Positions 1 to 64,000 of a stretch of DNA of 64,000 nt are shown here, one piece after another. Source of the DNA: Telopea speciosissima (taxonomy: Eukaryota > Streptophyta > Magnoliopsida > Proteales > Proteaceae); NCBI RefSeq assembly GCF_018873765.1, contig NC_057925.1, positions 58,540,970 to 58,604,969 on the forward strand, read 5' to 3'. Each line of letters begins with the position of its first letter. Position 1 is the stretch's first letter. The notes under the pieces are model-generated. The model had not been told where the DNA came from and did no database searches. It worked only from the letters and a program-made list of their open reading frames with translations. Position numbers and translations under genes: made by a program.

Positions 1-3000
1 ATGCTTTTGAACTTCCACAACTTCATCATTTACAATCGCATCATCATCAATCTCTTTAAAAGTTTGTTCTTCTAACACTACTGGTTTAGAGTGGGGTAAT
101 GTTTCATCAATCTTCACATCTGAACTCTCTACAACTTTCCCCAACCTCTTATTGAAGCATTTGTAAGCCTTGCTCTATGAGGAATACCCTAAGAAAATCC
201 CTTCATCTGCTCTATCGTCAAATTTTTCAAGGTTGTCTTCCTTTCTTTTGATGAAGCAGCGACTACCAAACACCCTAAAGTGTTTCACTGTGGCTCTTCT
301 ATTAAACCATAATTCATATGGAGTCTTAGATTCTTGTGGTCTCAACAAGCACCTGTTGCCAATGTAGACAGCTGTATAGATGGCTTCTCTCCAAAAATGT
401 TTTGCAATATTATTATCTGTAAGCATTGTCCTAGCCATTCGTTGAACTGTCCTATTCTTCCTCTCAACTACCCCATTTTGTTGAGGGGTTCTTGCTGTCG
501 AATGCTGAATTCATATGCCATGTTCATTACAAAATTCTGTGAAAGCACTCCATGTGAACTCCTTTCCTTGGTCAGATTTGATGCACTTGATTGTTTTGCC
601 AGTCTCATTCTCAACCCTTTTCTTGAACACCTTGAGGGAGTGTAAGGCTTCAGTTTTGTCCTTGAGAAAAAAGACCCATGTCATCCTTGAGTACTCATCA
701 ATAAGTAACATAAAATATCTCTCTCCTCTAATTGCTTGAGTCCTCATTGGTCCACGCAAATCTGTATGAATTAAGTCTAAAGGCTTACTAGCATTATGTT
801 CCTTTAACTTGTATATAGCCCTTGTTTGCTTACCCTTCTGGCATGGTCCACAAACATGATTCGTGAGGTTCTTGATTTTTGGAAGATCCTTAACACCATT
901 GTTCTTGCTCAACTTGGCTAAGTTCTTGAAATTTATATGCCCAAGTCTTTTGTGCCAAAGTGTGATTTCATTCTCCTGACTAATCATGCAATTGTCATCA
1001 TTGTTCTCTGTAAGAACATACAAATTCTCATCTGTCCTGGAACCATGAGCCACTTTCTTTCCATTTTTCGTCTTCCTTATCTCAAAACCTTCCTTCATAA
1101 ATAAGATCTCATTTCCTTGGTCACATATCTGACTCACACTCAGAAAGTTATGTTTCAACCAGCTCACATACAACACCCTGCCAGATTTTATTCTTCCTTG
1201 ATCTAAGTTGACTGTTCCCTTGCCTTCAATCTTGGCCCCATCATTGTTCTCAAATCTAACTGAGCCACTTTCAACTTTATCAAGATTTAAAAATCTATCT
1301 CTTTCACCTGTCATATGAGTAGAACACCTACTGTCAAGAATCCATGGAGATGATCTTCTTTGAGCCTTAAAAGCCGTCTGAACAATCAATGATTTGTTGC
1401 TTTCTCCTGTCTTCTTCTCAATCTAAACTGCTTTTTCAGATACAGTGATGGATTTTTTGGCTTCCTTCTTTGTGAACACCTTCTTGTTCTTTGTGTGATA
1501 TTTCTTCTCCTTCTTCATAGACTACCTTTGAGAGGGAAGCAAGGTCTTGGAGTTTCTTGCAATGTGACCAAGCTTATAGCATCTAAAACATTCTACATTC
1601 TGATCAACCAGTGGTGCAAACTTGTTTTTTATTTTGACAATTGCAGGCTTGGCATTCCTTCTACATTCTGTTACTCTGTGTCCATACATGTTGCAGCCAT
1701 AACAATCCCCATTGAACCTTTGAGTCTGCCAAATATTCTTCATGTAGTCTTTGGATCTCTGATAGTATATTGTAGTAAACCCATCCTCATCAATCTTCTT
1801 GTTAGCAAAATTCATAGGTCTTGAACCTCTTCTCTTCTCACTAACAAATCTGATCGGATTATGTGCAGTGCCATTCCCTTTTATCTTTACTCCCTTTGAA
1901 GAACTCTCATTCTCATAACCAAGACCAGATTTATCATTGATAGGTCTTTGTCTACTAAGAAGATCATCTAACATGCTAGCTCCATTTGATGCTTGATCAT
2001 GTTCTTCTTCAGTTTCTTGAACAGAAACCTCATTGCCCTTGTCATTCACAGTTGTAACTATTGGAGATGTATTTGCAACTGTAAGGTAGTCCTTATTTTT
2101 TAAATTTTCAAGTTCTACCTTTAGTTTTATTATTTATTCTTCAAGCTTGGCACATTCATCAACTTTCAAAGATAAGTTGATGCTAATATCTTCAGTCATC
2201 TTTTGTGTTTCTTCAATGGTGAGCTTTAGGTAACTGATTTTTTCTCCTTCTTCTACAAGCTCCAACATCTTGCTTCTTTTTCTTTCTATCTTGAGCTCAT
2301 TTAAGGTAGTATAAAAAATAGTTTCCAGATCTTCAGCTTCTAATTCTTCATCCTTATCAGGTTTTTCTTCCTCTTCTTGATGGTCATTGCTTGCTAAGAC
2401 CATGAACATTAGTTCATCATCAGAGTCTTCAACTTCTGTTAATTCTTCTGAAGAGGTGTCATCTTTTTTTGTCATCAAACTCTTTTTCTTCAAGGTGTCA
2501 TTCTTCTTTAAAATGAACTTTTTCTTTTTAAAGCTGTTCTTGGAGGCTTGACTGTCTTCATCATCTGACTCAACTGTTTTACCCTTCTTTGGACATTTAG
2601 AGGCAAAATGTCTTATACCTCCACAATTAAAGCACTTCAAGGAAAGTTTTTCCTTGTATTTACCTTTACCATTCTTGAACTTCGTGGCAAGGTAGGCAAT
2701 AAGCTCATCATTGGAATCTTCATTATCATTTTCTTGCTTAATTTTTAACTTCTTCATGGCTTTAAATGCAACCTCCTTCTCTGTGGATTTAGGATTCACC
2801 ATACTCATTTCATATGCAGTCAATATACCATGCAATTCATCTAAACTCAACTCATTCAAGTTCTTTGACTCTTCTATAGCAGGCACCTTTGGGTTATAGA
2901 GATCCAGCAATGACCTGAGAATCTTCTTTACTACCACTGCATCCTTGATTTTCCACCAAGACTTTTGATGGCGTTTATAATTTTATTCACTTTACTTATG

Positions 3001-3457
3001 AAGCTCTCCACTGTATCTTCATCAGACATCTTCAAATTATCAAACAGTGACCTATAGTGTTGTAGTTTTGCCTCTTTGATCTTCTCATCGCCTTCATGGA
3101 CATTCTGTAACTTGTCCCACACTTCTTTAGCAGTTTCACATCCAACAACTCTGGCAAACTTAGTGTTGACCAATGCACTCAGAAGTGCATTCTTAGCCTT
3201 AGAGTCGTTTTCATACTTCTTGAGTTCAACTGTATCAGTTATATCACATGTGGGAATTTTGTATTCATTCTTCACAGACATCCAAACACCATAGCCCAAT
3301 GATTTCAGATATGTCTCCATCCTGATGCGCCAAAAATCATAACCTGTTCCATCAAACTGTGGTACCTTGCTGTGACTGTAACTACTGTTGCTATCCATCC
3401 TTCTTTCTCTTAGCACACTGTCCCAAGCTGTTAAGCTTCAATTCACTAGGTAACTTA

Positions 3458-3469
3458 GCTCTGATGCCA
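3458..3469 (-). other. Primer-binding-like site of the left copia element
   Basis: Read on the minus strand this is TGGCATCAGAGC, close to the TGGTATCAGAGC complement of initiator methionine tRNA that plant copia elements use. It sits two bases inside the LTR edge. Confidence 0.65.
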
Positions 3470-3471
3470 CT

Positions 3472-5122
3472 TGATAATCCCAGGTGCACTGAGAGGGGGG
3501 TGAATCAGTGCCTTCAAAAATTCTTCCAAATTTAATCCCGTAGCAATAACAATCACACACAAAGATTGGCCGGGGCAGTCCCGTAATTACCAATCACACA
3601 TGCACGTCCACCTCGCAACCACTGTGTGGTCAGGTCTATCAGACAATGCACCACCACTCTACCGCAAACACACTCCAAGAATACGAAAACAAAATAACAA
3701 GCACACAGTACACCAAATATACATGGTTCGGCCAAGCTGCCTACATCCACGAAGGAATACCCGTAAGGGTTTCGTATTTCCTCAAATACTTAACTCGAAT
3801 TCGACTACTACAATAGCCCAGGTGCTACAACACCTGCTTCTGACTCTGCAACAACGAAATCTAGGGCTACAACCCCAATCCAATCAAGCCCCAACTTGAA
3901 TGGAATTATAATATGAATATAAAAATTCAATTACAAGTTCGTCCCAATAACATGAATAAAAATTAGGATTCTTTCAACATGAATCAAACCCTAAATATCA
4001 AATAGGACTTGTGAAACAAAAGATTACCTCTCGCTGAGTAATCCCGTGACTAACCCACTGCTCGAAGCCTGCCTGATGTCGTGCACGATCTCCAATGTTC
4101 AAAGCAGCATCTTTGATTGTTCAAGCCATGTTTTTCTTTGTTTTTTACGTTTCTATAATTTTTCTGCTGTTTCTCACTTTTCCAGTGTGTTCTCCTTGAA
4201 AAATTATGTACTTTCAGAAAAAACGGCGACTGATTTGGACTCCGAATGAGAGAGATATTGCCTTCCAAAGTTGAAAGATACAAAAATGGCAAGTGGAAGA
4301 CGAATTTGTAATATCCAAAAATATTCGTGACAATCGGCAAGGCACGACGTGGGTTTCAAGATTTTCCGAGAAATTACTTTCCAAAAATTGTAACAGCTGT
4401 GCAGCACTTACCCAAAACAAAATTCAAACTTCAACAACCGTACTACTCTCTTAAGGAACAATGTTATGGTGTATCGCATAGCACCGTGCACCATCAAGGA
4501 CAAGCCAATCAGAGAGCTTGTGATGAACAACATCCAACGGCCACCATGATTCTGTAACTTTATAAAACAATGGGACACCTCTGTTGACAGTAGCACTTTA
4601 AAAAAAAATGACCAAAAAATTGGCTAGGTATAAAACTTTCTATGCCAGATTTGCTCTATTTTTGCGCATCGACACGGAAAAATCTGTAACTTTCTCATCC
4701 AATACTGAAATGATACGAGCAGTTGCGTTGGAACCGTGACTCAACGAACTTCATTTTTCATGCAGACCACTTCACCCAGAAATACCATTAAATCTTCCAA
4801 AAATGACCTTAAAGTAACTATCATTGCACGAACCTATGAAATCACAACTTTAACAATATGAAACCTTCACCTGCTGCTTCGCCCCTTTGTCAAACATTAT
4901 ATAAGGGCTTAATAAGCTGTTAAATGGTGTTCTTCAAATGCGGGTACCCCTGTAACCCTGCCAAATGATCAAAATACCCTTATAGCCGTGTAGGTGACTA
5001 TTTTACCATTTCAGCTCTTCCAGCTCATCAAATACCATTGCTGCATCTCCAATATGGATAATAAGGTTGCCAAAAATGACAATACCACTCCATTAAACCT
5101 TAGTTGACCCAGTTGACCAACA
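3472..5122 (-). repeat. 5' LTR of the left copia element
   Basis: On the plus strand the block starts TGATAATCC and ends CCAACA, the TG...CA termini of an LTR. Sequence to the right (AAGAGGAAAAG) is collinear with the second tandem protease unit at about 11424, while sequence to the left is not, which fixes the right edge independently. The left edge is fixed by the primer-binding-like site two bases outside it. Length is about 1651 bp. The partner LTR is outside the window, so age cannot be estimated from LTR divergence. Confidence 0.7.
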
Positions 5123-5507
5123 AAGAGGAAAAGATTACTTTTCCCCCAAGTACTGTCTAAATCACATCTCTATGTAAGTTTATTTAGAATTTAATATATT
5201 CTTTTAATTGCCCCTTGCCTTATTCTCAAAAGTTCTATAAATTTTAGGGTTTTAAAAAATAATTTGAAACTGATTTATCATTATTTCATTATCAAAAGTT
5301 AACTTTAGTTTTCGCATACATATGTGAAACAACAATATTTATCATCGTTGGGGAAATCATGTGTTATACTTAAAGTACATAAAAGTATAGTTACAAATTA
5401 TTTGATAAGAAAATCGTTTACATACTATTAGAGTAAGGAACTAACGATATTGATCGGTTCAGTTGTGGTTCGGTTCAAAAGTGTGAAGAGTAGAAATCAA
5501 AATCAAA

Positions 5508-5735
5508 CCATTATAGACTCTGAACTGGCATCACTCAGTTGCCACCAGTAGCCTATTTAGTGCTTCGATCCACATTTCGTCAAGTAATGTTTGAGTATCG
5601 CGTGTATTCCTCTGTAAAGCTTGACACATGCTATAACTTAAATGGATACGATACGGAAACAATACCAAATGTAGTGTTGCATTTTGGCGGAGTAGCTAAC
5701 TTGTGTATTGATCAGTTTGGGATTATAATTGTAGG
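5508..5735 (+). pseudogene. Aspartic protease C-terminal fragment, older relic (unit A)
   Basis: About 228 bp that aligns with the middle of exon 2 of the intact genes, from the second catalytic motif region (IDSGTVITRLPP) through RSTFRQ, LDTCYNLNGYD and VLHFGG to DQFGIII. The second catalytic motif is disturbed by a small deletion (GACTCTGAACTGG against GACTCTGGAACTG), so the frame shifts there. There are no flanking exons. The same fragment occurs in unit B, so it is older than the duplication. Confidence 0.75.
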
Positions 5736-5739
5736 AGAC

Positions 5740-6130
5740 AAAACTCAGATTTTTATCTTCTCCATTTCTATCATCCTTCATTTCTATCCATTTCCCTCTT
5801 AGATTGTCGATAAATGGCATGCTTAAATCCTACGGTCATATTATGGATACGGTTACCAATTTGAATTCAATTTCAAATTCAAAGTCTGCTGATGGGAGAG
5901 CAGGCTGACTAGGTCCATGCATATCTGAGAGGTTGTTACACTAAACTCTATCTTATCTATCTCTCGTATTTTTTCTCTTGTAAACATGTATAACAAGTAG
6001 TTTAGGAGTTCTTATACTCTATCTTTTGTATTTAAATTTCAATTATCAGTTGTATAGCTCACATACTAATATAAATAGAACAACCCAAGATCACAATGAT
6101 TCACATTTTCATCTGATTAGATTTGAGTTA
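5740..6130 (+). repeat. Probable LTR relic (unit A)
   Basis: AT-rich, TATA- and poly-T-bearing sequence shared with unit B. In unit B the equivalent block is followed by a TGGTATCAGA primer-binding-like motif and an ATG leader, which is the layout of a copia LTR. Taken as a broken fossil older than the tandem duplication. The family is not resolved further. Confidence 0.4.
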
Positions 6131-6624
6131 TGACATTCACCCATCCAACCCTAACCTAACCCGAGGTACCCATTCTCTCTCCACTCTCACTCCTCCATCT
6201 CTCTTTGCTCTGATGTGAGCTAGGCTTATTGTTTGAATGGTAAAAAATTATGATAGAGAGTTTAGTCTTCCACCCATGGACCACGGGCAATGATGTTGAC
6301 CGTTGACGTGGCAAAATAAAACCTAACAGAAAAATTGCAATGGAAACACTTGACATTGTAACTTTGAAGTTTCTCATCCAAAAAAAAAAAACACTTTGAA
6401 GTTTTCTTTTGTGGGGCACAAGAAAGCAATAATTAAGCAAATTAGAAAATGACCGGATTTCACTTTCTTGAGGAAATGGCTACCCTACTTCCTCCGTGCT
6501 TGACCCGCGCGAACAAGACCAAAGTTTTGTAGAGAAAAAGTGTGGTTTTTGTTAGAAAGAGGGTTATTGCTTTGAAACTGCCATTAAAAGTACAAAGAAT
6601 TAAGATGGAGAATATGATTCCTTC

Positions 6625-6632
6625 TATATAAA
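6625..6632 (+). promoter_or_regulatory. TATA-like box of protease copy A
   Basis: TATATAAA about 240 bp before the start codon of copy A. The same position in unit B (about 12988) reads TATACAAA, a weaker match. That this is the real TATA box is inferred from spacing and conservation only. Confidence 0.4.
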
Positions 6633-7270
6633 CCTTGAGAGTCAGGTTGCCAGTAGCCATAGTGTTGAGAGAAAGCAAAATAATCGGTTAGATCAAGTAG
6701 AATCCATTAATAGTACTTCCAATTTCTAATTTGATCCAAAAAGCTGTCTTGGAAAAAAGGCTTTTTTTATTTGAGGCGCAAACAATTGTACGACCAAAGC
6801 CCCCAGCCAGAACTAGGCGCGAAAACAGCCAAGCAGAGAGAAAGAGGCTCCAGGGTACCCACCATCATCCATGGCCATTAGCAATGGCTTCCTTTCCCTT
6901 CTTTCAGTTGTTCTTCGTTTGCTTGTCGTTGGTTGTTCAGATCAGAAGGTCGAGGCCTATGGATTTGAAGAAATGATGGGAAATCTTCGAACCCAAAGTC
7001 ATCATGTCGTTTCACTCAGCTCCTTGATGCCAGCCGGAGTTTGTTCTACCCCAGCCCAAGGTGATCATTTCTCTTAACTCTCTCTATATATTTCTTATTC
7101 CATCTTTACAAATAAACAAGTTAATTAAAAGGAATTTTTTCCTTCACCCATAGTCAGATGGTGTGCATAGGATATTGATGGTATTTTCCACTTTGTACTA
7201 TAGGGAAAATATCATTTGTGACCTAGGTGTGGGTGTTCTTTTTCCTCACTCAAGTGTTGCAAAACTTTCT

Positions 7271-7407
7271 CCTAATGGCTCCATTTGTTTCGGCTCAAAA
7301 TTTTACATGTTAGGAAAGTTGTCCAATATTTGTTTTCACTAAACAATAAATACTGAAAAACTTTTCAACATGTAAAAGTTTATCCCGAAACAAACAGAGC
7401 TTTAAGG
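7271..7407. mobile_element. MITE with GCTC..TTTGTTTCGG termini (unit A intron)
   Basis: 137 bp with imperfect terminal inverted repeats: the left end CCTAATGGCTCCATTTGTTT pairs with a right end that reads CCTTAAAGCTCTGTTTGTTT on the other strand. It sits in the long protease intron of both units, so it inserted before the duplication. Non-coding; superfamily not certain, hAT-like by its ends. Confidence 0.55.
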
Positions 7408-7649
7408 AAAAATGATGTGCACACTACTTATAGTTCACGCTTTTCACAATCTTTAACAGACTCTCTCCTCCTTGACTATGGGGCTCCATACACACATAAT
7501 GAGGTATTTCCTCATGTGTGTGTGTGTACATTGGCTTACTTTTTCTGAGTTTTGGGCTTTAAATAGAAAGGTGGATGGTGGCTTCTTAGCTTGCCCTTGG
7601 CTTATTATTTCATCTTCTATCATGTGAGACAGAAGTGGTCCACTTAGAA

Positions 7650-7886
7650 GGGGAAAAAAAATCCTCTCCAATTCCTTGAAAGTGTAGTGTGGTGCAGTTA
7701 CGAGCTGAGAGCTCAAAACCTGGTAGGCGCGACATCTAACAGTGCCGAGCTCGAGAAGAAATAATAAAAAAAAAAACCTGACTCAATCAACCTTGGACTG
7801 TTGGATGTCATGTCTACCAGGTGTCGACCTTTCAACCCCGAACTGCACCGCACTCGGCGATCAAGGAATTGGAGAGGATTTTAATT
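7650..7886. mobile_element. Mutator-like MITE with 9-bp target duplication (unit A)
   Basis: 237 bp flanked by CACTTAGAA on both sides (7641-7649 and 7887-7895). The ends are inverted repeats of about 40 bp built on ATCCTCTCCAATTCCTTGA, and the interior is a second, looser inverted repeat around the CTACCAGG and ACCTGGTAG blocks. The 9-bp duplication and long TIRs point to a non-autonomous Mutator-like element. It is present at the same place in unit B. Confidence 0.7.
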
Positions 7887-8130
7887 CACTTAGAAAGAGT
7901 CAGTCATGATTAATTCCAATTTCGGCTGATTTGATATGGTTGATTTATGGTCCAAAACCATAGAATGGTTGAGTTTTTAGATCTGAAGGCCAATTCTAGG
8001 GTTTCTTGGGACTGATTGTGATGGATTTTTATATGATCCAGATCAAAATTGGCAGGGACAGACCCAATTGCGGATCCAGCTTCTCTCCAGGGAGCCCAAT
8101 GCCCATGGAGTGCCCAGGGGACATCCAAGG

Positions 8131-8307
8131 GTTGGGCTGTGCCACACACATCTTGGCGCACACCTAGGGATGTGTGCGGCACAACCCAATGGCTGGATGG
8201 ATCAGGATCGTCTCTAGGGAGCAGGGAACGCCCAGGGTGTAACTAGCCATTGGGCTGTGCCGCACACATCCCTAGGCATGCACTGAGATGTGTGCGGCAC
8301 AGCTCAA
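8131..8307. repeat. Two GC-rich palindromes in protease intron (unit A)
   Basis: Two successive hairpins, 8131-8189 and 8250-8307. Each has arms of about 20 bp of the type TTGGGCTGTGCCGCACACAT paired with its complement. They stand out from the AT-rich surroundings by GC content, and the two hairpins also resemble each other. Shared with unit B (14235-14293 and 14353-14411). Origin unknown. Confidence 0.6.
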
Positions 8308-11300
8308 CCGCTGGATGCCCCCTAACAGTTCCTTGGGCGCACGCCTCCTTGGAGACAAGCTAAATTTTGGCTGGATGCCCCCTGGGCGCGCTGGGCTCCC
8401 TGGAGAGGAGCTCAATCCCCCAATGGTATTCCATATTTTGAAACCTTACCAATATGATCTAAGCGTACGTAGCCCAACAAATACCAGTTAGTTAATCAAG
8501 TGTCTTGTATCAAGAAAATTATTGTTACTTATGATAGTGTCATTATTATGGCATAGGCTTGCCTTCTGATTGGCAATTGTCTACCACATGGCAGTTTTGA
8601 TATTGCCAAAATTTTGTAGATTTGTTTTCCAAGTCCTAAATATGGTAAGTTCAGAAATGGTCTATTCTCTAACAAATATAAATTTGAAAATCGGTTCAAA
8701 ATTTAACTTATATTATTTACTTTTGAAATTATGGGGATACAAGTATTGAAAGGGGAGGGTTCGTTGCATGCAATTTTGCACTAATAAAGAAGAGGGTTAC
8801 AGATCATTCAGTAGGAGGTATTTAATGAGGAGAGAGGATGTAGGGTCTATGGGTGAAATGCGATAGGGACTACCGAAGAATCTGCACGTACACTCGCGTC
8901 ATGCTGTCATGTCATTTCTTTTTAAATATTGAAATGTTAGATCATACGATTAAGATATGAATTACATGACATATGTCTAGTCTAATATGGAGGCTCCCAT
9001 CAATAATTATCAAGTAAACCCTCCACATGGCAATGTGAGGATGTTAACAAAACCCGAAATATGAAATTGTTTGGATGATCAATATGATCAATCCAAGACT
9101 TATATTTATAATAAGTGAAAAAATACAATGAGACAATAATAACCTTGCCATAGCCGACACAGTTAGGCAGTGTATAATAACAAAATAAAACACCCAAAAA
9201 GACCAAAATACTTCCACGGTATTCTGGTGTACCTTATTCAACAGAGGATAATGGCCATCAAATAAACTTTTGACCCTTGTATACATAGGGAAAAACATAT
9301 TAGTTAGAAAAGAGGGGAAAAGATGGGCATGACTGTGGTATACATGCTCACTCCTACGTTCTGCCTTCTACCTTTTTAGGTGTGTATGATTGATTCTTTT
9401 TCTATAGAAAATTTACTTTTAACATTAACTAGGTGTCTCTCTCTCTCTCTCTTACATAAACAAGGCTATGTTCAATGCTTTTCAGGCTCCGAAATCTTAA
9501 GCAGACAGGTACTGCAAGTAACTCACAAACATGGGCCTTGCTCACCACTGAAGGAAGGAAATGCAAAAATTCCTAGTCTTGGCCAGATTCTCATGGACGA
9601 CCGAACCCGAATCAAGTCCATCCATTCAAAAATCTCCAACCAACAACACTACCCAGTAGAAGAGTCTGGAGCAAAAATGCCGGCCGACTCTGGCCAATCC
9701 CTAGGGAGTGGAAACTTTGTTGTTCGAATTGGACTTGGAACACCCATGCAAAACTTTACAGTAATCTTTGATACTGGTAGTGATTTCACTTGGATCCAAT
9801 GCCAACCATGAGCCGGCCAATGTTATTCGCAACAAGATCCCATCTTCAACCCTTCTGCATCCTCCACCTATTCCAATGTCTCATGTAACTCCACTACGTG
9901 TGCCCAACTGCGATCAGCCACTAGCTACGCACTATCCTGCACCACCAATCCCAATTGCATCTACCAGGTCATGTATGGTGACAACTCGTTCTCTCAAGGG
10001 TACTTTGCAACAGATACTCTAACAGTACTACCTTCCTCTGATGTCTTCCCCAAATTTAAATTTGGTTGTGGTCAGAACAACGACGGCCTATTTGGTTTTG
10101 TAGATGGAGTACTAGCTCTTAGCCGCGATCAGATCTCTATGGTATCACAGACTGTTCAAATTTTTGGAAAGCTTTTCTCCTATTGTCTTCCACCCACAAG
10201 CAGCTCCACTGGTTTTCTTGCATTCGGTAGCCAAGTGGGTAACTCTTCCACTGCTCAATACACTCCACTACTAACAGATCCCAACAACCCATCGTTCTAT
10301 TTCTTATATATGACGGGTATAAGTGTTGGAGGAGAGAGTTTATTTATCCCACAATCAGTTTTTACAACTTCAGGAACCATTATAGACTCTGGAACTGTCA
10401 TCACTCGATTGCCACCATCAGCCTATTCAGCTCTTCGCTCAGCAGTTCGTCAAGCAATGTCTGAGTATCCCGTGTATTCGTCACAGTATGGATATGATAT
10501 ACTCGACACATGCTATAACTTAAATGGATACGACACAACAACATTACCAACTATAGTGTTGCATTTCGCCGGAGGTGCTAACTTGTCTATTGATCAGTCT
10601 GGGATTGTAATTCAAGCAAGTTCAACTCATTTCTGCTTGGCTTTTGCCGGAAACAGCAATGCTACCGATTTAGCTATCCTTGGAACTATGCAACAGAAGG
10701 GAATTGAGGTGATTTATAATGTGACAGGAGGACAGCTGGGATTTGGGACAAGCGCTTGCAGCGTAAAAGCAGTATCTGTCCCGGCCCCTCCAACCAATAT
10801 TTCTGCTCCCCCTCCCCCTCCAATGGGAACACAACCCCCCCTTTGTACTTCCATAAACATCATATTACCACCACCACGCATTGATTGATATTTGTGTGGT
10901 AGACATCTCATTTTGTTTCCTAGAAAACAAACATTCACAACCATGAATGAAAATTCCCTCCTCCCCCCCCCCCCCCCCCCCCCCCCGCCCCCAAGGTTAA
11001 TTAGGTTAAAATATGGTTAATTGATCTCAAAATCTATCCAAAATTTTCAACTAAATTAATTTTTTCTTTTTATTTTTTCATACTTAAATTTACTGTGAAA
11101 ATAAGTTTATTTCAACCTGTTAACTCAGAAAAGATTTCATTTTAATCATACAAGACCCGTTTTGAAAAGGACTTTAAATCCTCCCTGTTCATAGTATTTT
11201 CTTCTTTTTCCATTCCGTTTTGTCTTCAGTGTTTTAAGATTTTCTGCAAGAAATTCCTTTTGTAGCTCTCTTTTTGTTCCTATATTCAGCAAGAAAAGTT

Positions 11301-11807
11301 TAATATAAGAAACTAGAAAAAAATTTAAAAAAAAAAAAGGGAATATAACCATGAAAATGGTGCTTGGCACCAAAGTGGATAGATATAACCATTGATAAAT
11401 CTCCACAGGTAGTGTAAGGTGACTAAGGTTTTGGTGAAGAGGAAAAGATTACTTTTCCCCCAAATACCTCTATGTAAGTTTATTTAGAATTTAATATATT
11501 CTTTTAATTGCTCCTTGTCTTATTTTCAAAAGTTCTATAAATTTTAGGGTTTTAAAAAATAATTTGAAACTGATTTATCATTATTTCATTAGCAGAAGTT
11601 AACTTTAGTTTTCGCATACATATGTGAAACAACAATATTTATCATCGTTGGGGGAATCATGTGTTATACTAAAAGTACATAAAAGTATAGTTACAAATTA
11701 TTTAATAAGAAAATCGTTTATATACTATTAGAGTAAGGAACTAACGATATTGATCGGTTCAGTTGTGGTTTGGTTCAAAAGTGTGAAGAGTAGAAATCAA
11801 AATCAAA

Positions 11808-12035
11808 CCATTATAGACTCTGAACTGGCATCACTCGGTTGCCACCAGTAGCCTATTTAGCGCTTCGATCCACATTTCGTCAAGTAATGTTTGAGTATCG
11901 CGTGTATTCCTCTGTAAAGCTTGACACATGCTATAACTTAAATGGATACGATACGGAAACAATACCAAATGTAGTGTTGCATTTTGGCGGAGTAGCTAAC
12001 TTGTGTATTGATTAGTTTGGGATTATAATTGTTGG
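11808..12035 (+). pseudogene. Aspartic protease C-terminal fragment, older relic (unit B)
   Basis: Counterpart of the fragment at 5508-5735 with the same small deletion in the second catalytic motif, so both descend from one relic copied with the unit. It has one further in-frame TAG near its end that unit A lacks. Confidence 0.75.
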
Positions 12036-12039
12036 AGAC

Positions 12040-12530
12040 AAAACTCAGATCTTTATCTTCTCCATTTCTGTCATCCTTCATTTCTATCAATTTCCCTCTT
12101 AGATTGTCGACAAATGGCATGCTTAAATCCTACGGTCATATATATTATGGATATGGTTACCAATTTGAATTCAATTTCAAATTCAAAATCTGCTAATGGG
12201 AGAGAAGGCTGACTAGGTCCATGCATATCTGAGAGGTTGTTACACTAAACTCTATCTTATCTATATATCTCTCCTATTCTTTCTCTTGTAAACATGTATA
12301 GCAAGTAGTTTAGGAGTTCTTAAACTCTATCTTTTGTATTTAAATTTCAAATATCAGTTTTATAGCTCACATACAATATAAATAGAACAACCCGAGATCA
12401 TAATGATTCACGGGTGATTACAGCCAATGTTTTCCTATTCTATCTTGGTATCAGAACCATTGACCACCGTCCTTATCTTCAACCATGGCTAATTGAGACT
12501 CCACATTTTTCTATTCTATCTGATCAGGTT
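12040..12530 (+). repeat. Probable copia LTR relic with primer-binding-like motif (unit B)
   Basis: LTR-like AT-rich block followed by TGGTATCAGAACC at 12446 and a short leader with ATG. Broken fossil, older than the tandem duplication. The left boundary is uncertain. Confidence 0.4.
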
Positions 12531-13363
12531 TGAGTTATGACATTCACCCATCCAACCCTAACCTAACCTGAGCTACCCATTCTCTCTTCTCGCTCACTCC
12601 TCCCTCTCTCTTTGCTCTGATGTGAGCTAGGCTTATTGATTGAATGGTAAAAATTAGGAAAGAGAGTTTATACTCTTCCACCCATGGGCCACGGGGAATG
12701 CAATGGAAACACTTACATTGTAACTTTGAAGTTTCTCATAAAAAAATTAATAAAAAGTTCAAAGTTTTCTTTTGTGGGGCATAAGAAAGCAATAATTAAG
12801 CAAATTAGAGAATGACCGGATTTCACTTTCTTGAGGAAATGACTACCCCACTTCCTCCGTGCTTGACCCGCGCGAACAAGACCAAAGTTTTGTAGAGAAA
12901 AAGTGTGGTTTTTGCTAGAGAGAGGGTTATTGCTTTGAAAATTCCATTAAAAGTACATAAAATTAAGATGGAGAATATGATTCCTTCTATACAAACCTTG
13001 AAAGTCAGGTTGCCAGTAGCCATAGTGTTGAGAGAAAGCAACATAATCGGTTAGATCGAGTAGAATCCATTAATACTACGTACCCAAAGTCATCATGTCG
13101 TTTCACTCAGCTCCTTGATGCCAGCCGGAGTTTGTTCTACCCCAGCCCAAGGTGATCATTTCTCTTAACTCCCTCTCTATATATTTCTTATTCCATCTCT
13201 ACAAACAAACAAGTTAATTAAAAGGAATTTTTTCCTTCACCCATAGTCAGATGGTGTGCATAGGATATTGATGGTATTTTCCACTTTGTACTATAGGGAA
13301 AATATCATTTGTGACCCAGGTGTGGGTGTTCTTTTTTCTCACTCAAGTGTTGCAAAACTTTCT

Positions 13364-13499
13364 CCTAATGGCTCCATTTGTTTCGGCTCAAAATTTTACA
13401 TGTTGGAAAATTGTCCAATATTTGTTTTCACTGAACAATAAACACTGAAAAACTTTTCAATATGTAAAATTTTATCCCGAAACAAACAGAGCTTTAAGG
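13364..13499. mobile_element. MITE with GCTC..TTTGTTTCGG termini (unit B intron)
   Basis: Unit B copy of the MITE at 7271-7407, with the same ends and position; about 136 bp. Confidence 0.55.
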
Positions 13500-13744
13500 A
13501 AAAGGGATGTACACACTACTTATAGATCACGCTTTTTCACAATCTTTAACAGACTCTCTCCTGCTTGACTATGGGGCTCCATACACACATAATGAGGTAT
13601 TTCCTCGTGTGTGTGTGTGTGTACATTGGCTTACTTTTTCTGAGTTTTGGGCTTTTAGTAGAAAGGTGGATGGTGGCTTCTTAGCTTGCCCTTGGCTTAT
13701 TATTTCATCTTCTATCATGTGAGACAGAAGTGGTCCACTTAGAA

Positions 13745-13990
13745 GGGGGAAAAAAATCCTCTCCAATTCCTTGAAAGTGTAGTGTGGTGCTGAGAGCTCG
13801 TAACCTGGTAGGCGCGACATCTAACAGTGCCGAGCTCGAGAAGAAATAAAAAAAAAAAAAAAAGAACAAAAAAAAAAAAACCTGACTCAATCAACCTTGG
13901 ACTGTTGGATGTCATGTCTACCAGGTGTCGACCTTTCAACCCCGAACTGCACCGCACTCGGCGATCAAGGAATTGGAGAGGATTTTAATT
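13745..13990. mobile_element. Mutator-like MITE with 9-bp target duplication (unit B)
   Basis: Unit B copy of the element at 7650-7886. It is flanked by CACTTAGAA (13736-13744) and CACTAAGAA (13991-13999). About 246 bp, the extra length coming mainly from an expanded A run near 13848-13880. Confidence 0.7.
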
Positions 13991-14234
13991 CACTAAGAAA
14001 GAATCAGTCATGATTAATTCCAATTTCGGCTGATTTGATATGGTTGATTTATGGTCCAAAACCATAGAATGGTTGAGTTTTTAGATCTGAAGGCCAATTC
14101 TAGGGTTTCTTGGGACTGATTGTGATGGATTTTTATATGATCCAGATCAAAATTGGCAGGGACAGACCCAATTGCGGATCCGGCTTCTCTCCAGGGAGCC
14201 CAACGCCCATGGAGTGCCCAGGGGACATCCAAGG

Positions 14235-14411
14235 GTTGGGCTGTGCCACACACATCTTGGGGCACACCTAGGGATGTGTGCGGCACAACCCAATAGCTGG
14301 ATGGATCAGGATCGTCTCTAGGGAGCAGGGAATGCCCAGGGTGTTACTAGCCGTTGGGCTGTGCCGCACACATCCCTAGGCGTGCACTGAGATGTGTGCA
14401 GCACAGCTCAA
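14235..14411. repeat. Two GC-rich palindromes in protease intron (unit B)
   Basis: Counterparts of 8131-8307, hairpins at 14235-14293 and 14353-14411, with a few substitutions. Confidence 0.6.
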
Positions 14412-14418
14412 CCGCTAG

Positions 14419-14538
14419 ATGCCCCCTGACAGCTCCCTGGGCGCACGCCTCCTTGGAGACAAGCTAAATTTTGGTTGGATGCCCCCTGACAGCTCCCTGG
14501 GCGCACGCCTCCTTGGAGACAAGCTAAATTTTGGTTGG
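14419..14538 (+). repeat. 60-bp direct tandem duplication, unit B only
   Basis: The 60-bp block beginning ATGCCCCCTGACAGCTCCCT is present twice in a row (14419-14478 and 14479-14538), essentially identical. Unit A has a single copy, so this arose after the unit duplication. Confidence 0.8.
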
Positions 14539-15403
14539 ATGCCCCCTGGGTGCACTGGGCTCCCTGGAGAGGAGCTCAATCCCCCAATGGCATTCCATAT
14601 TTTGAAACCTTACCAATATGATCTAAGCGTACGTAGCCCGACAAATACCAGTTAGTTAATCAAGTGTCTTGTATCAAGAAAATTATTGTTACTTATGACT
14701 GTGTCATTATTATGGCATAGGCTTGCCTTCTGATTGGCAATTGTCTACCACATGGCAGTTTTGATATTGCCAAAATTTTGTAAATTTGTTTTCCAAGTCC
14801 TAAATATGGTAAGTTCAGAAATGGTCTATTCTCTAACAAATATAAATTTGAAAATCGGTTCAAAATTTAACTTCTACTATTTACTTTTGAAATTATGCGG
14901 ATACAAGTATTGAAATGCATGCAATTTTGCACTAATAAAGAAGAGAGTTACAGATCATTCAGTAGGAGGTATTTAATGAGGAGAAAGGGTGTAGGGTCTA
15001 TGGGTGAAATCCGAGAGGGACTACCCAAGAATCTGCATGTACACTCGCGTCATGCTGTCATGTCATTTCTTTTTAAGATGCATTAATTTTTCCTAATATT
15101 GAAATGATAGATCACACGATTAAGATATGAATTACATGACATATGTCTAGTCTAATATGGAGGCTCCCATCAATTATTATCAGGTAAACCCTCCACATGG
15201 CAATGTGAGGGTAATGGCCATCAAATAAACTTTTGACCTTTATATACATAGGGAAAAGCATATTAGTTAGAAAAGATGGGAAAAGATGGGCATGACTCTG
15301 GTATACATGCCCACTCCTACGATGTGCCTTCTACCTTTTTTAGGTGTGTATGATTGATTCATTTTTTATAGAAAGTTTACTTTTAACATTGACTACGTCT
15401 ATT

Positions 15404-15406
<3 letters not shown>

Positions 15407-15461
<55 letters not shown>
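15407..15461 (+). repeat. GTCT/CT microsatellite at protease intron end
   Basis: A run of GTCT repeats followed by about 20 CT repeats, 30 bp before the exon 2 acceptor of copy B. Unit A has only a short CT run here. It extends the polypyrimidine tract. Confidence 0.8.
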
Positions 15462-15464
<3 letters not shown>

Positions 15465-17106
15465 TAAACAGGCTATGTTCAATGCTTTTCAGGCTCCGAA
15501 ATCTTAAGCAGACAGGTACTACAAGTAACTCACAAACATGGGCCTTGCTCACCACTGAAGGAAGGGAATGCAAAAATTCCTAGTCTTGGCCAGATTCTCA
15601 AGGACGACCGAACCCGAATCAAGTCCATCCATTCAAAAATCTCCAACCAACAACACTACCCAGTAGCAGAGTCTGGAGCAAAAATTCCAGTCGACTCTGG
15701 CCAATCCCTAGGGAGTGGAAATTTTGTTGTCCGAATTGGACTTAGAACACCGATGCAAAACTTCACAGTAATCTTCGATACTGGTAGTGATTTCACTTGG
15801 ATCCAATGCCAACCATGCGCCGGCCAATGTTATTTGCAACAAGATCCCATCTTCAACCTTTCTGCATCCTCCACCTATTCCAACGTCTCATGTAACTCCA
15901 TTGCATGTGCCCAACTGCAATCAGCCACTGGCTTCGCAGTGTCCTGCACCACCAATCCCAATTGCATCTACCAGGTCACATATGGTGACGGATCGTACTC
16001 TCAAGGGTACTTTGCAACAGATACTCTAACAATACTACCTTCCTCTGATGTCTTCCCCAAATTTAAATTTGGTTGTGGTCAGAACAACGACGGCCCCCTA
16101 TTTGGTTTTGTAGATGGATTACTAGCTCTTGGCCACGATCAGACGTCTATGGTATCACAGACTGTTCAAATTTTTGGAAAGCTTTTCTCCTATTGTCTTC
16201 CACCCACAAGCAGCTCCACTGGTTTTCTTGCATTCGGTAGCCAAGTGGGTAACTCTTCCACTGCTCAATACACTCCACTACTAACAGATCCCAAGTACCC
16301 ATCGCTCTATTTCTTAAATATGACGGGTATAAGTGTTGGAGGAAAGAGTTTACCTATCCTACAATCAGTTTTTACAACTTCAGGAACCATTATAGACTCT
16401 GGAACTGTCATCACTCGGTTGCCACCAACGGCCTATTCAGCGCTTCGGTCATCATTTCGTCAAGCAATGTTCAAATATCCCATTACGTCACCGTATTTAT
16501 TACTCGACACATGCTATACCTTAGCTGGAAACGATACGGCAAAATTACCAACCATAGTGTTGCATTTCACCGGAGGTACTGACTTTTCTATTGATAAGTC
16601 TGGGATTCTAGTTCAAGCAAGCTTAACTCAATATTGCTTGGCTTTTGCTGGAAACAACAATGCTACCGATTTGGCGATCCTTGGAAGTATGCAACAGCAT
16701 GGAATTGAGATGATTTACAATGTGGCAGGAGGAAAGTTGGGATTTGGGACAAGCGCTTGCAGCGTAAAAGCCATATCTGTCCTGGCCCCTCCAACCAATA
16801 TTTCTGCTCCCCCTCCCCCTCCAATGGAAACACAACCCCCCCCCCCCTTTGTACTTCCATAAACATCATATTACCACCACGCATTGATTGATATTAGTGT
16901 AGACATCTCATTTTGTTTCCTGGAAAACATTCACAACCATGAATGAGATGTTTTTTTTTAAATTCACAACCATGAATGAGATGTTTTTTTTTAAACTTTA
17001 TGAAATTCCCCTCCCCTCCCCCCCCCCCCCAAGGTTAATTTGGTTAAAATATGGTTAATTGATCTCAAAATCTATCCAAAATTTTCAATCAAAATAATTT
17101 TTTATT

Positions 17107-18189
17107 GGGAAAATTTCAGAAACCCCCTAAAAGTATCCAATATCTCATAAATTTACCAAACTTGATCAAAATGTCACACACACCCCTGACGTTAAGTAGG
17201 GTTACCCCTTAAGATAAAATGTCAATTTTACCCTCTTAATTATTTAAATAAAAAATAGGTAAATGACACTTAAGGTACCATCTTCTTCCCTCTTCTTCCG
17301 TGTTCAGACCATTGGAGAGCTGCGGCATTGCGGCGACCATCACTCCATCTCCGGCGACCATCATCATCCACCTGCAGAAAATGAAACAAAGAAAATGTAA
17401 GTGAACTAGGGTTCTGTAACCCATTTTTCTTGGATTTCCATGCTCCCAAAGAAAATGTTGGGAGCGGATGATCGCTTGTCCTCTGCAATCTCAGAGAGTT
17501 GGTTCGGTTCACTCGGCTTCACAGGAGGGCGTATGGGAGTTGCAGCAGCCATCGGTTCTTAGCAGGTGAAAGTCATAGATTTGGGTATGGGAGTTGCAGC
17601 CGCCAGGAGGGCGTATGGGAGTTGCACCAGCCATCGGTTCACTCGGCTTCACAGGAGGGCGTATGGGAGTTGCAGCAGCCATCGGTTCTTAGCTTCAGCG
17701 TCTCAGCTTCAACCACGAGCTCTCCAGATTCCTAGCAATGTCCGTATAACTCATTGTCACGATTTCAAAGAGGCACTGCCTTGGTAGAGAAGAAAGAAGG
17801 AAAGTGGTTTGCTTTAGGTAGATGGAGGTGGATGTCGGTTGGGAGAAAAGAAATTGGAGAGGAAAAAATCAAACGAATGACGGTGAGGGGTCTGATTGAT
17901 GGAAGAAGAGATAATGGAAAGTGGGCGAAATGGGTTTCATGTTGGGGTAAATGAGGATTTAGGTCAGAGGGGTCCGGTGGAAAATGGAGAAGTGGGGGAA
18001 ATGGGTTTCAATGGTAAGGGTAATTTTGTCATTTAAAAAGAGTTAATAGACACTTAATTGTAAAGACTAACGGAGTGGACTAAATTGAAATAAATTCATA
18101 AAAATAGAGGGTGTCTGTGATATTTTGATCAAGTTTGATAAGTTTATGAGATATTAAATACTTTTAACGGATGTCCGTGAAATTTTTTC
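17107..18189. mobile_element. Mutator-like element with long TIRs, unit B only
   Basis: 1083 bp flanked by TTTTTTATT on both sides (17098-17106 and 18190-18198). The first about 85 bp (GGGAAAATTTCAGAAACCCC..) and the last about 85 bp are inverted repeats sharing long blocks such as AATATCTCATAAA and AAACTTGATCAAAAT. Long TIRs and a 9-bp duplication are typical of Mutator-like elements. No transposase is visible. The interior carries GC-richer sequence with a 55-58 bp direct repeat (about 17506 and 17638), which may be captured host DNA (Pack-MULE style), but I recognise no parent gene. It is absent from unit A, so it inserted after the duplication. Confidence 0.75.
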
Positions 18190-18272
18190 TTTTTTATTTT
18201 TTTTTTTATTTGAACCCATAGTTCGGAAAAGATACCATTTTAATCATATAAGACCCGTTTTGAATGAAACTT

Positions 18273-19980
18273 TTATTGACCAAAAAAGTTCTTGAATTTT
18301 AATTTATACCAATTAAAAGTGCTCAAAAAATGCTTCAAAATGTCATTTGAATAATTTGGATTTTTGGAACTAAAGTACTGTGTTTTTTAATTTGGACTGG
18401 GTTAGGCCCATCTTGATTCAACATAGAACCAAACAAGTCAAAGGCGTTTGTGACAAAATTCCACTTTGATTCCGAATTGGTTCTTGTCAACGTGAAATGA
18501 ACTCAACTCTTTGTTTTGAATTTTTATCTTCTCCTGTTATTGCACGATGCAGTAATGCATCGTGCAACGGTTGCAGAGGCCATGTGCATCACATGGGGCC
18601 CATTGTGCCACATGGCCTCTGCATTGTTGCACGATGCAGTGCTGCATCGTGCAGTAACAGGAGGTGATAATGATCCCTTTGTCTTCACGTGTCTGAATGA
18701 CACCTCTTTAGATGTATTTATAACTTGACACCTTCATTTAATTGCCTCTTGTTTTTTTTTTCAGAAATTATTTAAAACATGAGTTTAAAAGAAATTTCAA
18801 AAATAATTTGAAAGTAACTATTCATTATATCATTATCAAAACCACTTATGAACAAGTACATAGCTAGTACATTTGGTAGCTTGTGCATTACTACCTGAAG
18901 GTCTTGGGTTCAAGTTTCCCAGTTCATATCTTATTTCTTTCATGCAATGGGGTGATCATTTCGTGCCATCATATATCTTGTGTAGGAGCTACACTCTTAG
19001 AGTTACTTTATTATATTTTAGTTATATTTCTAGCAGTGGTATATGATATTTTTACCTAATCCTTCTTTTTTTTTAATTATTTAATTATGGGAAAAAGGAG
19101 GTTATCTAAAATAAGACTACCTCGTTGTGGTTACGACACCTAGACATAGGAGCATGCAAAAGTACCGCCATCTCCTCCGGACCTTTATTCCCTGAGGTTC
19201 CTTGACCGGTACAGTTGTACGGTTCCTCTTATAGGGGTGTTGAAATGACCATTCCATCCCTTAACCGAACACACTAGTGTCTGGGTGAAGTCCACCCCCT
19301 TTTATTAGAGGCACTAGCAAACCGTACCAAATAGGGGAACCACAGGTGATAAAAATTCTCCCCCCGACCCCTATGAAATAAAAAATTTCAATCCTATTGA
19401 TTTGATTATTTTTTGTGCATTCGTATTGGCCCCTGTGCTGATGCAAGCGCTACATTACCAGGTAGCATTCCCTTGCCCTTTAATTATATTTCTAGCATAA
19501 TTATATGATTTATGGGATTTTTATCCTCTCAAGTGCAGTGTACCTCACTTAATAGCATCCATTGCATGTAAGATCCCCGATCAAATTCAGTGGAACGGAT
19601 TAATTGCTATCACTTTCGTTACTTTTCTATATTTACTCATATTCTCATTTCCCTTTACACAACAGACATCAAATAGCTTTTGCTCTCGCTAGAGAACAGA
19701 ATTTGTATCGGCTCAAGTACAGTGCACTGTCTAGTGTACCACACTTGAGAATCCAGCCATTAAACCATGGCCAGTGGTGTCTTTTCATCTTCTCAAATGT
19801 TGGGTGTACGGTTGGATTCTCAAGTAAGATGCACTGCACTGGGTAATGAGGTTTTGTTTGCGGTTCCTGAACTCCCATATCGGTCACACTGGAACTGTTG
19901 GAATAGGGATCGACAATGGTCAATCCGATATTAAATCGGACGATTCGACCGATCCGAGTTGGAATTTTTAAACCATGTTA
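18273..19980. other. Intergenic region between protease array and ORC1
   Basis: No gene seen. It holds a palindrome at 18526-18672, a degenerate echo of the protease unit start at about 18738-18850, and a low-copy-looking stretch with short inverted repeats around CTCAAGTACAGTGCACTG (about 19713-19845). Confidence 0.5.
18526..18672. repeat. Long near-perfect hairpin (147 bp)
   Basis: The arms start TCCTGTTATTGCACGATGCA on one side and pair with TGCATCGTGCAGTAACAGGA on the other, continuing inward through GCAGAGGCCATGTG and CACATGGCCTCTGC. Each outer arm is itself palindromic (TTGCACGATGCAG..TGCATCGTGCAA). Either a foldback MITE or a small-RNA precursor. No target duplication was identified. 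Confidence 0.65.
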
Positions 19981-19992
19981 TACAATGGAATG

Positions 19993-20004
19993 TTTCCCGC
20001 CAAA
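19993..20004 (+). promoter_or_regulatory. E2F-type site in the ORC1 promoter
   Basis: TTTCCCGCCAAA, 115 bp before the ORC1 start codon. It matches the plant E2F consensus TTTSSCGC forward (TTTCCCGC) and reverse (TTTGGCGG), i.e. two overlapping sites. ORC1 is a known E2F target in Arabidopsis; use of this site here is inferred. Confidence 0.75.
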
Positions 20005-20118
20005 TTCATCATTACGGTGATTAGAAGAAAAATGCGCACTGCGTCCATGCTTTTCCCTCTCTCTCTCTCTCTCTCTCTTCTCAAAGCCTAGAAACCCTAG
20101 CAGCTCATCTGCAGGGCC

Positions 20119-23100
20119 ATGGCCGAAACACCCCGCAAGTCAAAACAACCTTCTGGTATCAATCTAAAACCCTTGTCTCCTTCATCCATTTCGATCCCTT
20201 CGACGCCGGAAACCGTCGCTCCTCGTCGATCTTCGCGGCGGTCCTCTTTGGTTGTCACTCCCCAAACCCATCTGAAACCATCATCTGCTCTCGTTGAAAA
20301 ATTCAAAAACGATACTCCACAAACTCCCAATTCCGCTCCAAAGAACAAAGGATCGAGACAGAGAATCAATGAAGCTTCACCCGGAGCTTCGTTTTCTCCG
20401 ATTTCTCCCGACTGCTCGGAACCGAAGAGAAGGAAGAGATCTGATGAGGTGAAGACTGTTGTTACGAGATCGAGAGCTTCTAAAACTGTTACATTTGAGA
20501 CGGAGAAGAAGGTTAACGATTTACGACCAGCGAAGAGGCGTATTTATTACAAGAAGGTTTCTTATGATGGTGGAGAATTCAGTATTGGGGACGACGTTTA
20601 TGTAAAAAGGAGAGAGGATGCGAGCTCAGACGATGAAGATCCTGAGGTGGAAGAGTGTCGGATCTGCTTTAAATTCGGGAAGTCTTTGATGATTGAATGC
20701 GATGATTGTTTGGGCGGTTTTCATCTCAAATGTTTGAAGCCACCGTTGAAGAAGGTTCCAGAAGGGGATTGGATTTGTAGGTTATGCGAAGCTCAGAGAT
20801 TGGGGAAGAAGATTGAGCTTCCAACCCCTCCCAAGGGGAAGAAACGGCGTAGAACGTTGAGGGAGAAGCTGCTCTCAAGTGATCTTTGGGCCGCACGAAT
20901 TGAAAGGTAGATGCTTTGGTTGGAAGACGTTATAGAATTTATTCTGATTTTGTTGTACGTTAAATCTCATTTGTGGTACTGTTACCAGAATATGGAAAGA
21001 AGCAGATGGTAGCTATTGGTTTCATGGACGCTGGTACATAATTCCTGAAGAGACTGCTGCTGGAAGGCAGCCGCATAATCTAAGGAGAGAGCTATATGTC
21101 ACGAATGATTATGCTGACATTGAGGTGATTAATATGTTTCCCTCTACTGCTCTACTTCTCTCTTTCTCTCGACTCTTTCCACTTTTTCCTCTGTGAAAGG
21201 TTATATAAATGTGAATTTATGTTTCCTGTTGATACAAAAATTCAGGTTACATAGAGGCACAGATTTCTTCCCATCAGAATAAAAGTCTGTCAACTGTATC
21301 CATTGGAATGTATGTTACTCCTGAATTGGATCAAAGAAAACAGATTTGTTCCATGAATAGAAGTATTTATTTGGATATGCAGGGCTTCCTATGTATCTCT
21401 ACAGAACCTCATGATTTGATTTGCGAGTATTCTATTCTCAAAGATGCAAATGAAATCCAAGATGCTTGACATTTTGATGTAATATCACCTCAGAGAAATG
21501 TGAAAATAACTTAAGTGTCAGGATTTAAACTGGGCGCTGTACATGGTGACTACCTACCATTTCATGGTTGAAATGAAGGAGCTATTTATGGGTTGCGGAA
21601 ATCTAAAATAATTCCTAGCAAAGTAGTCAGCCATGTGCAATTTGGAATCTCCCATTTTAGAAAATGGCACTTGCTTCCAGGAGCAGCGAAGAAGTTAGAG
21701 GGATGGTGGGGAAATATTGAACGCAGTGAATGTGTGTGATATATGAAGAGTGAAAGTAGAGAAGCGACATTGTTGAACTCCTATGTCATTAGTCTTGATT
21801 TAAGGGTCATACAACCTTACGTAAGCATTTCTAATGCAAAATTGAACACCCTAAAGGTATGTACTTCACTTCTGATGTGCAATTGAAGGATGTAATATTG
21901 TACCTATTGTGGGGAAATAATAACAGGAGAATGTTATTGGCGCCGATGTTCCTACTTCTTAATGTTCCAGTGAACTTTACTGCCTAAGAAATGAGCATCT
22001 AATCCCAGGACTATCTTGCCTCAATTTTCACTTGGAATCAGGTTGATTGACTTCTTGGTGCAATGGTTAAGGTTGCTCCATTGTGACCAAGTGGTCACGG
22101 GTTCGAATCTGGAAACAGCCTCTCTGCGAAAGCATAGGGGTAAGGCTGCGTACATTATGACCCTCCCCAGACCCCGCAGTGGCGGGAGCCTTGTGCACTG
22201 GGTACGCCCCAATCAGGTTGATTGACTTCATTCTCCTGAACCATTGGTAGTTTGTGCATTTTCTTCATAATATCAGTAACTAAAATATAATAATAAAATG
22301 ACAATTAATTATGAAACTTTCTTTCTGATTCTTCTGTTGAGTGGGTTTTATAGAAAGAGAACTCTCAACAGAAAAGCGACATTTCCTACTCTTTGTTTAT
22401 TAATTTGGAAAAGACAAGCAAATCTTTTATTGTGTTCAAGTTGCTAAATGTCAATGATTTCTCAATTTGCAGATGGAGTCCATACTTCGGCATTTGTATG
22501 CTATGATTCCTAAGGAGTTTGCTAAAGCCAACTGTGAAGGAGATGATGTTTTTCTGTGTGAGTATGAATATGATGTTCAGTGGCACAGTTTCAAGCGCCT
22601 TGCAGAGATTGATAACAATGAAGAGGTAGGCCTTTCAGACCTATAAAGTATATTTGTATATGGAATATGAATTCAAGTTGTGATGGGTTTTCCTTGGAAA
22701 CTCGTTTTGAATTTGAAATTCAAATTATTCAATTTACTTCCTTACAGGATGGCAGAGAAGCTGGTAGTGATGAAGATTGGGATTTATGTAAGGATTCAGG
22801 TTCTGATTCAGAACTGGAATACGATGAGAAGAATGTGAAGGGTTCATTGCCTAGAAAATCCCCAGCTCATGAATTGGCTGCGGTATGTTCCCTTTTCCAA
22901 ATTTTAATTTTTGTAGCATTCAACTATAGCTTTCTTGGAGTTTAATGCTTACAATTATATATGCCAGAATTCACGGAAAGGGCGGATATTTGGCCTCCAA
23001 AGGATAGGGGCGAAGAAAATACCCGAGCATGTGAGATGTCACAAGCCAACTGAACTTGAGAGAGCAAAAGCAGCCCTTCTATTGTCAAGTTTACCCAAGT

Positions 23101-26100
23101 CTCTGCCTTGCAGGAATAAGTATGCTCGATTCATTGGGATCGTGATCATTTCACCATATGTACATCAGGTTTTTTAATGAGTACTTGTCTTATATAACAG
23201 GGAAATGGAGGAGATAACTGCATTTATAAAAGGTGCCATCTGTGAAGATCAGTGTCTTGGACGCTGCTTGTACATCCATGGTGTTCCTGGAACTGGCAAG
23301 GTGGGCTTCTTGATATACTATTCTAAAAGGGTCATAGTGTTCGTTTCTTGTTTCTCTTGTTCCCTAAACAAGTCTTTACTTGTTCACCCAATCAATCTGC
23401 TTTCAACCGCAGACTATGAGTGTTCTTGGAGTGATGAGGAATTTAAGGTTTGAAGTTGATGCAGGAAGTATAAAACCATATTGCTTTGTAGAGATTAATG
23501 GTCTAAAGTTGGCTTCGCCAGAGAATGTTTACAGGGTAAGTTGTGGTTATGCGATCATGGATTGGTTTCTTGTGCGAAGTCAATACTCATTTTCTTTGAT
23601 GTCTGACTTAGAGCACTTGCAGGTTGTATATGAAGCACTAAGTGGACACAGGGTTAGTTGGAAAAAGGCTCTCCACCTGCTGAATGAGAGATTTTCAGAT
23701 GGTCATAGAACTGGGAAAGAGGACAATCAACCATGTATTCTACTAATTGATGAGCTTGACCTTCTTGTAACCAGAAATCAGTCGGTAAATTTTTTTATTT
23801 TTGTTGTACAATTCTCATTTTAATTTTTGTCAAAACAAGGGTAGGCCTAAAATCACCATGGGAGTGGTGAAAAGAGATATAGGTTAACAACTAATATGAC
23901 CTTCGATAGAGTTGAATAGTGAAACAAAATTTGTGTACCTGACCCATTTAGCTGGGATAAGGCTTTTTTTAGTTGAGTTGAGATTCAAACAGACACCATT
24001 TTCCCTTAAGACTATGTTTGGAAGCCAAGAAAAGAAAAAGAGAAAAACATAGTAAGTCAAAAACTATGATGACACAATGATTGATTTATGTGTCTATCTC
24101 TCACCTCAAATTCAATTTGTCTGAATTTTTTCTTTTCTTTTCTTGGTTTCCAAACAGAGCCTTAGAGTGAGGTTTCAGAAGCATTTTCATTGACAACAGT
24201 TATTTTTGCTTTGCAGGTTTTGTATAATATCCTTGACTGGCCTACGAAGCCACAATCCAAATTGGTTGTAATAGGTAACTTTCAACTCTAATCGTGCTTC
24301 TTCCAAGCCAACCCATTTCATGATTCAACGCTTAACAAAATTATGTTGTTGTCTTTGCTACAATTAACATGCAGGCATAGCTAATACCATGGATCTTCCA
24401 GAGAAGTTGCTTCCTCGTATCTCAAGTCGTATGGGGATTCAAAGGCTGTGCTTTGGCCCCTATAATTATCGACAGCTGCAAGAAATCATTTCAAGTCGTC
24501 TGAAAGGCATTGATGCATTTGAGAAACAAGCTATAGAATTTGCATCAAGAAAGGTCAGAACTTTTGGTATTTGTTTCATCATATAATTATCATCTGTTTA
24601 TCTGTTGTTGATGATGTCATTGATGTTTATCCTTATAAACGTTTTAATCAATGTATCATGAAAAGTTCAATAAACTATTTATTAAATTCATGTTTACAAT
24701 GTCTTACATGAACTCAGGTAGCAGCTATTTCAGGGGATGCTCGTCGTGCCCTGGAAATATGTAGGCGCGCAGCAGAACTTGCAGATTATCGGCTCAAGAA
24801 GTCATCCTCTCATCCTGATTCTGCTGCCTCAGGTGCATAAGAACTTTAAAACATATGGTTTTATATTATCTATAAGTGTGTGTGTTTTTTTTTTTTGTTC
24901 TTTAATATTATTCATAAGTTAGAACAGGAAAAATTCAAGGAAATAATTCCAATGATGGAAGATAATCAAGAAAGGACCCTGATTTCTTAGGGTTTCATCA
25001 AGAAACCTCATAATCAAAGTTTTTACGGGGAGGAATTACATGTCTTCAAACAATGAGATATAATAGAACTAGTTGATGGTGGTTATTAGGGATGTTATTG
25101 GTAATCGAGTGCCACAATTTGAAGATTATTTATCATTTCGTGAATCAACAGGAAAGGAAAATCTGGTGCAGAGGTGAATCTGGGCTCTTTTCTGTTAAGG
25201 CTCAATGGGAAGCTGTCTTTGATCATAATCATCCCTCCCTTCTTACTGAATATTATGGATTTAAGGGTTCCCCTCCCAAGTTCAATTCCTTGCTTGGATT
25301 GCAGCTAAAGCTGGTGTCCTCAATATATCTCTATGGGCTTTTGCATTCTTAAATTCTGCTTCTGTTGCTCAAAGATGCTGATTCTATTCTTCTCCTTCCA
25401 TACACAACATATTCCCTTTCTAGGTTTTGGACTACTCTCTTATCTGAAATTGGAATAAACTATGTTACACCTTCTCCCCCCCCCCCCCAAAAAAAGATCT
25501 TTTCTTGTACAGAAAATGAAATTTTTCTTGAGTTGAAGGGGTGATACACTCTGGAGGTTCCTATCTCTTTTAATGATTTGGAGTTTATGGGCCCATAGAA
25601 ATAGAAGGGATATAGAAAACCATCCTGAGCTTACTGTTCATCTGATAGTGGTCTTTGCATCTTACTTCGTGATCAGTGCCTGTGTATGAATTTGGAGTTT
25701 GAATAGCATACCACAAATATAATATAAATAGGATAATGATGCTTACCGAAAAAATAAAAAATTGACATTAAACAAAAATATGGAGCTTAGAGAATAAATA
25801 GGGTGGATGAAAAAGAATTGTCTATGGAATTGTTTGCTCTAGGTTGTAATTGCACCAAAAACAGGGGATAAAATCCACATTGGATAGGCTGATGCACTGC
25901 AAAAATTTGACATTACTGGTGGATTGAACAAACAACCATGTGATACATATCGGATTGGTCTTGATAGGTACAACCCTTGGTTCTAACTTCTAATTGCAGG
26001 AGTCAGCATAATGCAAGCAAGAAATCATTCCTACAGTCTGCAGTACCAAGTTATGAATTTTTCTTAGGTGGTAGATACAAATTAGTAAATTTAAAATTTA

Positions 26101-29100
26101 AATTAATTCTTACCCAAATCAAATAGAATAGAATTGTGGTGTTTTCTTACCCAAAAAAAAATCAAATAGTATAAGGGGTATCTATAGAGTGTCTGGTCAT
26201 GTTCTCTAATGCACATATGATGCAAACTTTCACTTGGGCTTTAAGTGAAAGATGTGACTAGGACTCTCGTTAATGCAACTCCAATCTTTTAGTCTTAGGT
26301 TGTCTATGAAAGTTATTCCTTAGAGTGCTACTTACAGACAAGTTTGGCAGAAAAAGGAAGAAAATGATTCTTTCTTAGACTAGCAAATGACTAGAATAGG
26401 ATCTCTAGGTTTCTTCCATTCTAACTGGGATAGAGCTATGATGTTTAAAATCCTGGCAATGGTTTTTATACCCATAACCTAGCCACAAGAAGTTCAAATA
26501 ATGCCTGAATCACCTGATCTTTGGACCTTTGGTTAAGTAACCATAAGCTTTCTGATCATGATAAAAGTACAGCACTCTTACACCTGGTGTCCATTAAATT
26601 TATTAACTGCAAGTATCAAGATTATTGTGATTAATTTTAGCATAGCCTAGATCCCATGTTTTTTAATCATGGTTATCCACAAATGTCACAAGCAAATGGT
26701 GATTTTCATTCCTGTATTTACGACAACATCATCTTCACCATTTTATTTAAACTCTAGTTTGAACCATTAAACATTTCTCAACTTTATTTAGTTTAATGTG
26801 AGACCTCTTATACTATTAGCTTTCAGCTTAAGCTTTTTTTTGAGAAGCATAATCTTTTAGCACCTGAGGTAAGAACTTTTTCTGACTAGGGTAATTTTTT
26901 TTCCAATTTCCAGCAAAATCCATCATCGGCATGGCTGATGTTGAAGCAGCCATACAGGAAATGTTCCAGGCACCCCATATCCAGGTGAGTTTTTGATTAA
27001 CATATCAAGCCTGAACCACAACTTCCCTCTTTCCATTCTTGTCTACTGATTCTAATAAAGGGTCCATTGGATGTTCCAACTAAATCACGTTAGAAAATAA
27101 AATCCTGATGAACATTTGAGCTGTGAATCTGTGATATCCCGTTTGATGAGCATGCCTCTCATGGCATTGGAGGGTTTTTTTTTTTTGGGGGGGGGGGGGG
27201 GGTGGGAGAAAGTCATTGGAGGGTTTTCACATAAAATAGTCAGGATACGATTACGTTTGAATCGATGATTGTGACTATTTCTTTAGAAGTTTCTCTGGAT
27301 GATAGCTAAAGAAAACCTATTAAAACTAGAAGAAGCTCGGAATCTATTGTATGGATTAGATGGTTGAAAATGATCTGGTTGATACCCGTGGGTGCGAACC
27401 ACTGAGTTGTGTTTTATTCTTCACCGATCGTGTGTGGGAGCAGCTCAAAGAAAAAAATTAGAGTCCGTTCCAGGCTGAATTCAGGCCCAGCCCACCATCT
27501 GCTATTAGGTCCGGGAATGACGCCAGTCAAGGGTGCCGCTATGCCCTGAATGCATAAGACACATTGTGTGTTTTGGGGTACCACACTGATGTAGATCCCA
27601 CGGCTGACCAGAAGAACCAAGGCCCATCAAACCAGCTCCAGATGGACCAGAACTGGATCAGATCGAACCAGCCCAGCAGGTCTTCCAGAAGGGCCAAGAG
27701 AAAGAGGCCAAAACACTGTTCACGTGAACAGTGTCACAGCCCATATTTTCCTTGTGTGGAGATATCTTTTAGAGGATTTTGTGGGCCCATCGAGTGGAGA
27801 AAGATTCTATCCTAAAGTTGCCATTGTTTAGTTTCTATTTTCAGTTCTAGAAAGTAGATAGTTTCTATCAGTTTGTTTCTATTTTTGTTTCCTTGCTTGT
27901 TTAGAAGGCTGGATCTATAAAGCCTTGGTAGTCTCTATTTTTCATTAGTTGCTTATTTGTTACCTTCTATTTTGGTTTAAGGAAGTTTCTATTTTCTACC
28001 TTCTATTTTGTAAGCTTGCCTAAGCTATTAATAAGCCCCCTATTGTAAGGAGATAAGTTGAGAGAAAAGAAACTGCAGGCCAAGTAGCCATCGAGTATGG
28101 GTATTCCCCTATGCTGCAACAGTTGAGATAGCTGTGGGTGAGAGGCCCATTCCCCCTACCTCCTTCTATCGTCTCTTCTCCTCCCTTCCCTACTTGATCA
28201 ACACTGCTGTACTATTTTCTGTGACTGCAACTAATCACTGTGAAAGTATACTTCAAAGACCTGAATCAAGCCTGTCAAGTTCTTATTAGTTGCTGCTATT
28301 ATACAACTTGAGGCTCTAGAACACCTGCCGATCTGAGTTTTATTGCAGAAACTTCAAGCTCTCTGATCTCCAGATCCATCCATTAGTTGTTGATGATATT
28401 TGGAGGCTGAAGTACCCTCAATGAACCTTTCCTTTGATGCACCTAGCCATCACTTGTAGCTGAGATTTTGAAAGTTCACTCAACCCAATAAGACCTAACT
28501 TCGATTGGTTCCCCAGGTCCATCTGAGTTTCTGAGTTACTAAATCTGCTGCTGGTTATTTTCTGGTTAATTTCAGTCTTATTTTGTCCGCTTCTGTTGCT
28601 GTTATCTTTGCTGTAGCCAACTGACATGGTTATATAACGATCCTACTGTAGAGTGGTTCTTACTTGATCCTGTTCTACATTACACACCCTCAAATACTCT
28701 CCTTTCCAAAATTTGGTGCCAGTCCACACCAACAGAAAAAGGAAAGAACGTTTGGGATCCATGGAAAGTGGTTTCATGATCATTGCCTGTAAGCCTGGAA
28801 TTTTTTCACAGATATTTGTCTTAGTTGTTTGCTGAAGGTCTTGGCTGTTTTCTTTTGATACAAATGGATGTGTCATTCTTTTCACAGAATACTCTTTGAC
28901 ATTTATCTGCATTTCGTGTTGTAGGTAATGAAGAATTGTTCTAAACTGAGTAAGATCTTTCTGGTGGCTATGGTCCATGAACTCCACAAAACTGGAATGG
29001 CTGAAACCACCTTTGAAGAGGTCAGTTTACTACTTTACTGAGCTTTCCTTTCCTACTTGTTTTTGTTAATTGAGCTTTTCCAGTATGAGATAACTGTGAA

Positions 29101-30702
29101 ATGATCTGACATCACTTATACTTTCCATTTGGAATCCTGGGGCTCCAGAAATTTAAAACTTAAAAGTGCACTTTCTTTTTGCTCATATCATGAGTTAGGA
29201 TGGACCTCCATTATCGGAAAGACTAATGTGAAGTGAGAAATTAGCAGCAAATGACATCCAAGCTGGAACTGACATATCTATGGCAGCTTGTCTCAAACAT
29301 CTAGGGATTACTTGACTTGTCATTGGACCAGGGAGAATGCCTCTTACAATTAATAAGAATTAAAAGACTAACTGAATCAGAGGACTTCCCCAAGCTGAGA
29401 GTTTTTACTCCAAGGAACCAAACATAGCTTTAACATAATTACTGTGTTTTCAGAAAAATCTTGCAGGGTTAGTTTGAATTTTGAGGTGTTAGAAACTCAT
29501 GTCTAATGCTGTGTTTCTTTTTTGTTCTCTCTTTCTCTCTCTGGTATTGCAGTTAGCAACAACGGTTTCCCGTCTCTGTACAAGCAACAAGGAAGAATTT
29601 CCTGGATGGGATATGCTCTTGAAAATTGGGTAAGCATGTGTATAATAATTGCTCATTTACTTATTTTCCACATTGTGAAAGATGGGTTGGTGGCCTAGCC
29701 CATTTTTCATTTTACTGAGACAAGGTTTTCTAGTTTGGGATGTTGGGCCATCTTAAGATCTCTGTCCAGGTTCCTAAAGCCATGGCAATGATCGCATGGC
29801 CAACGCAGGTATTGGAAATGGAATTGCTTGCTTAAGCAATATAACATATTGTGATAAGTAGCCAAAGGGAGGCCCTATCTGCATGCTGATGAGATGGGAA
29901 TGGGGAGTGGTGTCATCAAAGCTTTAGATGGACTGCCTAGGACCCATTTTATAATCTTACTGAACAATAAAGCAGAAGATTGAGCTCTTTTAATTTGTTG
30001 GTTCCTTCTACAGATGCAAGCTTGGTGAATGCAGAATCATATTATGCGAATCGGGAGCTAAGCATAGATTGCAGAAGTTGCAGCTCAATTTTCCAAGGTT
30101 AGCTAACTTTACCTAAATATTCAAATTAAGGCCCCACTCAGCCATAAGTCTCTATACCAACTTTGAAAAAAAAAGTGATGCAGGTAGAAGTGGGTCCGGC
30201 CCCATCTTGACCCACATCTATTGGTTAGGGTTCTTTAATCCTTTCAGGGTTTGGGTTGAGCCTAGTAAGCCAGCATGGGGAGGGGGATTAAATGAAAACT
30301 CCCTTGTTAAAGTTGGCACAGTCCTCGTAGGTGGTGATTCTTGGTCTAACCCGTTAATCTCTTTTTTCCCTTCCTCAGGGTTGAACTATGTACACTGGTT
30401 TGAATTTGGATTGCATCATAGCAATTCCAAACAATTTTTATTGGGATCACTGCTCTTTTTGCTGATTTATGTTTGGGTGGTTTCTAGATATTATTCAGGA
30501 ATAGAAAGAAAAGGAAACAAATCTTATACATGTCCAACTCTGAAACTGAAAAAAGCTGCATGGATATTTCTTGCTTTCTTGAGTAGTTATCATTCATATA
30601 ATGAGCCTAATTGGATGTTTCATGATATTCCATTGCAGTGATGATGTGACATTTGCACTGAAGGACTGCAGTGAGATACCATGGCTGACCAAGTACTTGT
30701 GA
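20119..30702 (+). CDS. ORC1: Origin recognition complex subunit 1
   Basis: Largest ORC subunit, an AAA+ ATPase that binds replication origins in the nucleus and loads MCM with CDC6. Sixteen exons in frame: 20119-20906, 20989-21124, 22473-22625, 22748-22882, 22968-23119, 23201-23300, 23413-23535, 23623-23784, 24217-24274, 24375-24553, 24718-24832, 26914-26984, 28925-29020, 29553-29629, 30014-30097, 30639-30702; 2493 nt, 830 aa, near the 809-813 aa of Arabidopsis ORC1A/B. The N-terminus is Ser/Pro/Lys-rich with basic KRRKR. A PHD finger ([10 protein letters not shown].. to WICRLC, about 179-227) lies inside a BAH domain, the plant-specific arrangement known to read H3K4me3. Walker A GVPGTGKT spans the exon 6/7 junction (residues 482-489). 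Walker B ILLIDELD is in exon 8 (DELD at 572-575). Sensor 1 IANTMD and RISSRMG are in exon 10, and the winged-helix part ends at PWLTKYL. All splice sites are GT-AG. Start chosen by the [10 protein letters not shown]-terminus after a CT-rich leader. Confidence 0.96.
22055..22210 (+). mobile_element. Au-type SINE in ORC1 intron 2
   Basis: tRNA-derived SINE: A-box-like TGGTGCAATGGTTAAGG and B-box-like GTCACGGGTTCGAATC, then the conserved Au body GACCCTCCCCAGACCC and the 3' GTGCACTGGGTACGCCCC. It is flanked by an identical 19-bp target duplication AATCAGGTTGATTGACTTC (22036-22054 and 22211-22229), so the insertion is recent and complete. Confidence 0.9.
24007..24174. mobile_element. MITE in ORC1 intron 8
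   Basis: About 168 bp with terminal inverted repeats: TAAGACTATGTTTGGAAGCC at the left pairs with GGTTTCCAAACAGAGCCTTA at the right, and inner AAGAAAAGAAAA pairs with TTTTCTTTTCTT. No clear target duplication. hAT-like by its ends. Confidence 0.55.
25080..25660 (+). mobile_element. LINE fragment (RT zinc-binding region) in ORC1 intron 11
   Basis: Translation in shifting frames gives [29 protein letters not shown] and a following HLFF-like stretch. This resembles the zinc-binding domain that follows the reverse transcriptase in plant L1 LINEs (G.FSVKSAW ... PPK...W). It is a short, decayed fragment with stops and frameshifts and no tail resolved. Confidence 0.5.
27720..28200 (+). repeat. Dispersed LTR-like repeat in ORC1 intron 12
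   Basis: Shares long stretches (GGATCTATAAAGCCTTGGTAG, TTGTAAGCTTGCCTAAGCTA, CCCCCTATTGTAAGGA, GATAGCTGTGGGTGAGAG) with the minus-strand block at 63330-63725. The TATAAA box and downstream CT-rich region fit an LTR. Bounds are approximate. The whole intron (26985-28924) is repeat-rich and holds no gene I can support. Confidence 0.5.
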
Positions 30703-30844
30703 TCTAGTGCTTGGAAGAAAGAAGGATCAATGCGGCACTCCTGGAACTATTTATTTCACTTCTCATTATACCCTTTGCCATCCAATTCTGCGTTGAGATA
30801 GTCCTGTTTTTAAACTCTTTCTCTTCCTAACATCCGCATTGCAG

Positions 30845-30908
30845 TGATGATGTTACATTTTCACTGATGGGCAGCAGTGAGATACCATGGCTGACCAAGT
30901 ATGTGTGA
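30845..30908 (+). other. Duplicate terminal exon of ORC1
   Basis: A second copy of the last ORC1 exon lies 206 bp downstream of the first, with the same CATTGCAG acceptor, 64 nt, the same phase and its own TGA. It would encode [21 protein letters not shown] instead of [21 protein letters not shown]. Similarity extends into the 3' flank (to about 30980). Use as an alternative terminal exon is possible, because splice signal and frame are kept. In the main model it is 3' UTR or downstream. Confidence 0.8.
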
Positions 30909-30989
30909 TCTAGTGCTTGGAAGGAAAGAAGGATCAATTCAGCACTCCTGGAACTATTTATTTCACTTCCCATTTTACCCTTCCCAACA

Positions 30990-32254
30990 CCCCCCCCCCC
31001 TCCCAAAAGAAAAAACTCAAGAATTCAGACATTTATGTATGCCAGTTTTGAAGACCCTACGAACTCTGTTCTCCCCTTTGTGTTGCAAATTCAAACAACA
31101 AATTGATTTGCCCGATTGGTTTACAAACAGTTGTATCACTTGTTGCTTCCCCAAGTACTGCAAGAGGAAAAACAATGAACTGATAGGAGGTTCTTAGGGC
31201 TTTTCTGGATGGGTGTGATAGCGAATTTCCGAAAAAGCATTGGCTGGAAACATCTGAAATACCAATCTGTTAGGAATGCATGGGAGCTTGGAGCTGTTCC
31301 AATTTTACATCTTTTTCTAGTTGGGCCATTCAGATTTCACACCAACTGAAAACTGAGAATGCCCATTGGTCCATGTTACACCTTTTCAGTTTTGGCCAGT
31401 CAAGTGGTTTCAAATACCAGCCACTGGAAACAACTCAAAAAAAGTTTGGTCTGTTTTAGCAAACTTGGTCCAACTAGACAACTCAAGTCCTTTCTTGATC
31501 CCCATCATAGACAATTATACCTAAGAGATGATATGTTTAATATTTGTGAAAGTTTCTAAACTAGGCAGGAGAGGTTATATTTTTTTTTCATTCACAAGCT
31601 CCCAGGTAGGATACCAAAAAGATGAAGCTTGGTGATGATGTAGAATTTGGGTATTATATAGTTGTTCAAATCATATGGTAGAGTAAGGCTGCATAGAGGC
31701 TTATTAAACAGAAACAAACCTCCAAATATGGAGTCAATCTGTGACCCACAGTGGTGGGTTTTCCTAAAAACCTGCCTTAACAGTACGAATTCTCAAACCT
31801 TTGTCATCATGGTTTTAGTGCACGATATGGTATCAGATCGGTATTGATACGGATTGGATGTATTGAACAAATTTGCCCCTGATTCTCCTTTAAAAATGGG
31901 TTTTTGTCAATACCTCATTAATATGGTATCAGCACGGTATCGTATCTCCTGATATCTCAAAAGTCAAAACATGTTTGTCATAGAAATAAAGGAAAATAAA
32001 GAGAGACGAAATCACTATGAAAATATAGGAGAAAATCATTTTATTTGAGAAATTTATTAAATTGGTTGAGCATAGTATGCTCTCTCTCTTCATTTTTTTT
32101 GGCTAAATCTCTCTCACTATACTCTTATTGTTTGTCTTCTCTGCAACAAATAAATAAATATGTGAATAAGGAAATGTTCAACTACAAAGAATTTTTAAGA
32201 ACAATGGGATTTCAGAAAGAATGAGAGGTTGTAAGAGTATTATGATTTACGGAA
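30990..32254. other. Intergenic region between ORC1 and the convergent gene
   Basis: No gene seen. A degenerate stretch rich in GGTATC/GATATC motifs lies at about 31815-31960 and recalls similar sequence at 57280-57560 and 59320-59510. Confidence 0.4.
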
Positions 32255-34118
32255 CTAATTGACTGAATTAAGGAATGTGCAAGGTTTCAAGAACCAGAAC
32301 ATGTCCAAGGATTTCACTTCTGCACCAGCGGCCGGCACAGTGGAAACACCTTTGTTTGCACCGGCATTTCCTTTTTCTCCAGGCTCTCCTTCCTTCATTG
32401 GCGTAGTATTGCTCTGCTTCAATTCTTGAAGAATACCTCTGCCCTGCTGATGAAGCCCATCAACATTTATAGAAAATATAGTCAATCAATAACCATTTAA
32501 GCTGTGAAGCCATCGAAAATTACAGAATAAAAGAGAGGTATAAAATAGACCATACTTTACTACTAAGACTCTTTTACCAAAGAAAAGAGGGGAAGTAGAA
32601 GTGCTTACAGTAGTAGGTTTTGTCCTTGAAGGCTTGAGTGGGGTAGTGGTGGTGGTGTTTTTGTTGGAACCCAATGGCTGACGAGGGGAACTGAAGCATT
32701 GAGGAGAAGGAGGACAGGTTCGAACTTGCAACAATAATCTCTCATCTCCGGACTTAATGTTCTTCAAATCCACAGTATTTGGTATGTTCTCTGTCTCCTC
32801 GTTTCTTCTGCATTTGCTGTTTAATGTTCAATCAAAATCTCAGAACTCTTCATATGACAAAATTAAACAAAAACAATTATGGTTTCCTCCATTGCCCACT
32901 ACAAAATTATTCTTTAATGTTCAATCTGATCTATGGTTAGGATCATGTGATCGGTATTGGTATCATTAGTTTGATAATGAAGAAGCACACTTACTTCTTC
33001 CTTCTCTGCTTCTGCTCCTGCTCCTTAGCTTCAGAACTCCCTTCTCCCACCTGTAGCAAAGGTTTCTTCTCTTTCTCTCTCTCACTCCTCTCTCCAGAAA
33101 TCTCGCCAGAGAGTTTCTTAGGAGACTCCTTCTCCACCTTCGGTGCCTCTGAATTCTCTCTCTCCTTTGCTCTTGTCGCCAATTTCTTCAATTCGTTGCA
33201 GAACTCAGATATCTGACTCAAGATATCTCGACCACCAAAGAGATTACGAGCTGATAGAGTGCTTTTCAGCTGGGGCCTTCGATTATTCTGTGTAAAATCT
33301 GCAGAAGGAGATTCATCCAATAGTTTCTTTTTCTCCGTGCTTGACTTGATCGCTGCTTTCATGACCTTGCTCTTATTATTCTGAGGAGTAGAGAAGTTCG
33401 GGTTCTTGTTCTCGCTGTCTGGGGTGAACTTGTTCGGAGGTTTAGATTCCGTAGTTATGTCTGATTTTGAATCGGTCATTGATGAATTTGAAGATGAGAT
33501 AAGACCTCTTCTTTTCAGGTTTGTATCTCTGAAGCCAAAAGGAAGAGCTCAAATTTCTTGAGATTACTACTAAAGTAAATGCTACTCAGGTGCTCAAATT
33601 TAAATTGAACTAGAATTCAACTTTAGAATACTGCTTGAGGCTAGAAAGCTAGGATTCTTGACAGTACCTCCGATTCCAATCGCCCAAGGGAAGGATTTCA
33701 GAAACGCTAACTGATCTCAAATGCTTAGACTGTCACCCAAAAAAAAACAATGAAAATCAGAAAGATTTGATAAATTAAAACGGAATTCTACATAGGAATG
33801 AAAATATTCTTTCTCTTTCGAGGTTAGAACCTTTGAAGAAGGCATCGATCTAAGAAAATCTTCAGCAGTCTTTGGGTGCCGACAATCTGGAGAGAGAAAT
33901 TTGTCAAGAGCAAGAAAAAGCAAGACTTCGGCCAATTTAATTTTCGGTAGATTAAGCTGGTAAAGGTATGTACCTGATTTACAGAACCAGGCTTCATCGT
34001 CCACATAATCTTCAGGAGCAGTGAAATCGATCCATTTAGGGGCGTTAATGTGCTCATAGAGTTCGTCCTCAACAAATCTAGAGTCGACTTTCTTCCAGTC
34101 AATTTTCGCTGGCTCCAT
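32255..34118 (-). CDS. Uncharacterised plant protein, 395 aa, possibly mitotic
   Basis: Six exons on the minus strand: 34118-33974, 33886-33831, 33729-33668, 33528-32995, 32807-32609, 32446-32255; 1188 nt, all junctions GT-AG and phases consistent. The N-terminus is acidic and conserved-looking: MEPAKIDWKKVDSRFVEDEL, then INAPKWIDFTAPEDYVDDEA and WFCKSDCRHPKTAEDFLRS. I believe this N-terminal block recurs in a plant protein family but cannot name it. The middle (about 90-270) is Lys/Glu/Ser-rich and disordered, with one possible helix at QISEFCNELKKLATRAKERE. The C-terminus is basic then Pro/Thr-rich. No signal peptide or membrane segment. The exon 6 acceptor could be either of two adjacent CAGs (one residue difference). 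Convergent with ORC1. MSA-like motifs upstream suggest G2/M expression. Function unknown. Confidence 0.85.
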
Positions 34119-34445
34119 TTCTCTCTTATGAAGAATCTACAAATAGAAACAGAAAAAAGGTAATCAAGAAAGAAAAAAGAAAACGAAATAATGAAACAGG
34201 GAGCTCGGAAAACCAGGATATCACTCGAGCTGGTCTTCAATTCGATATCTTTCAAATCCGTAAAGACTGCAAAACCCTATAAAAATAAAAAAGAAACACT
34301 TGGATCTATGAATGAGAAGAGAAGCTGAGTGCAGCTGTAGAGCGAGAAGTTGGAGGGTATGAGAGAGTTGCAGAGGTTTTGTAACGTTAAAGAGAGACTG
34401 TTTACGTTGGAGTCTTAGAGTAGACGAGTGTCTTCATAACTTTTC

Positions 34446-34455
34446 GACCGTTGGA
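34446..34455 (-). promoter_or_regulatory. MSA-like (MYB3R) element
   Basis: On the minus strand TCCAACGGTC, a full match to the YCYAACGGYY core of the mitosis-specific activator element, about 330 bp upstream of the 395-aa protein's start. Function is inferred from sequence only. Confidence 0.5.
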
Positions 34456-34616
34456 GATCCTTCAATTTCTTTTATTTTATTTTATTTCTTTTTCCTTCTC
34501 GGGTAGACTGAAGTAAGGTGCAGCAGTGAAGTAGAAACCCAATCATTGGAGGGTGTTTTGGTCAATATACATCGATCGATACTCCTTCATACGTGAAGAG
34601 CAAATCCCTTCTTTAA

Positions 34617-34626
34617 TACCGTTGGA
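34617..34626 (-). promoter_or_regulatory. Second MSA-like element
   Basis: TCCAACGGTA on the minus strand, one base off the full MSA core, 500 bp upstream of the minus-strand gene and 28 bp before the small plus-strand ORF. Confidence 0.4.
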
Positions 34627-34653
34627 TTAGAATTTATTTTGGAAGAGTAAGCC

Positions 34654-34902
34654 ATGGATTCCGATCAAGAAGGTTCTAGCGAGAAACCACAGGTGGCCTC
34701 ATTCACGTTGGATGAATATTGTGAATTGGTCGACTTGCAAGGTCCAATTTCGGATCTAGGATCGGGTTGGTCAATTCGGCTTATTGTTCCGAATCAGATT
34801 CTGGTCCATTCTAATAAGAGTAAAACCCTAGAATCACTGAGTTTTCAGATTCGAGGATCGATTCAAATCCTAACACCGTATTTATTTTCTCTGTTTCACT
34901 GA
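34654..34902 (+). CDS. Hypothetical small ORF or first exon (82 aa)
   Basis: Begins MDSDQEGSSEKPQVASFTLD with a favourable GCCATGG context and stays open for 82 codons. The composition looks protein-like (acidic Ser-rich start, then ELVDLQGPISDLGSGWSIRL). I do not recognise the family. It could be the first exon of a gene whose later exons I cannot identify, or a relic. Divergent from the 395-aa gene across the MSA-bearing region. Confidence 0.35.
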   Translation: MDSDQEGSSEKPQVASFTLDEYCELVDLQGPISDLGSGWSIRLIVPNQILVHSNKSKTLESLSFQIRGSIQILTPYLFSLFH

Positions 34903-36503
34903 GATTCCTCGCCCAAACTGCATGTACTCATGGGTAACTATCCAATAACGTCGATAATACTGGTCCAAACAGCATGGAGGTTACAACACTGTTAGTGCGC
35001 ATCTGTGCACTTCCGTTTTCTATGCTGCTCCAGCACCCGGATAAATTGTTTGTTACTGGCCAACTAAATGGATGTTTCATATGAACGAATTCTACAGGAT
35101 CAATGGCGCTTTTTTCTTCTTGATGGCGGTTCACACCTGATTGTCCCTTCCTAAACCAATTCAATGACTGAGTCCAGATAAAAGTGCCAAAAACTCAGAA
35201 CAAAAATGAGCAAGGTTTAAAAACCTGGAATCTGGATTCAGATCAGATCGATGGATGAAAAATTGACCAAAATCAGCCAAAACACACCATAACCCTAGTT
35301 TACATATAAAGATCGGTCGAGCAAGAATTTGCCCAGATCGGCCAGAATGACAGATTTGATACCAGTTCTTGAAATCCTGAGAGTGAAAGCTAAGTAGACA
35401 AAGCAACATTAGATGCACGGGAGACAGTTTTGTATAAGCCGGGGGCGGGGGGGGGGGGGGGAAGGACGCATTTGGTGTGGGTAGAAAGAGTGTCAGTGTA
35501 GAATCCACTGGTCAGAAAGTAGAAGAGAGTGTGGGAAGGGATCTCCACACGCATCGTGGGGATACCATTCCCAAATTATATATAAAAAATCAAAAAGAAT
35601 TTAACAGTGTTTATCAGAGCAAGCAGTGAACTACTTTGCTTTAGAATACTCTCAAATCGCCATTCACATTCAAGGAACTTGGGAGAGAATGGAAAAGCAC
35701 CACCCTGATGAGAAAGATTCTGGCCCTAAGGAGCCTCCACCACCACATTGATAGTAGACCAGTGTACGGCTAGGCCGCCAATTAGCCCTCTTAGTTCCTA
35801 CGCTCCTCTCAGGATCAGGACAGGTTTGGTTCGAAGATAGTACCGGCCGGCCATCATCCTTCTTGACGAGTCAAAAAATGGCTATTATGCGTTGTAACTT
35901 TGCACAAGGAGTGAGCCCACAGCCCACTGCACAGCCGGAGTCTGCGAACCTGCATGGTGCTTTTTGTACACACTTCAATTTGAAAAGGCAACATAAAATG
36001 GGGGCAAAAAGCAATCTTTCTTCACTATGGGTATGCAAATGTTTGAGATAGGATACATTGTGTTGAATGCTAGTAATTGTCAATCAAGAAAACATATATT
36101 TCAGATAGAAGAATTAGCTCCCAATGAATCAGTCACTCTACCCTTCCCAAATGTTCTGACCTTACAAGGCAAAATTAGATTCCAAAGCTTCATTGCAGCT
36201 CATGTGATATACGGAACTGGAACACGTGCTCCCCTCCACAATTGGATCAGCCTTGTCATAAATCTACGACCTACTTCTGGAACACCAGAATTGCTCTTCA
36301 AACGTCAGTGAACACCAAATGGAATAAAGAACTTTTAAGTAGGGTACCACATCAAGAAGTTAAACTTGCTGTGGAAGTTCTGAAGTTCTCAACCATAAAG
36401 GCCGGCCCACCATGGCTCTTCCATGAATTGCAAGGTAAGATGCATTTAACCTAGTGAAAAATCAAAACTCAGTAAATAGAGAGGAAAAAAAAGACCATGT
36501 TAG
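34903..36503. other. Region without a recognised gene
   Basis: Contains scattered open stretches on both strands (plus strand about 36027-36311 and 36242-36450, the latter ending at a donor-like CAAGGTAAGA) and a G-run at 35446-35461. No family was recognised. If the RBP gene uses a further exon it should lie here on the minus strand, but I could not find it. Confidence 0.4.
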
Positions 36504-39500
36504 CTAAGAAGACAAATTTTGAATTTTTATTAAGAGAGTGCAAACTAACTTATCAACGTCAGGTGTAGCCAAAGGGTCATAGAGCTCCTCCCTCTGCTCC
36601 ACAGCAGGGGCAGCACCTGCCATAGCTGCCACTTCTTGAACACCATCAGCCTGAAAACATGCAAAAAAGAAATTGGAATTTCTCGCTTAGGCGTTCTATG
36701 ACCACATGTCAGGGTAAAATTAGTAGACAATGAATATTTTACAGATACCAAAGTAACAGTTCTTGCCTGTTGTGGGTACTGTCCATATCCAGCATATGCA
36801 CCATAGGCATATAAAGATGGATCTTGAGCGGCACCATAAGCATAGGCATCATAACCTTGTCCGTACCCATAATAAGCGCTGCTCCATTGACTGGGGTCCA
36901 TTTGCTGACCCCAGACACCAGGTTGGTCCTGTAATATGGTTGGAAAAATCATCTCAACTCTAATGCCAAAAGAATTATGAATTATTTTTCAAGCAATTAC
37001 AATGACAACCACTACAAACACACACCCTAGAAGAGATTGCTTTTAACCAAGACCTGCCCATTATGGTGAAAATGACAGACCATGAATACACTTTCATGGG
37101 TGAATTCCACATATTTTCACATCTAGAATTTTCATAAATTTACATATACAACATATATTACTGTCAAGACTGAATTTCTTATTATATAGATATTTAGATT
37201 CAAAGAAAGTAAGGATTATAATAAGTTGCTCATAAAGCAAAGAATGGTCAATTTCTTTCTCAACTCACCCCAAATTTGTGAGTTGTGACAGTGCAAATGA
37301 TGAAACCAATCTCAGAAATTGTGAGAATGACTTGTGTCAATGTGACACACAGCCCACTTTATTTATAATATGAAGAAGAAAGTTTTAGAAAAGAGTACAA
37401 GACCAAAATACCCCTATAAGACAAATATACCCTTGTACCCATATTACAACACTCTCCCTCAAGTTGGTGCATAGATGTCAATCATGCCCAACTTGCTAAC
37501 AATAAAACTAAACAACTTAGTACTCAAACCCTTGGTAAGAACATCAGCAAGTTGATCATCCAAAGGAACAAAGGTAATGCATATTTGACCACTGTCCAAC
37601 TTCTCCTTGATGAAATGACGATCTATCTCCACATGTTTTGTTCGATCATGATGAACAGGATTATGAGCAACGCTAATTGCAGATTTACTATCAGAGTACA
37701 ATCGCATTGGCATCTCAACCTGAATTCCAAGATCTTGCAACAATCCTTGGAGCCAGAGAACTTCACATATACCTTGGGCCATTGCCCTAAACTCAGCCTC
37801 AGCACTGGAATGAGCCATAACTGTCTGTTTCTTACTTCTCCATGTGACAAGATTACCTTCTATATAAGTACAGTAGCCAAAAGTAGAACGTCTATCATCT
37901 GGTGAACCAGCCCAATCAGCATCAGTATAAGTTTCAACCTTCATGTGACCATAAGGAGAAACCGAAATCCCATTCCTAGGTGCAGCCTTCAAATACCTTA
38001 GAATTCTATATACTGCATCCAAATGGGTAGAGTAAGGATCATGCATGTATTGGCTTACCAGACTTACAGCAAAGGCAATATCTAGGCGAGTGTGGGACAG
38101 GTAAATAAGTCTCCCAACTAATCTCTGGTACTGCTCCCTATTCACTGGTTCTTCTTCCTAGGACCGGAGATGACAGTTTGGTTCAACTGGAGTTTCAATT
38201 GGCTTACATCCAAGCATACCTGTCCTTTTATCTCAAATTCAGTGCCCAAGAATTTCTTCAATGACTCAATCTCCTCTTGACTACTCCTTGTGATAACTAT
38301 GTCATCCACGTACACAATTAACATAGTCACATATGTGGTAGTCCTCTTAATGAACAATGTGTGATCTGCATTGCTTTGCTTGAACTCAATGGAGATCATT
38401 GCTTTGTGAAATCTTCCAAACCATGCCCTAGGAGATTGCTTGATATCATATAAAGCTCGATTGAGCTTGCACACCTTACCCTGAGTCTTCTGGGAATCAA
38501 AACCGGGGGGAATGTCCATGTAGACTTCTTCAGCTAATTCACCATGCAGAAATGCATTTTTCACATCAAGCATAAATAAATTTCATCCCTGATTTACAGC
38601 ATATGACAGGAGCACTCTCACAGTATTCATCTTGGCCACTGGAGCAAACGTCTCCTAATAGTCAATCCCACATGTCTGGGTAAAGCCTCTAGCAACAAGC
38701 CTGTCTTTATATCTCTCAATGCTCCCATCAACTTTATTTTTCACTGCAAATACCCATTTGCACCCTACAGCTTTCTTTCTAGATGGTAGTTGAACCAAAT
38801 CCCACGTATTATTTTTGCCTAGGGCTCTCATCTCTTCCTCCATTGCTTCTTTCCAGTCCGAGTGTGCCAGTGCTTCCTGCCAAGAGTTAGGAATGGAAAC
38901 AGAGGACAAAGAAGCAAGAAAAGTCTGGAAAGTAGGAGACAAAGAATCATATGAGATAACATTAGAGATGAGATGATGAGTACAACTACGTTTACCTTTC
39001 CTAACAGCAATAGGAAGGTCCAGAGTAGGATTACTAAAAGGGATGGATAGTTGCTTACTAGAGGAAACAGGGTCGATAGGACCTGGAATCGTTTCAGTCA
39101 ATTGAGTAGGAGAGATGTTAGTAGGCCTGAGCTGCTCTTGCTTTCTTTTCCTAGCATATACTTGAATTTGCTCTTCTCCCTTATTTTCCTGAACTGGCTG
39201 AACTGTGGTTTCTACAGGAGTAGGAGTATTCTCCCCCTGAATAGGAACCACAGGAGTCTCCTCCTGAATAGGGACCACACTTCGGCTTTGCTCTTGTTCC
39301 TGACTAGTAACACCATCCTCAAGTACTTCCTCTTCTTCCCATGGCAGCCCTATAGGAGGAATACACTGAAGGACCTCATCACTTTGAACAGACTCCCCTT
39401 GAAGAGGGACAGAGTAGAAAGGAACATATTTCTGAAATACGACATCCATGGAAACAAAGGTTTTCTAGGAAGATGAATGATAATATCTATAACCCTTTTG

Positions 39501-42500
39501 AGTAGCAGAATATCCCAGAGTAATACACCGGAGACCCCGGGGATCTAATTTCCCATGGACTTGATGATTGCGAACAAAAGCAACACACCCAAAGATTTTA
39601 GGAGGAACAGGAAAAGTAACAGTTCCAAGAAGAGTTTCTAAGGGGCTTATGCTACCCAAAACACGAGAGGGTATCCGATTAATAAGAAAAGCTATTGTAG
39701 CAACAACATCCCCCCAAAAACGAACAAGCACATTCATGGAAAAAAGTAATGACCTAGTTACCTCAAGAAGATGATGGTTTTTCCTCTCCACAACCCCATT
39801 TTGAGGTGGAGTATCAACACAGGAGGTTTGATGAATAATCCCATGGGCAAAAAGATAAGACTGAAAGGTCCCCATAGAGTACTCAGTGCCATTATCAGAG
39901 CGAAGAATTCTGATTTTGGCATCAAACTGAGTACGAACCATATTATGAAAATTTTGAAAAACATGAAACACGTCACTTTTCTGTTGCAGTAAATAAACCC
40001 ATGTAGTTCTAATATAACAATCGATAAAGGTCACAAACCAACGATAACCAGAAGAAGAAACCACACGGGTAGGGCCCCACACATTAGAATGAATTAAACT
40101 ATAAGGAACCAAACTACGTTTTTCAGAAATAGGATAGGTATGTTTAGTTTGTTTTGCAAGAATGCAAGCATCACATTAAAGTGTTCAAATTACAAGACTT
40201 AGAAAATTCAGGAAATAAAGTAGCAAGAGGTCTTAAAGGAGGATGTCCTAATCGACGATGCCAAGTGTGCAAATCAGCAAGTGCTTTAAAAGAAGAGCCT
40301 GGGAGAGAAGCCACAGTAGATAATGCCGTAGGAGGCTGCTCCAACAGGTACATGCCACCTTCCATCTTACCACATGCAGTCATACTGCCCGTCTCCAAGT
40401 CCTGAAACACACAATGAGAAGGGGAAAAATGACCTTACAATTCAGCTCACGAGTAATACTACTAATAGATAACAAATTAGGAGAAAATTTTGGAACATGA
40501 AGAACAGAAGACAAAGACAGAGAAGGAGAATATTTAATAAGGCCTTTCCCCGAAATGGGAGAAAAGGAACCATTAGCGACCCTGACTTTATTATTTCCAG
40601 CCAAAGGAGAGTAATGGGAAAAATAGGAAGGGGAACCGGTCAAGGATCTGTAGCCCCAGAGTCAATAATCCAGGGAACCGGGGTAATAGAGGAGCTATGA
40701 CCACAAAACCAAATACCTGAAGGAGGTGCAGGACAAACAGAAGAAGAGGCAGTGGTGGCAGAGGCAACACTGGCATGGGCCGAAGGGACTGAAGTCCGAG
40801 CCTCAAGTCTAGACATCAAACAGCGAAGGTTGGTCAGCTCATCAGAAGAGAGAGGTGCATCCGAAGAATCTTCCTCTGTAACAGATTGATGGGCAGCAGT
40901 GCCTCCAGACCATGGCTGACCTCGCCCACGAGACTCTGGCGGGCGACAATGGAGCTTCCAAAACCAATCCTTCGTATGACGTTCCTTGCCACAATAGTCA
41001 CACTTGATCGGTGGTTTAGCAGATGTAGCAGGAGCATGAACAGAACTAGAGGCAGCAGCAGTAGAGACTCCCTTGGCAGTCCCAGAAGTAGGGGTAGTAT
41101 AAAGAGCAGCACGCTCCACAGGTGGTGGATGAACCATGGCTGCCCGCCGGCTCTCCTCAGAAGCCACTATAGCATAAGCCTGTTGCAGTGAAGGGAACAG
41201 ATCCCTATTAAGCACATGGGATCGAATCTGGTCATACTCCATATTGAGCCCGGCCAGAAAAATCATAGACCCTAAGGTTCTCTTCCCACTTGCGATAGGC
41301 CATAGTATCAGCCTGGCAGGTAGCCAAAAATTTTCCATAGAAATCCAAAGTTTGCCAAATACCCCGCATGGTATTGTAGTACTGACTGAGAGTCAAATCC
41401 TTCTGCTCCATAGTATGAATCTTCCGACGGAGGGCATAACATTGGGCAGCATTACCAACCTTAGAATAGGTTTCTTTGGCAAAACTCCACACAACAGCAG
41501 CATTCTCCAGAAGAATACAACTCTGGGAGATGGAGGGATCAATAGAACTGAGAAGAAAGGACATCACTAAACACTCATCGATGTCCCATTTGTCCTGAGC
41601 CTTACCAGCAGTAGAGGGTCGAACAAAGGTGCCAGTCAAATGGCCAGTCAAGCCACGGGAGCCCACAGCAAGAGAAACGGATCTAGACCACATAAGATAA
41701 TTGTTCCCGTCAAGTTTGACAGAATTAGTCTGGAAAGTTGGAAAGTCCCGCTCACGAGGCACAGAGGAGCCTCCCTGTCCAGAGGAAAGAGTGGAATCTT
41801 CTTCGTCCGACATAGCCGCTGGTTGTAGAAGCACAATCACCTAATCCAAAAAATGGATACACCACATAAAAGAAATCTCCCAAAAAAAATTTGAGGGAGA
41901 TTCAAAGCATAATGGAAGAAAAAAGCCCTTGCGGGATAAACTCACCACCAAGGGAAGGAGAAGGCGGAAATCAGAGGAGGCAACCCCTAAAAACCGAGAA
42001 AAGAGGGGTCGCGAGGTGTCGGAGGCGGTGTTGGGGAAGGCGGAAGGGACTAGTGGCGCTGGTGGTTGTGGTTCTCGCAAGAGAAAGAGACGAGAGAGAG
42101 AGAGAGAGACAGAGGCACGAGAGAGAGAGAGAGGCGGAGGGGTGGAGGCGGAAGTGGTGCTGCTGCTGCTGCGATCTGGTGACTGGCGGCGATTGTGTTC
42201 TCAAGCATAAGAACTCCAATCCCTAGGTCGATTTCTCTTGGCTTTGGATACCATGATGAAACCAATCTCGAGAATTGTGAGAATGACTTGTGTCAATGTG
42301 ACACACAGCCCACTTTATTTATAACATGAAGAAGAAAGTTCTAGAAAAGAGTACAAGACCAAAATACCCCTATAAGACAAATATACCCTTGTACCCATAT
42401 TACAACAGCAAACATTGCTTATCCTTTCAGGTATTCAGGACTTCGAAAAGCACTTCCCCTCATGTTTAACACCCAGACACCCCATAGCAAGAAGCTTTAC

Positions 42501-45500
42501 AAACATCAGCAGCAAAAGAAATCGACTCACCTGTTTAGTTGTTGGGCTTCTACCCCATGAAAGGCGAACTATTTGTTGACCAATCATAGTTCCATGTAAC
42601 CTTTGTATTGCTTCTTCAGCAGATGCCCTACATGGGTGGGAAATGTCATATAACAAGATAAGACAACCTTTTTCTACAATAGTTCAGTAAACAAAGAGGC
42701 ATCAAAGTTGTTAGACAGGATACAATAATCAAGAATAAACCATGTGAATAAAAAGACTACTTCTAGTTTAACATTTTATATACTGAGCCCAACTATCAAG
42801 TGGCTAGTCCAATTGAACAGAGACGAGTTTGAATGCAATGAGAGCCATTAAAAACAAGAACAAACAGCACACAGTTTTAGCATTCATTTTGAATCTTCTT
42901 AGATAAATATGGCAAATGAGTAAAACAGATGTTTCACTTCACAAGGACGTACCGAGTACCGAATTGGACAAAACCACATCCTTTACCCAATGGAATCTTA
43001 ACATACACAAGCTCCCCAAACTGAGCAAATATTTGCCTCAACTCCTCCTCCATGACATTGGGATCCAAACCACCAACAAATATCTGCAGTGAAGAGATAA
43101 GGTAAGAGAAAAAGAACCCGCAAAGCAGAAATTCATATGATGTCTTAAAAAACACATATTTGACTAACGGTAGTGTTATTTATGTCACTGTCTGCTGGTG
43201 GGAATGCCTGCTGAGCTGGTGCAGTGTAGACTGTTGTTGGGTATACGGCTGCCAAAGGAACCATAAGCAAATTTCATGTATAAGTTCCTCCACGCAAAAA
43301 ATAAAAGTGTTGATTAACCATTTAAGAATGAGAATAGTGTGTCTGGCTATTAGGCCTATCAGTGATATGAACAGAAGGTACCATACATTAGAAAAAATAA
43401 GCAAGCATCTAACAGTATCTCAAAAGCATGTCATTGAGCTGCCATACATGAAATTATTAATGTAAACAGTTTATTTTCCTCAGAAAATACAAGTTAATTC
43501 CAACTGCTTCTTTTGACAAGCACAGAGTCAATAACTGCTAGGGTGCAAGTTTGGCCCGCTGAGCCTGAGCCCGCCTAAAATAATCAGAGTCTGAGCCAGG
43601 CTTTTCAGCCCCCGGCTGGGCTGAGCCGGGCCCAACCCAGCCCTGTTTATAGAAGTACTTATATAGTATACAAATGTATCCTAATATACATGTATATACA
43701 ATATGCAATGTATGCTAGGATAAAAGCTACGGATTAAGTATCAAATTTTGTTTTGCTGACTTAATACTAAATAAAGAGAATTAGGTGTATGTAACTTAGT
43801 AGCATACAACCTGATAAACATTACACAATTAGTTTCTATGGTGTGAACAAGGACAGGAATGGCAAAAACAGGGACAGCCAGGTTCAACCTGGCCCAGACT
43901 AACCCAACCTTAGGCTTTTGGGGCTGGTTTGGGCTGCGCTGAGCCCGGCAGGGCTGGGCTGGGCTGAGCTGAGCTAAGGGACTCCGGGTTGGGCTGGGGT
44001 TTTAAAAAGACGGGCCCAGCCTGGCCCAATTGCACCCTTAATAAGCACGTATTATTCTGAAGTAATCCACCCAAGTAAAGGCCTACCTTCTCCTTTCATT
44101 TTTTTTTTCCTATTCCCTTGTGGAAGGGTTGTGGTCCTCTTACATAGATTGTGAGATTCATAACTAAGAGCCCAACCTCCAAAGTCCAATCGGAAGATTA
44201 GATGACTAATATCTCTACCCATAAGAGGCAGTTGAACTCCAATCAGAAGGTTAGATGACTAATGTCACTACCCATAAGAGGTAGCTGAACTCCAATGACT
44301 AAAGAGCATATTGCCATATTGTGTTTCAACATGAAATACTGATTCTGCAAATCACGGTTTCTGTTCATTTTAAAGGGCAGACAGACTGTTATGGAGGAAC
44401 GATAATATCAAACAATTGTTGCAATTTGTTTTTAGGGGGTACAAGTGCTGATTCAAAGTCTAAAACCACCTATAGAAAACCTCAGTTTATAGCAACTTGG
44501 TATGGCAGTAGAAGAAAGAGATTTTTCTGTTTTTAATTTTCTGACTACTCAGGTTCTAAATTTTTCGAAATTCTTGCTTCCTCCCCTAGTAATATGGCAC
44601 AGTAAAATGGTAAACAAACAAAATGCAATATAGAAAACTTCCAGTCAAATCAACCAAGAGAATCAAGACATAGTTGATGCAGATGCAAGAAGGAAAAAGA
44701 GGAGGAATTAGCTTGCAATCGCAATTCCTTTTGAAGTTAGGAGTCTGCCTATAAGTCTGGTTGTGGGGTTAGTCTTGGGAGTTCTTTTTGATTTCATAGT
44801 CATGGCAGGATTGGACTTAGTGTTTCTTTTCCAGTTTGATTTTGAGTATTTTCTGTGGAGTCCTGGTTGACATAGGAGTGTCTCTTAAGCTGGGCGATAG
44901 CTTTGCGAGCCAGTCTTGGTTTTGTGTTCTCCATTTTAATTTGGGGATAGGTTCTAATCAGTCCAAGTCATTCAGCGATTGGGTCCAGCCCAGAAATTAT
45001 AAATAAAAATACAGGCATAAGCCTTCCCCACGATTTTATGAGTTAATAGACTTCAATTTTTTCCTTCGAGCACTGTGGATTCAGTACAACTCTGAGTAGA
45101 TTTCTCAGGTTCAATTTGTTGGATTCCAAGGGGACTTCAGGTGGACTCCTGGCCTGTTTATCTTAACCTATATCTACTATATCCTTATTTCTAAGAACAG
45201 GTCAGATTTCTCTACTTTTAGTACACCTGCAACTCCCCTGTTTTTCATCTATATTTCAGTGAGCTTTCTGAACTCATATATCCAAGCTTCTGGCTGTCTG
45301 ATCACTTGAATTCTGGTTTCAATTGCTGAGAACTATTGGCTGATATTCAAGTCCAGATTTGCAACTTAGTTTTCTACAACTAGGACTTGCCTGTGCAGCC
45401 CAAGCTATAACTATATTCTTGGAGATATTTTCCGGACCCACTTTATTAATTCTCTCCTTCAGTTGCTCTGTTATCCATATTGATGATCCTGGTTTTGCTG

Positions 45501-48500
45501 GTTTTTCTAGTTTTCCTTGTCGGAACTACTTCAACACTAATAATTAAAGAAGAATTGATGCAGCTAAAACACAGAAGTGGGTTTATTTTAGTGGAAATAA
45601 GCCTTGGTTGGGTTACAAATGTGTAGGGCCTTTGGTCCAATAGGTTTTCTTTGTAATAGGCCAATTTAATGGGCCTGAATAATTGGTAGGAAGTAGGAAC
45701 ACGGGATTTACTTTATTAGTTAGTCTAGTTAGAGTCATATTCTTTTATGTTATTAAAGTGTTTTAGTTGGGCTGGATTAGGACTCTATGAGTCCAGCCGT
45801 GTTTTAAGCTACTTTCCTTCATTTGGCCAGAGTTATAGTAGCAATAGACTACCTCCAAGGTAAGCCATTGGCTTGAAGATTTTAGGCCTACTTTGATTCC
45901 TTTTTTTGAGTTATTTTATTTAAGCATATGTAAGGGCTAAGCCACATACAGACATACACAAAATTGAATGAAGAAGAAGCTTTTAGTTAAATTGGTCTGT
46001 GGATTTCAGGCTGGCTCAGTGGATTTCTAAGCGTTGCATCTGTGGATTCAGATGTGCTTTTTGCTGTGGATTCCTGATTTCTTTTCCAGCATTTAATTCC
46101 CTATCAACTGAACAGGTCGACGTATTCAACTTTATTCGGTTATTTCTTCTATCTTTCTTATCTCCAGATCTGAGATACTTTACTTCCTGTGCATACTTTC
46201 TAATTCTGTTTGAAGTTCATGTTATTCTTTTGGCTTTGTTTCTTGATCTTGAACTTCAGATTTAAACTCAGTCAATCATTGTCAAGTTCTGTTTTAAGAA
46301 TCAGTACTCAAGATCCAAATTATACATCAATTTTCAGGAGTCCTTTACTAATTAAGATTTTCTGAAACCTGTAATTTCAAATCTGGTTTCAAGTTCTTAT
46401 CTGTGTTTTCTGTTAGTGTCAAAACATTACTTATTTATCAATTCAGATCATTGTTACTGCTATTTTAAATTCACTGAGTTGCTGGAATTGATTTCTGGTT
46501 CTGCACTCTGTTCCTGAGTATCTTATTCACAGTCGGAACTTTCATATCGTCTAATCAGGCCATTGGATTCTTTTCAATTTTTGAAAGTATGTTCCCCAGT
46601 GCATGCGTAACCTTCGACCAGAATTCTGGCCATTGATCTGTTTTTTATAAATCTCTCTTGAATCTGGTTTCTTTTGCTTCACCGCAATTAAAGGTTTCTG
46701 GATTCCTAACCTTATGCAATTTAGAATCCCATCAAGATTGTAAGCCACTCTGAATGTCAGGCATACCCTCTCTATAACCCATCCAACAAATAAAACTTCA
46801 CAATTCCTCATTCAAGTCCCAATAAGGGAATAAATCCTCATTCAAGGCCAAAACCACCCGGGAGGTTGGGGGGTGAATAACTTTATTCAAGGATTAGGAG
46901 TAATAAGGTATCATCGTTTTTATTTTTTAAAGGGATAGAAAATTCATTACCATGATCAGTTCATTATCTCAATACTACCTTCATACAAGATACAATAGTG
47001 AATATAATTTATTTCATGGATGTTACTGACACCCACTAGTATGCATTAAGCATGCATTTTATTCAGGATAGTGACATAACATTCACTTTTCTTCAAAATG
47101 TGACATCAAGAGAAAGATTAATCGATTCTTGAAAACTAAGTCTCGGTAGTTAGAACTAGCCCTTGCATAAAATGGCAAAGGCCTATTCAAGCTAGAAGAG
47201 TAGAAGGTCACACAAATTTGTCTCTAAACAATTTAACACACACCCAAACCAGCACATTGCATAAATAACAGATACCATGCCTTAAAACTAATAAATTTGA
47301 ATAAAGTTTAAGCAAAGAAATGAACCTTTCTTAACTCTACCAAAAGGAATTATTTATTGCACACATAAAGAAAATTACCTTTAGCTGCTGGATATTGCTG
47401 CTGAAAACCACTAGTCTTTTTGGGTGTAGCTGCACTGATGCGCATTGGCCTGGTTGAACAATATACCCCACTCATTTCAGTCATAGCACGGTTTCTTTCT
47501 GTCTCATCAGAGAACTTAACAAATCCATAGCCCTTTGAACGGCCAGTATTCGGATCAGTAACAACCTTAGCACCTCTTACTGACGGATATTGAACACGAA
47601 AGGTCTCTTGCAACAAATAATCTGTGACATCCGGTGCTAAATCCCCCACAAAAATGGAATGCTCAGGTCCAGCATCAGTGCGCCTTTCTCCAATGCCAAA
47701 AGAAGCCCAATTCAATCTAAAAGTTTGTTCTGTCCCAGGCATTTGTGTCCCATTGAATGTTTGCAGAATCCGTTCAGCTGCAGCATGGGTAACAAACTCT
47801 ACAAACCCATATCCTTCAGGTTGGCCAGTGATCTTGTTACGTATGATTTTTATGGAAAGGACCTAAGGAAGGAGGCAAATTTCTTCAGTGTATTTGAAAA
47901 AATGAGAAGTAATATCACAGGCCATTCAAGAGCACGTTGAACTACGAACTGTTTATATAGCCTACCAGAAACAATATCTCAAAGCCAGTTGCATTTAAAT
48001 GTACCTAAAAGGGTGTACTCAGTGCACGAGGCTCCCGCCACTGCAGGGTCTGGGGAGGGTCATAATGTACACAGCCTTAACCCCGCTTCGCGGAGAGGCT
48101 GTTTCCTGACTCAAACCGCAACCCTTACCGTTGCGCCAAGTCTCTCTCTGTGTGTATGGAGATAACAACTGCATTCTCAAAACAATCCTGCTGGCTGTAC
48201 TGTGTAAAACTGCCTAGTTAGGTTCTATTACTTTGCCATCTGGTTTTCCCATTTTCACCCTTGGCACAAGTTAAATCGGATTTATCATTTCTTATTCAAT
48301 TAGGTTCTTTAAAGTGTCTCTTCATGATATCAAAACAACAAATGTGCCTGCTCAGTTCCCTATTCAACTTTATTCTCCGTCAAGTAAGTTCGTCATATGG
48401 TTTATAGAGCTTCTGGTATGCAAATGCACATAGTGAGGTTACATTTGAAATTTGAGACCAGTGAAGGACAAGATCATAGAAAGCAAATTCTCTCTGTTCT

Positions 48501-49592
48501 CCAGTTCTCCACACCAACCAGCTAGGAGACCTCTTCAAGGGACATATTTTCACTTGGTTTGCTTATAACAAGTGGCTGAAATAGTGCAAGCCCCCAGGGC
48601 CTCACTGGGGACACATCGCACAAGGGGAGGACCAACTGTCACAGAAGCCATATGGTACAATCCGTAAACAGAGTCAAGTTTGCCCAATGTGCATCTTGCT
48701 GCTGTAGGGTACCATATGGCAGGCTGCAGTACAATAACTAGTATGGTTGAGAGTGTCAAGCTGGCGCCTTCTTAGGCCTCTGGTTTGTTCTTCACACTCT
48801 GACCATTGTTTTTACTTCTATTCTTAATGGGTTATGTTTTCTCCATTTCGCTCTCCATCCTGAATATAACTATTTTTATCTTTTATTCCAAGATTCATGA
48901 TATTTAACTTTTTTTTAATAGAATTTGATCAGTATAACGTGTTACCTACCACATCAAATTGTTTTTCAAACAAAATCCAGTGCAATTGGAGAAAATTAAC
49001 GTCTTATCCAATACATAAAATTATTTTTTCAAACAAAACCCAGTATAATTGGAGAAAATTTTCTGTGTAGTCCGTCTACTAGAGATTGGAAGCTTCTTAG
49101 GAAAACGTCAGCACAATCCCTTATGCAACAATTTACTTATCTCCTCAGAATCAAGGCATGTTATAAAAATTCAGAAACAAGAGGAAAACGTCAGCCAAGG
49201 TGGACAAAAGCATTTGGACATCCAAAACCCTAGTACTCAATTGCACACTATAAAAATGACCATAAAAACAGACAGACCAGCAGACAAGTTGATCAAATAA
49301 TCGCATAACAGAACTTCAGAATCCCCATATCACTGAAATGCCTCGAAAAACGAATGACCAGTACTCAAATAGAGAGAGACTGCAAGCAGACCTCTCCAGT
49401 GTGAGTGAAGCAGTTGTGGAGGTAGCTCTCATCGATCCAAAGCTGTAAATCTCCAATCCAGAGGGTTCTGATTTCTTCGACGGAGGTGGGTTGGTGATAG
49501 GTTTGAGAAGAAGCACTCCATGTTGATGGTTGATGGGGTTGAGGCTGTGCACTCATCGTCCACTGTTGTTGTTGCTGAGCCTGATGGTCCAT
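36504..49592 (-). CDS. RBP45/RBP47-type RNA-binding protein with three RRMs
   Basis: Nuclear-cytoplasmic oligouridylate/poly(A)-binding hnRNP-like protein of the plant RBP45/47 family, involved in mRNA processing and stress granules. Seven exons, minus strand: 49592-49392, 47862-47379, 43248-43169, 43083-42953, 42627-42531, 36928-36767, 36650-36504; 433 aa. Gln-rich start MDHQAQQQQQW. RRM1 about 41-119 (RNP2 LWIGDL, RNP1 EGYGFVEF), RRM2 about 136-212 (RNP2 IFVGDL, RNP1 KGYGFVKF), RRM3 about 256-328 (RNP2 IFVGGL, RNP1 KGCGFVQF), ending LSWGRSP. Then a Tyr/Gly/Ala/Gln-rich tail (YYGYGQGYDAYAYG) and EQREELYDPLATPDVDK. Intron 6 uses a GC donor. The end is uncertain: the frame reads past DVDK to a TAG at 36504, but a donor-like GTTAGT after GATAA (36550) could join an unseen last exon. 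Intron 5 holds a copia element; introns 1 and 2 are also repeat-rich. Start chosen for the AAACAATGG context; an in-frame ATG lies further upstream at 49688. Confidence 0.9.
37298..37451 (-). repeat. 3' LTR of the RBP-intron copia element
   Basis: 154 bp, TGATGAAACC..TTACAACA on the plus strand, matching 42254-42407. A polypurine-like stretch (ACTCTCCCTCAAG on the plus strand) lies just inside it. Confidence 0.92.
42254..42407 (-). repeat. 5' LTR of the RBP-intron copia element
   Basis: 154 bp, partner of 37298-37451; followed inward (minus strand) by TGGTATCCAAAG, the primer-binding-like site. Confidence 0.92.
43539..44040. mobile_element. MITE with TAGGGTGCAA ends in RBP intron 2
   Basis: About 500 bp starting TAGGGTGCAAGTTTGGCCC and ending GGCCCAATTGCACCCTTA, an inverted pair. 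The interior is rich in GGGCTGGGCTGAGC and GGCCCAGCC motifs on either side of an AT-rich core. Likely a hAT-type MITE. The target duplication is too degenerate to call. Confidence 0.5.
44650..46560 (+). repeat. Repeat-derived block in RBP intron 2
   Basis: Long non-coding, T-rich stretch with LTR-like features (for example TATAAATAAAAATACAGGC at about 44999 and ATGTAAGGGCTAAGCCACAT at about 45930, each followed by pyrimidine-rich leader-like sequence). Probably one or two solo LTRs or LARD-like remnants. No ends were fixed and no coding domain seen. Confidence 0.3.
48011..48141 (-). mobile_element. Au-type SINE in RBP intron 1
   Basis: Minus-strand copy: 5' end CTTGGCGCAACGGTAAGG, body GACCCTCCCCAGACCC and 3' GTGCACTGAGTACACCC. 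Full length by comparison with 22055-22210 but more diverged. No clear target duplication. Confidence 0.8.
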
Positions 49593-49692
49593 TGTTTCTT
49601 CTGCTGCTGTGTAGCTTTCGTGGATTTCATGGATTTCAATCATTTCATCGATTAAACTTCTGCATATTTGCATTAGTATCCCTATCAACCTC

Positions 49693-50437
49693 CTTTCACA
49701 TTTTTTGCTTGAAACCCCCGCATCGTTATCTATTTGCTAGTGCGGCCCTGTCGGACGTCGGTGTCTAACCGTCTATACTGCCATTACGTTAAGAATACGA
49801 GATGACCAAAGTACCCTCGATCTTTCTCTTGCCAACGGGTCGGATTCTAAACCAATCCGAGAACAAATCCGGCTCATTTATAGCGGATTTGAACTAGGTA
49901 TTAGTAAGGGTTAAATCGGTTTGGTTCAAGATATAACAACGTAAATCAAAACCAAACCGATTTTTAGTCATTTCAATTTCCCAAACCAAACCGTTCTTAA
50001 ATTGGTTTTTCCTTCATAGCCTCTTTCCCCTGGAGTTTCAAAAACATTCCATCCTCCCCCACACACATAGGAATCAATGTTGAAAAATCTAAAAATTCTG
50101 ATATTGCAAGAGTTGGAAATCCATCAAATTCTATAGAAACAAAAAGAAAACGAGTGATTTGGTTTATTGGTTCGGTATTAAGTATTGTCTTTCTAAAATC
50201 CGGTCTAATTGATCAGATCCGTTTATTATCATAAGCAAGTGACAGTTAGGTGGATACAATAAGGTCTAAATTGGATTATATATCATGTATTTATTCTACA
50301 GGTATTACAACTTTTTTTTTATTTTTGGAAGGGGGGATATTTGCAGGTATTATATATTATGACAAACATATAATATAGCATACGTGATACTTGCATGATA
50401 TCTTATATGTGGCCTATACTTGATAGTTTTATGCAGT
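49693..50437. other. Intergenic region upstream of the RBP gene
   Basis: No gene seen. It includes a degenerate inverted stretch around AAACCGATTT / AAATCGGTTT (about 49910-50010). Confidence 0.4.
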
Positions 50438-50641
50438 AAGTTCTATGGGGGAACATTCTCTGTGGGGGAGTGACGGAGCATGGTTTGTGCATGTGCATAG
50501 GGGCCAGTGAGAGTGTGAGCGGAAGCATCATGGGGGTGGGATTTCTACTTTTGATAGGGGCGGGGCAATCATTTCGCTCCCCCGTTGTGTCTGGGCATGG
50601 GTTGTACACTCCCCCCCCCCCCCCCCCCCACATAGAACTTT
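50438..50641. mobile_element. MITE with AAGTTCTATG ends
   Basis: About 204 bp, starting AAGTTCTATGGGGG and ending CCCCCACATAGAACTT. The interior contains GTGCATAGGGGCCAGTGAGAG, which has a near match at 50812-50850 (TATAGGGGCCATGTGCACGT..CCAATGAGAG), so the family has another partial copy nearby; 57950-58030 is a looser relative. Confidence 0.5.
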
Positions 50642-50889
50642 TCTTCAAATTCTATTTATTTATTAGTTTTATAATGATATAACCAGATTTGATAAATTAT
50701 CAACTTCTTGTTTAATGTTAACCTAGCTCTTCAATTCCCAAGGCCACATTATACCCAACACTTAACCTATTTCACATGGCTCAACAGAGAGTATATTAAT
50801 TTTGGGAGAGCACGTATAGGGGCCATGTGCACGTAGCAGCCAATGAGAGCGCATGCACTAGCATCTCGAGGATGGGATTTCCACAAATT

Positions 50890-51640
50890 TTGGCAGGTAA
50901 CTAAAAATCCAATCAGTTCATACACAACTAACAACATGACTGCACCAGCCAAGTGGTCACCACCACCTTATAATGTGTATAAGCTGAACTGTGACAATCT
51001 GGATCCTCCACTGTCGAGCTACCCGGCAGGACCGTGCTGCCACGACACAGTGAGGCGTGCAATGTCTGCCTTACCCCCACTCGGGCAAGGGGCTCGGGCA
51101 GGGGTAAGACGGATATTACATGCCTCACCGTGTCTTGGCAGCTCGAGGATCTTATGCGGCCTTATCTTTGGACTCAACTTCAGGTGGTTTAGGAGTTGTC
51201 ATCATAAACCATGAAGGCAATCTTATTGGGGGAGTCTTGGAACCAACAAGCTTTTTAGAAGTCTTAATTGGGGAGGCATGAGCCATTAGGTCGGGCTTGA
51301 TTCTGGCAGTTGACATGGGAATTCAGCATATCGTCATGGAATCTGATAATGCTTAAATCATCAACCTAATGATGCCACATTCGAGCACACCTCCAGTCTC
51401 TGTCTTTGGTTTTATCTTAGATATTCAAGCTTTGGCAAGAAAGTTGACATCTTGCTCTTTCTCCCATATCTCTAGGGATGCGAATGAAGTCGCTCACTAC
51501 CTAGCCCGAAAGGTTGGGTCTTTGGCACGTAAGACATATTGGCCAACATCCACTCCTTGGCTCCTGGAACTTTGTAATCAAGATGCCTTGAGCTCCTCAT
51601 GCCTCCTTTTGAAATAAAGTTTCTTTTCACCAAAAAAAAA
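50890..51640 (+). mobile_element. LINE 3' fragment with RNase H-like domain
   Basis: Translation gives PPPYNVYKLNCD, then GGLGVVIINHEGNLIGGVLE, ILAVDMGIQHIVMESDNA and SFSHISRDANEVAHYLAR, the RVT_3-type RNase H domain of plant L1 LINEs, with at least two stops. An AATAAA signal (51614) and an A run (51632-51640) follow, the usual LINE tail. 5' truncated. A foldback element (51001-51151) splits it. Confidence 0.65.
51001..51151. mobile_element. Foldback MITE inside the LINE fragment
   Basis: About 151 bp with inverted arms: GGATCCTCC..CTGCCACGACACAGTGAGGC at the left and GCCTCACCGTGTCTTGGCAG..GAGGATC at the right, with CTTACCCC and GGGGTAAG inside. It is GC-rich and sits between KLNCD and the GGLGVVI part of the RNase H domain, so it inserted after the LINE. 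Confidence 0.6.
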
Positions 51641-52327
51641 TTACATTTAATAATGGGATGGTCTTATCTAGGTTCTTTAACGGTTCTAGAGATTCAAATA
51701 TATCCAAAATTTCTTAGTATACAAATTACCTCTCAAGCATACAAATAATTGAACATATAATTTTAAGCATACAAATAAAAACATCAATTCTTAATCATAC
51801 AAACACTCAAATAAGATCAAATTTTTGTATTTAAAAATCACCAAATAAGTAAATATACATCTTAAATGAGTCATAGCGATGCCAGTTCCAACTGGTTCCT
51901 TATTGGGCTTTTGGTTCTCGTCGGGAAAGCCATTCAAGAACTGTACTGTCCCATTTATTTAATGGTCCAAATCCAACTCCATAATCGTCCCATTTAGCAA
52001 TGGGACAAGTCGAGTTCGAATTTTAGCCAATTGATTCTAATCCCAAATTCACACCCTTACCATAAAGTGAAGTTTGTAACTCAAAAAAAAGGGGGGTCCT
52101 TTTAGGCATCACTATACCTAGTGAAGTATAACTTTACACTATTTACCACTTGGCAGTATATAGATTAGTCCATGTGATATAACACCCCACATACATATCT
52201 CAATGGTCAAATTTTAATCCAAAATAAGTAAGGAAAGTTGTTTATACTCTGATTCAAAGTTCTAGTAAAATTACCAAAATGCCATCAAATGGAGATGAAT
52301 ATAAAATATTAAATGACATCTTTTATA
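51641..52327. other. Non-genic AT-rich region
   Basis: No gene seen. A degenerate element-like stretch with GTTCCAACTGGTTCC and TCCCATTTAGCAATGGGAC lies at about 51860-52060. Confidence 0.35.
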
Positions 52328-52335
52328 ATTTTAGC

Positions 52336-52813
52336 CATAGTTGGAAAATTGGGTTGTGATTGGGGCGAGTCGTCCGAATCGAGTCAAGTTTTTGGAAAAC
52401 CTGGTCAAGGTAGAAAATGATGAGACTGGATCATAAATTGTCCGAGTCAAATAAGACTTGGTATTTTTACCCGAGTCATGACAAACTTGATGAGTTTAGT
52501 AATTTAAAAAAAAATCATAGAGCCGTTTCATTGAGTTAAGGAAAATAGTAAATTTGCATTATAAAACAGTAAGAAATCTTCAACTCTTCGACTCCCTTCT
52601 CTTGTTCAGTGGTATAAACTCAAAATGCATTGATATGCGATTCCTTATTTTATTTGGTTTTCCCCGTATTTTTTCTTATACTAATTTATACATATTTATT
52701 GTATTAAATAAAAAATAAAAAATGTGACTCACCTTGACCGGGTTTGACAAGGCCGAGTCACAAGGTTTTTCTGAAAGACAAGTCGAGTCAGAAAACCTAG
52801 TTTTCCAATTATG
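52336..52813. mobile_element. hAT-like MITE, copy 1
   Basis: 478 bp with ends CATAGTTGGAAAA and TTTTCCAATTATG, flanked by ATTTTAGC / ATTTTGGC (52328-52335 and 52814-52821), an 8-bp target duplication with one change, as for hAT elements. The interior holds GAGTCRAG-type motifs and matches the copy at 58380. Confidence 0.65.
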
Positions 52814-53913
52814 ATTTTGGCTACTTCCTATACTAATTGTAAGTTGAAATTCTACCAATGAGATATTTGCCTGGTCCTCTATCATATGGACTAACTCATT
52901 GTCATGTTGCAAATAGTTAAGAGGGTTAACTCTTGTTTTTGGGGGGGAGGGGTCAAAGAAAGGGCCTTTCGGCCCTTCATTAAACGTTATACTTCACTAA
53001 GCATATTAAAGGGAAAGAAAACTGAAAAAAAAATCTTAAATGTTAATATCCATACATGATCTTGGGAGTTGGGTTTTTTTTTTTTTTTTATAGAAATTAG
53101 GGTGTTTGTTGAGATACTTATCAAGGATGCACAAGGGTTCCTCACAACTGGTCATCTTTGGTAAATAAAATGATTTTTTCCAAAGGACAATCTTCAAGAT
53201 AAAAGAGGGAAGATTTTGATGGTTGTGTGTTTGTTTGTGAAAGAGAAGTTTACTCATAAATTCTAAACAAAAATAGTTAGTGGTAGATACATGGATTAAA
53301 AAGGTGTTTTTTTTTTTCTAGGAAAACAAAATAAACAGTAACTAACATGGAAAGAAGAGACATTGTCCAATACATAAAATTTCTGCCTATGATACTTGGC
53401 AGAAATAGCAAAATCAATAACTATTTATGTTCTACCTAGAGATACAAATATGGTCATAAGATTTCAAAATAGCCTTGATGTCCCACAAGATGGTAAAATC
53501 TCCCATGGCCACTAAAACTTGTCAATAGTCAACCAATGAACTAGCTCCTCGCAGTCAATTCAGATGTCCATGCATATGTGACTCAAATGTTCTATTCTTT
53601 GCAATCCTTGGAGCAGCCTCCCCCGTATAACCAAAATCCACACTAGCAATAATAAAAGAATTTTGACAAAGCACAGCAACAACCTAGTCTGTTTCGCCTA
53701 AGTCATGCAAGAAACTACCATCACAAATGAGAATAACAAATTCAAGGTGTGCAAGTCCAAAGTAGTCAGACATTAGCAAAGCGGAGAGGAGGGAGGGGTC
53801 AGGAGGACAATGGGAGAACCAACAATGATTCCTAGTACACCAGAGGAAATAACAAGTGGCTGTGAAAATAGAAAGGAAAAAAAAAATTATCCGTAATCAT
53901 GGGTGAATTAGAG

Positions 53914-54031
53914 AGGGAGGGCCTTAGTGCAATGGTTAAGGTTACTCCATTGTAATCAAGTGATCACGGGTTTGAGTCCGGAAACAACTTCTCTGTGACG
54001 GGAGCCTCGTGCACTGGATACACCCTTTTTT
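53914..54031 (+). mobile_element. Au-type SINE, internally deleted
   Basis: Starts in the tRNA-like part (CTTAGTGCAATGGTTAAGG, GATCACGGGTTTGAGTC) and jumps to the 3' end (GACGGGAGCCTCGTGCACTG), lacking most of the body. Flanked by AATCATGGGTGAATTAGAG and AATCATGGGTAAATTAGAG (53895-53913 and 54032-54050), a 19-bp target duplication with one change. Confidence 0.85.
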
Positions 54032-54050
54032 AATCATGGGTAAATTAGAG

Positions 54051-57000
54051 TCCAACAAATTATTTAAAGGTCAAAGAGAGAAGAAGCTTGAAGGTACTCT
54101 AACCATAACCCTAGAATCCATGATGTCTAAATTTCAAACGTAAGTAAATGGTTGCATTACAAAATTCATACCCTTAGGTGTAACCATTTAATATCTTACC
54201 CAAAAAAAAAAAGGTGTACGTAACCATTTAATGATCCTCAAGGTTAGGTTAATCCTTGTGTAGTTACAATAAGAAATATATTAAGTGAAACACCCATATA
54301 CTTTGGATTTCCCATACCTTTTCACAATCTTTCTCTTCTTAGACACTCTTTATCCTCCTTTACCATGCAAGCCCTACAAGCCCCACAGTGACAAAAACGT
54401 TCACCATGCCCTGATGTTGTATGATAAATGCTCCACACTGAAGGTGTCGGAAACCCTCTCCCATATATGGATGAGGATTTTCTTATTGATGCTACTTAAT
54501 GTGTAAAATAATATATAACTTTATTTTTTTGCCTATTTCCTATAATACTTTGTTTTTTGGGGGGTTTTAGCAAGGATAAAGTCTTATCATTTCTCATGTG
54601 TACTTGAAAAGCATGCGAGACAATGACAGAATGATAAGTATATTTTGTAAATTATTTTTATTCTAAAAAATCACTTAGGGGACTAAAACAAGGGGCAATC
54701 AATAAAACGTTAGATGTTCTAAATACACTAGATGTTTCATTCAAATAATCCATAGAACGATAAAACTATATATCCTCTACATAGAAGATTATTTTTGAAA
54801 ACTTTTTAGAATCACCTTCTATTTATTAAGGCAATCCAAATATCTACCACATGGTAGATAAAAAAGGACCCAACTTTTATGGTCAAGTAGATCATTAGGT
54901 CCTTTATAGGTAAAACTTCAGCCCAGACATGGTTCCCCAAGAAGGAAAAATAGAGGTTTGAAAAACCATGACTAAGTGATAGTGCACTGTAGCGTTGGCT
55001 AATCCTGACATATATTCATTTTTCCCCTGTTGAAGGAGAGGAAAAAAAATGGATCTACATACCAAGTGGGGAAGTTGGAATCCACTTCCATTGATATAAT
55101 AGCATAGAAGATACTCCCCACTTGTTTCTTTTTATTTTTTGGTAAATGATACTCCCCACTATATATGCATTTTTTTTTGGAAGAGGGGTAGGCAGCCCCA
55201 ATGAGATTTGATTTCATGACCTCTTAATTGTGAGGTATTGGTTCTTGCCAACTGATAGCATTGGTTTTTAGAATTATATTTCTCCCTCATTAATTCGAGT
55301 TATAATACTAGAATTGTATAGATATCAATTTCTTCTTCTTGTTGTACATATGTAAGAGGATCTACACTATTTTAAAAAAAAATTAAGAGGGTCTCGTTGC
55401 CATTAAGTGTTTTACTAAACAAATGCAAACTGGTTTTCTTGAATCTTGAACAATTATAGATCAAGAGAAGTTTCATTGAAAGTATGCCTAGTTTTGTCAT
55501 GTGGCATGTCCAATGGAGTTTAAATTTTTAGGTAAACCCTAAGGTTTTCTCGTCACAAGTCAAGTTTCTTAGTGGGGTTACCAAGTGGCAAAATAAATCA
55601 TTGCAAACCTTAGATCTTTGAAAATCTAAAGGAAATTTTGAAGAGAATGAACAATGGAAAATACCTAGTGAGTAGGCCGGTACATGAAGGATTCCATGAC
55701 CAATCTAATACTGTTTCCAAATACTCCAATGGCTTGTATCTACCATCCTTTTACATTACACAAATAAGTTTGCGACCAAAGCATTTCCTCTTGAGCATGC
55801 AATCCGGAAAAAAAAAAACAAAAGAGAATGTTGTGCTTGGGTTTGGCGAGGGGAGTATTGGAAGTAATTTAAAGGCAGGTATAAGCTTAAGGATTTTCCT
55901 CCTCCGTGGGTGAAGTAAAAATACACCCATTAAGGTTTATTATTACTGCTCATACTATGCAAAGTTGATAATACCCCTCTCTAATTGTTTTTGATGCCCA
56001 TCCTGCACTTACATCCATTAGTGAAGGAATTCATCATAATTCATTAGATACTTTTTATGAATGTCAATTAAGTATCATAAGTAAATGAATCCCGATTGTT
56101 CAATCTTTGATAAATTATTACTATGAGTCAGACTCAATAGAATTTGTGGTGAAGGAAACGGTCTACTAGACATGATGTCATTGAGTTTCAATGCTAAATA
56201 AACCTAGTATCTAACCAATGAAATGGTCAATATCAACTTGCGCAAACTCTTTCTAAGGTCATGTTTGGTCAAAATGAGAGTGAAGTGCAAATAAAGATAA
56301 ATTAAATATTTATATTCATTATCAAGGATAATTAAAAATATAATTAAAAAATTTATAATGACATGGTAAACTTTAGTTTCATACTTTACATAGTTCTGAA
56401 TTGATTACACATACATTCTTAAGAACTAGATTTTCCTTAAGCCACGGTATAGTGGAATCCCTTAACTGTAACTTTCGGAGGTAGCGTGCAACTATCGACT
56501 TCATCCAATAGGGGATGATTTAAGACCCTAGGATTGTGGCTAAACCCTACACTGCCGATGTAGAAAAAGTTTATCTTATTCTTAATATTGAATAAAAAAT
56601 TCTACTTTTCTAATTTAACTTCACATCAAATGTTTCTACCAGAAATAATAAAAATTAAAATTAAAAAAAAATTAAAAAAAAAAAAACACATCAAATGGGA
56701 CTCAAAATTCTTACCGAAAAAAAATTGGGATTCAAAATAGTTCCATGTGGACCCATTTTGTTTGTCCACACGTCGCAGCAACTCCAACATGACATGTACG
56801 TGACAGGTCTTCTTTATTAGTTAAGTAGGAAATCGAACGGCACGTCTCTTCAATCCTCAATTCAAAACCACCAAGCAAGTGGATCACCCATATCGTAGAG
56901 TTGTTGAAATAATAAAATATCAAAGTCAATGAAGAGTAAAAAAGACGCCAGCTAATCTTATTTGATTTTATAATTAATACTAAAAATGCGCACACAAAAT

Positions 57001-57690
57001 AGTTTTGGTCAATGATACGAATCGCTTTGCAATAAAAAAAACCTCCAGCTCTGGACTCATCTAATGGGGGTGGATCCCATTTGGGGCATAATGTTCCGAC
57101 AGAGGTAGGATGGTTATTGGTCTTCTTGTTAGAGACTAGGAATTGGCCAAACAGGGAACTAGAGGGGATAAAGATCCATGATATCACACTTAAAAATCAA
57201 AATTAAATCCGGCTCAATCCCGGTTCCCAAACTATTTTGATCTGTTATCAAAATCAGAGGAGTGATTTGATTGTATTGGTTGTATCATATGGATCGATAC
57301 GAGGATTGATCAGGCTGTCGCATCATTCTTGTACATTATCTCCCATACAAATGAAATCCAATTGAGTGAGTGAATTCCATCTATACGACAAGCAAAGAAT
57401 GGTTCTCGTACAAAAACCTGATCCGTGTTCTATTGATATATGCCAATATCAACAGTAATCGATACTGATACGTATCCATCTTACCAAAAAAGATATTGAT
57501 ACGTATCAAGACCCTGGCAATGATCAATACCAATCTGGCACCTTTACGAATCAATCAATACGATAAAAAAACTTAGGTTTTTTTAGGGATTTAAAAACTC
57601 ACTTTTTGATATGGAAACGTCCAAATGCAAGCCGTTGCCGTCGATGCTACCAATGCCATTAACTAAAACCTTGTAGGAATTGGCCTCAAA
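54051..57690. other. Gene-poor region
   Basis: No supported gene. The longest open stretch (minus strand, 57187-56732) has no recognisable domain and poor codon composition. Several A and T runs. Confidence 0.45.
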
Positions 57691-57798
57691 ATGCCCTAAA
57701 CCCTAGAGTTTGGAAAAGGATCAGTTGAGTCGGGGATCGATCAAGATTTTGATCGATTCGGCTCAACTGATCATCTTCCAAATTTAGGGTTAGGGCAT
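57691..57798. repeat. Near-perfect hairpin (108 bp)
   Basis: Left arm ATGCCCTAAACCCTAGAGTT.., right arm ..AATTTAGGGTTAGGGCAT, pairing through GGATCAGTTGAG / CTCAACTGATC and GATCGATCAA / TTGATCGATT with almost no loop. A foldback MITE or small-RNA precursor candidate. Confidence 0.65.
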
Positions 57799-58379
57799 AT
57801 TTTCGATTCAAATCAGAATGGCTGAGTGTGACTCACACAGTCTTGAACGATGAACGAGCAAATCTTTCATGTGAGACTTGGTTGACAAGTTATAGAGGTT
57901 TTATATTATAGCTTAAAATCACCGTTATTGATGTGGTAAATAAATAAAAGGGTGAGCGTTTTCTGTGGGAGCATCGAACCAATGAGATGGGGTACAAAAG
58001 CATCTCTGGGCGTGGGTGTACACTCCTCCCTAAGAAAACATTTCTCCATAAATTAACACGGGTTGTTTGGCTAGTATTTTGTAATCCCAATCTTAGTAGA
58101 TTAGATCCAACAATTAAGACTAAAAGGTCTATTTAATCACGGACGTTTCTAGTTGGTTGGCCTAATCTAATGTCCCCATCCATGTTCTACTAAAATATAT
58201 ATATGTCCCCATCCATGATAAATACATGAGAAAATGACCTTAATGCATATATATAATTTTAGGGGGGGGGGGGGGAGAGGACTTGATACTGAATCCTAAA
58301 TCCATGGTAGAATGTTGTATACTTTGACCTTAATGTATCATTGTCTACAAAATAAATTTTCCATATTTGCACTTTTTAT

Positions 58380-58897
58380 CATAGTTGGAAAATCGGGTTT
58401 TGACTAGGGTTAGTCGCCTGAATCGAGTCAAAATTTGGAAACTATGGTCAAGAGTTGTGTAGACTATGTCAGGGTAAAAAATGATGAGACTGAGTCAGAA
58501 ATCGTCCGAGTCAGATAAGACTCGGTATTTTGCCATGAGTCATGACAAACTCGGCGAGATTAGTCATTAAAAAAAAAAAACATAAATCGGGTTCACTTAG
58601 AAATTAAGTTGAGTAAAATAGTAAATGTTTATTCTAAAACAGTAAGAAACCCTCAACTCTTTGATTCACTTCTCTTGTTCAATAGTATAAACTCAAAATG
58701 CATTGATATGTGATCCCCTCCCCCCCCCCCCTCCCCCCTTTTTTTGGTTTTCCTATAAAATTGTAATGTATTTTTTTTTAATTTTTACTAATTTATACAT
58801 ATTTATTGAATTTAAAAAAATAAAAACGTGACTCACCTAAGTTACCATTTTTTTTTGAAAGACAAGTCGAGGCATAAAACCTAGTTTTCCAACTATG
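58380..58897. mobile_element. hAT-like MITE, copy 2
   Basis: About 518 bp with ends CATAGTTGGAAAA and TTTTCCAACTATG. Same family and orientation as 52336-52813, sharing AAAATGATGAGACTG, AACAGTAAGAAA and ACTCAAAATGCATTGATATG. No clean target duplication. Confidence 0.65.
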
Positions 58898-59607
58898 ATT
58901 TTACAGCTATCATCCATTATTACAATTTTCTTCTCTATCTTACGTCAGTGTGATTTTCAGTTGTTGAGAATATCACATTGAGTATGTACCTATTGTCAAG
59001 GTGTAAATTTAGTTATGTATATAAATTATTGGTCTGATTGGCTATTGGTGTCGGTCAATCTTGGTCGTGCTCCCATCAAGCTATAACCTAGCACTATGAA
59101 TGTCCGAATAATCATTGGTCTTAGCTAGTATGAGATCGTTCTTTAATTTGGTCGGACCGTTTCAAGCTTTAACTAGTTGAGCCGGTCGATGCAGGCCTGC
59201 TTTTGACACCCCTACCTATACCGTGTCAATTCAAAACAATTGACTTTTGTGTGGATGTAAAAAATGTTTACATTAGCTATGCAGAAAATTCTTTACCATA
59301 ATAGAAGATGAGCGAGTTTAGTTTTAAGTATCGATATCGCAAGTTTATCGAAAAATCAAAGTATCGATATCATATCAATGTATCAATATGTATCAATATT
59401 GATAGAGACTTAATACTGATTTTGATATGAATATGGATTGTTGTTCACCTTAATATCGGCCAATTCGATACAAGATCAACGACAATTGAGATCGATATAC
59501 ACCAATACCTATACCTATAACTTTGATTAATGCAATTTTTACTTCGGCCTAATTTTCAGGACTAACTTTTTTTTTAACGAGGATAGAAAACTGGTCCTCC
59601 TTAGAGC

Positions 59608-60028
59608 CATTTAAGTGTGTCAAACACTAAAATGAAATGTTCAAACCGGATCGACCTACCTAATTGAGCCTGATCCAAATCGAACCAAGCCCTTATCGGG
59701 TCAGCCTTGGTTTATGGTTAAGGGTACCATTTGGTTTTGGCTTAGTTTGGGCTAAATTGACAAGCCACCGATGAGCCCCGATTGATAGGACCGAACATGA
59801 AGCCAACTTGAACCATAGGAATCCTACCTAATTTCTATCAAAATCAGACCATAACGGTTGTCAAACTGACCCAACCTAAACCCATCCTGATAACACAAAA
59901 CGAATTGAACCCGAACCTAACCTAAGACAAAAGCGAAAAAATCCTTAACTATTTAGACTCGATTTCCCTAAAACTCACACCGAAACCGAAAAAAACCAAC
60001 CGAACCGCCCAGCCCAATTGACACCCTT
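59608..60028. mobile_element. Degenerate MITE-like element with GGGTGTCAA ends
   Basis: Starts TTTAAGTGTGTCAAACAC and ends CAGCCCAATTGACACCCTTA, an inverted pair. The interior is rich in GAACC/GGTTC-type motifs, like the element at 43539-44040. Bounds approximate. Confidence 0.35.
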
Positions 60029-60766
60029 AGAGTCATTACTCATTTACTCATCCCTCGGCCCCTCTAAAAAACATAAGATATATATAAAAGCTCTTAATTC
60101 CAATTTTTTTTTTCCTTTTTTAGACCCCTCTAAAAAAGTAATATATATATAAAAACTCCTAATTCAAAAAATAAAAAATAAAAAAATCCACGTGAAATCC
60201 TTATCATAAATGTTGGTTTCTTGTGATTATCGATGTGGACCAACTGTCCTCAAGGACGCTCCTGTAGGCTTTTTTTTTTTTTTTTTTTTTTTTGGGTAGA
60301 TTTCGGTAAGCCTTTATGTTGAATCAATCGGATAGCATTGAAGACAGCCATGATCCTCTCCAGTCACTTGAAAGTATTATTTATTAGGGGTTTTAGAAGT
60401 GACTGGAGAGGGAGGACCCGTGCCCATTAATGATAGCCAACGCCGCACAGTACGCACCCACGAATGTGCGCATCACACGCATGAGTGCAAATTAGCGGAG
60501 TCGTAAAGGTAAACGTTATGCCTCGACTGGTAACATTTTGCTTCTTCTCCTTTTTCCTATTTTTCTTCAAATTGGAAGCTGTGCTTTAAGCGAACAGAGG
60601 CTCACAGCATCTACCGAATATCTCGAACCCCTTGGTTTCCCTTAAAATACACTATCTATCATATTAATCTCTGCATTTCTCGAACCATTCTTTTGTACAC
60701 TCGCTGTTCTCTGCTTCTCTCTCTCTCTTTCCCTGTCTACTGGGCTCTTCGTTAGTCATAGAAGCC

Positions 60767-61652
60767 ATGGAGATCGTAGCTGCTGCTGCTGTTGTTCCCG
60801 TGGGTATTCTATTTCTACTATCAGGACTCATCGTTAATATCATTCAGGTAAGTGGAGAAACGTTAGCTTCATCAATTTATCTTTTTTTCGTTTCCTAAAA
60901 CCATATTTTTCCCTCTGTATTTTAATTCTAATTTTAATTTATAGAGATCTTCAATGCCGCCGTAGTATGCCGTTTGGTTCTAGGGATTTTCTGTTTTTCT
61001 TTGAGGTTTTTGTTGTTAATTTTGCGAGGGAATATAGGCTCACTTGTATTGCTTTCGTGAATGATTCGGTTTTGTTTGGGACTTTTGTTGATTCTTGCGA
61101 TTGTTGTTGGCTTTTAGGTGTCTGGTTATAGCTGTCCTGATTTCTTTTTGTATGTTCTCCTGATTTTCTTTGTTGTTGTCTCGGGTGTTTCCACTTTAGC
61201 AAATGTAGGTTTTGGAGAATTTACCTTTTCCTTCCAGGGGCTAAAATCCGGGGATGTGATCTTCAATTTGTTATTCTGTATACAATATTGTTTTTCTTTT
61301 GAGGCGAGGGGCAAACTTCCATTGATTTTTTTCACAGTAACTATTTGCTTAATTTGTTGTTCTTTTTTTCATTACATATGTTTAATTATCTAGAGGAACT
61401 GATTATAACCTCTATAAAATTTGGTACGTGGGGATTGGATTTTATGGTCATTGATTTATGTAGGACTCCGTTGACACTGGTCAACTCTAAGCATCCCTAC
61501 CCCTTCTATCCCCTACTTGCTCTTTTCAGGCATTTTGCTTCATTCTTGTTCGTCCACTATCAAAAAGCGTGTACAGGAGGATTAACAGAGTGGTGGCAGA
61601 GCTGCTGTGGCTGGAGCTTATATGGCTCATTGACTGGTGGGGAGGGGTTAAG
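60767..61652 (+). CDS. LPAT2: 1-acyl-sn-glycerol-3-phosphate acyltransferase (LPAT2 type), first two exons
   Basis: ER-membrane enzyme that acylates lysophosphatidic acid to phosphatidic acid in glycerolipid synthesis. Exon 1 60767-60847 encodes [27 protein letters not shown], the N-terminal hydrophobic segment. Exon 2 61530-61652 encodes [20 protein letters not shown] and then [17 protein letters not shown], matching plant LPAT2 (VCYVLIRPLSKNTYRKINRV, LELVWIVDWWAG) almost position for position. Both junctions are GT-AG and phase 0. The next exon, with the NHRSDIDW acyltransferase motif, is not found before 64000, so intron 2 is at least 2.3 kb and the gene runs off the window. The start follows a CT-rich leader and sits in GCCATGG. 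Confidence 0.88.
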
Positions 61653-61670
61653 GTATTCTATAAATTTCAG

Positions 61671-62162
61671 TTTGTGTGATGCTTATACTTCACTTATTTA
61701 TTGCCTGTCTACTGCTTCAACTCATGCAAACTGGAATCATGCATTCACTAATCTCCGTGTTGCATATGTCTATTCAGCTCATGCACTGCGTCTGGGTTTG
61801 TATATGGGGGGAAAAAAACCCTCGTGATAATTTAATGTAGAGAATGCATCAACAATTGCACCTTTTGGATCAACTGTTTTGTATCAATTACCAAAGAAAT
61901 AAAAATCTACTAATTTGTGTGATGCTTATACTTCACTTATTTATTGCTTGTCTACTGCTTCAACGCATGCAAACTGGAATCATGCATTCACTAATCTCCG
62001 TGTTGCATATGTCTGTTCGGCTCATGCACTGCCTCTGGGTTTGTATATGGGGGAAAAAAAAATACCCTCGTGATAATTTAATGTAGAGAATGCATCAACA
62101 ATTGCACCTTTTGGATCAACTGATTTGTATCAATTACCAAAGAAAAAAAAATCTACGAATTT
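61671..62162 (+). repeat. 243-bp tandem duplication in LPAT2 intron 2
   Basis: The block beginning TTTGTGTGATGCTTATACTT occurs at 61671-61913 and again at 61914-62157, with few differences (for example CTATTCAGC / CTGTTCGGC and CTGCGTC / CTGCCTC). Non-coding; recent. Confidence 0.85.
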
Positions 62163-63329
62163 GCATCTCCCAACCGCACCCTATGCGCCTATGCCCTTAC
62201 ATAGGTGGGCTGGATTTGTCCTTTTGTCTTTGTTTCTTATTCCTGCTTTGCTGTTATATGTGCATGGACTGGAAGCTGGGTTATTGAAGGAGAATTGCCC
62301 TTCCCATACATAATATGTAATTACTTTGTTTTTTTGGTGGCAGTTCTTACAATGAATTATTAATCTTTCACGTAGCTATGATTAATGAGCAGTTCGAACA
62401 GACACCAGTCTATAGTCACTTTTTGCTACAAATAAATATTTACCAGGAAGTAGTTCATATCCGATAGCGTCATCTCTAGCAAGTTAAAAGAATTAAAAGG
62501 TAGGACTTTGATGTATTGTTAGCTAGTGATAGTGTTTACACTTAGCGTCAAGATTGGCTTTGGTAGCACTATCTTCTCCTTTTCCAAACTAAATACAAGG
62601 CTTGGTAACCCTCCTCCTCAGAAAAGGTGAAAAATGCTTTGCTGCATATGGGGGAGTTATTTGGATCCATTTGGATTGGTAGTACTTTGTGGGAGTGTGA
62701 GGGTCTTACTTGTCTTTGGAGGATTGGCAAATGCAAATCTAAGAAAGTGGAGGCATTAGCTTTCATCAGAGGGTTAAAATCTCTTGAAGACTTAATTTTG
62801 TTTCTGGAAGGATTTGCGAATTGTTGTTTGTTGCATTAAACTTGCGATATGTGTATCTTGGTGTTTTTGGGTCAAGAGGGCTGGGGAGAGGGGAGGTCTA
62901 TGTGTTTTTTTTTTTAATACCTTTATGAAGTCTTGCTTGGAGTTTCTTCTGCCTTGTTAATAGATTGCATGTTAGGGAGGCGCCCCAGTGGGGGGGGGTG
63001 TCTGTTAGAGGGTTCAATATTTCTATTGAGGTGGCTGCTGGAGAAGTTTTACTTGTTGTTGGGGTTCAACATCTGATTTAGATTGTTTCTGTTGGTGTTG
63101 TCTATGAATTTTGTGTTGGGATTAGTCAGCCATTACTATGAGTGATGTTATTGGGGTTCAATCTTGGATTTGCTAAAAATCGGATTTAATCCAAGATTGC
63201 TTAAATCTGATTTATATTGAAGGAGTTATTAATGCAAAAGTCGACCTCGAACCAGGGAAACCAGCGTGAGATCGATTGCAACCAGGATCAACACGATAAG
63301 GAACAAATTAAATAACTAAAACTCTCTTT
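62163..63329. other. LPAT2 intron 2, remainder
   Basis: No exon of LPAT2 recognised. A 70-codon open stretch at 62627-62839 (KKVEALAFIRGLKSLEDLI) faintly recalls a LINE RNase H domain but is too short to call. Short motif CAATCTTGGATT and its inverse AATCCAAGATTG occur at 63158 and 63188. Confidence 0.35.
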
Positions 63330-63725
63330 TTTTTATTGTTGTTTTCTATTACATATGAGTGGAGAACATAAAGGATAAGAAGAAAGGAGATGAAGATAAA
63401 GAAAGAAGATAAAAGAGAAGGGAGGGGGGGTATGGGAATGGCTCTCTCACCCACAGCTATCCCAGCTGTTGAAACATGGAATTTCTCCCATAACCGATGA
63501 TAAACATGGCTTCAAAATTCTATTATGCAATTCTGATCTTTCCTTACAATAGGGGGACCTATTAATAGCTTAGGCAAGCTTACAAAATAGAAGGTAGGAA
63601 AATAACAACTAATGAAAAATAGAAACTAGCTGAAAATAGAAACTACTAAGGCTTTATAGATCTAGCCTTCTAAACAAGCAAGGAAACAAAAATAGAAACA
63701 AACTGAAATTAGAAACTACCTAATA
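63330..63725 (-). repeat. Dispersed LTR-like repeat, inverted copy
   Basis: Minus-strand relative of the repeat at 27720-28200, sharing the TATAAAGCCTT box region, TTGTAAGCTTGCCTAAGCTA and GATAGCTGTGGGTGAGAG. Likely an LTR, extending to about 63240 on its 3' side. Confidence 0.5.
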
Positions 63726-64000
63726 TACTTTCGAAAACTGAAAATAAAAACTAAGTGCTTTTTTTGGTATCATTTTTCATTTTCATTTACTGACAATTTT
63801 TCATTTTTTCATGTGTATGGTATCACTTTTGAAACTTTTTTTTATTTAAAATAAATGAAAACACCCCCAAAATGATAATAGACTCAAGGGTCTATTATGG
63901 ATTTTGACCAAAAACGTTTTTTCTCATTTTTTCACTCAATTTTAATATCACATGTTCTTAAAGGCTAGGTTTTGATGTTAAAACTGTAAAATTGCTTTAT

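Follow-up and report, generated by a model that had tools for sequence, protein, structure and literature searches.

Two copies of an atypical aspartic protease gene lie head to tail in the Telopea speciosissima genome, copy A at positions 6871-10888 and copy B at 13076-16862, and each holds what the other has lost. Do such lesions record two separate losses, a mixture of alleles or assembly errors, or a locus that is still in use? Here, we report the anatomy of the pair, its lesions, and its relatives, and we conclude that A and B are most likely tandem genes that were disabled one apart from the other, a product of ordinary birth-and-death evolution. Complementary lesions in a tandem pair need mean no more than redundancy.

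The window, meaning the whole stretch of DNA that was analyzed, is 64,000 nucleotides long and lies on C10, a contig of chromosome scale (C10:58540970-58604969). The assembly totals 822,943,500 bases and consists of 1287 contigs. Positions are counted from its first base, and all features given below lie on its forward (+) strand.

Locus and gene family

Self-BLAST and alignment delimited two duplicated units, each made up of spacer, promoter, and gene, with copy A in unit 1 (5123-11068) and copy B in unit 2 (11437-17106). Each unit carries one protease gene, composed of exon 1, an intron of ~2.3 to 2.4 kb, and a long exon 2. The spacers hold one 225-bp protease fragment each, namely, S1 (5506-5730; 80% to A exon 2), which represents the second-catalytic-motif region of another protease copy, and its duplicate S2 (11806-12030; identified by self-comparison), which contains a TAG.

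TAXi_N and TAXi_C were detected in copy B at 168 and 100 bits (Pfam cut-offs, 30 and 23.9), and both pieces of copy A likewise scored above the Pfam cut-off. The catalytic Asp motifs VIFDTGSD and IIDSGT occur in both copies, the second one lying behind the TGA in A. Aligned, both copies read IF-DTG-S-D at the active site, and a hydrophobic-hydrophobic-DTG-Ser-acidic active site is the definition of the atypical plant type given in PMC7909840. Copy B has 12 invariant domain cysteine columns after the prosegment cysteine (alignment of 12 proteins), one of which is missing from copy A, at the TGA. Domain, motif, the 12 domain cysteines, and intron fit an atypical, nepenthesin-type protease. A and B probably belong to the AED1 group (III-B), an assignment made from intron and architecture.

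The pair shares with Arabidopsis group III-B (AED1, ASPG1/AED2; A1B) the TAXi_N/TAXi_C domains, the active site, and the 12 domain cysteines; an intron is present, and the signal-peptide exon and prosegment are found in the relatives of A and B. Introns are reported in PMC9937552 to be rare in group III genes, the intron-bearing ones being mostly III-B. The pair differs from Arabidopsis III-B in that A is truncated at 171 amino acids, B is leaderless, and both carry a proline-rich tail. AED1 is an apoplastic protein, described in PMC7909840 as a repressor of systemic acquired resistance, and with immune regulators among the relatives, the locus illustrates step by step how genes of such a protease family arise and are lost in a plant. 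A PDB sequence search returned distant pepsin-type matches only (best E value, 3.4e-9), with no match at 1e-20, and a structure prediction of copy B (mean pLDDT, 37.5) was set aside.

Two different lesions

A preliminary description, made from the sequence alone, had given copy A a start codon and signal-peptide exon followed by a TGA in exon 2, and copy B an open exon 2 with both catalytic motifs behind a deletion of start and signal peptide; the alignments bear out both halves of this picture.

Exon 1 of copy A (6871-7060) follows a TATA-like box (TATATAAA, 6625-6632), opens with an ATG at 6871, encodes the signal peptide and the start of the prosegment, and ends at a G|GT donor. The exon 1 search (E values up to 10) found 19 places beyond the remnant in copy B, with E values of 0.14 and 1.84 for the two poorest matches. 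The intron (7061-9485) runs from GT to AG, with GT and AG at matching places in all 15 C8/C7 relatives inspected. Exon 2 (9486-10888; open reading frame, Pfam, and alignment) encodes prosegment and protease domain and is interrupted by a premature TGA at 9809-9811, which ends the product at 171 amino acids. The TGA column is Cys in every other sequence of the alignment (15 in all, copy B and 14 more), from which 4 of the 18 fetched relatives (L022, L024, L025, and L026) were omitted as too broken.

Copy B is missing 272 bp, corresponding to positions 6713-6984 of A, which take in the start codon and signal peptide together with the last part of the leader. The deletion junction is at 13075-13076. 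Upstream, the TATA-like site reads TATACAAA (12988-12995 in the A/B alignment) where A has TATATAAA. Downstream lies a remnant of exon 1 (13076-13151; alignment), in which the first ATG past the TATA-like site starts an open reading frame of only 7 codons (13095-13118), whose stop overlaps the next ATG. This ATG (13118-13120) is in frame and opens a 467-amino-acid spliced reading frame without a hydrophobic leader. The intron (13152-15492) is followed by an open exon 2 (15493-16862; open reading frame, Pfam, and alignment) with both catalytic motifs (DTGSD and IIDSGT).

As judged from hydropathy only, there is a hydrophobic leader in A exon 1 and none in B. Neither copy has a complete reading frame, A ending after 171 codons and B lacking the family start codon. 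Copy B is a family member by descent and not a complete secreted protease gene, and it is at risk of being annotated as intact, since its long exon is open.

Could the products of these damaged copies still be of use? The product of B could at most be leaderless. A leaderless protease, transcribed from the remaining promoter of B, translated from position 13118, and having an active or regulatory role in some other compartment, would draw on a real in-frame ATG, a 467-amino-acid spliced frame with canonical splice sites, and an exon 2 that has no frameshift, and atypical plant aspartic proteases are described from several compartments in PMC7909840. The reading is nevertheless unlikely, given that the first ATG past the TATA-like site yields just 7 codons, that around the ATG at 13118, position -3 is T and position +4 is C, that the TATA-like site itself is changed, and that omega for B (0.86-0.87) is not different from 1; the twelve domain cysteines, moreover, suggest disulfides formed in the secretory path. 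The 171-residue stub of A, comprising signal peptide and prosegment, might inhibit related proteases or act as their decoy, and the reading frame of A is indeed open from its start through the signal-peptide region and the prosegment. No independent sign of such a role was seen, and the frame is kept behind the TGA too, so that this part was probably translated until recently; we regard a functional stub as extremely improbable. The combination, in which B would be a neofunctionalized leaderless protease outside the secretory path and A, no longer needed, a secreted prosegment stub, appears very unlikely. Separate disabling of two genes is the preferred reading. The earlier suggestion that the locus is functionally null likely holds for a secreted protease; for the locus as a whole it is less certain, as a leaderless product of B could still arise.

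Age of the pair and timing of the losses

Of the 3698 sites aligned across spacer, promoter, and intron, 140 (3.8%) are different in A and B, which are further separated by 22 indels; divergence is 3.2% in the spacer, 6.7% in the promoter, and 3.3% in the intron. Polishing can go wrong at single-base differences between near-identical copies, and the TGA could in principle be such a base error, or the pair as a whole two haplotypes laid side by side, as the preliminary description had allowed. The data argue against an allelic or assembly mixture. Heterozygosity in T. speciosissima is reported as 0.76% in PMC13080361, far from the 3.8% and 22 indels observed here; the copies stand head to tail, and the window contains no N bases. 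Among the best candidates scored in a genome DNA search, near-identical matches to the lesion regions beyond the twin copy were absent except for pieces of <50 bp. Besides its twin, the junction region of B matched C8 copies only (79-88% over 64-81 bp), and the TGA region of A matched C8/C7 copies (72-80% over 265-297 bp) as well as four short pieces, one each on C5, C9, C4, and C7 (43-95 bp at 80-95%), again among the best candidates scored. An assembly or allelic artifact is, on this evidence, quite unlikely.

Both copies have also lost the family's normal end. The stop triplet of the relatives is out of frame in A and B, and both read on into a proline-rich C-terminal extension past it (10766-10888 in A and 16769-16862 in B; alignment), the two tails differing in the length of a C run, by 5 bp, and by one further indel of 3 bp. 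All other 14 aligned copies stop directly past the last cysteine motif, and 0/14 have a tail. Being common to A and B, the out-of-frame stop most simply predates the duplication.

This shared change, together with an ancestral-branch omega of 0.63-0.65 for which omega = 1 is weakly disfavored (P = 0.07), could be taken to mean that the gene was dead before it was duplicated, the two lesions being the visible part of an old neutral decay. The shared stop change, however, merely adds a tail behind the protease domain, and the indel record points the other way. Over 3698 bp of non-coding DNA, 19 A/B indels have lengths that are not multiples of three. At this rate, 6.5 frameshifting indels would be expected in the 1272 aligned bp of exon 2 before the family's normal end, and 0 are seen (Poisson P = 0.0015; Fisher P = 0.006), the three indels present there being 3, 3, and 6 bp long. 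This frame test ends at the family's normal end and excludes the tail with its one 5-bp and one 3-bp indel. For stop codons, the neutral expectation is ~1.6 across both copies against 1 seen, so that stops alone tell little, and for disabling events in both exons, it is ~8.1 (6.5 plus 1.6) against 1 seen. The absence of frameshifts where 6.5 are expected suggests that exon 2 probably stayed open in both copies over much of the period after the duplication and that they were broken separately later. Decay that began before the duplication is accordingly improbable, and the proposal of two independent losses after duplication gains support, the lesions being different and each absent from the other copy.

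Substitutions are less decisive. Over the whole exon, omega was 0.71 on the A/B branches against 0.44 on the rest (likelihood ratio test, 4.3; P ~0.04), and in the 5' part it was 0.84 against 0.42 (P = 0.050); this two-branch test is marginal, and some branch-model runs were nonconvergent or returned NaN. The A/B values are not distinguishable from 1 (P = 0.23 for the whole exon and P = 0.60 for the 5' part), and substitutions alone thus also permit neutral drift since duplication. Relaxed constraint and part-time selection are both compatible with these values.

Divergent 3' patch of exon 2

Near the 3' end of exon 2, a patch (10380-10765 in A and 16390-16768 in B; A/B alignment and divergence test) differs at 49 of 376 sites, compared with 45 of 896 in the rest of the exon (P = 1.9e-6). 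Synonymous divergence is about fourfold higher in the patch (0.26) than outside it (0.06; P = 5.8e-5), and the patch value is also above the divergence of non-coding DNA (P = 4e-10). Positive selection as the sole cause was ruled out, since with dS raised as well, selection at the protein level is insufficient; exchange with another copy explains the patch, which probably arose by gene conversion, judging from the divergence pattern. Conversion could also have erased lesions across these ~376 bp.

In a tree of ~225 bp, A clusters with S1/S2 to the exclusion of B (95% ultrafast bootstrap), and the sequences from C10 are separated from those of C8/C7 (100%). Within the stretch covered by S1/S2, 32 sites differ between A and B; at 7 of them A and the fragments agree against the relatives, at 2 B and the fragments agree, and 23 are not decisive, a polarity that names neither A nor B as the overwritten copy. 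A search of the plant's own genome for a donor gave copy A itself as the best match to the patch of B (85%), with the best C8 copy at 84%. Exchange between copies appears to have taken place elsewhere in the family too, as the patch tree joins L013 and L020 as sisters (100%), and the tree of the 5' part places them beside different copies.

Proposed history and relatives

A 5.9-kb unit, containing one secreted atypical aspartic protease gene and an older fragment of a different copy, would have been duplicated head to tail on C10, after which the catalytic exon would have been kept open in both copies for much of the time since. One copy may have taken up the 3' patch, the donor being a further member of the local group that was not found in the assembly, and A and B would have been disabled separately thereafter. 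In A, a nonsense codon shortly past the first catalytic motif would leave at most a 171-residue stub with signal peptide; in B, the deletion would have taken start codon and signal peptide, and the TATA-like box also changed. Most likely, neither copy gives rise to an active secreted protease. The loss would have been tolerated because open paralogues remain on C8, which suggests redundancy. Taken whole, from duplication through open frames, patch uptake, and separate disabling to tolerated loss, we consider this account likely. The stretch would then preserve, in one place, a duplication, an open frame that was kept, a probable exchange between sister copies, and two separate later losses.

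The pair is part of a large family with many open members elsewhere in the genome, and ordinary decay of surplus copies is the most likely explanation of its state. A protein search of the genome, in which 92 of 178 candidates were scored, gave at least 94 matches, and among the matches listed, the closest outside C10 were mostly from a group on C8 at 45.9-46.5 Mb. Sixteen C8/C7 copies were fetched, 14 from this group, L011 from C8 at 52.7 Mb, and L018 from C7. They have 64-73% protein identity to the pair and the same two-exon layout and differ from it at the C terminus, where all 13 that were aligned end right past the last cysteine motif, without a tail. Exon 2 is open in 10 of the 16 and broken in 6 (L010, L014, L021, L022, L024, and L025), a count that leaves out two C2 copies (L023, open; L026, broken) and short isolated fragments; an open exon is no proof of function. 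Since broken copies are common in the family, two adjoining ones need no special cause, and with 6 of 16 relatives broken too, the complementarity of the lesions in A and B is probably due to chance. Tandem duplications and unexpressed members suspected to be pseudogenes are likewise described for the potato aspartic protease family in PMC8875628; here, by contrast, a single isolated pair has lost both its members to lesions that are visibly different.

Exon 2 (prosegment and protease domain) was nearly identical in its 3′ part between L013 and L020, two related protease copies on contig C8 of the same genome, whereas in the 5′ part each grouped with different copies; from this disagreement between the two parts, we infer a probable second conversion in the protease family. 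Two further C8 paralogues, L010 and L014, carried TAA at the same exon 2 codon (28/27), even though L016, to which L014 was close, was open. This TAA would be common to L010 and L014 either through conversion or by recurrence.

A search of the plant's own genome (assembly G000) returned a match to exon 1 (the exon that carries the start codon and signal peptide) at G000:C8:46272988-46273146, with no exon 2 match within about 30 kb found among the protein-search matches listed; the locus is possibly an orphan first exon. Isolated protease fragments of the same kind, with stops, were located on other chromosomes (G000:C5:45795603-45796001 and C4:49347158-49347523).

In the window, the 225-bp protease fragment S1 (5506-5730), in the spacer of copy A's unit, had dispersed repeats on either side (5154-5405, of a kind present at many places in the genome, and 5839-6077). 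A mobile element may have been the carrier of S1. Self-comparison of intron 1 of copy A identified self-complementary stretches (70-75%; 8078-8361, 7266-7412, and 7658-7882), which are folded-back, MITE-like repeats; copy B, its tandem twin, also had self-complementary stretches matching 8078-8361 and 7266-7412.

Two retroelement pieces, which we take to be of Copia type from the look of their frames, lay on the minus strand at 511-3437 (integrase domain, 511-1422) and 37297-42407 (integrase domain, 39465-40175), the latter between 155-bp direct repeats (96.8% alike). A PHD-finger exon (20101-20910, plus strand; domain match) was presumably similar to plant ORC1. Self-comparison also showed two tandem copies of a segment of about 250 bp (61671-62163; 95% alike).
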